Shown piece by piece: positions 1-64,000 of a stretch of 64,000 nt of DNA (positions are counted from its first letter, which is position 1; each line of letters begins with the position of its first letter). Location of the stretch: positions 666,418 through 730,417 of the forward strand of contig JAJEKV010000019.1 of NCBI GenBank assembly GCA_021234155.1. Direction: 5' to 3'. The notes under the pieces were generated by a model. It was given only the letters and a program-made list of their open reading frames with translations. It ran no database searches and had not been told where the DNA came from. The translations under genes and the position numbers were made by a program. Origin of the DNA: Isoetes taiwanensis. Its lineage: Eukaryota; Streptophyta; Lycopodiopsida; Isoetales; Isoetaceae.

Positions 1-1849
1 TAGTTACGTATTGCTACATTTATGGCTTTTTTGGTTAATTTTAATTGTTTATTTGGGTTCTGTGATGTCTGTATTTCATAAGGGTTGACTACTTTTATCG
101 TATATCATGAGGTAAAACCTTCTTGCTTTACTGAGCTTTTTATAGTTTCCTACTGTAATGAGTGAATGTCTCTGAATATTGAAGTATATTAGAGATGTTT
201 TGGATTATTCTTCACAGGACAGCAAATTATATTTGGGGCTTTGTTATTCTACATTAGATAATAGACATAATAAGTATTAATGGCCTAGGTAGTCTGAATT
301 ACATTTGCTTCCACAAGAAGCAATTCTGTTTAGCATCCATCCTATTTGAAGTTAAATTATTAGTTTTAGAATGCTATCCATATATCATTGTTAATAATGC
401 ATCAGTATGAATTGTTTTAGATTGTTGGCCACCTTTCAGCCTTATTAGCATCAAAAGCTCATTTAAAATCAAGACAAAAATGTATAATGCATCAATTTAA
501 TAACTTTTAAGTTACCATGCTATGTTTATTTACCATTTAACCATATAGCAATCAAACAACTGGGAGATTAAATTTACCTGAATGGTACTAGAACGTAACA
601 AGTTATAAATGTATTAAAGTATTCGATATGTAGTGTACGCCTCTAACGTGATACCACGCACCGTGACTTCAACTAAAACAACACAAACACCAGTACGGAA
701 GTACTAAAACCTGTTGTCCTAAAAATGATGAAGATCGCCCACCAGACGAACTGCATATTGATGACGTGACTACAACCGCCTACCACCAAATAAACTGAAA
801 TCGTGTACAAAAAGTCTTCCGGCTCGCAATCCTGAGTAGTTTGGGTCCTACCGCCCCCACAACGTATCTCGCTAAGAGGATAGCCACCTCGTGAGGGAAG
901 TCCTTGATTGCCATATCATCTACTTTGTAAAAGATGGTCAATATGGATCGATGTCATCCCCATAGCTCGCTTGTACCTATGGCATTCCACACAAATACCG
1001 CGCTGTTGAAGGAAGAAGGCGTTAAGCTCACGGGATTGATAAATGTGCAAAAGCAGATGTATATGTATAAACAGAAAATTCACACCTGAGACAAGACTTC
1101 TACTTCATTATCAGTTCCCGATGCCAACGCTCTTGGAATGTGTCAAAGACGGAGAATACTATTGCCACAAACCTACATTGTGAAGGGACTCAGATACCAT
1201 CTCGCTTATGAAAAGGCGCAGGCTCATTGGCTCATCCATATAGTGCGCCCAAATCTCGAATTTAAGATAGAACAATGAATTGGGAGCCAATCAGAGGACA
1301 TGTTATGTTGATGCCGCCAACAAGGGGCCATATGGAGATGAATGCCATACTTCCGTGAGAGCGTTTGACATGATCAAATCAGGCACGCTATGTCAATTGG
1401 TCGCTTTGTCGCTACATGATACTTACTTGGCATCTTCAATACGTATATTTTCGAGATCATACCTTATGAGGTAAATTGATGCCGGATCGCTTGTGTCCCG
1501 TGACACTCGCTTGACTTGTAAATATGTTATTTTATATGTATATTTGTAATAATTTGACAAAGATCATTATTATTATCACGTTTTACCCCTAAAAAACCTT
1601 TTTGAACAAGATTTTTAACTCGCATTTAAATAACTTTAATGCGCCTTTTATTGATCCCATGGGTGATTGGTCGCCGTGGATCTATGAGCCACTGATTCAG
1701 AAACGAAGCTGCATTCAAAAGATGCTGGCAAACGCGCTGCTCATTATAGTAATCAACAAATACCTACACGAATCACATTTTTTGTTTATAGCAATATTCA
1801 ACATGAACAAAGCGAAGATAAGTTGTTCATAAGTTTTTCCAAAAGTGTA
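1..1849. other. Intergenic, no supported gene
   Basis: AT-rich non-coding sequence. The part from about 640 to 1480 is richer in GC and shows short open stretches on both strands, as in decayed coding or transposon sequence, but I recognise no motif. Short ORFs at 1280-1474 and 1602-1832 have no family signature. Confidence 0.5.
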
Positions 1850-2305
1850 ATCGGCCCATGGTGGTGACCACCTGAGTATTCGTCCTCAATGCCCCAGAGG
1901 GCGCCCCGCGACACTCTGCAGCATAATGGGTAGAAGCGACCACCATAAAACGCCTAGATGGTTTTGCCTGCCTGGTTAAGGGCATGCCCGCTAGAACGGC
2001 CACAACAGGACATGAGCAGCCCTCGAAGTTCGAAGTCTCCATGGGTGCCTGCCATGCATGGGTAATTCTAAAAAAGGACTTGGTAATCATTGTGACATGG
2101 TATAGTGGGATGCTCGAGACGAAAGCATAGTTCTAGTGGGGAGAGACCTAACGGCCCATGGTAGAATCACCGAGTATTCAAAATCTTGAATGTGCCTCAG
2201 AGGGCTCCCCTACACCCATAAATGGGTAGAAGCCACAATCACAAACGCTCAGACGCTTTCGGCCCAAATTTGGTTAAGGGCATGCCTTAGAACGCCACAA
2301 AAGCT
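1850..2305. repeat. Degenerate tandem pair, about 150 bp units, about 300 bp apart
   Basis: Two diverged direct copies, about 1850-2011 and 2151-2305. Both contain 'cggcccatgg', a 'gagtatt' block, 'atgggtagaag', then 'ggttaagggcatgcc' and 'agaacg..ccacaa'. The copies differ by substitutions and small indels. No gene is evident, and the short ORFs here follow the repeat and not a protein family. Confidence 0.65.
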
Positions 2306-2599
2306 CCTCCAAAAACACAACCATTGCCCATGGCATCTGGCAACCGGTAGTTTTTGGCACCTTTTATTCGCTTTTCAGATCAAGGACACAACATGTGTTC
2401 TTTGCTTTGGCACCTTGTTCTTTTCTATTTCGACCATTGTATCTATTGTCACTACAATGTTAGCAAAGGAATAATTTCCATATGTTCACTAATAAGACAA
2501 AAATTAATTCTACTTGTTCTAGCATAGAGGAGAATCAAGAACTAGTAATGTAATTTTCAAAAATCTCCATGCAGTCCTTAAAGTTAATATGTTAGCTAG

Positions 2600-4860
2600 C
2601 TTATTTGTAGAGTGCGAGGAATAAGACATTGATGACCTTTTTTATTATTTGCTCTAGGATCTATAGGCGATGATGTGCATCATCAAAAGAGGTGTCCCCT
2701 ATTCCCGACAAAATTTCAAGTTCATTACTTTGTTTTGTATTGAATATCTTTTTTTGAAAGGATTTTAGTTTGAAGATTTGCCATTGCTCTTTCTGTCCCT
2801 CTACTCGTCAGTGAATGGGTCCCCATCAGTCTATTGTTCATCGAGCTTTTGACTTTACAATTTTGTTTCTCATGTAGAAGAACCATGACGTATATTGTAG
2901 ACTATTTTTTGTGTATTATGTATCGAGACTGTATGATATGCATTTTGCAAGGTACATATATGCATTTAATATTTGTCGACCATTAAGTATATATGTATAA
3001 AGTGGTGAGGTTGGGGATGATACCTTACGTTGCGATAACAATATTTTGATTTTAATTGGGGCATTGAGATATTTTCTAAAGAGCCTAGATATTTATATAG
3101 GTGTTGCTCGATCTGACCATCATCAAGGATTGAAGGATGTTAAGGGGTAGGAGGATAAGGAAATTCATATAGATTGTGATGTGTGCAGAGGAAAAGAAAG
3201 CAGGATCGAACAAGATCAAATGCCAAGGGTGGGAAGTGAATGAGGCAGCTAGAGCAAACAAAAGGCAGAGACAAGAGACAGAGGTTGACAAGAAAGAAGC
3301 CATGAACCAAATACCCTTATCTAAAGGTCACCCAGTTTAAAAACGACATATGAAACGCGCCACGGGACGAATGATGATGACTGCCCATGCCAAAGCCAAG
3401 CCATCATCAAATAGCGATGTGCCGGTGTTGGCTCCTTCAATCATGAAACAGAGAAGAGATTTTGTCTTCCTGCGCCGTCAGAGGTTCGTCATGTTTGGTT
3501 TTCTAGTTTATTGTTGTTTAAGACTGTTTAGGATCTAAATCCAACTTGCCATCTTTGTTTCATTTTTGAATGTGTTTCTGCAGGTTTTGAACTTCCTTTT
3601 ATTAAAATATCATGTACAATTTTCTTATCCGAAAATAGTCAAATGTCTAAACTGCAAATTATGACCTGAATGTTTATCCTATATGCCATAGAAATCAAAG
3701 TATGAATAGGTCGTGCTTTCAGCTTGAAGAGGCCAATTTGACCATATTATTTGACATTTTATTTGTTCATACATTTTATTCATTTATGGGGACCAAAACA
3801 ATAGTTTAGGGTCCATGGATTTGTATGGTAGAAACTTAGACACTACTTTTAGTGAGGTTTGCTCACATGTGAAGCCACATGATAGTTTGCTTTTGCTTTA
3901 GTGCAAATTTTGTGTTCTTTTGGGGTGATAGAGACCATGCATCTAATAGTATAGACATGCTCACCCTGCACTTAATTTCTCACTTGACATGAGCATAAAT
4001 GCTGCTAATGAGAAGTTTCTGCTTCTGTGATGGAACAAATTGCATTGTATAGCATTGGGCGCAAGTATAGAATGAGGCTAAGATGACAAGCAAGGCAAAA
4101 AGTTAGGTTGAAGATGGTAAATAGGTATAAGAATAGAAGTGCCTAGGTACATGACACAAAATATAAATATCTCTAGTGGTATATGGTTGGACTAGGTGGC
4201 AAAATAAAGACAAAAAAGGGGTAAATCTAGACCGTATGCATGGGATAAGCATTCAATTTGCAAAGCGCACAGGATAAAAAAGAGAGTAAAGCCGAAACAG
4301 GTCCGATGTTGTTGTTTCTCATTTTTATGTGGCAGGTCAAAACAGCCTCTTGCGCTTTTGCCACATGCCTTCTCATTAAACCTGTCCCTCCTGTTTACTA
4401 AACTGCTTTTTCAAGTACATTTTCTTGCCAGTTTTTTTCCCAGTTTGGTTCCCTCTTTCCTTTTCCCTTAGGATAAAGAACTTAGTCTTAGTAAAGTACA
4501 CCAGGCACTTAAACATCCCTTCATACGCACATACTTTCCAAACCCCAAAACACAAAATATGATATTGACATGAGATGCACCACCATGCCCTCATGGGCTC
4601 CATGTGCTGGTATAGCCACCTAAGGAAAACTTATTTAGATATTCATAAAAGATCTTGGTTGCTTGAAGCATTGTACGTTTCTTTTGTAGCATCTACAAAT
4701 GTAACATTTACAAATGCCCTTTGTCATAGAATAGTATTTGCAATGCATGCATAGTGACACTTGAAACATGCATGATTGCCGCTTAACAATTGTTACATCG
4801 CTCGACATAAGGAACATTGTAAGACCTCGACCGATTTCAAAAATGAAACTTACACCAACT
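2600..4860 (+). repeat. Repeat block A (direct copy of 26560-29380)
   Basis: Roughly collinear with block B at about 26560-29380 in the same orientation. Shared landmarks include 'ttgttcatcgagctt' (near 2834 and 26832), 'atttgtcgaccattaagtata' (near 2970 and 26999), 'agagcaaacaaaaggcagagacaag' (near 3251 and 27609), the 'gccggtg.tggctcct.caatcatgaaac' stretch (near 3421 and 27781) and 'tgttacatcgct' near the right end. Block A lacks about 330 bp that block B carries after 'attaagtata'. No conserved long ORF is shared, so the family is better read as a transposon or segmental duplication than as a gene. Edges are approximate. Confidence 0.75.
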
Positions 4861-5531
4861 CCTCGGGCCGATGGAATTGTATTGTATTGATCTCGACACA
4901 CGCTGCATTGTTGCTTTTGTGGTCAGCGTGACCCTTTATATAGAGACATCAAGCTGTGATGTGGCTCTAGAAGGTCAAAGCATTTGCATAGAGAAACTAA
5001 AGAATGTTTTAATATGAAAGTGGCTTTAATGGCTATGTGTCCCAAGGAAGCTGGGGATGAGTTACCATAAGGGACTGAACAGAATTGGCAAGGCTTGGCA
5101 AGGTTGAAGGTTTCTGTAGCTACCTTAAATGTCATTGTTCTAGAAGCAATTTTAAATGTCATTTGTTTGAGTCCTAAGGATTTAGTCCCAAATGTTGGGA
5201 CAAGTAGAGGAAACAATTTGAGTAACTGAGTATATATAGTCTCTACATAGTTAATCCTAGTAGTAGTAATCCCAGCAATGGATATTAAAATAATCTTTTT
5301 TATCCTCTACCATCATGGTGATGTGGAACGGAATTCCTAAATCACACACAACTATGATGCCTAAGGATCCCTAATATTGGGCCTAATTTTTCTCCGTGGT
5401 CCATTGTGACTCCTGTACTTTTATATTATTATCAATCATAAAATACACTTTTTACCTCCAAGAAAAGCAAAAAGAAAAAGTCTTTAACTTCAAAATAGTG
5501 ATGACTTTATCATCCTGAACGTTTAAATGTA
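4861..5531. other. Intergenic, nothing recognised
   Basis: Ordinary AT-rich sequence between repeat block A and a small TIR element. No promoter, RNA gene or coding family is visible. Confidence 0.4.
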
Positions 5532-5719
5532 TAGGGGAATGGAGGTTGGGACTCCATTCCCCGGTTTTGCGGTGTCCCGCCAACGCTAACTTTTATCATC
5601 CTTAGCTATGTTTAATGAGAATGGAGGTGGCTGGGATTCTGCTATGTGTGGGTCCCCGCGACGTACAAGGAGCGTGGTCACTCAGAAACGGGAATGGAGG
5701 ACCAACCTCCATTCCCCTA
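5532..5719. mobile_element. MITE with 18 bp perfect terminal inverted repeats
   Basis: The left end reads TAGGGGAATGGAGGTTGG (5532-5549) and the right end CCAACCTCCATTCCCCTA (5702-5719), exact reverse complements. The outer TA on each side fits a 2 bp TA target duplication, as for Tc1/mariner-type MITEs, though a PIF/Harbinger origin is not excluded. The left arm is itself partly palindromic (GGGGAATGGAG...CTCCATTCCCC), so a nested hairpin is possible. At 188 bp and without an ORF it must be non-autonomous. No second copy was noticed here. Confidence 0.8.
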
Positions 5720-8295
5720 CAAAATGGAAATCGGGAGGCTTTTTATAGATTCAGCAGATTTAGTAGAGTATTAATAGATCAAGGGTTAGATCCTAAGGCT
5801 TACATGAGTTTTTATGAAGTCTTGACACAAATAGAGTTTTACAAATTTCTTTGCTAGAGTTTACGTGAGTTTTTGCCAAATCCGCTATCTTTGAAGATAT
5901 CTGGCGAAGCTCCCGCAATCTACTAATCGGAAGAAGAACCCGCGGTATGGGCGTAAACTTGTTGAACGCATCAGAAAGTTTGTGAAGATCCCTAAAACTT
6001 ATGAAGATCCCGCAAAACTTAGTGCGCAAAACTGATGAAGAACCGCTAAAAGAACCACCAAATAGCACCCGCGAAAACCATTACCGCTGGAAGAACCGCT
6101 AAAAGAAGCGCCAGTCAGCACCCGCAAAAACCATTAATTTGATCTCAAGAATCATTTATCCGCGTAGTTGACGAGCGTTTTATTTGGCCGCTCCTTGGAG
6201 CCAAGCCGCAGCCAGGTTTCCCTAAAAAGAATCGCCCTAAAAATATTCCCATTACCGAAGAGGCGGCCATGCTAAATCGAAGACCCTACTTCTACTACGA
6301 TGTAGGTGATTGACACGACGGCGCTAATCGACAGACCCAAAGAAAAAATAGTCGAATTCATTTCCATTTTTGATATGAATGGTAAGTATTTTTTCTATTT
6401 CCCTAACGCTTTTCTAGAAAGGAATTTAGTATTAAGACGCCTTTTACCAAAAGTTAAGAGATCTCATACTATAAAATGGGATGTCCATAGTTAGTTAGGG
6501 ATAGCAATATGTAAGGGTTGGAAGAAAATATCTTAGCTATGTTCATGGAGAGGAAACATTGCAAAGGCCACGCTCATGAGTGCATATTGTTGATCATTTT
6601 CGCTACCAAGCCAACCTTAGTGAAGGGACCTACCATAGATGTGGTGGAGGACCTCCGTGATCACTTAGAATATCAATCCATGGAAGAAATAAAGGAGCAC
6701 TCAAATTTGGTCAATGAGAGTGAGGGGGATTGGAATTTTCTAGAATTTTTTTGGAAATGTGTTAAGAAAAGTGGTGAGAGGTGCACAAAGTTTTAGGCAT
6801 TTTGAGATTTCACGAAGTGGTGCAAAAAATCGTAACAAATTCAATGGATAAATAACTCAAATACAGCGTGATCGTGAGAAAATGAAATTTGGAGATAGAA
6901 AATTTTAAGAGTTTTGATCAACTAGATATGGTTCTAAAACTTGCAAAACAGCTGATATTCAAGAAAAACAAAGGTTGGAAAACTATAATTCTCGACCGCA
7001 TATGTTCTTTTGTCAAATATATTCTTCTCTCAAGAATAAAGAGTTTAGAAATGGATCTTGAGTTTGGGGAGGATCTTTTTTAAATTTGTAAATTGTAGAC
7101 ATGCTCAGATCAATTGAAAGAGGACATCCAAGAAAAACATAGATTGGATCAACATTTTTATCAAAAGCGGCTTTTTATAAAATGGTCATGAAACAAAGCA
7201 CCACATAAACCAATACCTCTCATTTATAATTAAATCCCTAAAACCCCCTGTTTGGGTGCATTCACACAAAGGGATGTTTTCCGCATCGTTATTATTGATG
7301 GGCATATTCAGGAGGATGTCTCGCTTTGGGTTGTAGATATCGACCTTATTTGTGGGGTATGTTTCCGCAGGTTGGGATATACCATATAGCAAGATTAATG
7401 AGATATTATAAGATTCAAAATAGACACATAATAGTATTTTGAATTTGATACAATAGCGACATACAATTATATGAGGGACCGATTGTCGGCGCTGGAATTC
7501 GAAGGAATATGCTCTAAACAAAAGGAGACGATTTTACATCTTTTTTCTTTTATGGTTTTATTCTTCATATCTTTTAGAGCCATTGATCTCATGGATATTC
7601 CCAAGATTGTGTCATTGATCAATTACAAATATTTTCAAATAAAAAAGAAATTGCAATAGTCAATGGAATTGAACACATGAGCCAGCACCAAATGCAAGAA
7701 AAATAAATTGCAAACTACCAATAGTCCAAAATTCATTATTCTCGCATAAACAGAAAGGCCGTGAAAGCTCTCCCAAATCTATAATTGAGTATCCTAAAGT
7801 GATACACATTGCGACAAGAGAAGCTCTAATGAATCCACAAAGATGCACAAAAAAAAAATGCACTATGAAATAACTGGCACGTAATATGGGATTCTCCAAG
7901 ACAAGGCTTTTTTCGATAAGGCGCCTTGATATTTTTCCAGCTTCACTCTAATCGGCTCAGCAAAACTAATCGCCCAGACCGCATCCTCTATAATGAGGTT
8001 GGGCACCCTACAAGTTCGACCCTACCTCTCAAATTGGCACCCAAATCCTCTCGGCTTCATCTTCAAATTCTCCCGCTTTTAGACACACAAATATCTCCAT
8101 CCTTATCATCTATGTCCCAGTACTACACTCAAGTTCAAGGAAGCAAGCAGTTGGAGTGAATCGAACCTTCAAAAGCATGACGGCCTCAATATAACTCAAA
8201 ATGCCTTGAAGTCAATCGTGAGTAGCAACCAATTCTTCCACCTTCAAGAAACTATGAGCCCTACCGATCCCTTGGGCACAAAAACACACCTAAGA
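5720..8295. other. Intergenic; weak coding-like traces only
   Basis: A tandem pair of about 45 bp lies at 6038-6083 and 6091-6135 ('aagaaccgctaaaagaa...cacccgc.aaaaccatt'). Between about 6306 and 7083 three short plus-strand ORFs (6306-6494, 6518-6796, 6889-7083) have soluble, protein-like composition but no recognised family and no splice context I can defend. The rest is AT-rich non-coding sequence. Confidence 0.4.
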
Positions 8296-8540
8296 TCAAT
8301 CGTGATTTCTGGGTACCTTCCCCGTCTCCAAAATTACCACAAATCTTTCTTCTTTTGTGCCATATTGCCAAAAAGCCAATTGAAAAAACAAAAATAGAGG
8401 CATGATCTTAAAATGAATTAAGTTGCTCACACATGGAAAAAAAAAAATAGGATTTTTTGTATACAACATGACCAGAATATCTAGCATAATAAATGTGGGG
8501 TCTCTTTTGTATTTTTGCACGCTTTTTATGGTTTTCATAT
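8296..8540 (+). repeat. Short dispersed repeat R1, copy 1
   Basis: Matches R1 copy 2 at about 11385-11595. Shared strings include 'aagccaattgaaaaaaca', 'atagaggcatgatcttaaaatgaa' (given in two parts because of indels) and 'agaatatctagcataataa', ending in 'tatggttttcatatg'. Differences are mainly homopolymer-length changes. Not coding. Confidence 0.7.
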
Positions 8541-8574
8541 GACTTATCAGATCTGCACTCTTTCTATCTCCAAA

Positions 8575-8765
8575 TGTTAGAAAATGACGCTACTTTTGTT
8601 TTTAATCAATAGAAAGTAAACTAAGTTCGAAATATTTATGGCAGTTGCAGCTTAGTTATTTTTGTCCTTTCTTTCCTAGTTTTTCTTATTTAGCTTTTCT
8701 TCGCTTTCTTCCTTCTTCATCCCCCTTTTTGCATCTCCCCGCTTTTCTTCAAGCAGCTGGCTCCA
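8575..8765 (+). repeat. Short dispersed repeat R2, copy 1
   Basis: Matches R2 copy 2 at about 10585-10770: 'aaatgacgct.acttttgttt', 'aatagaaagtaaac', 'ttatttttgtcctttctttcc', 'cttcctteettcatc'-like pyrimidine tract, then 'gcatctcc'. Here R2 follows R1; in the second locus R2 precedes R1, so the two units have been rearranged relative to each other. Confidence 0.65.
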
Positions 8766-10584
8766 TCTAGTGCTTTTCGCTTTGGGCAGCCACGCTTATT
8801 TTTCTATGGCTCCAAAGGCTAGTGCTATAAAGCTTTTAGAAGAGGTCTCATGTGAGGCTTTCCTGGCGAGGTCCGTTCCGCATGGCTTAAAAGCCATGGA
8901 GGCCGCAGCCAGCCAAGATGGGAAGTTTAAATGGCATCATCAAGGCAAAATAAGCAGTAAAGTTGGATAACTGTATGGCTCTAAGGCGTAAGCCGGTGGT
9001 GGCTTTGGAATCCAAGATTTCATCCTTGCAAGAGGAGATCCAACTTAAAGAGCAAGAGACAAGAACCCTTGTTTTGAAGTATCACCTAAAAATATCAAAG
9101 TAGCTTTGATTTCTTGAACGAATTGGAGGACTCTTCAGATTTAGAGCCATTTGCAGCTGCATAAGGCCTTGATTCAAAGTAGCCTAGGGCATCATTGACA
9201 AAGGTAACACCTTAATCTCTAAGAGGAAGAATCTAATCGTGATCGTAGATAGGGAGGGGCCAAGAGTTGCCGAGTTATATGAAATGGGGATTTAACCTTT
9301 GGATGTGAAGAAGGATCTTTCCTAGATGTTTTTGGCTCTATAACTGTGGTAAATCTGCCGAGACTCAATGTTTGTCATTTGTGCTAAGAAATAATTTTTA
9401 AAGGATAATTTTTCGAAATCAATTGTTCCGTTGAGGAAAAGTACGTAAAGTTTGGGTTTAGTTACCGTCCAATCGCTTTGCTTATGTTTTGATGTCTTAG
9501 AAAGAGTCGGGCTTTGGCGGTAATTTACGTGAGATAGTTGGGTTACGTGAGTTTGCTCCTTACCATTTCCCGGTCATTTTTATTCTGTGGTCTACTTCGC
9601 CAAGATGCTAGGATGTACCGAATCACAAGATCTATATTGCTATATACGCTTTTATAAATCAAACCCCTTTTGTCGGTTTTCCCGCTTTTCTGCCGCACTC
9701 TATTTTCCTTCCATGATTTTCTACCCCGCGGCCTCAAGTTGTGCCTTTTAGACTCCATTCAAAGCAAAGTGCATGCCATGACAGATCGCTGGTCCGTCTT
9801 GAGACCTCTCTGCTTTTTACCTTAACTTCGAAAGTGAGCTTGCCAATGCCGTGGTCGCCGCCACGCTTTGGGTTTTGCTCGCTTTTATTCCTTAGTGTAA
9901 CCTTAATGAAACCTACTAATTTTGATAGCACATTTTGATTTACTAAGATTAGCCTTTCTTGATAGCACATTTTTGATTTACTAAGATTAGCCTTAACAAA
10001 CCTTGCCTTGATACTACTTCTTGATCCATTGATCCTTTTAAATCGCTGTGGGTTTGTTAAGATTTAGCCCAAGCATGGATTTGCATTCTCATGTCACTAA
10101 TAGATTTTATTTAACAAATCCATAGGTAGTCTTGACTTCTCCTCGCCGTTAAGATCGACCGTGAATTACCAGATAAGACCGCTATAATCCTAAGTGGGTT
10201 TATTACTAGTTATCGATGTTTGGGTTCAATGATGAGAACGTTTTAATCCGGTTGTGGGTTTTTGCTAGTTATTGGATGTTTGAGTTCAATTGTTGTAAAT
10301 GTGACTAATTTAAGGTTGCTTGATGTGCAAGAGATAAGCTAAGGGTTGATTTCACCTTGGTTCTTAGTGTTCCCAACCATAAGTCAACCTACAAGCTTTG
10401 TTCTTTTTTTACCATCTCCATTTTTTTTGCCACTATGGGTTCTTTTTTGATTTGTTCCCTTAGTATTTTAGCATGTGATCCTTATTCATAGGTAATGCGC
10501 TACCTTTTCTTTGCTCTTGGCCTTGCTTTTATTGTTTCATGCTCATCCTTTTCAAAGATTCTTGACTGCTTTTGCCTTAGTATT
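8766..10584. other. Intergenic with small tandem repeats
   Basis: A tandem duplication of about 37 bp lies at 9921-9994 (each copy holds 'ttgatagcacat' and 'gatttactaagattagcctt'). A looser pair with 'gctagttat..gatgttTg.gttcaat' lies at about 10200-10290. Short ORFs at 8770-8970 and 9741-9938 carry no recognised motif. No gene is called. Confidence 0.45.
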
Positions 10585-10770
10585 TCTAGAAATGACGCTT
10601 ACTTTTGTTTCACCCAATAGAAAGTAAACGGGTTCGAAATACGGCGGCGATTGCAGCTAGTTATTTTTGTCCTTTCTTTCCTTAGTTTTCTATTTAGCAG
10701 CTTTTCTCGCTTCTTCCTTCTTCATCACCTCGCTTTTGCATCTCCTGCCTTTTCTCAAGTAGCTTGCCTC
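10585..10770 (+). repeat. Short dispersed repeat R2, copy 2
   Basis: Second copy of R2 (see 8575-8765), in direct orientation with several 1-6 bp indels. The segment just before it ('attcttgactgctttt..gccttag') recurs just before R1 copy 2, near 11370, so a third small unit joins the mosaic. Confidence 0.6.
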
Positions 10771-11384
10771 CCACCCTCCCACCCTTGCTCTCGTGATGCC
10801 TTATTGGTAAGCTAATTTTCTAGAGGTTCTAGTGGCCCTACATCCCCGATTGAGGCCCTCGTGCATAGTTGAGGCCTTTTGTGCCCGGGTTGAGGCTCAT
10901 GTTCGGATGCGCCCCTCGTGCCTAGTTGAAGGCCCTCGTGCCTAGTTGGAGGCCCTCATTACCCATGTAGCCCTAGGGGCATTTGGTTCATTTTTTCTTG
11001 TGTAATGCAGTGATAACAAATTTGGTGAGCCGATTTCCTATAGCTTGTATTTCACGGATGAAGGTTTGGATTCCAAGCACAAAACGAAGATCGAGAGAAG
11101 ACAAATTCCAACATGAGTTTGTTTTTGCAACTTCATTACTTATATGTATTCTCCACCCAACAAGGCTGGTCAAGATGAGGGTATAGATTCTTTTGAGAGT
11201 ATGACTCTAGCATAGGTTAGTGATCCCATTATTGTCGGTTTTTCCTCTAAAACCGAAAGGGCTTAGGTTTTTAATCCCGCCATAATAGTTTCACTAACTT
11301 GCTATCAATATGTACTTGTGTTTGGTTTTAAGGAGATGCAAGCAAAGCAACATATCAGCATTCTTGACCGCTTTGCCTTAGAAT

Positions 11385-11595
11385 GGGCTAGAAATCTTTC
11401 CTCTTTTTGTGCCATGCCAAAAAAAAAGCCAATTGAAAAAACATAAAATAGAGGCATGATCTTAAAATGAAATTAAGCTGCTCACACATGGAAAAAAATA
11501 GGATTTTGTACACAATACATGACTAGAATATCTAGCATAATAACAGGGGGTCTCTTTTGTATTTTTATACGTTTTTTTATGGTTTTCATATGGTT
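11385..11595 (+). repeat. Short dispersed repeat R1, copy 2
   Basis: Second copy of R1 (see 8296-8540), in direct orientation, closest to the 5' LTR of the next element. Non-coding. Confidence 0.65.
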
Positions 11596-11988
11596 TAATG
11601 CTTGTATTACACAAGACCTCTTGATCAGTATATCTAGAGTGCACACTGTATTCTCATATTTAAATGGCATAAGATCTATGGTTTTGCAATGATTTAGCAT
11701 TGCATATTTTCCCTTGCAAAATCAATTAAATTTAAGTTCCACAAAAGAGAGGGGAAAAAAAAAAAACCCCCGTCCACACTAGCCTCAGCAACAACCAACT
11801 CGCCATGACACCTACAAAGGTCAATTCTATTGTAGTCTTATCAGTCCATATTGGGATTAAGATCCCTGATGGCACCAATCATTTCAGAACCATATGTATT
11901 TAGTACAAAACTGTGACGACCATACAGATATTTGTATCATACGAACATTATACTCGTATATACAAAAGATGGTCGTCACACAAGACAG

Positions 11989-12043
11989 GGTTTGAACTCG
12001 CAACCTTCCAGTTGCGAGTCATACACCCTTGCCAAGTGCACTA
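11989..12043 (-). other. Antisense tRNA-like segment with pol III A and B boxes (5' LTR)
   Basis: On the minus strand TAGTGCACTTGG (12043-12032) fits the A-box consensus TRGYNNANNNGG. GAGTTCAAACC (11999-11989) is close to the B-box consensus GGTTCRANNCC, at tRNA-like spacing, with a T-arm-like 'GGTTGCGAGTTCAAACCC' context. The same segment occurs in the 3' LTR. I do not see a full cloverleaf with an acceptor stem, so this is a tRNA-derived fragment, not a tRNA gene. Confidence 0.5.
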
Positions 12044-12193
12044 CCAATATTTGTCGAAGACATTCCGTCACGTCTTCCTCATATGTGGGATTATCTCCAG
12101 GAGGTTCTAGAATATTCTAGAACCTAAATGCATGCGCGACACTTGGCGCGATCTCATCCATTGGAGTGGCGCGATCCTGACCGTTGGCCTAGA

Positions 12194-12200
12194 TATATAA
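12194..12200 (+). promoter_or_regulatory. TATA box of element 1 LTR promoter
   Basis: TATATAA, 32 bp upstream of the ATTCC start-site candidate at 12226. The 3' LTR has TATAAAA at 21205, also 32 bp upstream of its ATTCC at 21237. The conserved spacing supports a pol II start at this A. Confidence 0.75.
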
Positions 12201-12225
12201 GGAGGCACCTCCTTCTTGTCGAACC

Positions 12226-12237
12226 ATTCCAGTTCAA
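12226..12237 (+). promoter_or_regulatory. Predicted transcript 5' end / self-primer (start of R)
   Basis: ATTCCAGTTCAA. The 3' LTR copy (21237-21248) reads ATTCCGGTTCAA, the exact reverse complement of the 12 bases directly after the 5' LTR; this copy has one mismatch. Its position 32 bp after the TATA box makes it the likely first 12 nt of the element RNA, as required for Tf1/Sushi-style self-priming. Confidence 0.7.
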
Positions 12238-12410
12238 CGCCAGTCTTGAGCTTTCTAGGCATCTGTCTCGTGTTCCTGCTTGCCTTCGGGCCATTGTATT
12301 CTTGATTCCTGTTCATATATCAGATTCTTTGCCGATCTTGGCATATTTCTTCCGTATTTCTTGCATATTTTCCACGTATTTTCCTTGTTTTCACGTAGGT
12401 TCATGACAGT

Positions 12411-12422
12411 TTGAACCGGAAT
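12411..12422 (+). promoter_or_regulatory. Primer-binding site, self-complementary type
   Basis: TTGAACCGGAAT lies directly after the 5' LTR. It is not the TGG-initial site expected for a tRNA primer. It is fully complementary to the predicted RNA 5' end as preserved in the 3' LTR. This is the arrangement known for the Tf1/Sushi group, in which the mRNA 5' end is cleaved off and used as primer. Confidence 0.72.
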
Positions 12423-12463
12423 CCCTTATCGGTTCTTGCCTGCTCTGATCCTAAGCATTTTTT

Positions 12464-13230
12464 TTGCTCGTATTTGGTGACTTTATATCTATAGAGGAGG
12501 TTTCGACGTTATTACAGCAGGTCCAGCAGCTTGTTCAAGTATGCCAACAGTTGCAGTTGGACAATAAAGAGCTTAAGGAACGTGTTGCTTCACATGAATC
12601 TGCTTCTAGTTCTGGATTGAGGCTACCAGAGCCTAAGATCAGCCTGCCAGAGAAGTTTGACGGCACTCGGTCCAAGCTCCGTGGCTTTTTGAATCAGATC
12701 AGGCTTGTGATCCAGCTCCACCCTCATAGATATCCCACGGCCCAAACAAGTTGGGCTGATTGGTTCTCTTCTCACAGGGCCAGCTCTAAGTTGGTTTGCT
12801 CCTTTATTGGAGAAAGGAGCCTCAGAGTTGCAAGATTTTGCTGCGTTCATTGCAGAGCTCGTGGCATGCTTTGAAGACACTGATCGTCAGCGCATAGCAG
12901 TCACAAAACTTTGCAATCTAATGCAAGGCTTCTCGCCCAGCTTCAGTATATGCATCAGAATTTTGTCAAATTGCGGTAGATACTGCCTGGGATGATGTTG
13001 CACTTCGAGATTGTTTTCGAAGGGGATTACGTGAGGATGTCAAGGATATGTTGTTGTCTATGGAAGATCTTCAGACTCTGGAAGAAGCCATCAGATTTGC
13101 AGTTCGATGTGATAATCGGCTCTTCGAACGTAGGCAAGAGAGACGTAGTCAGGTCTTCCCAATCATACAAATGCTCAGAAGCTCACGCCTCCCCCGTCAT
13201 CAGTAGAATCCAGCAGTCCGGGACTTGAGC
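12464..13230 (+). pseudogene. gag: gag of Ty3 element 1, frameshifted
   Basis: Structural capsid-like protein of a chromovirus. The first segment (12464-12874, opening with TTG and no clear ATG) has a Gln/Leu-rich coiled coil ('LLQQVQQLVQVCQQLQL') and then the capsid-like 'LPEKFDGTRSKLRGFLNQIRLV'. It then shifts frame. Continuations in other frames keep 'LLEKGASELQDFAAFIAELVACFED' (near 12800-12880) and 'AWDDVALRDCFRRGLREDVKDM' (near 12990-13050). At least three frameshifts separate these, so no full Gag can be made from this copy. No zinc knuckle was found, which is usual for the Sushi-type gags I recall only in part. Confidence 0.75.
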
Positions 13231-14278
13231 ATATGCGGTTGACGGGCGTTCGAGGACCTTTATCTGGCTGGCCGGTGAAGCGGCGTCCGGAGAGAGGCTA
13301 ACCTTTGCCTCTACCGTGGAGGAGCTGGCCATATTGCTCGTGGATGCCCTGCGAAGCGCCCAAGCCGGGCGGAAAACTTCAGGGGCTAGTCCGAGTAGTA
13401 GGAGTCTCTCATCGGCCGGCCTCCTTTTCTCGCACTCCTTCTACATTTCTTTTGACATGTTTATTCCATCGGAATAAGGTCGCAAGGGATTCTTCATCCC
13501 TATATCATTGAAATCGAAAGTGGAGGATTGCAAGTGTTAGCATAACTTGATTGTCACCAAGTAGCACGCCATCCCTAGAAGCAAGGTTGAGCATCCCGGT
13601 TCTATCGAAGTGATTGATGGATCGGAGATCTCTGCAGTGCGATCCGCGATGTATCGCGCCTCTTCGTGGTTTTGTTCAAGGAGTTTCTTGTAGTATTTTC
13701 TTCAATCTCATTGCTAGCCCTCATGCGCCAATAGTCTTGGGGCTGCCCCAGCTCGAGCTACATAACCCGCATTGATTGGCATACTAGATCATTTCGATTT
13801 CTTTGGTTCTAGCGGTCGAGTCTCTACACCAACATCGACTTCGATCCGTTGTTATCGTGGCCCCCGATTAAATCCTTGCTGTTCCATGTTCTGATCCAAC
13901 TCTTGCCTCTACTCCAGTTCATGCCCCAGATTCTGACCATATTCTTGATAATGTCCCAGCTCCAGCCCAGGTTTACCTCTCTGTTCGCCTCGGTTTTACT
14001 CCCTGCTCCAGTTCTTGCTCCGATCTCGATTTCCTCGCTCCAGTTCTTGCTCCAGTCCCTGTTCCTGCTCCCAGCTCTTGATCCAATTCATGCTCCAGCT
14101 TTATGTTCCAGTTGCTCCTCGCCACGCTCATGTTCCCCGCTCATGTTCCTCGCCTCCCCGCTTTTGTAGAGGCGTCTTCATGCCCTCGGGCCAGATTATC
14201 TCAAAGATTTCTCTTCGCGAGTTCGATAAATCTAGAAGGCAAGATCCAAGTTCAGTGTTTGCAATCCAGGTTCACCCG
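13231..14278 (+). other. gag-pol linker: decayed region plus Pro/Ala-coding CT-rich repeat
   Basis: From about 13860 to 14160 the DNA is a run of degenerate 'ctccagttcttgctc'-type units, which in one frame read as a Pro/Ala/Val/Leu-rich linker and in others as Ser/Cys/Leu-rich shadows. The protease would be expected between about 13240 and 13860, but I could not find an intact D-S/T-G motif there. Several stops break all frames. Confidence 0.5.
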
Positions 14279-15405
14279 TCGGCTAGCCCAGCACCAGCGA
14301 AGTCTGCTCCAATGCTTCCAGATAAATATGGTGACTTCTCTGATGTTTTTGACAAAGTCAAGACCAGCAAACTCCCAGAGCATCGTCTATATTATTGTCC
14401 TATTGATTTGCAGCCGAGGACCATGCCACCATATGGTCCGATATATGGTCTATCTCCTGCTGAGTTGAAGGTTTTGCGGGATTATATTGAAGAGAATCTA
14501 GCCACTGGCTTCATTCGACATTCTCGGTCCCTGAGCTGCTATCTTCTTCGTCCAAAAAGAAGGATGATTCGCTATGGCGTCTGTCGCTTGATTATCGCGG
14601 CCTCAATAAAATCACAGTGCCATCGGTATCCGCTTCCTCTGATCCCAGAGTTGTTGGAACGACTCCAAGGTGCGCATTATTTTACGAAGATTGATCTTCG
14701 GGGTGCCTACAATCTTATTCGGATCCGGGAGGATGATGAGTGGAAAACAGCCTTTCGTGACTTTCTGGTGATGGCCATTTTGAGTACACGCTATGCCGCT
14801 TTGGACTTACCAATGCTCCTGGCAAAAGATTCCAAAGATATGGCCAATGATGTTTTTCGAGAGTTCTTAGACACTTTTGTTATCATCTATTTGGATGATA
14901 TCCTTATTTATTCTAAGACTCTCAAAGAACATGAGAGGCATGTTCGACGTCCTTCGGTTTTCAGAGCATGGGTTATATGCCAAACTTGAGAAGTGTCGGG
15001 GCGAAAGGGATAATGTGGAGTTCCTTGGCTATCGCATCACCCACATGGAGTCTCTATGGACCCTGAAAAGGTCAGCACTGTTCTGGAGTGGCAAACACCT
15101 TCATCCATTCGAGATGTTCAGTATTTTCTTGCGTTTCATTCGGGATTATTCGGAAATTGCCCTTCCTTTGATACGCCTCACGGTCAAGGACGTGCCATTT
15201 GAATGGACTGGCGAGCGACCGCTTTTGTTACCCCTCAAGCATGCTCACCACAAGCCAGCTTCTTGCTCATGCAGATCCTTTGCGCATATGTTTGTCGGCG
15301 GATGCTTCGATTTTATGCTTTGTGGGATCCTGTCATAGAAGGGGATGACCATGAATTGCATCCAATTTATCACTCACTTAAAATTTCAGGTCTGGAAATC
15401 AACTA
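14279..15405 (+). pseudogene. pol: Reverse transcriptase part of pol, element 1
   Basis: RNA-dependent DNA polymerase. The main open stretch (within 14015-14989) includes 'YCPIDLQPRTMPPYGPIYGLSPAEL', 'YPLPLIPELLERLQGA', 'FTKIDLRGAYNL' (first catalytic Asp) and the catalytic 'IYLDDILIYSK' (YLDD) near 14888-14921. A shift then moves the frame to 14877-15338 ('LYAKLEKC', 'VEFLGYRI', 'FIRDYSEIALPLIRLT'). Motif B ('FGLTNAP'-like) is damaged near 14790-14830, and the 'VKKKDGS' block near 14550 has been altered. The segment runs into the LINE insertion at 15405, where the RNase H domain is interrupted. Confidence 0.85.
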
Positions 15406-15415
15406 TCCCATTTAT
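15406..15415 (+). repeat. LINE target-site duplication, left copy
   Basis: TCCCATTTAT, repeated exactly at 19058-19067 on the far side of the LINE. The RNase H reading frame of element 1 resumes straight after the right copy (DKELL... at 19068), which confirms the insertion site. Confidence 0.85.
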
Positions 15416-18400
15416 TTATTTATTTTTTTTTATTTTTTTTTTTTTGCAAGACTAAGTTTATATTAATGTATGCATAAAATATTTACAATGGGAAGGGAAA
15501 GGGGCCCCCTTAGGGGCATGAGCAAAATGCTCTATTACTGAGCCATCCTTAGCTCTCTTACATGCTATTGTTCGAAAGTGGATCGCATCGCTTATGCTAT
15601 TGTTCAAATGTCGGCATCATTTCCCCATGAGACCTTGAAATAGAGGAGGAACCCTCAAATGTAACCAATCCTATCAAAGGATTTGTCATATGCTGAACCC
15701 ATTTTCCTTATATGGGATATGGCCATTAGTGCCACGGCTTGATTAAAAGAATTCTGAATTTTGGCTATTGAGATTCCTTGGCCTCCAAGAGCAACGGAGC
15801 ACCTATGCTTCCATATTGCCCATAAGGCAACACATATGAGAGAGTAGCCAACTGTGTCGAGCTGGAGCATACCAATTCCTGGCCATTGGAGTTGAGTTTG
15901 ATCAAGATGTAGAATTGGGGCAGCCCAATCCCAGAAGCCTCTGATCTTAGGACAGAAGAACATGTGGCTAACGGTTTCCATGCCACCGCATTGAAGGGGG
16001 CAGCTAGTACCTTGTGCAATCTTCCTCTGTAACAGCCAAGTCATGGTGGCCAGCCCATTTCGCCAACAAAGCCACATAAAGATCTGTATTTTCTTTGTGC
16101 AATAGGAAGACCAACATCGTTTGAGCTGCATAGCAAGGTCAAGATTTGAGAGACTGGAACGACTTGCCACACTAGGTAGCAGGTCATGTAGTAGGGCTTG
16201 ATAAACACCTCTGACCGAGTATAAAGGCTTATTGTCCAGAAGCCAAACCTCCTCCTCACCATTCGTACCTGAAAGAACATTCACTTCATGTATAATTTTC
16301 TTATAAACCAACTTGTCAGAATTTGTCCCTTGTATGGCTGTTTTTAGTCTGGTCCAGGACCACCATGCAGCTCGGTCTGGATCCCAGAGATGGTTCAGAG
16401 TTGTGAAGCCAGCTTCTTCCCATTTCTTACAGATTTTAGGATGCGTTAGTGCCAGAGGGAAGTCTACCTGAGGGCTTACCATCGGACTCCAAAAGATTGA
16501 CAATCTACCAGCTTCCCATGGAGCGTGAGCAGGTCTAAAGCAATCCTTAACCTCATGCCAGGCTTCTAGAATTTTGCGCATAACTGGAGAGGTGCCATTG
16601 CGTATTTTGAAGTCATTGAAATAGGCAGACTTACATGTCAAAGCTAATGATGGTTTGGACTTTGGGGTGGCTCTGCTGAGCCAGTGCCTGATAAAATCTG
16701 AGCCAAAGGATGCATCACCTTCAATTGCATTCCAGACTAGTTTCCCGATTAGAGCCTGTGAGTGCTTGAGTAGATCTTTTCCCCCTAGTCCACCAAAGGC
16801 TTTTGGTTTGCATACTTCTTCCCATGCAATCTTGGGTGCACTTTGCCAGACAAAACACCTTATAAATTGCTGCATCCTTTTGTACACGTACTTGGGAGCT
16901 AGCAGAATAGAGGACAAGTACACCAAGGAGCTACTGAGCACACTGTTAGCTACCGTGACTCTGCCTGCAATTGAGAGTCCCTTGCTTGACCATAGATTGA
17001 TTTTCTTCTTTAGCTTGTCTAGGATTCCAGTCCAAATCCCTTGCGGAAGAGCTCCCATTGCTAGGGGAAGGCCAAGTAGCTTAGTAACCTCGCCGTTCTT
17101 GACAATCTGATAACCGAGATTCATGACCTGTGGTGGAGGTTGTTCCTCATGTGGCCAGAGAATGGCACTTTTTTTTGGATTGAGATTAACACCTGTGACA
17201 GTACTGAAGGCCTTGATTTCCTGAAGGCAGTTTGCTAAGCTGCCATCGTCATATCTCAGGAAGAAAAATGTGTCGTCGGCAAACTGCTGGATACATAATT
17301 GTTTCGATGTTGGAGATGGCATCTTTATGCCGCTGATTTCACCTGCTTGCATCTTGTCTTTGACCATGAGTGTTAGGACATTGGTCAATAAGATAAAGAT
17401 GTAAGGTGCAAGGGGACACCCTTGCCTGACTCCCTTCCATAGATTAAAGAGCTGTGTAGGTGTTCCATTGACAAGTATGGATGCAATGGCTGATTTGTTA
17501 AGACCCATGGCTACCTCAATGAATTTACTAGAGAATCCGAGTTTGCTCATAATTCTTTCAACTGCATCCCATCTAACTGTATCGAAGGCTCGTTTGAAAT
17601 CAAGTTTCATCATTACACACTTCTGTTTGCTTTGTTCAGCCCAATGTAGACCCTCGCAGGTTGAGAGATAATTTAAAAGGATATTTCTTCCAGATAGGAA
17701 GGCTGATTGCTCAGGTTCGATGAGTCTGTTGAGGAGTGGCTTTAGTCTGATAGCCAAGAGCTTAGCAAAGAGCTTATATGTGGTATTGGTCAGGGCAATG
17801 GGGCGCCATTCTTCAATGCTTTCAGGTTTGTCCACCTTGGGAAGAAGCGTAATGAAACCAGTTGACAATGCAGGATGTAGACTGCCATATTGCCAAGCCC
17901 CTTGTAATACGTTTAAGAGATCAGCACCTAGTTCTGCCCAGAACTCTAAGAGAAACTCCGGGGGAAAACCATCTGGCCCCGGGGATTTGCCATGTGCCAT
18001 GGTTTTAAGTGTTGCAAGAATTTCATCTTTAGTGATCTGCCTGCATAGAAGATTATTGTCATCTGCACTGATGGGGGCATTGAGGACTTGGAAACATCGA
18101 TCCATGGCTTCTCTATAATCCATGGGGATTGGGTCTTCAGAGAAAAGTTTAGAGTATGCCTCCGTAAGATATTTTCTGATTCCTGATGGATCTCTTATGT
18201 AGTTATTGTTGGAGTCCTTGAGAGTATTGATACCATTCTCCATCACCCTAGAGCCTGCTAACCGAAAGAAAACCTTTGAATTCTGATTGTCCATGTCGTC
18301 ATGCCATTTGGCCTTGGAACGGATGGCTGCCCCCCTTGCCTCATTCTCCTCAATGGATTTAATTTTCCCATCGAGAACTGCCTCTTGGTTCTGCAATGTG

Positions 18401-19057
18401 ATATCATAAGGATTGCACATGAGTTTGGAGCGGACTGCTCTGATTTGGTCATACACTTCCATTTTGGCGCTTTGAAATCTGCATGCTCTTTCCCTGCCCC
18501 ACTGTTTTATCCATCCTTTCAAGCCCTTGAGCTTTGTAGACCATGCATGCATGCTTTTGCCACCAGGGTCAATCTTGGGAAGAGTTGCAAGGAAAGCTTT
18601 AAAGGGCGTAACAAATTCTGTTTTGTTCAAGTAGCTTGCATTAAACTTGAATGGTGTGGCTCCTCCATGTCTCATTTGCAACGATGTAGTCTCAAAAACT
18701 AGTTTTTGCGGTATATGATCAGACTGTGTGAATCCATATTCCCCTTCTAAAAAATGCCGATCAAGAAAAGGTGCAGTTCGACTTACCAGGTAGAAGCGGT
18801 CAAGCAAGGAGTAGACCCTCTTGTCCCCGGCCTGATTGTTGCACCATGAGAACTCTGATGTAGAGGGAGGAATTAGCGTGAATCCGATTGAATCCATGAG
18901 CTTTTCCCATGCTAACTTTTCTTCGACAAGGAGGTTCCTATGTGCTCCAATTTTATGGTCCCATGATTCAACCATGTTAAAGTCGCCACCCAAAAGCCAA
19001 TTAACAGTTTGCTGGTTTTTGATCCAAGCTTCGATCTGCAACCACATTTGGGCTCTT
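15416..19057 (-). mobile_element. 5'-truncated plant L1-type LINE nested in Ty3 element 1
   Basis: The minus-strand element of 3.64 kb ends in an A-rich tail, seen as a T-rich run at 15416-15446 on plus, and is flanked by a 10 bp duplication, TCCCATTTAT. Its 5' end lies inside the endonuclease domain, so the gag-like ORF1 and the start of ORF2 are missing, as expected for target-primed reverse transcription that stopped early. The remaining ORF has no stop over 1130 codons, while the host element is full of indels. The LINE is therefore probably a much younger insertion. Confidence 0.92.
15655..19047 (-). CDS. LINE ORF2 polyprotein (partial endonuclease, RT, zf-RVT)
   Basis: The ORF of 1130 residues is intact from its first internal Met but lacks the N-terminal part of ORF2. 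Residues 1-115 are the C-terminal part of the AP endonuclease, with 'GGDFNM' at 20-25 and 'SDHIP' at 109-113 (catalytic Asp-His). Reverse transcriptase spans about 330-700: 'SPGPDGFPPEF' from 355, 'LDFKRAFDTVRWD' from 482, 'GVRQGCPLAPYIF' from 539, and catalytic 'FADD' at 589-592. A zinc-binding zf-RVT-like region follows near 1000-1060 ('CPLQCGGMETVSHMFFCPK'). No RNase H domain was recognised. The first Met is simply internal; the frame stays open to the truncated end at 19057. It would normally nick target DNA and copy its own RNA in cis, but the missing endonuclease residues should make this copy immobile. Confidence 0.93.
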   Translation of the reverse strand: MWLQIEAWIKNQQTVNWLLGGDFNMVESWDHKIGAHRNLLVEEKLAWEKLMDSIGFTLIPPSTSEFSWCNNQAGDKRVYSLLDRFYLVSRTAPFLDRHFLEGEYGFTQSDHIPQKLVFETTSLQMRHGGATPFKFNASYLNKTEFVTPFKAFLATLPKIDPGGKSMHAWSTKLKGLKGWIKQWGRERACRFQSAKMEVYDQIRAVRSKLMCNPYDITLQNQEAVLDGKIKSIEENEARGAAIRSKAKWHDDMDNQNSKVFFRLAGSRVMENGINTLKDSNNNYIRDPSGIRKYLTEAYSKLFSEDPIPMDYREAMDRCFQVLNAPISADDNNLLCRQITKDEILATLKTMAHGKSPGPDGFPPEFLLEFWAELGADLLNVLQGAWQYGSLHPALSTGFITLLPKVDKPESIEEWRPIALTNTTYKLFAKLLAIRLKPLLNRLIEPEQSAFLSGRNILLNYLSTCEGLHWAEQSKQKCVMMKLDFKRAFDTVRWDAVERIMSKLGFSSKFIEVAMGLNKSAIASILVNGTPTQLFNLWKGVRQGCPLAPYIFILLTNVLTLMVKDKMQAGEISGIKMPSPTSKQLCIQQFADDTFFFLRYDDGSLANCLQEIKAFSTVTGVNLNPKKSAILWPHEEQPPPQVMNLGYQIVKNGEVTKLLGLPLAMGALPQGIWTGILDKLKKKINLWSSKGLSIAGRVTVANSVLSSSLVYLSSILLAPKYVYKRMQQFIRCFVWQSAPKIAWEEVCKPKAFGGLGGKDLLKHSQALIGKLVWNAIEGDASFGSDFIRHWLSRATPKSKPSLALTCKSAYFNDFKIRNGTSPVMRKILEAWHEVKDCFRPAHAPWEAGRLSIFWSPMVSPQVDFPLALTHPKICKKWEEAGFTTLNHLWDPDRAAWWSWTRLKTAIQGTNSDKLVYKKIIHEVNVLSGTNGEEEVWLLDNKPLYSVRGVYQALLHDLLPSVASRSSLSNLDLAMQLKRCWSSYCTKKIQIFMWLCWRNGLATMTWLLQRKIAQGTSCPLQCGGMETVSHMFFCPKIRGFWDWAAPILHLDQTQLQWPGIGMLQLDTVGYSLICVALWAIWKHRCSVALGGQGISIAKIQNSFNQAVALMAISHIRKMGSAYDKSFDRIGYI

Positions 19058-19067
19058 TCCCATTTAT

Positions 19068-20907
19068 GACAAGGAGTTGTTGGCGATAGTGGATTCTTTT
19101 GAGGAGTGGAGACGCTTCCTGGAGGGATCTCCTTATAAAGTCACAGTCTACACAGAAATCTAGAATATTTTCAGTCTGCTCGAGTGCTCAACCGTCGTCA
19201 GGCCCGGTGGCATACTCAAGTACTATTCCAGATTGATTTCGTGATCAAGTACCGTCCTGGATCCCTCCAAGGAAAGCCTGATGCCTTGTCTCGACGCTCC
19301 CACCTTGAGCCCAAACTAGGTGATCCTGCATTTGATCAGCAATCACAGGTTATTTTAGGGCCTATCGGTTCCAGCTTATGGCTCTCACTTTGTTCGAGAG
19401 GCATCATGATACAGCCTTGTTGCAGTCTGTTCGAGCATCTCTGCCCTCTGATCCATTGTCTCAAGATGTATTCTCACACATTGGCGCTGCATCATTTTCT
19501 CAGCAAATAGGATCAGACTATGATCGTTTTGAGGTTCGAGATGGACTCCTGCTCCGTGATGGGCTTCTATATGTGCTAGATGGTGCTTCTAGGCTTCGGG
19601 TTCTTCAGGCTTGCCATGATTCACCTATGGCCAGACACTTTGAAGTAGCCAAGACTCTTGAACTTATTAGTCGAGCGTATTGGTGGCCTGGGCTTTGTCA
19701 CTCTGTCGAAGCTTTTATTCGATCCTGTGACATCTGTTGTCGAGCGAAGGTTCAAGGCATCTTCCTCATGGCCTTCTTCAGCCATTGCCGGTACCAGATA
19801 GACCTTGGAAGAGCATTTCTATAGACTTTATTCCGGAGCTGCCACTCTCTCGGGGTTATGATGCCATCATGGTTGTTGTTGATCGTTTCTCTAAGATGGC
19901 TCATTTTATTCCCTGCAACATCATCATCACCAGTGAGGGAACAATGGCTCTTCTTCTTTGTGATGCCCGATACTATCGTCAACGATCGTGGACCGCAGTT
20001 CGTCGCAGGTTTTTGGAAGCGGCTTTTGGAGTTATTGCATATCGACCGCTCACTGACATCTGGTCATCATCCAGAAAGTAATGGGCAGGTAGAGCGCACT
20101 AATCAGACTCTGGAGCAATATTTAAGGTGCTTTATCAGTTATCAGCAGGATGATTGGGTCGATTATCTTCTATTAGCTGAGTTTTCCTATAATAACTCAG
20201 TACATGCCTCCACTGGCTAGACTCCATTCTTTCTGAACTTTGGTCAGCATCCTCGTTGGTCCCTTAGTGTCGCTGGCAGTGACTCTGTCAATCCTAGTGC
20301 CGAGTCTCGACTTGAGAAACTCCAGGATCTTCAATCAGATCTTCAGTATCATCTTCACCGAGCACAGGAACGTTATCGGCATTATGCTGATTTGCATCGC
20401 CAGGAAGCTCCTAAATTTCATGTTGGTGACCTTGTCTGGCTTCATCGTAGGGACCTTCCCACCTCACGTCCCTGCAACAAGCTTGACTATCGTCGCCTTG
20501 GTCCTTATCGGATCATGGCTCAAATCAGCAATGTGGCATTTCGGCTCGAGCTCCCTCCAGTTGTTCGGCTCCACCCAGTATTTCATGTTTCTCTATTGGA
20601 GCCCTACATAGTTAACACTTTCCCGGATCGCGTTTCTCCGCCGCAACCACCAGTAGAAATTGATGATCATGAGGAGTTTGAGGTTCGAGAGATTCTGGAC
20701 TCCAAGTTTCTTCGTCGACGATTGGTTTACTTTGTCGATTGGGAAGGTTACTCGCCAAGTGATAGAACCTGGGAGCCTGCCAAGAATCTAACTAATGCAC
20801 CTGACAAAATTGCGGAGTTTCACCGACGTTACCCAAACAAGCCATGTTTGAGTACTCCGACCCCAGCTCCGAGGACTCGTCGCTGTCGTAGGAGGGGGAT
20901 GGTGTGA
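19068..20907 (+). pseudogene. pol: RNase H, integrase and chromodomain part of pol, element 1
   Basis: The frame resumes after the LINE with 'DKELLAIVDSFEEWRR'. RNase H ends at about 19300 ('RRQARWH', '[20 protein letters not shown]'). The integrase has an HHCC zinc finger (19560-19760: 'HDSPMARH' ... 'CDICC'), a catalytic core with 'IDFIPELP' (Asp), 'VNDRGPQF' (Asp) and '[19 protein letters not shown]' (Glu), and then the GPY-like 'YRRLGPYRI'. The 20392-20907 ORF ends in a chromodomain ('YFVDWEGYSPSDRTWEPAKNL'), which in related elements binds methylated histone H3 and steers integration. Frameshifts near 19790 and 19980 and a TAG at 20218-20220 break it. The final TGA lies inside the first bases of the 3' LTR. 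Confidence 0.9.
20890..20902 (+). promoter_or_regulatory. Polypurine tract of element 1
   Basis: AGGAGGGGGATGG directly precedes the 3' LTR (TGTGACG). Position and composition fit the primer for plus-strand synthesis. Confidence 0.8.
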
Positions 20908-21421
20908 CGACCATACAGATATTCGTATCATACGAACATTATACTCGTATGTACAAAAGATGGTCGTCACACGGATGCAAAAGGATAGTTGCACAAGACA
21001 GGGTTTGAACTCGCAACCTTCCAATTGCGAGTCATACACCCTTGCCAAGTGCACTACCAATATTTGTTGGACATTTTGTCACGTCTTGCTCATATGTGGG
21101 ATTATCTCCAGGAGGTTCTAGAATATTCTAGAACCTAAACGCATGCATGACACTTGGTGCGATCTCATCCATTGGAGTGGCGCGATCCTGACCATTGGCC
21201 TAGATATAAAAGGAGGCACCTCCTTCTTGTCGAACCATTCCGGTTCAACGCCAGTCTTGAGCCTTCTAGGCATCTGTCTCGTGTTCCTGCTTGCCTTCCG
21301 GCCATTGTATTCTTGATTCCTGTTCATATATCAGATTCTTTGCTGATCTTGGTGTATTTCTTCCGTATTTCTTGCGTATTTTCCACGTATTTTCCTTGTT
21401 TTTGCATAGGTTCATGACGGT
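20903..21421 (+). repeat. 3' LTR of Ty3 element 1
   Basis: Pairs with 11912-12410. It keeps the terminal hairpin, the antisense tRNA-like segment (B box 21002-21012, A box 21045-21056, minus), TATAAAA at 21205 and the self-primer start ATTCCGGTTCAA at 21237-21248. It holds 22 bp absent from the 5' copy, at 20972-20993 approximately. The end is followed by AAAC, matching the 5' flank. Confidence 0.87.
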
Positions 21422-22761
21422 AAACAGTAAACTACCGGACCCTAAATCAGTCAATCTGACATGTCTAAGTAGAATAAATGTCAAGAAGTATCATTATCTG
21501 TCATAATTAATATTGCCTTAAGAAAACAAGGCTAAATGTCTAATCCAGGCATCACAAACAGGCCAATTAATCCAGCCTTAAAGTCTATATTCATCAATGT
21601 AGACACCAACTAGTGTGTGAAGAACAGTGATATTATGCTGGCTGAAAATTTACTACAACCAGAAGTGTTATATTAGGTCCATAATATGTTTATTAAATTT
21701 ACCATCTATATTACAAACATGAACATTTTTATAGTTATTTTCCACTTACATGCAACCATAAGCAATCTGGATTGCATGTATTGTATATTATTACTACATG
21801 CTGTCTTTTTGCCCAGCCAGCCGAGATTTTATCATGCTAAGCATTTGCATATCAACATTATCCATCATTCCCATGAATATTCTATTAGCTTTTAGTTGTG
21901 TATCCATAATAAGTGATCAATATTATAGGCCATTTTATCATTATGAAAACAGGAACACTTTGAAATAGACAAAGGGTAAGGATATTTCCATAGAACTCTA
22001 TAGACATTTCCAAGTGATCAAACAACATGACTACCTTACTGTAATACTGTCATAGTGGTCAGCAAGTTTGGAGTTTTTTTTTTTTAAAAACCCACCATCC
22101 TATCTGAGAGGCATAAATATTTAAATAGCAGAATTGCATGTGGTTTTAAAATTGCATTTAGCAAACTTATGTATTCACCTAGATACTAAGAATAAGACAC
22201 TATTAAAATTGAAAGCTAGATGTAGTAGTTCTCCCCTTTCTATTACAAGACCAAGTAGTAGAGACTCCATACGAGCCAGATTCCCATGAATGCTCCATTG
22301 CGAATCCTTTCTTTTTTGCCAGATCATGAAATTGAAAGCAAAAAGATGACAATAAGAGGGGAAACCGGTACCTGCAGCTAACCAACACAACATTAGCATA
22401 AAAATGGTAATGAATGAGGGGCCAAAAGGTACATTAGGTTTCTTAGCTCTTCATTGACCCTCTATTGTAGCCTTTTAACCTCAAATCACTAATGGCCAGA
22501 AAAAATTTTAAGCAAGAAACGTTTTAGAAAAGATGCTTTTTTTTTTTAAAGCATTTCTAGATAGTCTAGAAGTGTAATACACAGTTTATATCATATTGCA
22601 ATGCAGCAAATAAAAAGTATAATATATCATACTCCTAAAGAGGCATCAGTATGTATGTAAATAGAACTTAAAATCGTGGCCATACTCTTTTGAATCTAGA
22701 ATCATACCAGTCCTCATCTTGCACCAGAATGCAAGAGTAAGAGCCACAATAAATTATCATT
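21422..22761. other. Intergenic, nothing recognised
   Basis: AT-rich sequence with homopolymer T/A runs (22075-22086, 22542-22550). Short ORFs at 21686-21895 and 22175-22399 have no recognisable composition or motif. Confidence 0.45.
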
Positions 22762-23100
22762 TCATATTCCAGAATTAAGCCAAACTTGCATGTCTTCAAG
22801 CTCATATTCAGAACCATCATCATGTGTATTTGGGACGTTGTTCCTATAATAGGAGAAGTTGGAGCCAGTTTGTCTGCTTCGCTCTCCATTTTGCTTGTCC
22901 ATAAATCTCTGTTTGTGATCATTAGGCCCTTGATAATTTTGCCAAGGGCGTTTTCCACTTGCTTTCCTTCCAGCATCCATCTTTGCCTGACTGATCTCAA
23001 CGCATGCCTTGAACTCAGCAACCAGCTACTCTTCTTCCAGAGTTTCCTCATTGTTTAAGCTTACTGGGTATCCATCAGAATTATACTCATCTGCACACAT
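22762..23100 (-). pseudogene. Unrecognised coding-like exon
   Basis: On minus, an ATG at 23100 opens a frame that reaches TGA at 22762-22764 with one in-frame TAG, after 'NNEETLEEE'. The product is hydrophilic and rich in Lys/Arg/Asn/Gln ('GRKASGKRPWQNYQGPNDHKQR', then an acidic 'HDDGSEYELEDMQVW'). Composition is more protein-like than in neighbouring DNA. It could be the end of a host gene or a retroelement gag remnant. No domain is identified. Confidence 0.35.
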
Positions 23101-25899
23101 TTTGCCTTCGTAGTATATATCCTTAGGGCATTTATTCCCGCCCATTGTATGCTCTATTAATAGGCCATTTGCCAACTCTCCAGCATGTAAACCCAGCTAC
23201 GAAATTCATTGAAATCCTAGACCTAGCTCATGCCATTAATTACCATTCCATATCTGTAACCTATTTTTACCCTTAGACTCTCAGCTGTGGTAATATTCAT
23301 GTCAGAGAATCATACCTCGAGCCACAGTCCATGTATGCAAATTTGATGTCAAGCATGTATTCAACTTTCTCTGTGCTGCTTAATTAAATATAAGAGCCGT
23401 GGACCAAACCGGCTCATGTAGAGCGTCCTGATCATCCATCTACCAGTACCTAGAACCCTGGCCTTTGATGTGGAGTTAAAAATATCATGCTATCTTTTAG
23501 TTAAAGGAAATACACGAAAGACATATTTTCAGTTACGCATATTCCCTTAGTATTAACCAGATCACATATACTAGTGCAGGTCTTCTTAAAAAAAAAAAAA
23601 AAATTCCAATACTTAGGCCCATTATTATGAATCATAAATATCAGTTTTTTCAAGTGGAGATCCTATTTTCAAAGGTTCATAAGTGTTATTCTTACACCAT
23701 TAGAAACTTACCCTGCAATCTGGAAGATATTCTCCAGCACATGTTAGGATGTCCAAGTTAGTTTTCAAGATTTTCAATGCCAACTACCAGAGAGAATTTA
23801 CATATAAATATATATATAAAAAAACACACACACACACGCACGCGCGCGCGGGCGCGCAAGCATCGAGGTCTCTTATTTTAGGGTTTGTGGAGAAAAGGGT
23901 TTGCTTTCAGGTGCCAGCCAAATTTGCACTTGATTTTGAGCGGGAGAGAGCATCAACGTTTCTTTCATGGAGGTTGCCGAGTTTTGTGGCCTTCACGCAT
24001 TCTTACAGTTCCATCATCTTACAGTTCAGTAAGAGTTTGGTTCCAGCGATTGTTCTCCAGTTAACTTTTCACATCCTAGGCTAGCTTTAGAGGATAATGG
24101 TTGGAGCAAGACCATCAAAATTTAACATAGTTGCCTCTGGGCCACTGGAGCTTTAGATCAAAGCAGGACGTTTACATGAAATACCTTAGGGTTTTTAGTG
24201 CAGAACATGACCAGCAGCTCCGCGACCACAGCTGCAGATGACTTTCGAATCATGTCATTTTTGCAGCCTCATCAATGAACTTCTAAGCCTGTGACCCACT
24301 TCCAGCTACCGACGGTCGCGGGACCCCACCGGCTACACCGACAATCGGTTCTCGATTTCCTTTCCCTGAGATTTGTATCCAAGAAGATCTTATATAACAA
24401 GACCGAATATCATGAACCAAACTTTAGAGGGGAGTTTTGGTGGTTGCGTTGTATGTCTAGCTTTGCAAGTTGGCTGACTGAGATTTTGATCATAGATTGA
24501 AGCACATTTAGTTTCTTTGAGCAGTGCGGGAGATTGTTCGAGTTAATTTACATCTCTTTTCTTTTCACCTCTATTTATTGCAAAAAGTCCTTTGCACTTT
24601 CAAGATTTGTCTCTAGCTTATGGAAAAGCGGGCATTTGGCTCCTATAATATTCTTCTACTTAATTAAGAATATGTTAATATTATAAACTGGTAGACAAAA
24701 GAAGAGATTGAGAGAGGCTCATGTGTATTTTAGTTATAGACATAATTGAGATCTAGATCTAGATAGGATCCTTTGTACTTATAATTATATCCGGTCCATG
24801 AGGGACCTTTGATTTGTGATTTTTCCTATCTTATCAATACAAAAACTTCTTATCTTCAAAAAAGAAAAAAAGAAATGCAGGCAAAAAATGCCAAAGTGAC
24901 AAAGTAATGATGCATGGTTGCAACAGACGTGTTGACCACTATGACTCATTCCAGCATGTGTGCTTTAACATGCAAAGTAGCTTTGGTGACATTCCAACAC
25001 ATGGCCTTGTTTAACAGAGCTATTATGGAAATTTTGGCATTTAATTTAGTAGGCTACCCCCACAAAAAAAGAAGAAAAAAAAACTAGGGTTCTATGCCCT
25101 ATCAAAGGATTCCGAATGCAACTAGGGTTTTAAGGTTTTGGCATTGCATGCAAATTAGTGCATAAGCCAAATCCATCTATGCTAGCATACAAACTCAAAC
25201 ATCATGTTATTGTATGCTTTAGTTCTGTAGCATGAGAATGAGACAAAAAGCTATGTTGGAAAGATCCTGACGAAGAACTACAAGAAATCTGGCACAAGCA
25301 ACTGAAGTAGAAACATAGAACACTTGGAGGCTAATAAGTCAGTGCTTGTAGAGGAGGGAATTTGGTGCTTTTGGACGCTTTCATAACTCTGGATACCACT
25401 AACTAAATCTGTATAAAAAAGAGTTATTCCTTAAAGCCTAGCTCGACAATCTTAAACTGAAATCCAGTTTTAAAGTTCTAAGTTTACGATCAAGAATTTC
25501 TACTAGCTCCTTCCAAGAAAACATCTCTAGATCCTTCCACTAACAAGAAAGAGCAAGCGGAGGGGAAAAAATCCAACAACTTGGAAGGTTCGTCATCAAT
25601 TAGACTATCCCGAAAGCCGTCCATCAAAACTGCTCTTCTTATATTTTTGCTCAAAATTTGCCACCTTATGGGCTCTATACCCTTTGGGATCTTGCTCATG
25701 GGATAAACAAGAAAATATAAATGCCAAAAAACTTATAGGTTCCCACTAAAACTATAGCTTTTGGCAAATCGGACCACATCCCCATGGGATTAACCTATAT
25801 ATATTTCGGATATGGCATCTGCGTTCTTGGGGTCAGACAAGACCCCCTTATCATATGCAGAAAATTGGCTTGATATAAAATCCCTTAGCGTACACTCAA
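23101..25899. other. Intergenic with microsatellite
   Basis: Contains a compound (AC)n/(GC)n microsatellite at 23822-23860, a poly-A run near 23587-23603 and many A-rich tracts. A plus-strand stretch at about 25488-25700 is Ser/Lys-rich and exon-like ('STNKKEQAEGKKSNN'), but there is no start, stop or splice support strong enough for a call. Confidence 0.4.
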
Positions 25900-26181
25900 A
25901 TGGTTTATACGCATAACACAAGTGAATCCCCCTTGACCACATCGGGCAATGTTAGTGGTAGTTGCCAAAATCATAAAGACCATCTTGAAGCAATTTCAAT
26001 CGGCAATCACCAGACAATCATTAGAAGAAATAGAATCCACAGAAAACATAACGATAAAACCCTGCTAGCAACCACTTATGCTACTGATCTGCAAGATCTG
26101 CAAGAAAGGCTGATGCAGTGTCAGAATCAAGAAGAGGAGGACGACCTTCTCTCCCATTGCTACCCTAGACACATGCGGTGA
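25900..26181 (+). CDS. Hypothetical small ORF, possibly an exon
   Basis: The 93-codon frame from ATG 25900 to TGA encodes a hydrophilic protein with basic patches ('RRNRIHRKHNDK') and a Gln/Glu-rich C-terminal helix ('DLQDLQERLMQCQNQEEEDDLL'). Amino-acid composition is plausible for a real protein, unlike most ORFs nearby. No known family is recognised, and no promoter or partner exon is evident. It could be a chance ORF. Confidence 0.25.
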   Translation: MVYTHNTSESPLTTSGNVSGSCQNHKDHLEAISIGNHQTIIRRNRIHRKHNDKTLLATTYATDLQDLQERLMQCQNQEEEDDLLSHCYPRHMR

Positions 26182-26559
26182 GTGAGCGCCAAGAAACGTC
26201 CACATCATTCTAATGCACCTCTACGTGCATTTTGATTTAATTGAGCTTACCAAACTCACCTCACCAGACTCATCTCATTGCATAACACAGAGATGCATGT
26301 CTTACTATAACATTTCATCCCGTAGCTATGTTTGATAGTAACGCCAGGCTTGTAACAATGTTTCTTCTATTCACTTGAACTTTCATTGCATAACAGTTAC
26401 GGGGCTTCGGTTGTTGGCTTCCATGTCAGTCAATCATCAAGTCACCAACATGCACGCGGTTAGATATATGATTTCAGATTTGCCAAAACTCGGCAAGGTT
26501 TCTATAGCTAGAGTCGAATTTTGTATCTGCCAACTTTGTCAAAGAAAGATGACATTCAT
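26182..26559. other. Intergenic, nothing recognised
   Basis: Short AT-rich stretch before repeat block B. The ORF at 26375-26626 overlaps the repeat edge and is not supported. Confidence 0.4.
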
Positions 26560-29380
26560 GGCCTTTTTTACTATTTGCAACATCAAGAACTCTTTATTCA
26601 TTTATCATTTACCTAGGCGAAGTTAGACTTCTATGACTATAGATGATGGTGTCCATCATCATGATGGAGAACATCATCAATAATGTGATGCTCCCAACCT
26701 TGCTCGAGTTTATTATCTTGTTTTACATTGGATATCTTTTGGATAGATTGAATACTGTTTGAAGATTCGCCATCATCCTTTCATCTTTCTACCTTGTCAT
26801 GAATGGGACTGCCAATGTCCCTACATGTCCATTGTTCATCGAGCTTGCTTTGCTTACAATTTCGTTTCTCGTGTACAAGAAGCATGATGTATGTTAACAT
26901 GAAGTAAGGGATCATCTTTTAGACTATTTTTGTGTATAAGTTGTACCTCAGAGTGTATGATGTGTATTTCTTTGTGTAAGGTATATATAGGCATTAATAT
27001 TTGTCGACCATTAAGTATAGGGAAATATACACTTACATGACATTCCCCACATGTCAAACTGACGTGCAGAGGCAAGTTGACAGGTGGCAAATATCACCTA
27101 GGTGAACATTCTCGAAATGTGAAAATAATTTACTATTAATTTTGCGCCACATGGCAAAACGCAGTTGAACGCATTTTGGAATCTGCGCCCAAGAAAACCA
27201 GAATGTGAAGTAAATGTAGAATTGGATTGAGAAAAAAACTAGGTGCCTCTTGGAAGGAAAAGGAGCCACGTGGCGTTGGGAGCTGAGGCAGAATTTAAAG
27301 TAAATTGTATTCACATATTTCGAATAACGAATTATTTTTATATATTTGGAATAAAGTGGTGGGGTCAGATGATACCGCTGGTTTTGATACAGTATGTGAT
27401 TCTAATTGGGGGGTTGAAATATTTTCTGAATAGGCTAAGATATTTTGTAAGTGTTGCTCAATCTGACGATCAAGGATTAGAGATTATAAGGGGCAAGAAG
27501 GATAAGGAGATCTATATAGATTGTGATGATGTGTGCAAAGGAAAAGAAAGCATGAATGGGAGATCGAACAAGATCGAATGCCATGGGTGGGAAGTAAAAG
27601 AGGCAGCCAGAGCAAACAAAAGGCAGAGACAAGAGGCAAGAGGCAGAGGTTGACAATGGACCAAACACTCCTTATCTATAGGACCCTTCACTTAAAAAAA
27701 AGGACATATGAGATGCGGCCACGTGGACGGTTATGGACCGCCCATGCCAAAGCCGAAGTCATCATCAAAATAGCGACGTGCCGGTGCTGGCTCCTCCAAT
27801 CATGAAACGGAGAAGGGATTCTGTCTCATGCGCCGTCAGAGGTCCGTCAGTTTTCAAGATGGAATGTATCTTTCTTAATTTATTGTCGTTTAAGACCGTT
27901 TGGGACCCTCCTTTTGCCGTTATTTATTTTTCGCTTCTTGAATGTTTGTTTCTGATCTCACCGCAGGTTTTGAACTTTTCTTACTAAAATATACATCCGT
28001 TTGATCTGGAAAAATAGTCAACGGTCAACCTGGTTTTAAATCGCAAAACTTGGAATAGATTATGACCTCAATAGATAAAATCGGTCAGCTTGAATCGGTC
28101 AGATAGTAGATTGAATCGGTCAGCTTGAAGAGGCCAATTTGACCAATAACATATCCCGTTTGTGAATATATAATATGTTTATGGGGAACTTAAACTCTAA
28201 TTTAAGAAACTCTAGTTTAGATTCATTGATTGAACTTAAAACACATGTTTAGAAAACACTATTCTTTGGACTTATGGTGAAACTTAGAGACTAGTTTAGT
28301 GAGGTTTCAAGATGTGCTCAAATGTAATCTTAAGCCATATAATCTTTTGCTTTTGCTGTAGTGCAAATTCTATTCTTTCCACAAAAAGTGATAATAGACC
28401 ATGCATCTAATAGTACCATGATAGTAACATACATTGTCTTGCACTTCATTCATCTGGACGTGAGCAGAAATGCCAAAGCTTCTGTGTGACGGGAAACGAG
28501 AATCTGTGGACAAACTGTGATGGGAGATGAGAATGTAGGGACAAATTGCATTGTGTAGCATTGGAACATTGCCATAGAAGGAGGTTAAGTTGAAGCCAAA
28601 AACATGCAAAGACAAGCAAGGCAAAAGTTGGGTTGCAAGATGATAAATACAAAAATTTGAGTGCCTAGGGTACATGACATAAAATATAACCTCAACATAT
28701 CGCGGGATGTGGACAGGTGGCAGAATAAAGACAAAGGGGGGTGAATCCAGACCGTACGCGTGGGATCTGAAGAAAAAGAGGAAGAAGCCAAAACAGGTCA
28801 GATATCGTTTTCCCTCATTTTTATGTGCAAGGTCTTTTGGAAGCTTCTTCCAAAATAGCCCCTGTGCTTTTGCCACATGCCTTCTCGTTAACTCTTCCCC
28901 TCCTCTTTACTAGCTATTGCTTTTTTGAAGTACATTCTCTTGCTCGTTTTTTCGCATTTGGTTCCTCTTTCTTTGCCCCCCTCATAAGCTAAAAGAACTT
29001 AAAGTTAATAGAGAAAGGTCACTTGCAGCATACTTACAAAACCCAAAACACAAAAAATATGACATTGACATGAGATGCACCACCTCATGCTCCTTATGGG
29101 CTCCATGTTGGTACAGAGCCACTCTAAGGAAACTTATTTGGACACCATATCATTTTTATATTCGCATCGAGATCTTGGTTGTTGAATTGCACATGATTTC
29201 TATAGCATCTACAAATGTAGCATTTGCAAATGCTCGCATTGTACAATGACACTGGGAGTGCATGCATACTTGCACCTGGATCGCATGCATGATTGCCAGC
29301 GAATAGCACATGTTACATCGCTTGGCATATGAACATTATTAAGACCCAACTTTGATTCCTCGAGAATGAAACTTGCACTA
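26560..29380 (+). repeat. Repeat block B (direct copy of 2600-4860)
   Basis: Second copy of block A, about 24 kb away in the same orientation, with substitutions and many small indels. It holds an extra segment at about 27019-27345 that block A lacks; the flanks 'attaagtata' and 'aaagtggtg' are nearly joined in block A. The extra segment has no clear terminal inverted repeats. Both copies contain 'gccatgaatccagac..gta' and the 'tgcatgcatgattgcc' region near the right end. No shared ORF longer than about 90 codons is evident. Confidence 0.75.
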
Positions 29381-30539
29381 GACTAGTGGCTAAAAACGTT
29401 ACTAACTCCAAAATATGATATGGAAATAGGTCGAAAAAAAGTCAGCAGGAGATAAGTTGAGTAGCAAAAGCTCAAAGGGTTTTGGGGAAAAATGATCATA
29501 CCCATAAAATTGAGGAAATTAGGAGTTTTGTGACTGTCAATTCTTATGCATCATGTGAATCCACTCTTACATACGCAATTTTCTTAGTAGACAAAGTTAT
29601 TACTATGGAAGAAGATCCATTTTTTTGTAATGGAGATTTGGATATGCCATATAGGTGATTTCAATCCTAGTCAAAATTAACATCCAACAAACCACATTCA
29701 CATTCTTTCGTTTAGCTATACCATTCTACTGTGGAGAAAAAGGAATATTTTGTAAATATCTTAGTATTGACACAAAATGATTTGAAAGGGACCAATTTGT
29801 GCTTCTATTTTCTTCCAACTTATTTATACTTATCGTTTTCTTCCAACCTTTAAAGTTTTGGAACGTGTTTAATTTCTTCAGTCTTTAGGCTTTATAAATA
29901 GGTTCAGCCAGAATGAACAAAGTTTAAAATGAAACGCACTTATTTGCTGGAAACACACTTCAAAAGGAATCTTTGAAAGATTCCCTAAAATTCCCTTAAA
30001 AAAGTCCATTTTTAAGATTTTTTTGTGACAGGTGTGACAATTTAAGTAATTTAGGTACCATTTTTGAGGGGTTGATTGAACATAACTTTCGTGCAAAAAT
30101 TTTAAATAGCAATTTTCATCCTCCTAAACTAGAACAAAAAATAGTTACTTTTATAAAGTGTAGCAAAAAAGGGGCAATAAAAAAAATAGCAAGGGTAGTA
30201 GAGTGACAAAGAAGTGATATATTCAAGGTTGTGAAAATTGTACAAAATTATGAACAAAATTGTCAAAAATATAGGATATTTTGACGCATAAATCATCACC
30301 GCACTTTCTCGTTTTTTACATGTTCGAAATCATCTGGACAAACTTACATTTTGCAAAGAAGATCGATGCATCTCATCCTCGACTCATTTATTCCCCGATC
30401 ACTTCGAGCCTTCATCCTCGGCTTCACTCTCAAAGACTGGATGTACTCGAACGATCTTCTTCCTCACCGCCTACAAGTGAGTCTTCATCATCATCTTTTT
30501 GGCCACCTTTTTGGCTTGTTTGTCTAATCCACATGCCGA
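29381..30539. other. AT-rich intergenic, possible 3' part of the adjoining minus-strand gene
   Basis: 29381-30280 is AT-rich without a gene. From about 30540 down to 30380 the minus strand has a charged coding-like stretch that may be the acidic/basic C-terminus of the DUF7869-type gene, but frames are broken. Confidence 0.4.
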
Positions 30540-33439
30540 CCTTATTAAAGTTTGAGTGACCATACGTAACTTATTAGCGGCAATGTAACAAAGTCATATG
30601 CAAGAACCTTTACTTCATTAGATCTATGACGCCAGTTGCTTGCTTTGGACTTAGCTCTTTTCCCACTCCTGCTTTTACCATCTCCAAAGTATAACTCCCA
30701 ATCAAAGCATTGGCGCAATGTTCTCATCCAAAGTGCACTTTTAATTGAGTGGGAATTCCATCCTCTTTGTTACCTCCAAGACTTTTAGCTAGCCGTAATG
30801 GCCTCCCCAGATTCATCATTATCACCGGGACAGCTATGAGCATTCCTTTCTCAATCTCTCGAGATCGAACCGTGATACTCGAAAGCAACTTGTTGTGTCG
30901 TATGCCTAGGGCGGTGTACATGACTCTGTCATCTTCATCCGAAGCTAGCCAATATCTCTACATGTTCCTCTTGATTCTCAACTTGCACAGGGAGGGTTTG
31001 CCTAGATGGCCAGTTGAATGTAACTGGTCTTCGACCTTGTAATGAAGCTTGCAACATGTCACGCTGTCGAAAAAAAATTGAGGCCACCATAAAGCATCTC
31101 GCCTCCCCAAAGTGGTTAGAGCAGATCAATACTTGTCTCAATACAATCCAATGATTTATTTGAGTCAAATGCTCTTCCCTCCTTTTTACTCTTTGTGATT
31201 TCTTTCAAGCTTTTAGAGGCATTTGATCTGGCAGAGCATGGAACTAGTATTGGGGATGTTGCGAATGAATTGAATACCGCCACTGGGTCGCCAATCGCAA
31301 GGATGTGGCATATTTCTTTCTTGTAAGATGGCCTTGCCATCTACAAGTGAAATTTTGATCTGATGCTGAAATGTAATGTTTCTCAAGGGCTCAATAGCAC
31401 AGTGACCTAGTTGATCTCTCCGAAAAATCCATTCCTTGAAATCATAAGTTTCTTCCAATAACTCGATGTCTGGACGAGGATTGTAGGAATCTTGATGACC
31501 TCAATCATGGTGGCAGGCTTAGAGCTTTTTTCGAAAGCAAGACGCTTAGAGAACCTATCAACATCCGATCAATTTGGTCGTGTATGACCAACAAGCAGAA
31601 ACCAATCTTCACCTTCTTGAAGATTTGTTTCTCTACTAGCATAGCACGCAAGCAAACAACGCCGATTCTTATTTTCCCTTGTCGTGTTATCTAGTCAAGA
31701 TACGTAACCGGGCAGATATGTTCTAGATTGGAAAGAAGCTTATTCAATATTGTGATAGTGAGATTTGGATCAGCATGAATGTTTGATAATTCAAAAATGC
31801 CTTGCAAGATAGTTTTCCATTAAATACCATAGCACCAACAACATGCATGTATGAAATCTTCTTCAAAGAAGATCCTTAGGCACATTGACAAAATGTGGTA
31901 GGGTGGTCTTCTTCCGTCCATTCCATCAATAACAACCGATATGTAGTTGAGTGGTTGTTCCAAAGGCTTTCTTCCTATGTTTTGTCAATTTTCTCCTTTC
32001 CAAAGATTGTTGTTCTCTCTGGCTTTGTTCGGGCCCCTTCAATGCATCCGAAAGGAAAATATGTTTAGGAAAGAACCTACTTTTAAGTAGAACTAGGCAA
32101 GAACACGCCCCGAAGCTTACTTTTAGTGTGAAGTGTCCTTGCATTTTGTCTCTCGAGCTTTTAATTCGTGAGCATGTAGCACAAACAGACATCCTATGCT
32201 TTCTAGGAATGGCCACGCCGAAAAACTCTTTTTCCGTGAGCACAAAGAAAGTAAGAGTAGCGCATAAAAGCCGCTTCTCCAAAATCAACACACATCTCCT
32301 TATAATTATCGTGAGACTTCTTGTTTCGTGGAAATTGTCACCAAGTGGTACATAGGGCTGTTAGGGAGTTTCTCACAAGACTCCTTAAAGAAACCTTCCA
32401 TCCAGAAAACACATTGAAGGGCATGAATTCTGGTTATGCCTCCCGAATGGCAAGAGTCATTGATGCCCGGATTCTTGTCAAGCCTTTTCTTCAGCGGTCA
32501 AGACATCCTCCGCCTAAAGCATGAATCAATTTGAAGGCCGCTTGACGACGGTGGGCCACCAGCGTGTAAACTCACCATCATCCGCCTAATATTGAAGGCT
32601 AAGTAGCCCCTTTGGTCTAGCAGAGTCATTGAACTGAAACTATCACGAAGCAACCTCAATTCCTTTAGTCCAATCTTAAGCAAACAACGCTGAGAACAAC
32701 AAAGCTTTTTTGTATGTGTTGCCCGCAAGTGAGCCTCGGCCCATGAGTTTCTTTCTTCTAACGGTTGTACATGCTCTCTTGTGTAAGTTACGCTTTAAGA
32801 TTTTACTTGCGGGGCTTTGAATTCAACATGGACTCTTGTGGCTTTGGTAGGTCCTCGCCCGAGACATCAACATGAGGTGTTTCTTCGCCCCGAGATCAAC
32901 ATGAGGTGTACTTGTAGATGCCGAGAGGTTTGATGTGGGCAAGTCCTGGGGGAGGTGCTTTCCCTCTCTCTCGGGAAAAAGTAATCGAGGCCGGTGACGA
33001 GTTGACCAGCTCCCGAAGTGTCGAGAACACAGAGTTGCGTGTCGCCGACCGCCCCCACTTGTTGTAGTACCATTTAGCTTAAATGGATGGAGTTGGTGTG
33101 ATTTGCCTCCGGGGAGGGAGCCTTTACGGTGGACTATGGGCTTACGATTAAAAATGAAGTGGAGGAGGTAGTCCGACCTCTCTAGCCCGAGGTGGGGTAA
33201 AACGCATTGGTGGGGGGCGCACGACGCTCGTGAGCGTGGTGTGGTGGAGTAAATTGAACCGGTGGTGGAAGCCGAGGTGGTCTTGCCGGAGTAAACTCAA
33301 CAGAGCCGGGTGTTGGAATGTCGGATGTAGAATATTCGTGGGCTACTTCCGGTGTCCGCTGAGGAGGTGTGAAAGCCATTGCAGAGGAAGCCCGCGAATC
33401 AGAGTTGAGGCTCGCAGCTTCTTTTCTCTCGAAAGCCAT
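30540..33439 (-). pseudogene. DUF7869-type transposase-like gene, many frameshifts
   Basis: A protein family seen in fern and bryophyte genomes (annotated as DUF7869, from memory); its spaced acidic motifs suggest a DDE/D-like nuclease. Reading minus from ATG 33439: a Pro/Thr-rich N-terminus ('MAFERKEAASLNSDS', 33182-33439); 'LRLLRDSFSSM...GYLAFNIRRMM' (32570-32660); a Cys motif 'CATCSRIKSSRDKMQ' (within 31926-32291); then 'VVIDGMDGR' (about 31913-31938), 'TTRENKNR' (about 31660-31685), 'FLLVGHT' (about 31580-31601), 'FKEWIFRRDQLGHC' (about 31400-31440) and 'PHPCDWRPSGGIQFI' (about 31260-31305). The C-terminal region at 30724-31168 includes 'LQASLQGRRPVTFNWPSRQ'. Each block sits in a different frame, so this is either a pseudogene or a gene spoiled by assembly indels. 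The start codon lies 2 bp from the first palindrome of the shared upstream array. The function of the family is unproved. Confidence 0.6.
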
Positions 33440-33441
33440 AC

Positions 33442-33581
33442 GGTATAAATTTATACAGAGTTGGTATAAATTTATACAGGAAGAAAAAAACTTATATGGC
33501 GGATCAGATAAATTTATACAGAGATGGTATAAATTTATACGAGGAGGGCAACATAGAACGTAAACGGTATAAATTTATACT
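33442..33581. repeat. Palindrome cluster 1 (5 copies), next to the minus-strand start codon
   Basis: Copies of GGTATAAATTTATAC(C) start at about 33442, 33463, 33505, 33526 and 33566. Steps are 21, 42, 21 and 40 bp, close to two and four helical turns. The first copy is 2 bp upstream of the ATG of the minus-strand gene, so this cluster lies in its promoter or 5' leader. Right half-sites end in 'ACAG' or 'ACGA', less perfect than in cluster 2. Confidence 0.9.
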
Positions 33582-33852
33582 AAAACTCACGCATTAATTT
33601 GTATTGAAAACTTTATGGAGAAGCTTATATGAAGCGACACTTAGCAGAGGTACTTAAGCCCGGCGCCCGCCACCCTATTTTCTATATAATGCAGCCGGAG
33701 TCGGTCATGCCAGGCGGCGCTTATATATACCCCCTTATTTGCTCTCCTCGAACGCCTATACGCCGGTCTATACCGCCATGGCCACGTGCAGTCTACTACC
33801 CGCATCGTTCTAGTTTCTTTTTGTTTTAATCGCTAGAGTGTAAAAATACCAC
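33582..33852. other. Spacer between palindrome clusters
   Basis: Divergent intergenic DNA without the palindrome. It holds 'ctatataat' near 33683 and 'tatatata' near 33723, either of which could serve as a TATA element. No gene is supported. Confidence 0.35.
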
Positions 33853-34273
33853 GGTATAAATTTATACCGATATGGTTCTCGATCGGTATAAATTTATACC
33901 GCCGGTTAACGAAGCGGTATAAATTTATACCGCCTTCCAATCACGCGGTATAAATTTATACCGATATGAGTTTCGATCGGTATAAATTTATACCGCCGAA
34001 ATTTTGCACGAAGCGGTATAAATTTATACCGCCTCGCAACACGCGGTATAAATTTATACCGCAAGTGTTCTGATCGGTATAAATTTATACCGCCGAAAGC
34101 ACGAAAAAGATAAATTTATACCGCCGAGCACCCGCGTATAAATTTATACCGACCGGTTCTCGAACTCCACGGTATAAATTTATACCGCCGAAAGCACCGC
34201 GTATAAATTTATATCGATCGTGAATCGGTATAAATTTATACCGCCAGGCTCGAAAGCAGTATAAATTTATACC
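33853..34273. repeat. Palindrome cluster 2 (14 copies at about 31 bp steps)
   Basis: The core CGGTATAAATTTATACCG is a perfect 18 bp palindrome. Start positions of the 16 bp core are about 33853, 33885, 33916, 33947, 33979, 34015, 34045, 34076, 34107, 34135, 34171, 34200, 34227 and 34258. Steps range from 27 to 36 bp and average 31.2 bp, about three turns of B-DNA. Spacers are GC-richer and partly repeated ('ccgatatg.gttt/ctcgatcgg'). The array lies between two divergent genes. Symmetry and phasing suggest binding sites for a dimeric protein, which is an inference. Confidence 0.95.
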
Positions 34274-34862
34274 GATCCGTAACCATTTTGGAATCTTGGT
34301 GTCTAGTGCTTAAAGAAGTGTCGCAAACCTTAATATTTTAGTAATATTCTTTGCGCTTTTAAGCTTAAATAACACAAATAAAGTGATAATTTAGTGTAGA
34401 TTTTATGCTCTTTTCGCCTATTTTTTTACCGCTTTTATGTTACAAAAGGTCGAAAAGGTTCTGCTTTTTTGCATAAAATGGCCTTCTTTACGCTTTTTCC
34501 AGCCCCAAGATCAGGTTTGTACACAAGGGCCACCATCAAAGGTCGCACCAATAGAGCCACGCATATACGAACCGAAGACCAGACGCGGTACGCCCACAGG
34601 GGGTGCAAGAGAGAGCAAACCCACCGAGGCGCACCTTTACTTGTGTCATCAATCGTGGAAGGGCAAGTACAAGATCGACGATTATTACCCCGCCGGGCGA
34701 AATTGTCAACCTTATTGCTACAGACGCCGATGATGAAATTTTAATGAAGTGCATGCATGACAAGGGGAAGTCTTCACGTTCTTGAAAGTAAAATGCTTCA
34801 ATAAGCATGTGCAAACCCAAAGATGTGCATGAGTACGTATCGACAATTACAAGAGTGGCCAT

Positions 34863-34932
34863 GTAAGTATTGTTTAGTGTCTTTACGTATAAATTTATAC
34901 CGTCATCCTCCTAACTTAACCCTGCATTACAG
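34863..34932 (+). other. Short intron with one palindrome
   Basis: Donor GTAAGTATT and acceptor CATTACAG bound 70 nt. The single palindrome copy ('cgtataaatttataccg', core start about 34886) fills a quarter of it. Confidence 0.65.
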
Positions 34933-35893
34933 GATATAGTGGACATTTTGATGTCAGTTGTGCTTTGCGAAGAAACAAAGTTGGTCAAAGGTCTGTGGTA
35001 CCCCACTCCTATCGAAGAGCTTGAAGAGAAGGACGAGGAAGTAGAAGAAGAAGAGGAAGAGGAACCAAAGGGTAACAAAGGGAAAGGGTAGGAAGCATTC
35101 CCCGGTAGTAGATACAAAAAGCTCCTACAAAAAAGAAATCTAGAGGCACAAAGTCTTTGACTATAGAGGAGTCAACAGAAGCTCTTCAGAAGGCTCCTGG
35201 AGCAGATATTGTTGTGAAGCCCGCAGATAAATCAAGTGGTATTCTCAAGCGGGTGAATGACACTAAACTGCTAAAGCAAACTATTTCTTTGACATTGAGC
35301 ACCATTAAGAGGCCACCTAAAAATGAAGATGGGGTCGAAAGTGCTACAGTCCCCTAAGTCAGATGCGCGCACATGTGGCTATACCGAAACAAAGAATGAG
35401 AAGGAATCCTCATGCCCATGTGTCGCCACTAGTTGTTATGGTGGGATGAGAGTCGCGCAACCAACTAAAAGATTACAAGAAGGTCGACTTCAAGATTACA
35501 CATACTACGCTTCTTGGAGGCACACATAGTTACAAGGCAAGGAAAGAACTAGCAAAAGAGGAAAGCCGAACGGCGTGGAAGAGCTGCTGAAGCACATATA
35601 TACGCTTGGTGTAACGATGAAGAAGCAAAAGTCATTGCCGCGGAGTCATAATCTCGACAATGACTTCAGATTAAAATGAGTTTAATAGACAAGATCCGCT
35701 TTCATGCAATCGTGAGTACGCGGAATTTAAACAAATGCATGGAGAGGATTTTAAAAAGCAAAAGAACAAGCCGCAGGAGCTTCGAGAAGCCTGTGTGACA
35801 GAGTGCTGCCTCAGCTATGACTCTGATAAGAAGCCCATTATGGCAGTAAAGCAATACGATAACTACTTTCAGCTGGCATTCAGAGATGGTCAA

Positions 35894-36300
35894 GTAAGTA
35901 AATGCTCTTCTTTCTATGTTTTGTAGTATGTTTAGCGTGGTTACAGTGCCTTGGCACGGTATAAATTTATACCGCGGGCCAAGATAAATTTATATCATGA
36001 TAGTCACGGTATAAATTTATACCGCGTAGGACGGCACGGATAAATTTATACCGCGGACTAGTCATACCGCGGACGGTATAAATTTATATCGTAGTTTATA
36101 CCACGCAGATAAATTTATACCGCCCCTAGTCACTGCAGATAAATTTATACCGCAGTCAGCCTTTATACCGTCGCGTATAAATTTATACCGCGGTCCGTGG
36201 ATCGGTATAAATTTATACCGCGACTACACACCATGCGCGTATTTAGAAAGTAGACCGCAACAACATATTCTCTTACGCTTAAGCAACACTAAACTAATGG
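35894..36300 (+). other. Intron with palindrome cluster 3 (9 copies)
   Basis: The donor is CAA|GTAAGTAAATG at 35894; the acceptor is not certain (about 36245-36320). Core starts are about 35958, 35981, 36008, 36037, 36075, 36106, 36136, 36174 and 36204, with steps of 23-38 bp. Several half-sites are degenerate or shortened ('cagataaatttataccg'), and a lone half-site 'tttatacc' occurs between copies, as if copies are gained and lost. Confidence 0.75.
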
Positions 36301-37252
36301 CGCTTTGTCCATTTACGTGTGGGATCTTCAAGAAAGAATTTTTGTATGTTCAAGATGGTGAGCTTAAAGAGCAAGCCAGCCCGCAGGGAAAACCAAAAAG
36401 GGTGGAGAATTAAAAACAAAAAAAATATGAGCATTGTACCGGACGCAGCTATGTGGATTAAAAAGCAAAGAAATTTTTGTTCGCCTTTTGAAAAAGTCGC
36501 GGGCCAAGGAATTTACATTAGACTTAAATGGCCAAGGAAGCTAAGACGTAAGCCACATTTGCAATGCCGTGGTTTCTTCTACATTTTCTCGGTCTTACAA
36601 CATGTTTCTCTTTGCAAATGAAAGACATTGTACACCGCCAGCCGAAGTTAATGAAGCAAAATAAACCTAGAGGACTCGAGGAGTGCAAGCTTCTCTACCC
36701 AAGTTGTACCAATCGATAGTATCATTAGAGAGCACGCCGTTAACTTTAGTGGTCGGGTAAGTTTTGCTAAAAATATGTTCTCGTGTTTTGTGCCTTTTTC
36801 TCACAATATTCTTACTGTAACAAGAAAAAAGGGCTCCCCGCCGGATTTTTAAACCCGGTTCAGAGGGCCAAGGAAGAGAGGCGTAGACTTAAGGCAATCG
36901 AACAGTGGAAAGGAGGTCGCCACTAGCGCCTTTGACACTTCTTATGAAAGATTTACAACGCTTTGGTCGACCGCATGTACAGAGTTGTTGAGGGTGACCG
37001 CACGAGGTCGGGGACACTTTTGGAGAAGCGTAACTTTACATTATGCATTGCGATATTCCCTATGGTTTCAAAATTAAGGACAACGCTTTTGACGAGGAGG
37101 CTTTCACGCACGCAAGTCCACTTTTTGGAGGCCCGGCGAAGTCACCTTATCCGCTAACCGAGGGTCATCATTTTCCATTCGACCTACAAACAATGTCGGT
37201 GCTTAAACCTATGGGAGCCGCCTCAGAATGCCGCTTTGAAAACTCGCTTTTG

Positions 37253-37500
37253 GTAAGCTTAACATTTAACGCTTTTCTTTTTAGTAACTCCACGGTATAA
37301 ATTTATACCACAAACCGCCTAAGGTTTAAATTTATATAGCAAGGCAATGTCTCAGATAAATTTATACGGCTTAGAAAGGCTCGTGGTATAAATTTATACC
37401 GCAAGGCAACCCCGGTATAAATTTATACCGCCACACTAATCGAGCTAACTTATTTTCCTTGTTTTTATTTTACTAATATTTCATTGTTGTGCCGCTTAAG
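37253..37500 (+). other. Intron with palindrome cluster 4 (5 copies)
   Basis: Donor GTAAGCTT at 37253, a branch-site-like TACTAAT at 37471-37477 and acceptor CGCTTAAG at 37493-37500. Palindrome cores start at about 37293, 37323, 37353, 37385 and 37414 (steps 29-32 bp). The intron splits the catalytic DIPY exon from the exon holding the AdoMet motif. Confidence 0.8.
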
Positions 37501-38160
37501 GTGCTTAAAACAAACGCTAAGGGTCATGGTGGTGGTCCGCTTAGTAAGTTGTTTCGAGCATTTTCACATAGGGTTTTACAAATACAGACGCCAAAAAAAA
37601 CCATGGTTCACTTTAATACGCCAGAATGAGAAGACTCCTCCCCGCAATGCGCTTCAGCCCCTACGGTTTTGCAAAAATTAAGAGACCCATTAAATGGCTG
37701 CCTGTGGTGTCCCATTATCGTAAGCCACAAATGACTTATTAATAATTTGATACGCTGGTTTTCTCGCCGGGACCGGATCTTAGACGCATTTTCCGCTCAG
37801 CACCCAAAGCTTTAGCCATTTTCTGCTGGGCGCAATGTTGTCTCCACGACATAGACCCGACAAAATAAGTTTCATCGTGACCGTGATAAGCTCTTGTGAA
37901 TCCTTTCCCCGATGAAAACGAGGAATTGGGAGCAAAAATGGTGCCGGGCGATGTAAAAGGCACATATACGTAAATCCAGCCTCCACTTACTGGAAGAAGA
38001 GATGAGGAGGTGGAGTTCGTCGATCCGAGCCCGTGGTGCCCGAGCCGAGAAACAAACTGCACTGCACCATTGAATCGGGAAGGGGCGCTCGCTATTATAA
38101 CCTCGCAAGAGACCGATCCTAAGGGGAGAGAGAGTCCCGTGGACCGAAGAGCCACCTCCC

Positions 38161-38176
38161 GTGATAAATTTATACG
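38161..38176. repeat. Single outlying palindrome copy
   Basis: 'gtgataaatttatacgc' near the 3' end of the plus-strand gene; the last copy found and the right-hand limit of the family here. Confidence 0.6.
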
Positions 38177-38204
38177 CATGATTTTAAACTATCTTCCATT
38201 GTAA

Positions 38205-38448
38205 TCTATGTGCTAAGAATTTCAATATATTTTGATGAAGATTTCTCAACTCAAAACTTTGTCTCTTCAACAATGCTTAATTAGAACAATTCTTTTTGAT
38301 TCATGATTTTAACTCTTTCTCTTTCTATGTTTGATTTTCTTAGTACTTATATTAAGCTTGCAAAAACACAAAACTATATTTCCTTCTATTTTCAACAACA
38401 AATACTTAATGAGTTTTTAAATGTAATGTCTCTCTCCTCAAAACAAGC
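38205..38448. other. AT-rich sequence downstream of the methyltransferase-like gene
   Basis: No coding family. It probably holds the 3' untranslated region of the plus-strand gene. Confidence 0.35.
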
Positions 38449-40113
38449 TTTTTTTTTTTTTGCCCTTCTTAAAAAATGAAAATGCTTCAAAAATGTTGCT
38501 TTTTTTGGGGTATTTCGAATGCTATTTGCTCAACAATCTATTTTGCTCCCTATTTTGTCCATTCTTTTTTAAACCTTGTTAATGTTGTCTACCTCAATGT
38601 TGTCATACTACCCTTGGCCACGCCTTTTGTTGCTCCTACAATCGTGATCGAAATGTTGCCCCCTTTGTTGATACTACAACTTCGGGGGAGTCTACATTCA
38701 TCACCCTCAAATAGAGATTGTACTTGCGTATGGTTTCCCGAACTGCATTTAACTTTCCCCGGGTAGGAAGGAAGGAAGGAAGGAAGGTTCTTTTATCGCC
38801 CACGCGAGACCAATCGGCCTATGGGACCCAATAAAAAAACGCAGCAAGTGAATTCATCGCCGGATTAAAAACCCCGCCCCAAAGGGTTTTCGAGGGAAAA
38901 CTGCGGGTAAAGAATCACCTCACCGACAAACTGTCCTAACATATAAAATGCGTAAACACCCAAATATATACAAATATGCACCACATCCAGAGTGCCTAAT
39001 CACCGGGCGTGCGCGGGGGGCAAAGGTGACCTCGCAGTCCAAGATTCATGAATGTACGCGACCCGTGGCACGATCGACGGTGTGTTCATCGAAGAAATGC
39101 AAGGGCAAGTCCGCCGCATTTCAAAGGAGCCGATCCGCCCTGGACCGATCAACGCCGGGCAACTCGGAAAGTGTGAGACTCATCCTCAATGGTACCCGCT
39201 TGACAAAGACCGACAGAGCTCGCCCCGGGCGGGGCTCCCCAATCCACCGCCTCGCCTCGATGCGAAGATGGTGGGCACCCGCGGCGAATGGAGGCAATGA
39301 GTCCGCGGCTTTTTCGTGGGCAGCCGGGAACGCAGGTAGAGCCGCATGGCCCCGGGCTAACACGGGTTGATGTGCTCCTTGTAATGGGCCATTTTGACGT
39401 GCTTCTAGAGCGCCGGGGTCCCGTGAGCTTGCCAAGAAACAAGCGCCTAGGTACTCCCGCAGTCGCCACGACGACGGCCGTGCCTACCGCGACGCATCTC
39501 GTGTTCCCCGCACATTCCATTTGGCGAACCATCTCTCTTTACCCTCCAACAAAGCCCTAAGCCGCAAGGACCCATGGCCACAAGTGTAAGCCAAAAGGGG
39601 AGCCGAGCATCACCCATAGTAACCACTTTCAAAATAGACGATGTGTCTATCAAGGGCTGCCCGGAAGTGGCAAGAATCCGGTTTCGCCGCAGAATCCGAT
39701 AGGGGACCGAAGGTTTCACCCCAAGTGCCCGTGCCAAAATGCCTTACGCACCTGCCCAAGTCATTCCAGTCGCCAAAGAAACGACCGCCCCAAACCTCGA
39801 CCCGCATGAAGGACAGCTCGACCCAGCCCTAATGATGTGACCGATGGCCCCAATCATAGAGCTCACCGGGTGACCATTGTTCTCGCATGGCATAAAGCGC
39901 TTCCACCACACACACCCGCAAGCGGATAGACGCCTCCCAGCAGAGCGAGGAGGGGAACTCCACCCCTAGGTACTTGTAGGTGGGCGTGACGTCCACAGGC
40001 TGTCCCCGATATGTGAGTGCATCCCTAGGTACTTGTAGGGGGAGAGATTGAACTCCATCGTTGGCAATATGAATTTCATCTTCCTTATAAAAACTTGGGA
40101 ACATGTTGGACAT
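38449..40113 (-). mobile_element. Decayed LINE remnant (RT C-terminal part)
   Basis: Minus-strand ORF 40113-39829 has 'VTPTYKYLGVEFPSSLCWEASIRLRVCVVEALYAMREQ', the stretch that follows the RT domain in a LINE family of non-seed plants. It continues in other frames with 'VEVWGG' (near 39790), 'RALGVKPSVPY' (near 39700), 'DTSSILKVVTMGDARLPF' (near 39620) and 'AHHLRIEARRWIGEPR' (near 39230). The local DNA is much GC-richer than its surroundings. A T-run at 38452-38461 could be the A-tail of the minus-strand element, giving the left limit, but this is uncertain. Catalytic RT motifs lie upstream of the 5' break and are absent. A (GGAA)n microsatellite sits at 38765-38786. Confidence 0.7.
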
Positions 40114-41656
40114 AGACTACAAGATTTGTCGGGCCATCAACACTACTCATTGTGCAACGAGTGCACAGACAAGTGCTTCCTACTATCAGACTACCATGGC
40201 ACTATCGATCTCCCTTACAAGACGGGCATATATAATCGCTAACTGTAGGTACGAGTGTAGAATTGCAGTGGCACCCCTGTTTTTGTGGCATCGTATTACT
40301 TCCGGCATGCGAACTCCAACTTCTATCATTACCACTCGGATATGGTTAGGCTGGCCCTATATGGCGATCTATATAATGATATATAGCAACACAGATAGTT
40401 GGGACATGTAATGCTAATTGGAGACTTCACTGCACGCACTAGCATAGAACATCTAATTGGCTGACATATTACAGCTCCGCCTTGCGGAGACTTCTTGGCC
40501 ACGTACGTCGAATGATATAGCATACGCAATCATGTGCTATGGTAGGTAGTTGCTTCAAATGTGCAGCATTTTTGCCTTGGTTATGTACTGGCCTCGCATA
40601 GTGGCCATTCTCTTCCAGCTACACTTGTTTGCAAGAGAACTAACGGGGTAGCTCCAATGCCTGGATTACATATTGGTAGTTGAGTAGGATATGCAACTTA
40701 TCACCCACCCACGGGTCCCAGGCAATAGAGATGAAGAGTTTGATTCAGACCATCAACCCCTCTTCCTTTAGATAGCCTACCAGCCTATTTATATCTGGCG
40801 TCTTGAATTCACTAGATCTCAGTCGTGCTTGTACTACAAGCACGTAGAGTTCTATGCCTAGATGATCATGAACGAGCTCGCGAGAATTCTGCAGCTTTCC
40901 AGCTCCAGCAACAGATTTGCTAGTTGATCAATATGCTCCTTAATGCTTTTGAAAGATGCTTCGGGAGAGCTGCCACAATAAGCTCTTGGAGATAGCAAGC
41001 TTTCCTTAAAACCAGTGGTTTAGTGATAAATGTAAGGAACTTAAGTGCTTCCTTCGCCTTGTCAATGACCCCACCTCGCAAGTGCAAGTGATCAGACAAT
41101 ACTGCACTTTTCTTAACTGTAAAAAACCAGGTACACTACAAAGTATCGGCATGAAATGTTCTAAACGAGGTGCACCCTCGACTACCTCAATCGTCGGATC
41201 CGTCGATCCTATGGCCCAGACTGTATGTTGGGGCCTCTGGGTACCTCTCATTTTGAATATGGTCATTTATGGTTGGAGGTGCCTATGATTTTGAAATATG
41301 ATCTACAGGTTCATCTAAGCTTTTGGAATATGAAATACATAGACTCATCTCTAGAATATGAAATACGGAGACTCGAATCTCTACCAAAATAATTTAATAT
41401 CCTATTGAGAATACTTTAACCAATGCAATCGATGACCTAACGTGCTTAATTTTTGGGTTGCCCCTAGGGGGGCAAACCCTTGTTTATGTGGCCTTTTGGC
41501 ATATCCTAAGTATATGCTGGAATATGCCTAGGATAAGCTGTGACTGCTCCAAACCTACTCTTACCTGTAAACTCTCGGTCGCCATTGTTGTTGTGCGGCT
41601 GGTGTGGGAACTGGTTAACCGGCACCGCCAAGCATTAGAGCGAGGTCCATAAGCTG
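40114..41656. other. Intergenic, coding-like traces not identified
   Basis: Mixed composition. The minus strand between about 41020 and 40860 has a helical, protein-like stretch with 'SIKEHIDQLANLLLELES', but frames close quickly on both sides and no family is recognised. No regulatory or RNA feature is seen. Confidence 0.4.
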
Positions 41657-42655
41657 GTGTGGGAACTGGTGTTGGAAGAAGGGGGGAATTGGAAGAATTT
41701 ATCTCCGGACTTGGCTTATCGGCTGGTGCATGACTGCACCCATCAGAAAGACTTGGATTCATGTAAGCTCCTTCACTCTTTGATGATTCAAAACTGTCGT
41801 GATTCTGCTCCCTTCTTAGCCAACCATCTCATTCGTCTTTTAATGGATTGAAGCGAATAATACATTAAACATGCTTTCAAATCCAGATCGTTATTCATGG
41901 AATGCAATTATTTATGCTCATGCCAAGCCCAAAGATGGTGAGAGTTGTTTTTATAGTTGTATCATGAAATGCAAATTGCAGGCATTTCCACAGACAAATT
42001 CACGTTTTTGGCTCCCTTGAGAGCTTGCAACAGCTTGCCTAGCATGTCGTTCATGGGCAAATATATATGGCACTTATCTCCAATCTGACCTTGTTGTGGA
42101 GAATTCTTTGATTAATATGTATGCCAATGTGGGAACTCAGAAGAAGCAGAGAGGGCGGTCAACATTTCTAAAAGCCCCAATGCGATATCATGGAATGCAA
42201 TAATTGCAGGATTTGCTCAGCATGATCAAGACCACCTTGCACTGAGTTGTTTTACACATCATGGAATGCAATAATTGATAATTGCAGGATTTTCTCGGCA
42301 TGATCAAGGCCACCTTGCACTAAGTTGTTTTACATATGCAGCTTAATGGATCCATGAGCAGTCTGAATGGAGATGATATTTCCTATACCCCTGAGGTCAA
42401 TATGGAAAATACACTTATTGATGTATATGCTGAATGGGGTAGCTTAAAGAAGGCAATCGGGGTCTTTAATAATTTGCAAAATAAAAAGGATGTAGTGTCT
42501 TGGGGAATAATGGTATCCGGATAGTGGCACTGAAATGTCTTGAGGGGATGCATAAAGAAGGAAAGAGCCCAATAATGTTACATTCATTATGACCTTGAAA
42601 GCATGTAACACAGGTGGATTACAGAAGGGCAAGTGCATTTATGAACAGGTTAGTG
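41657..42655 (+). pseudogene. PPR (PLS-type) protein pseudogene
   Basis: Pentatricopeptide-repeat proteins bind organellar RNA for editing, splicing or stability. Recognisable pieces in changing frames are 'LVHDCTHQKDLDSCKLLHSLMIQN' and 'FLANHLIRL' (41730-41850), 'RYSWNAIIYAHAK' (41890-41930), 'SDLVVENSLINMYANVG' (42080-42135), 'ISWNAIIAGFAQHD' (42190-42230), 'VNMENTLIDVYAEWGSLKKA' (42396-42456) and 'KKDVVSWGIMVSG' (42485-42524). The 'SWNAII' and 'NSLINMY' wording is typical of plant PLS-class repeats. At least four frame changes and stops occur, and a 60-70 bp stretch ('catcatggaatgcaataattg', 'gcatgatcaag.ccaccttgcact') is tandemly repeated at 42196-42265 and 42255-42325. No E/DYW domain is seen. 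It is probably a dead copy. Confidence 0.8.
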
Positions 42656-44398
42656 TAGGCACCAGTCCGACTTAGCAACTGGAAGTACACTACTGTTGAC
42701 TTTGCACTAGGATGTGACAACCCTGAAGTGAAGTTCACAAAAGGGAGATCCTGTTACAGGTTTACATCTGCATTGCTGTTTTTCCTGTTACGCCAGTTCT
42801 TTTCTAGTTTTTATACTTAAAATTCGCATCTGCAGGCGGTACACAAATTCTATAGCACTTTTGGTGATGCAGCTCCTAAACTTGAGCATGATGCACTGAC
42901 TGGTGAGTACTATGGTTCTTAATCTCGAAACTCTTGACAAGAAAAATGGAATAAATCTATTCATGTGTTTCCTTTCCCTTGTACCTTTGACCTAACATGA
43001 GCCGCTAAACCTGCACTCAAGGCTTGGGGAGGCACCTGATTGATTAAGTGGGGAACGTTAACATGATGCAGCATTCTATAACTTCTGCGTATTCTTGCTT
43101 ATTAATCTAAAAATTCCATGTACATCATGATCAAGCTATAATTATGAGGATTCATGAGAATGCCTGCATATAAATTTATGGCTTTAAATATTGGAGTTTT
43201 ATTAGGTAATTAGTGCATTTTTAAACAAGCTTGTACATGTTTTCAATGTGGATCGCTGCTTGTTCCTATGCACAAAGGTTATGAAACCTTCATCTCATTC
43301 CTAGGTCTTGAACAACTGCACAGATTCCTGTTTGTTATGGATCTTACACAAGTTTTTATTCCTCTATCACCGTTGTGCTAGCTATACTCAAGGTTTGATT
43401 CCCACCATTTATACCATCAGGGGTTTAAAATCTGAACTATCCACTTTTTCTGTAGGTCCATCACTGGAAAAAATGGGAAATAGAAGCACACCAACATGCA
43501 GAAAACCAAGAAATGGTGAGCTTGGTATTTCCAGTACTTGTTCTGGACTACAAGGTTGCATGTAAGTGGTTGAGATGCTTTGTTTCTGGCCAACATTGCA
43601 GACCTAACAAGAACAAAGACCATGAAAAGGCAATCACCGTTTGTGGAGTATCAGAGCTCAAGAGCATGGAGTCGAAACGGTTTTTTATTATGGGTGGTCA
43701 GTTCAATAAAGCATACCTTTCCTACAGCTAGTTTTACAAACATGCATGTAATTTGTTTGGCAAATGCAGATTTGTTTCTTTCATTACTTTGGTCACTCTG
43801 TGACAAACTCAGGCTACCTGGCATTAAGGATGGGTTTTAAGGTTGTAAGCACTAAACTAATTCGGTTAGATGTCTGCATAGTGATGCACTGCCTTGACTT
43901 GAAGTTCTTTAATTTAGTCTAAGAAGAGATTTAGTCTGATAGTACATATGATAATTTCTTGCATTCACAACAATGCTTAGAAACACATGAAGCATTTGAT
44001 TCTATGGTAGCCTCATCTAGCATGTAAATAAAGCAAGACTAGATCTTTGGAAGTTGAGTTTAAAGATGATGTGGGTATAACGTGGGCATACTTGGCTTAG
44101 CAAATTTTTCTCCTTGACTTCTCCAATAATTTACTTAACTCGATGATTTAGAGTCTTGTATTTTTCTAACATTTATCCGTTGCAATTGGTTTCATTCAGT
44201 TGCTTCTTATAGTGGGTGCAAAGCTGCAAAATATTATTGCACACCTTGCGCTGGAGAGTCCAGGACTCTTCTTTCAAGGCTGTCAAATATTGCAAGGATG
44301 ACGAGTTTTGCTTGGAGCTGTGAGTAGGTAAATGGTCATTAACTGCATGCTCATAATACTCCATGTTTATGTCAAAAGTATTTTCCCTTTGGTACAGG
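42656..44398. other. Possible remains of a multi-exon gene, not resolved
   Basis: Short coding-like fragments with possible splice sites: 'caggcggtacacaaattctatagcacttttggtgatgc' after a pyrimidine tract near 42834, and 'YNWQHWEKW'-like readings near 43450. These may be upstream exons of the UBP12/13-like gene or unrelated sequence. None matches that family well enough for a call. Confidence 0.3.
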
Positions 44399-44576
44399 TC
44401 AAAGCAGCATACTTATGACGATGTGGTTGAAAATGTTGCTGGACACCTGGGCCTTGATGATCCTGCGAAGATCAGACTCACCTCACGTAATTGCTATTCG
44501 CAACAGCCAAAACCTCAGCCTATTAAATATCGTGGAATTGAACGGCTAAGTGATATGCTTGTTACATTATAATCAG
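44399..44576 (+). pseudogene. UBP12/13 (USP7-like) ubiquitin protease, single exon
   Basis: The exon encodes 'SKQHTYDDVVENVAGHLGLDDPAKIRLTSRNCYSQQPKPQPIKYRGIERLSDMLV', a highly conserved stretch of the C-terminal ubiquitin-like region of plant UBP12/UBP13 (deubiquitinases related to USP7). It is bounded by an acceptor ('ttccctttggtacag', 44384-44398) and a donor ('aatcag|gtaaca', 44576). One extra A at about 44564 puts a TAA in frame just before the expected 'HYNQ'. The catalytic USP domain and the next exons were not found, and a solo LTR follows within 175 bp. It is a gene fragment or a gene broken by repeats. Confidence 0.8.
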
Positions 44577-44745
44577 GTAACAAATGATAATCTATTGTCT
44601 CATGCTATTGCAAGTCGAAAAAACAATTTCAAACAAAATGCGGTTGGCTTTGAAAAGTGGAAAAAGCCATTGGAGGCTACAGGGAATTTTATTTTCAAAT
44701 CTCATTGTTCATGGGTAGAAATTTCCATATACTTAGTTAAGCTAG

Positions 44746-44750
44746 AGACA
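44746..44750 (+). repeat. Target-site duplication of solo LTR, left copy
   Basis: AGACA, repeated at 46285-46289. Confidence 0.9.
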
Positions 44751-46284
44751 TGTGACGCTCCCTGAATATATACGGCGCTCCGGACGTATACATACAGGGA
44801 CTTCCCCCTCCCATGGCAATCAGCTCACCATGAGCAGGGCCCTCCGTCTAACTCAGACCATCCATAGAAAGATGCCCAGGTGAAGGACACGGAGGTGTCA
44901 TTCGGCCCACGCCTTCAATGGGACCCCTAAGTCACGGAAGCGCGAATACATGTTAGCATATAGCATAAACCATACAGAAATAACCACCACGAAGGGTGGC
45001 ACATCCACCCAAGTACTAACGGCAAAGAAGATGCATCTAATCCTAAGGAAAACATCCCAAACCCCAGGTTCTACCCCGACTCAGACTCCTGTGAGGATGG
45101 ACTGACGGCTCGGTCTCAAGAGATCAGCAGACAGAGGTATAACCTGGCGTTGGATGGCATAGAACAGTGGCTAGGGTTGTCCACTCCATCCGCCCCTCCT
45201 GTGCACACTTTGCAGATGAGCTGAATCAAGCCTTCCGGAGACGTAGGCTCAAAGGGCAAAGCCCGTGAGGCTACTCCAGGTTGCATCTCCCTGGTCTGAT
45301 GAGGCAGGTCGGGGAAGTGTCCCCTCCCAGAGTCGCAGTGAATCCATGGGTGAGCTAGAGGAGGAGATCCCTCAGCATCTCCTTCCGTACCCGACTTACT
45401 CCCCTAACTTTATCATCAAAGTACAAGATGCCCCATCCGGGTCACACCTCTGTACCCAAGGAGTGTCAGACCCATACCCGGCCCTCTACGTGACCGACTA
45501 TTAGGCTTAGCTCACTAAAGGAGTCCCCGTAGCCTTTTATGCTCAGGCGAGACCCCACCCCACACTTCATCACTACGTCCCCTTATCTGGTGCTTCACTA
45601 ACGCCATAGATTCCACAGCTCGGTGGGATCTTGTACACAGGCCGCAACTAATGGGATTTATAGGGCGCTAACTAGAAACATACTATGATATATGAGCTCA
45701 GAGGTCTCTACCCCCCGTAATTCCCCCATTTCCAGAGTAATACTATGCAAAGAACCATCAATCCATCATTTCAGAGCAAGTATAGAATCAGAAAAAAGAA
45801 CATCTTACCTTTCAAACAAGGGTTAGTCTCTATTGCTAAATCACAGAGAAAAACATGAACCATCACGCACAGAGGTGCCTCAGAGGCGCTATTCTACTAA
45901 TCACACCTAATCCTACGGACTAACCGTTAAAGCGACTCGAGCCGTTGTCTTGAGGAAGATCCATCTCAACTGCTGTAGGGTTTTGGGGAAGCGCCTGGTT
46001 GAAGAGCTCCTGGTCGATTCTGGTTCAAGGATTAACCTAGGATAGACTAAACTAGCAAAACCCTCCCTTGGCCAATCGAACCATGCCACATGGCATTAAT
46101 AATCAGCTAATTAGCTTAATTAGGCTAGTTATTCCATTAATTAGGTTAACGTTAATTTAGCATAGCTAAATTAATCCATTTAGGTTAACCCACTAGGTTA
46201 GCTATACCCCATGACGGCGTATATGTACAACGTGACGTGTCAGTGTATTTATACGTATACCGTATAAATACGTGGAACGTCACA
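44751..46284 (-). mobile_element. Solo LTR, same superfamily as Ty3 element 2, reverse orientation
   Basis: 1534 bp starting TGTGACG and ending CGTCACA, flanked on both sides by AGACA: the hallmark of an LTR left after recombination between the two LTRs. Its middle (about 45170-45240) matches the reverse complement of the element 2 LTR near 49800-49850 ('agggttgtccactccatccgcccc', 'tgcacactttgc'). Length is almost the same as the element 2 LTR (about 1545 bp), but most of the sequence is diverged. Both ends are hairpin-prone (CCCTGAATATATACG...CGTATACATACAGGG at 44760-44800, GTATTTATACG...CGTATAAATAC at 46234-46271). Confidence 0.85.
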
Positions 46285-46289
46285 AGACA

Positions 46290-48684
46290 TGTCAGGCATT
46301 TATTAATACTTCTGTTCGCTTTACATTTGCATTTGTTCGTTGTTATTTATGCTTGAAGACAATATAACTATGCAAGGTGCAGTTAAATCCACCCTTTAAG
46401 TATTAAACTAGATCTGGTTAAGTTCTATATAAGCTACCAGATATTGCAGCAAAGTAGAATAAGACATCTGTCCAACTTCTCATAAGGTGGAATCTACAAC
46501 AAAATTATGTTGTTTTGCCCAAGTCTGTCACCCCATCAAGAATAGCAAAAAAATCCCCAGGTTGCCTTCTTAATCATTTAAAGATCGCATTATATGTTAG
46601 TGAAGAATGTTAAGTTTAGGATGATAGCTGTATGATTATGTTAGGTTGATGGAATTGGTACTTCATGTCTAGGAGCCCTTTTTGTTGCCATCTATCTTTG
46701 TTCTTAAAGCTGCAAACTGTGTTTTGGTAGGCAAGGGCTCTAATTAACAACGGTTCTATGCAGAACTTTCTGCTCTGACCCATGGCGCACGCAGAGCTGA
46801 AGGAACAAAAGACCCATTGAAGGTATGCAGGCTCGTGTGATTGATGTTCCTCTAATTCTATTGCTTATATCAGTTGTAGAAGATTGCAGAGTGGTGAAAG
46901 TCCATTCTTTGTAGCTCTGCCCTTGGCATAACATGACCAGATGTGGTTCAAGGATATGTTTCATCTCAAGAGCATCATGATACTTTACACACTCTTGTAA
47001 ATGCATTTGATGACCTGAATAATATCTAGTGAGCTGATGCTTGTGGTGGTATGTTTTCTATTATTGAAATTGTTGTGCAATTTGTTCAGGGGGCATGAGA
47101 ATTATAAAAGACAAGCTTGTGCACAAATGTAGGACGAGCCACTGGAAGATGGGCTGATCTCATACCTGCATTTCCAAGCTAAACATAAATGCTTTGCCCA
47201 GTAAGGCTTTCATTGAGATGCAATTATTTGGCTAAAGGCTGGGCTTGAAAGATATCTTGCCAACCAATTGAAAAAGCGCAGAAAGTGGTCAAAGCAAGTG
47301 AACGTCGGTTGGATTGGATCTTATTAGAGCTTCTGATTGACCAGCAGATTTTGGATATGAATCAATGCTGAAGTCTAAGGAAAAGGCAGAACACGCGCTA
47401 GATTTTTTCAAGGATTTTGCATTCTCATTATTAAGCATAATAAGACCATCAAGAAGCTGTTCGGCGAAGTTTACGTCATCCCTTATCTTATCCAAATTGA
47501 GACCACGATAGTCCTTACAGACGTTGGGATGCATTCTGCAAGAAAACATGATTCCTTGACTGCAAGCCAAGACTACAACATAAATTTGTCATATAATTTC
47601 CATAATTCCAGAGCAGATATTTAAATTGTGTTATGACCTCTTGCAAATATCCACATTAAACTGATGAACCATTTTTCTTGAATAGCTGGGTTTTCCCTTG
47701 CATGCACTTCTTTAGGAGCATTAGTGGATTTTGCTATTGGATTATTCTTAACAGCCGAGATGCCCACTTGTTTTTAGCTAGGATAGTCTACATTCCCAAG
47801 TTTTTTGCCCTTGTAAAGGTTTGAAACCAACATGCTGTTTAAACAGTTGTAAACTTTGGTATGAATCAATGCTTTTTGAAATCAACAGGCTTTTTAAGTC
47901 TTGCTGAAATTGACATATTTATCTCTACACTCAAGGAGCATTAAGAAGTTCATTTATTCATTTGGATTTAGAGGATGCAAGGCAGATACTATAGAAACAA
48001 TATCCTTCCCTCTTTATTAGTTCGTCCTTCCATATTCAAAGTTCAACTCTTTCACTCTTTGATTATTGATATTGTTCTGGTGGAACAATCAAACTTCTCG
48101 ACGCTCCTTGCCATGTGTGCAAAATTCTCGGTGTTCATATGTAATAATATTTTCTGTATTTGCTCCAATGCATTCCACTTCCCTTTGGTAAAGACGGCCC
48201 CCATAGTTCACACGCATACAAACCAACAGGCATTACTAATGTGTCAAAAAATCGTTTCCATATTTTATTTGCCATACTTTATTAATAACACTCCATCATA
48301 ATACATAATACAATGCAGAGACAGGAATAAAAAACCCAGTGGACAATCAGATCCAACTGAGCAGGGCCACCCATCTAAGCATGACAGTATAATGCAGTTC
48401 ACACTATTCTCTTCTCCTACAAAGAGAAGAATAATATATAATCATATTTATAGAAAGGTTACTTTAACCAGGTCGAACTTCCACGTCCATAGAATCATTA
48501 ATAAAGAACTTGATCTCGCCCCCCGGTGTCTCAATGCCATCGACCGGGGACATCCACTTTGTAACAATCGTGAGCGCATAATCGAGCTACGCATTGAACT
48601 AACGCGGATTGAGGAGTCGAGCTATTTTTGCGACGTGCAAGCTTCTTCAAGCGTGGAGTAGACCATCCTTCTTCCAATAATTCT
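46290..48684. other. Intergenic; weak exon candidates
   Basis: A minus-strand stretch (47549-47320) after an acceptor-like 'TTTTCTTGCAG' reads as a soluble protein end ('DYRGLNLDKIRDDVNFAEQLLDGL') to a stop at about 47289. It may be the last exon of an unknown gene. Minus-strand 48600-48480 also looks coding ('MSPVDGIETPGGEIKFFIND'), unidentified. The rest is AT-rich. Confidence 0.35.
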
Positions 48685-50229
48685 TGACGTTTCCAAAGAC
48701 AAAGATAACGGTCCCAGATCGATATCGCATCGCTCACACGCTGCATTACACGCCACTCCGACCGACGTGTACGCCAACGGATAGCCAGGTAAGTAGCCCT
48801 AGGGGCAACTTGCTAGGAGTGTTCATATATTATTAATGTGCACATGTGCACATTAATGAGGGCACACCTTTCCATGTTGGCATATTTTGCCACCTAGCCA
48901 TTAAAGGCAAGTGGGGCCTTTCCAATTATCCCACATGCCAAATTGGGTAATTAGAAACCCTAGCCTAAACCCCATGTCTATTTAGGGTAGGAAAACCCTA
49001 GCTTGCTAGTTTTTCGTCCCTTAGGGTTTTAGAGCTCAGTTTTGGCTGCCCCAGAGCCAAAACCGCCTCCCGTGACGCCCAAAGCGAATTGCACCATCGG
49101 TTCCCCGAATTCGCCACCAAAGGATGGTTGAACTCCAGTGTCAGGAGGAGCCACTCAAGGATCAGTATTTGGTCAATTTAATAGCTTAAACCGCCTTCTA
49201 GTCATAGAATCAGAGGGGTTTAGACTATTAAATTGCCCATAGTAGCTATCTAGATCTTAGATCTTGGACACTAACTAAAGAACCTAACTCTATGATTAGA
49301 TCTAGTTCTTTAGTTCTTCCTCAGGATGTATTTGGATGATGTATCTCTCGTGAACTCCTTGTATTGGGAAGGGGGGTAGAGGCCCTAAAGCTTGTAGTTG
49401 ATGCTCCTAGAGTAGCCTCTAGCACACCGTAGATTCGCCCCGGCGGTACAAGAGCCACACTTTGCCAGGGGTGAAGGGGCCGACCGCTAAGAAGGAGGTT
49501 CATGTTCGACTTTGAACGATCCCCCGGTGTGTAAAGCCTACCGGGATCATTATGATTAGGTCTAATGCCTTACCACCGAAAAGCGGTAAGGCATGGGCTC
49601 ACACCCGCGAAGTGGTGTACACTTTCCAGTGGGTTCACCAATACGCAAAGGCCCTCTAGTCACCTCGAGTCAAGATGTAGATCTCCTCGGAGGGAGTGAT
49701 CCCTACCTGCCCCATCGAACCGGGAGGATGAGACCCGTGAATAGCCCCTTCGGCTATGTATCCGGGCGGGCTACAATCAGTCCCAACACTTTTCAGCCCA
49801 CCTCGCAAAGTGTGCAATGAGGGGGCGGATGGAGTGGACAACCCTATGCCATGTTCTTATGCCAGCCAAATCCATTGCCATGAATTCTGCGCAATGAACT
49901 CGGAGACCCAAGCCGCCGGGCCACCCCTTGAGTCCGAGCCTGGGTAGGGTTCCCCATGTGATGTGTCACCAATCGCCTATGCAGATGTTGATATACCACC
50001 CCCTGGTGGATGGAGGATTCTCGCTGGTACCGACATGTATGTTTACGCCTGCCAGCCTAGGTAGGCCCCGAGGGAGACATGGTAGAATGACACCTTCACT
50101 CTTCCCACCGACTCGCTACGGTGCAAAGGGATATGTGGGAGGGCCCCCAGACGGCTTATGGAGCTGGTGTGGGGAAGAACTCCTCTTGTATACGGTGAGA
50201 GCACCGCACACCGGTAGTAGGGGACGCCA
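48685..50229 (+). repeat. 5' LTR of Ty3 element 2
   Basis: Aligns along its length with 58946-60485, with long identical runs broken by dozens of 1-8 bp indels. The first TG of TGTGACG is missing or mutated here. Contains the 'ttaatgtgcacatgtgcacattaa' palindrome (about 48834-48857) also in the 3' copy. The 3' edge is placed before TGGGTATCGAGC. Weak similarity to the 3' flank continues about 90 bp further, so the edge may be up to about 50330. Confidence 0.85.
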
Positions 50230-50241
50230 TGGGTATCGAGC
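50230..50241 (+). promoter_or_regulatory. Primer-binding site candidate, tRNA type
   Basis: TGGGTATCGAGC is close to the tRNA-Met-type site TGGTATCAGAGC used by many plant LTR elements (one extra G, one change). It differs from element 1, which uses a self-complementary site. Confidence 0.45.
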
Positions 50242-50430
50242 AATGTTCTTGGAGACCAAGAGCAAAGCACCCACCATGTTCCCGAGTACTAACTTGATAG
50301 GATCCTCAAGCCTCGAAAAGTGGGAAAAATTTTTTCTCACCTTTGTAGTTTATGCTAAGCTAGTAACAATTAAGTGAATTGGAATTTAACAAGATTAAAA
50401 AAGAATGAGCCAAAATTTTCCAAGTGAGGT

Positions 50431-50499
50431 GGTCTCACAGCTTCGGCCGGTCGCAGAACTAAATTTTTGTTTTGAAGCGAGGCGCAAGTCGTGAGACAT
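50431..50499 (+). repeat. Hairpin repeat H1, upstream of ORF1
   Basis: GGTCTCAC at the left pairs with GTGAGAC at the right; the centre holds 'ccggtcgca.aactaaa' and 'gaagcgaggcgcaagtc'. First of four copies in the element. Confidence 0.8.
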
Positions 50500-50622
50500 C
50501 GAAATCAAGAACACCAAAACATGATGAATTTTAGAAAAAAAAATAATGTGGTAAGGCTAATTCTAAGGTAGGAATTAGTTAGAATAGCATGTTTTGATTA
50601 CCTAAAAACCTAGAAATGTATG

Positions 50623-50695
50623 AGATCTCACGACTTTATACCGGTCGCCAAAACTAAACATTAGTATTGGAACGAGGCGCTAAGTCGTGGAGACC
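50623..50695 (+). repeat. Hairpin repeat H2, upstream of ORF1
   Basis: Second copy: 'gatctcacgac...ccggtcgc...ttagtattgg.acgaggcgc.aagtcgtggagacc'. Stem ends slightly imperfect. Lies about 100 bp before TATA 1. Confidence 0.8.
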
Positions 50696-50797
50696 AATAG
50701 GTAGAAAAAAGTCTGAAATAAGTATAAGTTTTAGATAAGTTGGTGCCTTAGCATGTTAAAATGAACAACTTGAGTTTTGACCTAAAATTCCCCAAGC

Positions 50798-50806
50798 TAT
50801 AAATAG
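50798..50806 (+). promoter_or_regulatory. TATA box of ORF1 module
   Basis: TATAAATAG, 111 bp before ATG 50909. The element carries the same 9-mer at 52760, 121 bp before ATG 52881. Confidence 0.65.
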
Positions 50807-50908
50807 ATGTAGAACCCCTCATTTTTTCGCCTAAGCCCTAGAAATCCGCTTCTTCCCAACTTAGGCTTATCTTTCGGGCTTTTATCCGATTGACGATCCG
50901 TAGAAAGC

Positions 50909-51974
50909 ATGGCCCGAACCAAACAGACCGAAAGGAAGCGCCGCCCAGCGGCCACCAGCCACCGAAGGCGGAGATCATTCGAAGATGCTTCGCGGAGAGG
51001 CTCGCGAGGGGGTCGTTCGCCTTCGGACGAGGAGCAAGACACGTCCGATCTGATTGAGGGCTTCAACCAACAGGCAGAGCAGACGAGGCCACATCACCGA
51101 ACTCCATGGACGAGGAGACGAGGGAGGTGTATGAAGGAATAGAGCGGGAGATCCGGCAACAGAACAAGCGGCACCATTCGGGACATCACCACGTGAGATC
51201 CTCGAAAGGGATGAGCAAGTGACAGTCCGGAACCGAGGTAGCGTGAGACCTTAGAAGGTTCATCAGAAAGTACGAGCGCCGGCAGAAGAGAAGGGAAGAC
51301 AAAAAGAGGAAAAGGAAGGAAGAGGAACAAAAGGCAGCAGAAGAAAAGAAGAAAGCGAAAGGGAAGTTCGTGGCTGGCATAAGGAGAACGAAGGACTGCC
51401 CGCCAAGGAAGAGGCCGAACCCCAACATTATCATCAAGGAGCGGCAACCTGACGAACCCCCAAACCCCTCCGACGACTCTTCTGAGGAGGATTTCAACCC
51501 TAATGCTGCAGGTGGAAGCTCTTCCAAGCACCCAGCGACGAAAGGTGAAGTACCCCGGAAAGCCGGCACTGAAAGCAACCCCAAAGGACCAAGCGCGTAA
51601 GCCCCCGAAAGTACCCCGCATGGGATAGAAAGAAGCAAAATCCACGACCTGCCCGAAGCCTACGCCACCGTGGGTGAAGATTTAATGAGAGGAAGATGAG
51701 AGAGCACAAGGCCTACATGAAGAAATGGGAGGCCTACAACAAATATTATGAAGAAAAAAACAGGTTAAGTTCATCGAGGGAGGGCAACCAACGGCGGCAA
51801 AGAAACCTTAAGGCCGCCACCACCGAAGCCCAAGGTTCCCAAGCCGCCACCCGAAGAAAGCTGATAGGAAGGAGGGTGGAGAGAAGAGCTGCTAAGGAGA
51901 TTAGACACTTCCAAAAGCGAGCTCGGTCTCCTAATTCCCGTGCCCCCTTCGCTTTCGGTTGGTGCGTGAAGTGA
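50909..51974 (+). pseudogene. Lys/Arg-rich extra ORF1 beginning like the histone H3 tail
   Basis: ATG 50909 opens MARTKQTERKRRPAA; after Met, ARTKQT and the following RK match histone H3 positions 1-6 and 8-9 (position 7 is Glu for Ala). An Arg/Ser-rich stretch follows ('SHRRRRSFEDASRRGSRGG'), then, after a frameshift near 51090, a charged coiled-coil-like 'RRQKRREDKKRKRKEEEQKAAEEKKKAKGKF' and an acidic 'DDSSEEDFNP' (to about 51600). A final basic segment is at 51696-51974. It is not a histone: no histone fold is present. It lies where Ogre/Tat elements keep an extra ORF of unknown role. An AT-rich 3' region follows, with 'ttgtaaataattaaaaattttgtaata' near 52170. Confidence 0.6.
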
Positions 51975-52300
51975 TGCAGCCTCTGAAAATCGACTTTAGA
52001 GTCACTTTACGAGGCGCCACCGCAATGCAAGAGGCGGTGAGGCAAAGATAGTGCAACATTTTGAAGATTCAACAGCCTGCACTATCCACGCCAGCGGGTA
52101 ACCTTAATGCGACAAGACATGAGTCTTGGCGACCGCATTAAGGGAGAACGCCTTAGAAACTTTTTGTTGTAAATAATTAAAAATTTTGTAATATAGAGCA
52201 ATTTTGTGTACCTTGATGACATAAACTTGGTTAATTAGAGCAAATTAATAAGTTTTAGCTTTATTTCAGTGGAATAGGACATTTGGAAGCCGAGAGACAT

Positions 52301-52373
52301 GATGTCTCACATTTCGCTACCGGTCGCAAAAACTAAAAGTTAGTATTGAAGCGAGGCGCAAGTCGTGGAGACC
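52301..52373 (+). repeat. Hairpin repeat H3, upstream of ORF2
   Basis: Third copy of the hairpin repeat: 'gatgtctcac...gctaccggtcgca...gttagtattgaagcgaggcgcaagtcgtggagacc'. Confidence 0.8.
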
Positions 52374-52500
52374 TCGCCCAAACTTGGCCAAAACAGCTCC
52401 AAATTGACCAAATAAGGGTCGATTCTCACCTAATTTGTTGAGCCCATCACCCTTACACCATTAGTTTACCCAAATTGACACCTTTGATCGAAATGAGATC

Positions 52501-52570
52501 GATGTCTCACAGCTTGCTACCGGTAAAAAACAAAAAGTTAGTTTTGAAGCGAGGGCAAAGCCGTGAGACC
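52501..52570 (+). repeat. Hairpin repeat H4, upstream of ORF2
   Basis: Fourth copy: 'gatgtctcacagcttgctaccggt...gttagttttgaagcgag...gccgtgagacc'. Same order as the first pair: two hairpins, then TATA, then ATG. Confidence 0.8.
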
Positions 52571-52759
52571 TCTTACCATTTCTTCACCAGGACTTGTCAA
52601 AGTCATCTTCAACCTACTGCATAGCATCTTTTAGGTAACCTAGCCTTGTTCAAGCATCTCATATAGTCCTCAGACTCCTATTTTGACCTCAGATAAGTTA
52701 GAATTACCCAATCCTAGGAAATTTTCAAGTCATCCAAAAATTAGGGTTTCCCCCTTTTC

Positions 52760-52768
52760 TATAAATAG
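52760..52768 (+). promoter_or_regulatory. TATA box of ORF2 module
   Basis: TATAAATAG, 121 bp before ATG 52881, with a similar leader to the ORF1 module ('aaatc.gct.ct.ccc'). Confidence 0.65.
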
Positions 52769-52880
52769 ACCCGTCATTTCTCAGATAGCACCCTACAAAT
52801 CTGCTCCTGCCCTTCTAGCCGATTTCCCAACTCCCCGAGGCTCTTTTGCAACCGCTTGTTACCCTCTTCGCAATTAATCA

Positions 52881-54420
52881 ATGGCAACTTCGAAACTCCG
52901 AGATGGTGCAGCGCCAACATGTCTTCTTGAGGGCCGACGTCGACCAAATCTTCGGATCTTCGGAAGGAGGTAGACGTCCAAGCAACCTTGCACGCGACCC
53001 CAGCTTATAGTAGAGTCTTGACTGAGTTCCAAGCTAGGGTAGAACCAGCGCTAGTGCAACTCCCCCCTTGTGTAGGATATTTTGTTCCTAGACAGTCCCT
53101 GCAGGCAGCATTAGACGATGTCCCGAACATCGCCAAATACCTCACAAACAAAGCGCACCGCACACCTGAGCCAATGGTCCTGACTGTCAACAGGACCAAG
53201 TACTTCTCTTTCAACACTGCCCTGGCAATCTTTCTTACCCACCGTGCCGAGAACACCGTGGGGGAAACCTCCATTCCCCCCATGGACGTGGACCCATTAG
53301 CCATAGTGGCAGAACAACGGCTCCTCACACAGTATGAACAGGAGCAGGAAGGGAAGGAAGAAGACTCGGAAGAACAGGAATCTGAAGAAGAGGAAGACTA
53401 TGTCGAGCTCGACCCCAGGAGGAGCGCGACAAGGTGAGCAGGAGTGGCAAGACTTAAAGAAGCCGGCAGACTCTCGTAGTCAGCGCCACCCCAAGTTAGG
53501 CATCACAAGCCTAGCTCCCATTATAGTCGGCGTGAGGAGTTTCGCCCTAAGCGACATTCAAAACCTCCCCTGAGTGCAGGGAAAGGGAGTACCGACCTGA
53601 AGAGTTGCTGCACCAACTCCGGCGAACGACTTGGACGACTTTATCGTCCGAGGAGAGTCCGACCCCCTCAAGTAAGGGAAGCCGACACTTACACGGGAGA
53701 GAGTTTACCTCCGACATCCAAGCCTACAAAGAAATATCGACAGATTATGGAGGCGCATAAGGCGCAGAAACAAGCTACAAGCCGGAGGAAGAGTTCCTTG
53801 CTCTTCGGGAACAGATGGGGATCGCTATGGACCTCAAACATCCTAACGGCAAGCTTCGCCCGCAGCACCTCCCAGGATAGACCAGGCGGACCCGACCTCA
53901 GGAGGGCTTCGGCAACAATCCCGAGAACTACGGGGGAGCTCACCACGCGGTGGAGGTTGATGATTTCGGAAGCAGACACCTAGCTGGATACCGAAAGGCC
54001 GGGGCGAATCAGCAATCCATTGTCACTACGCTTGGCACCTTCCTGGCGCCGAGGGAGAAGAATAAGCGTGTTATCCACCTAAAGTTCACCCCCGGGCGAG
54101 GAAGGAGTATCGCTGCCGATTGCACTCTCGATTCGGCCCGGCATCTTGCTGTTACCCCTTAACCACCGCAGTATGCAATCTGGTGAAGAGCGTAGTAATC
54201 CCGACGCCTTCGACTTCGCCATACCTTTACAGGCGTGAGCAAGATCGTCGTGTGAGCGACTTATACCTCCCACCTTGAGAATAGAAGATTTAGCAAGAGC
54301 ATTACATGGGTGGATCTCCGGCCAATGTCGCCTAGGAACTTGGGCCATTCAAAGGGGAACAGCCCAAGTGAAAAAGTTCCTGGAGGATAATCCATCTTAC
54401 CGGCAACAACAGGAATGATT
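52881..54420 (+). pseudogene. gag: Acidic gag-like ORF2, frameshifted
   Basis: ATG 52881 opens a short frame, then shifts to 52988-53437. That segment has a folded-looking part ('EFQARVEPALVQLPPCVGYFVPRQSLQAALDDVPNIAKYLTNKAHR') and a strongly acidic tail ('EQEGKEEDSEEQESEEEEDYVELD'). Further coding-like pieces run to about 54410 ('VKKFLEDNPSYRQQQ'). The position between LTR and protease makes this the gag equivalent, but neither a capsid homology motif nor a zinc knuckle was seen. At least four frame breaks are present. Confidence 0.5.
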
Positions 54421-54429
54421 AGCGTAGAG

Positions 54430-54597
54430 GTGCAATTTTTTTGTATTAGTGTAATATAAAATATAAATATAATACTCTCTTGCACTATAAATGTTTTGTT
54501 GATATATTTTGTGTCCCCCAACCATACCAACAAACATAAATAATGCAAGAAAGCAAGGAAAACTAACCATGCAGATATGAACCACTTGTGTATGCAG
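54430..54597 (+). other. Intron-like AT-rich segment between gag and protease
   Basis: A sharp drop in GC over about 170 bp, with a donor-like GAG|GTGCAA at about 54430 and an acceptor-like TGTGTATGCAG ending at 54597, where the protease frame opens. It could be a spliceosomal intron used to regulate Gag:Pol, as reported for Ogre elements in another position, or a small insertion. Confidence 0.4.
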
Positions 54598-56025
54598 CTA
54601 GAGGCCTGAGCGCAGGAGAACGACAACTGCGGGAACTTACAGAGCAAGCAGAGAGCCAGTATAAAGTAATTTCCACAGTGGGAAAGGCCAAGGCCAAGTC
54701 ATTTATAGTCCTGATAGATTCGGGAAGTAGCCATAACTTTGCATCTCCCAGAATGGTTCAAATGTTGAAGTTGAAACCATTAAAGTCAAAGCCAAGGCCC
54801 GTTGTCTTAGCAAGTGGAGCAGTAAGGCAGACGGCAGGTAAAAGAATCAACTTTGACATCGACTTGCCGGGGATTAAGATCCAGATGGGGGCAGAGGTAA
54901 TGGGCATCGGCAAATACGACTTGATAATAGGTATGGAGTACCTTGGACCAGCAGGGGCCATTATTGATTGTGGAAAGCGGAAGGTGACCTTCCCAACACC
55001 CGACGGCAAGATCATTGAGATAACAGGTAAAGAAGTTGTTCCCATCATGCAGTGCATGTCTTCTAAACGGCTGTTCAAGTGCATCAAGAGTGAGCGGGTA
55101 GCATACATCTTCAAGCTTGAGATTAGCGAGCCGGAATTGGAAGGAAGCAAAGAAGACAAGATGCTCAGCAAGCTACCGAAGCAAATAGCTAAGTTGATCA
55201 CGGAGTTCCACGATCTCTTTCCAGATGAGATCAAGCAGCTCCCTCCTTATAGGGGAGTCGAAAAGCAGATAGCACTCGAACCGGGAACAAAGCCTACAAG
55301 CAAGGCTCCATATAGAATGACAACGCAGGAGTTGTCGGAGCTGAAGAAGCAGTTGCAGGAGCTGCTCGACCTAGGTTTCATTAGACCTAGTGTCTCGCCG
55401 TTTGGAGCGCCCATTCTTTTTGTCAAGAAGAAGGATGGATCCTTGAGGATGTGCATAGACTATAGACAGTTGAATAAGCACACCATTAAGAACAAGTATG
55501 CGCTTCCAAGATCGTAGACGACTTGATGGATCGCTTCAAGGAGCAAAGATCTTCTCCAAAATCGACTTAAGGTCGGGGTTATCATCGATACGGATAAAGG
55601 AGGAAGATATCCACAAGACCGCCAGACGCGGTATGGGCATTATGAGTTCACAGTGATGCCTTTTCGCTTATCAAATGCCCCCGCAACGCTCATGAGGCTC
55701 ATGAACGATATCTTCGTGGAGTTCCCGACACCTTTGTGATTGTTTTCTTTGATGACATTTTGGTGTATAGCAGATCCCTTGAAGAGCACGCGGCAACACT
55801 TAAGAAGGGTGCTAGAGAAGTGGAAGAGGCACCAGGTTTGTACGCCAAGTTGTCGGCGCCACTTCGCAAAATGAGAAGGTGGAATACCTTGGTCATGTGA
55901 TCTCGGCAGAAGGCATCTCGACGGACCCCGCCAAGATTGAGGCAAAGTGATTCAAAGGGTCGGCTACCAAGAATGTGCATGAGGTCAAGTTTTCTCGGCT
56001 AGCAGGGTACTACAGAAGTTCGTGA
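54598..56025 (+). pseudogene. pol: Protease and reverse transcriptase, element 2
   Basis: The open stretch to 55517 holds an aspartic protease ('[14 protein letters not shown]', catalytic D-S-G at 54717-54725) and the first half of RT ('[17 protein letters not shown]', '[50 protein letters not shown]'). A missing base at about 55512 creates a TAG; RT goes on in other frames with 'FSKIDLRSG', '[14 protein letters not shown]' and catalytic 'VFFDDILVYSR' (55741-55773). Tyr/Phe-x-Asp-Asp is conserved. The GTG/ORF opening upstream is not a real start; the protein is probably joined to gag by splicing or frameshift. Confidence 0.88.
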
Positions 56026-56130
56026 AGAACTTTGTTAAGATAGCAGCCCCAAGTAACGCACCTCGACGAGGGGCGCAGAAGGTGAAAGATTGCAGAGCAT
56101 TGGCACAAGAAAGCCCAAAAGGGGTTTGAA

Positions 56131-56540
56131 TTGTTGAAAGAAGCTCGACGACAGCCCTGCCTTGACCTTGCCGGACCCGAGAAAGATAAGCTTGTAGCAA
56201 CAGATGCGAAAAAAATAGCTACAAAAATTGCTTGCGTTGTATTTATGCAAGAAGAGCGTGGTGGTAGCCGCATTTATTCCGTAAAGATGAACGACGCCGA
56301 GACGCCGCTACCCAACGCACGCATCGGAATTGCTTGCGTTGTCGTGGCATTAAGAATATGGAGGCACTATCTCTTGGGAACGGTTCCAATTGATACCCAC
56401 CATCGAGAGCTCCAATATGTATTCACGCAACCACACCTTAATCCGAGGCAGCGGAGATGGATGGAGTTCCTCAAGAATATGACTTTGATATAGTCTACAA
56501 GCCGGGAAGCTCAATGTGGTAGCAGATGCGCTTTCAAGGC
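56131..56540 (+). pseudogene. pol: RNase H, element 2
   Basis: Removes RNA from the RNA-DNA hybrid. Recognisable 'LVATDA' (catalytic Asp), 'CVVFMQE', 'ALRIWRHYLLG' and 'LNPRQRRWMEFL', ending in 'NVVADALS' in another frame. Several small deletions disrupt it. Confidence 0.8.
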
Positions 56541-56820
56541 ATCCCCCGACAACTCGAGTGCATTGCAATGCAATTTCGACGCCTCCAAATGACTTTGGTA
56601 AGAAGATTGAAGAGTCCTTGCCAACGGATGTGGATTTTAGGGAAGTATGGGCAAGCCTCTAAGGAGGCTAGAATGTGATAAAGAGCGGGAGGCCTTCAAG
56701 CATTATAAGAAGGAAGGCAACCTCGTTATACCATAAGAACAAGTTGTGCGCATCTCAATCATCGTGTGTAAGGAAGTTGATCCTCCATGACACGCAACAA
56801 TAACAGCCCAATAGCCGGCC

Positions 56821-57760
56821 ATGATTCATGAAAACATATTTCAAAGTGCGCAGCAGCCTATTATTGGCCAGAATGAAGAAGCAAATAGCTCGCTACATCA
56901 AGGAATGTCGCTTATGCCAGCAGACGGGCGAGCGGAGCCTTCGATTCCGTGGGCATTAGAACCACTAGCGGTGCCAAACGCTAAGTGGGAGGTAATCAAA
57001 GATGGATTTCATCACAGACTCCCAAGAACAAATGAGAGGCAAGGATGCCTTGATGGTAGTGGTCGAATAAGTTGTCGAAGATGGCACATTTTGTGCCTTG
57101 CGTGACCACGATACAGCTATGGATACAAAGAAAGCTCTTCACCAAAGAGATCTTCGTGCTTCATGGCATGCCAAGGGAGATTATCTCCCATTGTGGATCC
57201 GGTTCATGAGTGCCTTTTGGCAAGACCTCTTTGGCGACGATCTCGCACTGCTATCCATGAGCATCGCCAGATCATCCTCGACGGATGGCCGACGGAGCGA
57301 CCAACAGATCTTAGAAGACATGCTACCTAAACTATGTCCGAATAAGCAAAGTATGTGGGAAGAATTCATTCACTTGGTGGAGTTTGCATACAATAGCACC
57401 AAGCAGAATCGCCCCAAATGTCGCCATTTATGATCAATTATGGCTACCGCTGTTTAACTCCGCATTAACGGCAATAACCCCGTCAAAAGTAGAAGTTTCG
57501 CAGCAGATGTTGGCCGATATGCAGCAGAGCTCGTGGAAGAAGTTCGAGGTTATCCGCTAGCAGCAAGAAGTCGCCGAAGAGCATCGCCACAAGCATCGAA
57601 CAAATGAGAGTTCAAAGTTGAGATGATGTATGGCTCAAGATAAAGGTGAAGCAGCGGCTCGTGATTGGCAATTGCAAGAAGCTTGCTCCAAGGTGGGCCG
57701 ACCCTTCGTAATAATCAAGAGAGTAGGTAATCAATCCTACAAGTTGGATTTGCCAAAGAC
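56821..57760 (+). pseudogene. pol: Integrase, element 2
   Basis: Inserts element DNA into the genome. Recognisable pieces in shifting frames are a zinc-finger half ('KECRLCQQT', near 56905), 'EPLAVPNAKWEVI', a core with 'LVEFAYN' (57376-57396), and 'QTDGQTE'-type and 'GYRC' equivalents that are badly decayed. The catalytic D,D,E set cannot be confirmed in any one frame. Confidence 0.75.
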
Positions 57761-57904
57761 ACCTAAAGATTCATAAGGTCTTCCACGGAGTTTGTTGAAG
57801 AAGCATACTCCAAATCCGCATTTAAGTCTTGACACTCCAACGCTGTTGGAAATGACGGAGGAGCAACCGGAAATAGTTCCAAAATGATTCTGATAAAGCT
57901 TTCA

Positions 57905-58083
57905 AGAAGACAAGGAGGTCGGAGTTCCTCCAATACTTGGTCAAATGGAAGCACTTGCCGCTGGAAGACGCGACGTGGGTACTTAAGAAGGATTTAGTAA
58001 AGCAAGACCCACAGCTTATGGAGCAATGGGACGGCAAGGTCATCTCCCAAGAAATCGCTCGTGCATGTCGATCCGTAGGTTAA
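57905..58083 (+). pseudogene. pol: C-terminal chromodomain, element 2
   Basis: 'FLQYLVKWKHLPLEDATWVLKKDLVKQDPQLMEQW' has the aromatic pattern of retroelement chromodomains (Tyr, Trp, Trp), followed by a short tail and TAA at about 58081. It is less canonical than the element 1 chromodomain and may bind histone methyl marks weakly or not at all. Confidence 0.7.
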
Positions 58084-58932
58084 TTCTTGTATAGATTAAT
58101 TCCACGATGCAACCTATGCTTGGTATGGGTCGCATGCGCTGTTACCGGCGATGAGACCACTACGTGATCTCTAGGGCGGGGTGTAATGTCAACGAGGCAT
58201 GACCGCTGCCCGCTTTGGGCGAAGTGGAAGGTAGATTAGAAAGTCTACTGTCCCCACTAAGTAGACGACCTCTCGAGAGAAAGGAGGTCATTAAGGAATG
58301 CATTGATAGGGAAAGCACCTTTAGCCCCATATATGCTTTGATAGGAGGAATCTATCCTTCATGCCCCCACGCGCGAAGGATATCCTCCACGCCGGGCAAC
58401 TAGAGGTGTAGGCATGAGCGCATATAGGCATATAGGCGCCGCCTCCACGGCCATTATGGAAGATTCATCCTCTTCCTACGGAGATTAGCCATGCATTCAT
58501 GTAGATAGGTGGGTTGGTCACCATATAACCAAAATTTATTAAATAATTAAAACGGGTACTAACGTAGGTCGACCACCGCAGCCAAAAGAGAGCGCCCTGA
58601 GGGAAAAGGAGGTCGAAGTTATTTAAGACTTGCAAACACAAGTTTTGTTGGAATGTGTTGCAAGGAATGAAGAGTACCCCTGACAATAATTATAGATATG
58701 AAATGTTGAAATTTTGTCTAACTTAAGATAGTGAATAACTTGTTAATGGTGTTATGAATTGATAAGTATTCCATAGTATAATGACGTAATAATGTTCTAA
58801 AAGTAATTACCTTAGGGTAATCGTGATAAATGTATAAATATTATATTGTAGGCATCACGCTGATTGCAAAAGTTGCAAAGTTAGGAAGATCCCAAGGTGG
58901 AGACCTACCATGCCGCGCGACAACATCATTTC
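58084..58932 (+). other. 3' non-coding region of element 2
   Basis: No coding signal. A second purine-rich, PPT-like 'agggcggggtgtaatg' lies at 58172-58187. The remainder is AT-rich towards the 3' LTR. Confidence 0.5.
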
Positions 58933-58945
58933 AAGGTGGGGAGAA
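58933..58945 (+). promoter_or_regulatory. Polypurine tract of element 2
   Basis: AAGGTGGGGAGAA directly before TGTGACG of the 3' LTR; a classic plant Ty3 PPT. Confidence 0.85.
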
Positions 58946-60485
58946 TGTGACGCCCAAAGACAAGATAATGGCCCCCGTGATCGATACCGCATCGCCTGCC
59001 ACGCCGCATTGACGCCCACCGACCGACGGTACGCCAACGATAGCCAGTAAGTAGCCCTAGGGGCAACTTGCTAGAGTGTTCATATATTATTAATGTGCAC
59101 ATGTGCACATTAATGAGGGCACACCTTCCATGTTGGCATATTTTGCCACCTAGCCATTAAAGGCAAGTGGGGCCTTTCCAATTATCCCACATGCCAAATT
59201 GGGTAATTAGAAACCCTAGCCTAAACCCCATGTCTATTTAGGGTAGGAAACCCTAGCTTGCTAGTTTTTCGCCCTTAGGTTTTAGAGCTCAGCTTTGGCT
59301 GCCCCTGTGAGCCAAAACCGCCTCCCGACGCCGCCTGCTTAATTGCACCATCGCCTCCCCGATTCGGCCAAACAACAGATGGTTGAACTCGTGTCGAGGA
59401 GCCACCAAGGATTTATTTGGTCAATTTAATAGCTTAAACCGCCTTCTAGTCATAGAATCAAAGAGGGTTTAGACTATTAAATTGCCCATAGTAGCTATCT
59501 AGATCTTAGATCTTGACACTAACTAAAAGAACCTAACTCTATGATTAGATCTAGTTCTTTAGTTCTTCCGTGATGTATTTGGATGATGTATCTCTCAGAA
59601 CTCCTTGTATTGGGAAGGGGGGGTAGAGGCCCCTAAAGCTTGTAGTTGATGCTCCTAGAGTAGCCTCTAGCACACCGTCAGATTCGCCTGTGTACAAGAG
59701 CCACACCCTGGCTAGGGTGAAGGGGCCGACCGCTAAGAAGGAGGTTCATGTTCTCGACTTGAACCATCCCCCGGTGTGTGTAAAGCCTACCGGGATCATT
59801 ATGATTAGGTCTAATGCCTTACCACCGAAAAGTGCGGTAAGGCATGGGCCTCGACAATCGGAAGTGGTGTACACTTTCCGCTGGGTTCAAATAATCACGG
59901 CAAAGGGCCCCTAGTCACCTCGAAGTCAAGATGTAGATCTCGGAGGGAGTGATCCCTACCTGCCCCATCGGAACCGGAGGATGAGACCCGTGAATAGCCC
60001 CTTCGCTATGTATCCGCGGGCTACAACGTCCTAACACTTTTCAGCCCACTCGCAGTGTGCAATGAGGGGGGCGTGATGGAGTGGACAACCCTATGCCATG
60101 TTCTTATGCCGCCCAAATCCATTGCCATGAATTCGCCCTCGCAATGAACTTCGAGACCTGCCGCCGGGCCACCCCTTGAGTCTCGAGCCTTGGGTAGGGT
60201 TCCCATGTGATGTGCCTTCACCCACCGCCTATGCAGATAAAGTTGATATACCACCCCTCCGGGTGGGATGGAGGATTCTGCTGGTACCGACATGTATGTT
60301 TACGCCTTCCGCCAGCCTAGGTAGGCCCCGAGGGAGACAGGGTATGACACCTTCACTCTTCCCACCGACTCGCGCACGTGCAAAGGATATGTGGAGGACC
60401 CTCAGACGCGATGGAGCTGGTGGGGGAAGAACTCCTGCTTGTATACCTGGTGAGAGCAATCGCACACCCAGTAGGGGACGCCACA
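58946..60485 (+). repeat. 3' LTR of Ty3 element 2
   Basis: Starts TGTGACGCCC and ends near CGCCACA, an imperfect 7 bp inverted repeat at its termini. It matches 48685-50229, with many small indels but long identical runs such as the 'cattaaaggcaagtggggcc' block. Confidence 0.87.
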
Positions 60486-60804
60486 ATTTTGCTTGTGAGC
60501 AATGTCTAGAAGACGAGAGTGTTGATCCTCATTAAGAGGGTCCACCGATATAGACCGAGATGGAGATACACTCAAAGAAGGCCATGGTACGTAAAATAGC
60601 TAGAGAAGAAGGCACACGAAATGGTAATACCGGGCGATTAACTAGTGTAGAGGCAGATGAGGAAGAAGATGATACAACACCTACATTCGAAAGAAGTGGC
60701 TGCTATGTGACAGGGATAGGAGCAATTGGAGAGGTAGAGACAAAAGTATGCCTAGACCTCGTAAGTAGCTTAAAGCCGCCAACATTGGGAAACATCTTGG
60801 CAAG
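60486..60804. other. Flank of element 2; one unrecognised small ORF
   Basis: The plus-strand frame at 60560-60817 (from ATG) is charged, with 'DEEEDDTTPTFERSG', but has no family match; it may be a chance ORF or an exon of the interrupted locus. Confidence 0.3.
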
Positions 60805-60805
60805 C

Positions 60806-61872
60806 TCAGTCCATTAAGCGCACGAGTTTGTATTTGAAAAAAAAGTGGGCCACTTTTTGACCACTAATGACCGAGGAATAGAAAACACAAATAGGAAGAG
60901 ATACACAAATTCGAGGACCATTAACAATAGAATGGGCAAGATGCATACCAATCCATTGGCAATAGCAATCATAAAATCGCATTAATTTGCGCTCTAGTGG
61001 AAAACCTCTAAGGCAAGCCAACAAGGCATGCAAATGCACCAGACTTACTTGGCAAGAATCCGTGAGAATACACCTGATATAGAAGATAATGTCCCCAAAG
61101 AGGATCAACACCACGCCCCACAAGCCCGCGCTAACCGCATCGAAAGAGTCAAACATGACCAGAAGAATATTATCTTTATCCAAAACTTTTAGAGACGATA
61201 GTGAGGAAGACCCAGCCTTTGAAGGTGATGTTTTAGCCGTAATCCAACTCTCCCGAGATCCAAAACTGTCCCAAAGGAAATGGCAACCATCGCGATGAGA
61301 CACAAGGTTTTGAACACACTGCAAATGAGCATTATGATCAATTTCGACAACCGGTAGGCCAGACTGTGTAAAAGCATTTGAACACTGCTTGTCTCATAGA
61401 ATACACCCTCAGGAGGCAACTGAACATCTATACGATCATCTTGTGCTTGTAACTCATTTAGATACGAGCTCACTTCTTTCTTGTTATTCTGTACTATAAT
61501 ATTCAATGCAACGGACACACGAGCAGATTGCACACTGGATGTCAAATCACGTTTGACCCAATCGCTAAATCATGTAGAAGGCTTCCTAGCCATAGCATCA
61601 GAAGAACCCCAAGGAGCAGAAGGAGCAGACACACTCCCAGCAGAAGTAGACAAACAAGAAGCAGAAGCAATAGTAGAAGTATTTACAGTGGTCTCAACTT
61701 GAGAAGTAGAGAAAGGTGCAGATTTAGAAAGAGGGGGAAAGTGCTGCAAGCTTGTACTCATATCAAGAAGAGAAGGGTCAAAAGCAAGAGGATTGAGGCG
61801 AGAATTATTGGGTAAATAAGGAAGCGGCAAAGGAGAATTCATATCATGCGAAAAGAAGAAGCTGTATACCAC
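60806..61872 (-). CDS. Candidate host gene of unknown function, with a membrane segment
   Basis: On minus, a Ser/Pro/Thr-rich N-terminal part (61841 down to 61570, 'MNSPLPLPYLPNNSRLNPLAFDPSLLDMSTSLQHFPPLSKS') is followed, after a frame change, by a helical segment (61545-61330, 'ALNIIVQNNKKEVSSYLNELQAQDDRIDVQLPPEG'). An acceptor-like CATTTGCAG near 61325 leads into a segment with a likely membrane helix ('AVSAGLWGVVLILFGDIIFYI') that ends at a donor-like CAAGTAAGTC near 61050. Composition and the two splice-like sites suggest a real gene, but I do not recognise it and the exons are not proven to belong together. Confidence 0.3.
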
Positions 61873-64000
61873 CTACCACTTTCGGGCCGACGAACGTGTT
61901 CCAAGCCGGGCGAAACTAGGGTTTGCCATGGTAGCCGAAAATCTGTAAACTCCAAATCCGGCCCAAATAGACACAATAAAATCAGTATGAATGGAAAGCT
62001 CACATCTCTAGCTTTCCAATGCACTAAAAACACCCGGACCGACACCCGTTTTGGTTATGAAGAAAACCGCTGCCGAGACCCTACATGGCGCCATCACAAA
62101 ATTCCATCTTCAAGCCCTCTATACCCCTCAAAAACTTGTTTCCATATTGGCCAAGATCGCACATTTGCTTGCCCTCGCTTTGATTAGGCTTCGTGATAAC
62201 ATGCTTTCAATGCCGCTAAAATCCCATCACACCTTTTTGGGTCCAAATTTCCACAAAGATACATACACCTCCCCATATATCCAAGTTACTATTTTATTAA
62301 AACACGAGAATAAAAGAAAATAAAAAAATAAAGTACAGATGTCTCGCTTGGCAGCCTAAAAATGTATTGCAACCTTTTGAGAATAGCATTTTAAAAATGC
62401 AATGGTAATGGATGATTAAGACTAGAAGATGGTCTATTTGGACAGCTTTGTCGCTATACCATTTGAAACGACATAGAGACTCAACTTCAAAACACCGAAG
62501 TTAGATTTCAGACTTCATGCTAACCAAGCATTGCTGTTGTATCTTAGCAAACATTCATGAGTTCTAGACTTCACCTATGCAAGAACCTAGCAACCGCCGC
62601 CCTTCTTCACAAACTCAAAGTCCGCTGGTAGTGGCGCATGGCAACAATCGCAATAAAACCTAGACAACCAAAAATAAGTTCCAAACTACAAGAAAAGATA
62701 GTCCTTACTTGAATGTCTCAGATATCTTTGCCGCTTGAAATACATATTCTTCAATGACATTTCGCTATACCACATTATACAAAAATCGCCGCCAAAGCCT
62801 ATATCAAAAGTTTGAAAGGCGTGTGATGGATTGTTAAAAGAGCTTTATTATCCTAGATAGTAGAATGGCCACATAAGATGACATGAAATGAAATGGTTTT
62901 TGAAAAGTCAAACTTACCATCTGCACTTTCTATTTGCTTATGGCCCCGATTTTTTCCGCCTTTTTAAATATGTGGCGAAGCTATAAGGCGGAGCCACCAT
63001 CGGTACGATATGCTAGGTGATTAATTTCTCATTAGCTGGCCGCATTTCAGTTTTTGATTTTTTTTTTTTTTTGGTTATTAATTATTTGATTTGATATGGC
63101 GTATACCGCTTGTTTGGCCAGGTAGTTTATTAGTTTGCTTCAATTCAAATTTGTGATGCAAAGTTGTCAAGTCGGTTTCCTGATGAATTATAATTCCTAG
63201 ACAATGGACTCATAAACAAAGACTTCAAGAAGACACATTCTAGAAAATACCAAGGTATATCTTCCGCCACTAAAATTAAGCCAAAATTGTCCTTGCTTCT
63301 CACCTTATTTCATATAACTTTCCACTAATTAAACATTCTTGGATGTATGGGTCTTAGGCATATTGAGATTGAATATAACTAGTGACAACAAGGTCGCGGG
63401 TAATGCTTGCAATAAGGCAAAGTTGTCGAGAGAGTCTCTCAAGGACACGCAAGGCAGAACTTAATTTATGATGGATGAGTTAACAATGTTCTACGATATC
63501 GACAATCGCATCTAAGACGCTATATGTCACAATGGTAGGAGCATTGCTTGACAAATTTCTCGTTATCCATTAGAGGCGATTAGCTAACAATGAAGATAGA
63601 TCCTCAATCATTGGGCGCCAAAGTGTAATCAAGAGTCGGGTAAATGCATGTTCGAGCTCAATCACACTCCAAATCATTGCATTCGCCAGACCCAAACTCA
63701 CAACGCGGACCCATAACTATTGAGCAACAAAAGACATGCCTTCGCATTTCTAAGCAGCCTTGGCTTGCAACTTCCATGTATTTCATGCTATTAAATTCTT
63801 AGCAACCTTCTTTCATTTTAAAATATCGAAGTTCTTCCTTCTTCAGACTTCAACAAAATTGATATACAAAACAATTCACAGTTTCTAAGTTCTTTTGCAC
63901 CCCACTCCTCTTACTTCTCTATTTGAATTCTTCATACATTACTTCATATGTTATCAAGTATCAAATACTTCATGCTATTAATAAACTCATGGTATCAAGT
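61873..64000. other. Intergenic, nothing recognised
   Basis: Weak ORFs at 61846-62187 and 62051-62323 have no motif. 62331-64000 is AT-rich with a poly-T run at 63059-63072. No gene, RNA or mobile-element terminus was seen. Confidence 0.4.

Follow-up and report, generated by a model that had tools for sequence, protein, structure and literature searches.

In Arabidopsis, the anti-silencing protein VANC21 binds short motifs that stand in single-orientation arrays, both within introns and upstream of genes, in its own transposon, VANDAL21, and VANC6 targets motifs other than those of VANC21 (PMC5735166). VANDALs are MuDR-type elements (PMC12730594), and Mutator target duplications measure 7-12 bp (PMC10741241). 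Sola elements, reported in a moss, have inverted repeats and 4-bp target duplications (PMC10741241), those of Sola2 being AT-rich (PMC3627910). Some DNA transposons encode DNA-modifying enzymes: viral mariner elements encode methyltransferases (PMC3627910), and fungal DNA transposons encode TET/JBP dioxygenases that were proposed to counter silencing (PMC12730594). Phage and prophage proteins that fuse a ParB fold to PF01555 (N6_N4 methyltransferase) are known (PMC12704722), and PMC5512222 refers to a ParB-adenine methylase from Bacillus cereus. ParB itself reads 16-bp parS sites (PMC8494293).

We analysed a 64-kb stretch of the Isoetes taiwanensis genome (the window) and found that a palindrome repeated there lies inside a DNA transposon of 8,665 bp. 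The element, at 29916-38580, ends in terminal inverted repeats, is flanked by the 4-bp target duplication AATG and contains two divergent genes, encoding a DUF7869 protein and an N6/N4-type DNA methyltransferase, the kinds of protein that an earlier note on this DNA had rightly named. The element ends escaped searches for inverted repeats within the window and emerged when copies were compared (Table 1). As in the VANDALs described, a DNA transposon bears dense motif arrays in its introns and upstream of its genes, and the motif differs by family. Unlike VANDALs, the Isoetes element has 4-bp duplications, DUF7869, a methyltransferase and helically phased palindromes. It thus has neither a Mutator-type transposase nor 7-12 bp duplications. 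Sola elements resemble it in their 4-bp target duplications and inverted repeats, the only features by which we liken the two, whereas the available part of their description mentions no methyltransferase or palindrome arrays. Among the matches listed in a literature search, the titles and opening lines of abstracts contained no report of such an element type, and DUF7869 was not mentioned in the collection of papers searched for it.

Table 1. Features of the transposon copy in the window
Feature	Position	Strand	Basis
Target-site duplication AATG, left copy	29912..29915	.	Read from sequence
Terminal inverted repeat, DUF7869-side end, AACAAAGTTTAAAATGAAACGCACTTATTT	29916..29945	+	Inter-copy similarity stops here
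Gene for DUF7869 protein (PF25273), presumably the transposase, with broken frames	30320..33439	-	Profile match, P0046 alignment
Palindrome cluster 1, 5 copies, DUF7869 gene 5' side	33442..33582	.	
Palindrome cluster 2, 14 copies, ~31 bp spacing, methyltransferase gene 5' side	33853..34276	.	
Methyltransferase gene, putative ParB/sulfiredoxin-like N-terminal part, broken frames	34395..38180, ends approximate	+	Homologues, frame-shift alignment
Intron, one palindrome (34886-34901)	34864..34932	+	Splice sites by eye
Intron, cluster 3, 9 palindromes (35958-36220)	35894..36316, approximate	+	Acceptor site apparently damaged
Intron, cluster 4, 5 palindromes (37294-37430)	37253..37500	+	
Single palindrome near methyltransferase gene 3' end	38160..38177	.	
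Terminal inverted repeat, methyltransferase-side end, degenerate, ends AAACCTTGTT	38551..38580	-	Compared with other copies
Target-site duplication AATG, right copy	38581..38584	.	

Searching the window for GGTATAAATTTATACC at up to 2 mismatches gave 27 matches, all at 33442-37429 (0.02 expected from shuffles), and the core TAAATTTA gave 35 copies in the locus, in agreement with the earlier count of about 35 in clusters of 5, 14, 9 and 5 plus two singles. The 5' sides of the DUF7869 and methyltransferase genes hold 5 and 14 palindromes, respectively, and the three introns of the plus-strand methyltransferase gene hold 1, 9 and 5; the single copy at 38165, near the 3' end of that gene, may be coding or non-coding. 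Outside the locus we found four bare 8-mers of the core (569, 11727, 21694 and 43171). Allowing up to 5 edits added no palindrome copy within the locus to the 35 and returned 15 places outside it, with 5 edits in each of the 12 matches listed; by both searches the window contains no equal palindrome elsewhere, as had been stated earlier. A few free half-sites occur, among them those at 36096 and 36163 in cluster 3.

Restriction to this single locus, also claimed earlier, is true of the window only. The genome-wide count that the earlier note had proposed, at up to 2 mismatches, revealed 17,872 palindromes, versus 1,038 for a reversed-pattern control. The genome also contains 2,087 element ends, and since each copy has two of these we estimate about a thousand element copies. 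Loci picked by the palindrome alone contained element sequence in 10 of 10 cases. Likewise, ends picked by the terminal repeat alone had palindromes within 1.5 kb on the inside in 7 of 8 cases and on the outside in none of the 8, although 6 of these 8 ends belong to loci of the palindrome-picked sample. Together these results support the earlier proposal that the palindromes are part of the two-gene unit, and also support their travelling together with it; nothing was found in favour of a palindrome that is mobile on its own. Four of the ten sampled loci are gene-less forms that keep both ends and an array: L005, L012, L014 (2.2 kb) and L009 (3.4 kb). Target duplications flank the window copy and three of the four other two-ended copies (AAAT in L005, ATAG in L012 and TTGA in L009), L014 being without a matching duplication.

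A sister family (family B) carries the same gene pair in all four copies compared, with no palindrome of the window's family (family A) at up to 3 mismatches. All four instead carry arrays of AAAGTGTATTCCGGAATACACTTT, a palindrome unrelated to that of family A, with 10, 13, 14 and 5 copies (up to 4 mismatches) per 3-kb stretch. These arrays lie between the two genes and between or beside the methyltransferase coding blocks. The earlier note had named a gene pair lacking the palindrome as evidence against a link between the two: such pairs do exist, but a different palindrome occupies the corresponding places, which strengthens the link between palindrome and element. The sister copies were sampled among sequences closely related to a single query, which limits the known palindromes to two. 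The occurrence of a different palindrome per family at corresponding places suggests that each family may label its DNA by docking sites private to that family.

Six of nine methyltransferase relatives scanned matched PF01555 above its curated cut-off (best E 7.8e-19), P0003, scanned separately, fell under the cut-off, and the broken window gene, scanned in pieces, had no PF01555 match. The relatives also match phage DNA methyltransferases, at up to E 8.8e-21. The N-terminal part of the protein is weakly ParB/sulfiredoxin-like, by a profile match to TIGR03764 (E 0.025) and matches to sulfiredoxins (E 0.56-1.9) that two unrelated chains outranked (E 0.22-0.25); a Pfam scan of this part gave no match, and the predicted model of the protein, with a pLDDT of 44, is too poor to use. 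The nucleotide motif of the ParB CTPase is GERR. At the presumed corresponding place the N-terminal part reads GGTHS, GGNHS or GGCHS instead, making nucleotide use doubtful.

We assign a probability of roughly 0.55 to the reading that the palindromes are family-private operator arrays, bound by a protein of the element itself, most likely the methyltransferase, that would mark or shield the element's DNA, for which the anti-silencing VANC proteins of VANDALs are a precedent. A dimer of this protein would bind the palindromes along one face of the helix, across 5' regions and introns; the favoured binder, the methyltransferase, has the weakly ParB/sulfiredoxin-like N-terminal part described above. 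The array-bound enzyme might then mark element DNA with 6mA or 4mC, or shield it by excluding host silencing, which would keep both element genes expressed, and its action could extend, in trans, to the gene-less derivatives in which arrays persist. We infer the binder, the importance of its binding and the anti-silencing outcome. If true, self-recognition of transposons through private DNA address codes would have evolved a second time, separately, in plants distant from Arabidopsis, and the base mark that an N6/N4-type enzyme could write would be open to direct readout. With this element it becomes testable whether a mobile element writes targeted 6mA or 4mC in plants, and how motif and reader change jointly between families.

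The arrays could alternatively be sites for the DUF7869 protein, presumably the transposase, serving transposition or shutdown of its own promoter, a possibility that we regard as less likely. A hand-made read-through of the window gene matched PF25273 (E 5.9e-31) and the gene aligned to P0046 from 32018 to 30320, with a start codon near 33439 by eye; the predicted model, at a pLDDT of 33, is unusable. Acidic residues invariant in three DUF7869 relatives (D39, D42, D119, D158 and D161 among others) speak for such a role, as do the gene-less derivatives, which retain arrays and ends as expected if movement requires the sites. The arrangement would then be likened to CACTA elements, in which accessory proteins bind subterminal repeats. 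However, the Isoetes arrays are not subterminal, lying some 0.4 to 5 kb inward from the ends, they are also intronic, and the DUF7869-side 1.5 kb of one copy (L053) contains no palindrome.

Self-marking by the methyltransferase also has a more elaborate form, which we consider speculative: a domesticated phage-style ParB-methyltransferase would load at parS-like arrays, spread, and write a 6mA or 4mC self-mark against silencing, leaving families epigenetically insulated as each evolves its own array and its own reader. The phage fusions described join PF01555 to a ParB fold; the Isoetes case is a plant DNA transposon whose putative ParB-like part is only weakly recognisable. The parS sites are palindromes read by a dimer, and we take their sequence to be unrelated to the Isoetes palindromes, which differ in occurring as tens of phased copies; the nucleotide motif of ParB is not conserved in the putative reader. 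As far as the excerpts describe them, viral mariner elements are likewise DNA transposons with a DNA methyltransferase gene, but they have a Tc/mariner transposase, an endonuclease gene and other methyltransferase domains, with no arrays mentioned. The fungal TET/JBP transposons also pair a DNA transposon with a DNA-modifying enzyme; the enzyme is another one, and the excerpt mentions no palindrome arrays.

That host transcription factors drive the element genes from these sites is unlikely: two clusters do flank the shared promoter region, but the same gene pair has unrelated palindromes at corresponding places in the two families, and arrays also occur in introns and gene-less derivatives.

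Palindrome spacings favour whole helical turns. Of 102 spacings in family A, 67% deviated by no more than 1.5 bp from a multiple of 10.5 bp, as did 93% of 27 in family B (chance about 29%), the loci being related and the counts hence not independent. Passive tandem repeats, expanded by chance inside the element, are very unlikely to explain the arrays, given this phasing, a palindrome that stays constant while spacers mostly differ, and several array places with one motif per family, even though tandem expansion probably contributed (some spacers are shared) and the palindromes of the dead window copy drift at about the rate of its genes.

These palindromes show 40 mismatches in 560 sites, and the window branch about 6% substitutions; drift being about equal, we rejected the idea that palindromes were kept while genes decayed. 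The window at first hinted at CpG protection of the arrays, but across 13 loci the picture was mixed and spacer CpG content left no clear footprint of it: in family A this content was higher than elsewhere in the locus at 6 of 9 loci (window 1.45) but not at L006, L007 and L010, and in family B it was raised in only 1 of 4 stretches. Alignment of the window genes required 32-38 frameshifts and 1-3 stops for the methyltransferase and 30 frameshifts and 1-2 stops for DUF7869, and none of the family-A copies compared has intact genes. Many frameshifts with few stops could point to sequencing error, but stops occur in siblings L010 and L013 too, which, with the ~6% branch substitutions, makes a decayed element the simpler reading of the window copy.

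Within the 64-kb window, the palindrome GGTATAAATTTATACC has 27 matches at up to 2 mismatches against 0.02 expected, all of them within 33442-37429. Reading its core in context raises the count to 35, with four clusters (5, 14, 9 and 5 copies) and two isolated sites, as an earlier note had counted them. They lie in a DNA transposon that carries a divergent pair of genes, a presumed transposase with a DUF7869 domain and a methyltransferase gene; the intron limits of the latter come from frame-shift-tolerant protein alignments and reading by eye. From 33001 to 38000 the CpG ratio is 1.12-1.41 in four of the five kilobases, the window maximum, and the array spacers of other copies are mixed.

Features of the transposon copy in the window
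Feature	Position	Placement
Element	29916-38580	AATG on either flank
Palindrome cluster, 5 copies		5' side of minus-strand (DUF7869) gene
Palindrome cluster, 14 copies		5' side of plus-strand (methyltransferase) gene
Palindromes, 1, 9 and 5 copies		Three introns of plus-strand gene
Single palindrome	38165	Near 3' end of plus-strand gene

Comparing ten 9.9-kb stretches (L005-L014, all cluster places among the listed exact palindrome matches, from low-numbered contigs only) with each other and with the window revealed common end points of similarity. At these points the element is bounded by inverted repeats that begin with AACAA(A/G)GTTTAAAATGAAACGCACTTATTT. Target duplications elsewhere are AAAT (L005), ATAG (L012) and TTGA (L009), and L014 shows no matching duplication at the element flanks. 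Genome-wide, the end pattern at up to 2 mismatches has 1,034 forward and 1,053 reverse matches against 0 for the control; opposite neighboring ends among the matches listed are in many cases ~8.4-8.9 kb or ~2.2 kb apart, in others 3.5-14 kb. Just inside the terminal repeat at the methyltransferase-side end of L005, L008, L012 and L014 sits a self-pairing sequence, AAACGCACTTATTTAAGAAGTGCGTTT, an end hairpin that is absent at the opposite, DUF7869-side end.

An element end falls within the fetched stretch in eight of the ten palindrome-picked loci, and the remaining two, L006 and L011, contain element sequence recognized by similarity to other copies; the palindromes are thus element-linked in 10 of 10. 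L013 carries both genes, divergent, with arrays in a similar arrangement, L006 the methyltransferase gene and arrays, and L010 the DUF7869 gene and arrays. Both ends and an array are found in L005, L012 and L014 (2.2 kb) and in L009 (3.4 kb), whose interiors gave no match to the seven relatives tabulated. In L008 and L014, fragments of DUF7869 lie beyond the element end. Likewise, loci picked by the end pattern show palindromes within 1.5 kb inside the end in seven of eight and outside it in none of eight, a sample in which six of the eight are ends of the palindrome-picked loci. The end lacking palindromes, L053, belongs to the L010 copy on its DUF7869 side, and there the gene occupies the whole stretch.

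A genome search with P0046, a DUF7869 protein encoded on a 3.5-kb contig, gave at least 82 matches, 23 of them without inner stops, with 78 of 10,889 first-look candidates scored. Four stop-free copies (L045-L048) were examined together with the 3 kb upstream of each. All four have a divergent methyltransferase gene upstream, none has the window palindrome at up to 3 mismatches, and they carry 10, 13, 14 and 5 copies, respectively, of palindromes resembling AAAGTGTATTCCGGAATACACTTT (up to 4 mismatches in 20), indicating that between the window's family (family A) and this sister family (family B) the gene pair is conserved and the palindrome is wholly different. The family-B palindromes occupy the intergenic space and positions between or next to methyltransferase coding blocks, with one each inside a predicted intron of L046 and L047. 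In these two copies the methyltransferase gene shows no stops in the alignment of its N-terminal part, with one and two apparent frameshifts, respectively; the ParB-like segment of L047 is 83% identical to that of L046 and shares 50-52% identity with the segments of L013 and L006. By our reading of the alignment boundaries, 21 of 30 family-B copies carry AACAAGATTGCGTATTAAACGGGAGC or a close variant at the DUF7869-side end, among them L017, which is the same copy as L045; the other three fetched copies have a different end or one that could not be placed. Its AACAA is common to both families. Three family-B-type palindromes also occur at 9223-9340 of L006, ~2 kb from the family-A arrays, perhaps as a neighboring or nested sister element.

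Palindrome spacings tend toward whole helical turns. Family A (nine loci, 102 spacings of up to 60 bp) has peaks at 20-21, 28-32, 40-42 and 50-53 bp, corresponding to 2-5 turns, and family B (four loci, 27 spacings) at 20 and 41-42 bp, or 2 and 4 turns. Of the family-A spacings 67%, and of the family-B spacings 93%, deviate by no more than 1.5 bp from a multiple of 10.5, and the observed phasing was reached by none of 20,000 jittered sets, figures that overstate independence because the loci are related copies. A row of dimers bound along the same side of the helix would produce such phasing.

A constant gene pair with different palindromes in two families is the same pattern as VANC21 and VANC6 of the Arabidopsis VANDAL transposons. 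In that system a protein of the element recognizes arrays of short motifs, placed in introns and upstream of genes, and induces loss of silent marks (PMC5735166, PMC10398659). By analogy, the methyltransferase protein may bind its own family's palindrome arrays; it is the candidate reader because of its predicted DNA-directed activity, its weakly ParB-like part and the enrichment in phages of ParB-fold/methyltransferase fusions (PMC12704722). The main alternative makes the DUF7869 protein the putative reader of the arrays instead.

Four database matches of the plus-strand gene were obtained, all from Adiantum ferns. A profile search (best 7,999 candidates scored) gave at least 45 proteins, 43 of them named Adiantum, one labelled Gb_10123 (P0036), which we take to be from Ginkgo, and one without a name. 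Judged by these matches, the host is probably a fern or a related plant. PF01555 matched above cut-off in six of nine relatives scanned (P0005, P0006, P0012, P0022, P0035 and P0036) and gave no match in P0017, P0028 and P0030; among P0001-P0004 it matched P0003 only, below cut-off, and pieces of the window's own gene had no Pfam match. Phage DNA methyltransferase families match P0036 (E 8.8e-21), P0005 (1.6e-15) and P0022 (5.9e-14). The N-terminal part of the protein resembles ParB weakly (TIGR03764, E 0.025) and sulfiredoxin weakly (E 0.56-1.9, ranked behind two unrelated chains); ParB and sulfiredoxin have a common fold (PMC12704722). Public gene models of Adiantum P0012, P0028, P0030 and P0035 fuse pieces of the methyltransferase protein to aspartyl-protease, gag or integrase parts.

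Read through by hand, the minus-strand gene matches DUF7869 (PF25273) with E 5.9e-31, and its alignment to P0046 has 279 identities in 518 residues, with 30 apparent frameshifts and 2 stops. Divergence of the window gene is 10.1% of sites and 17 gaps relative to L013, and 9.5% and 29 gaps relative to L010, every gap being 1-3 bases long; ~6% divergence is assigned by subtraction to the window's branch. Read straight through, the compared stretches have 2 stops in L013 and 11 in L010. The 35 window palindromes differ from their consensus at 40 of 560 sites. On all these figures the window copy is most likely dead, its palindromes drifting like the remaining sequence. Palindrome uniformity tells of active ancestors and of the family.

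Elsewhere in the window, a 1,161-aa open frame (15655-19140, minus strand) that looks like a reverse transcriptase of LINE type lies inside a broken Ty3/gypsy-like chromodomain element at ~12455-20907 (RVT_1, SH3_Tf2-1, Chromo). A second retroelement stretch, at 54567-57433, has an aspartyl-protease match (RVP_2), and 42200-42337 holds a 60-bp direct repeat whose two copies are 92% identical and 78 bp apart.
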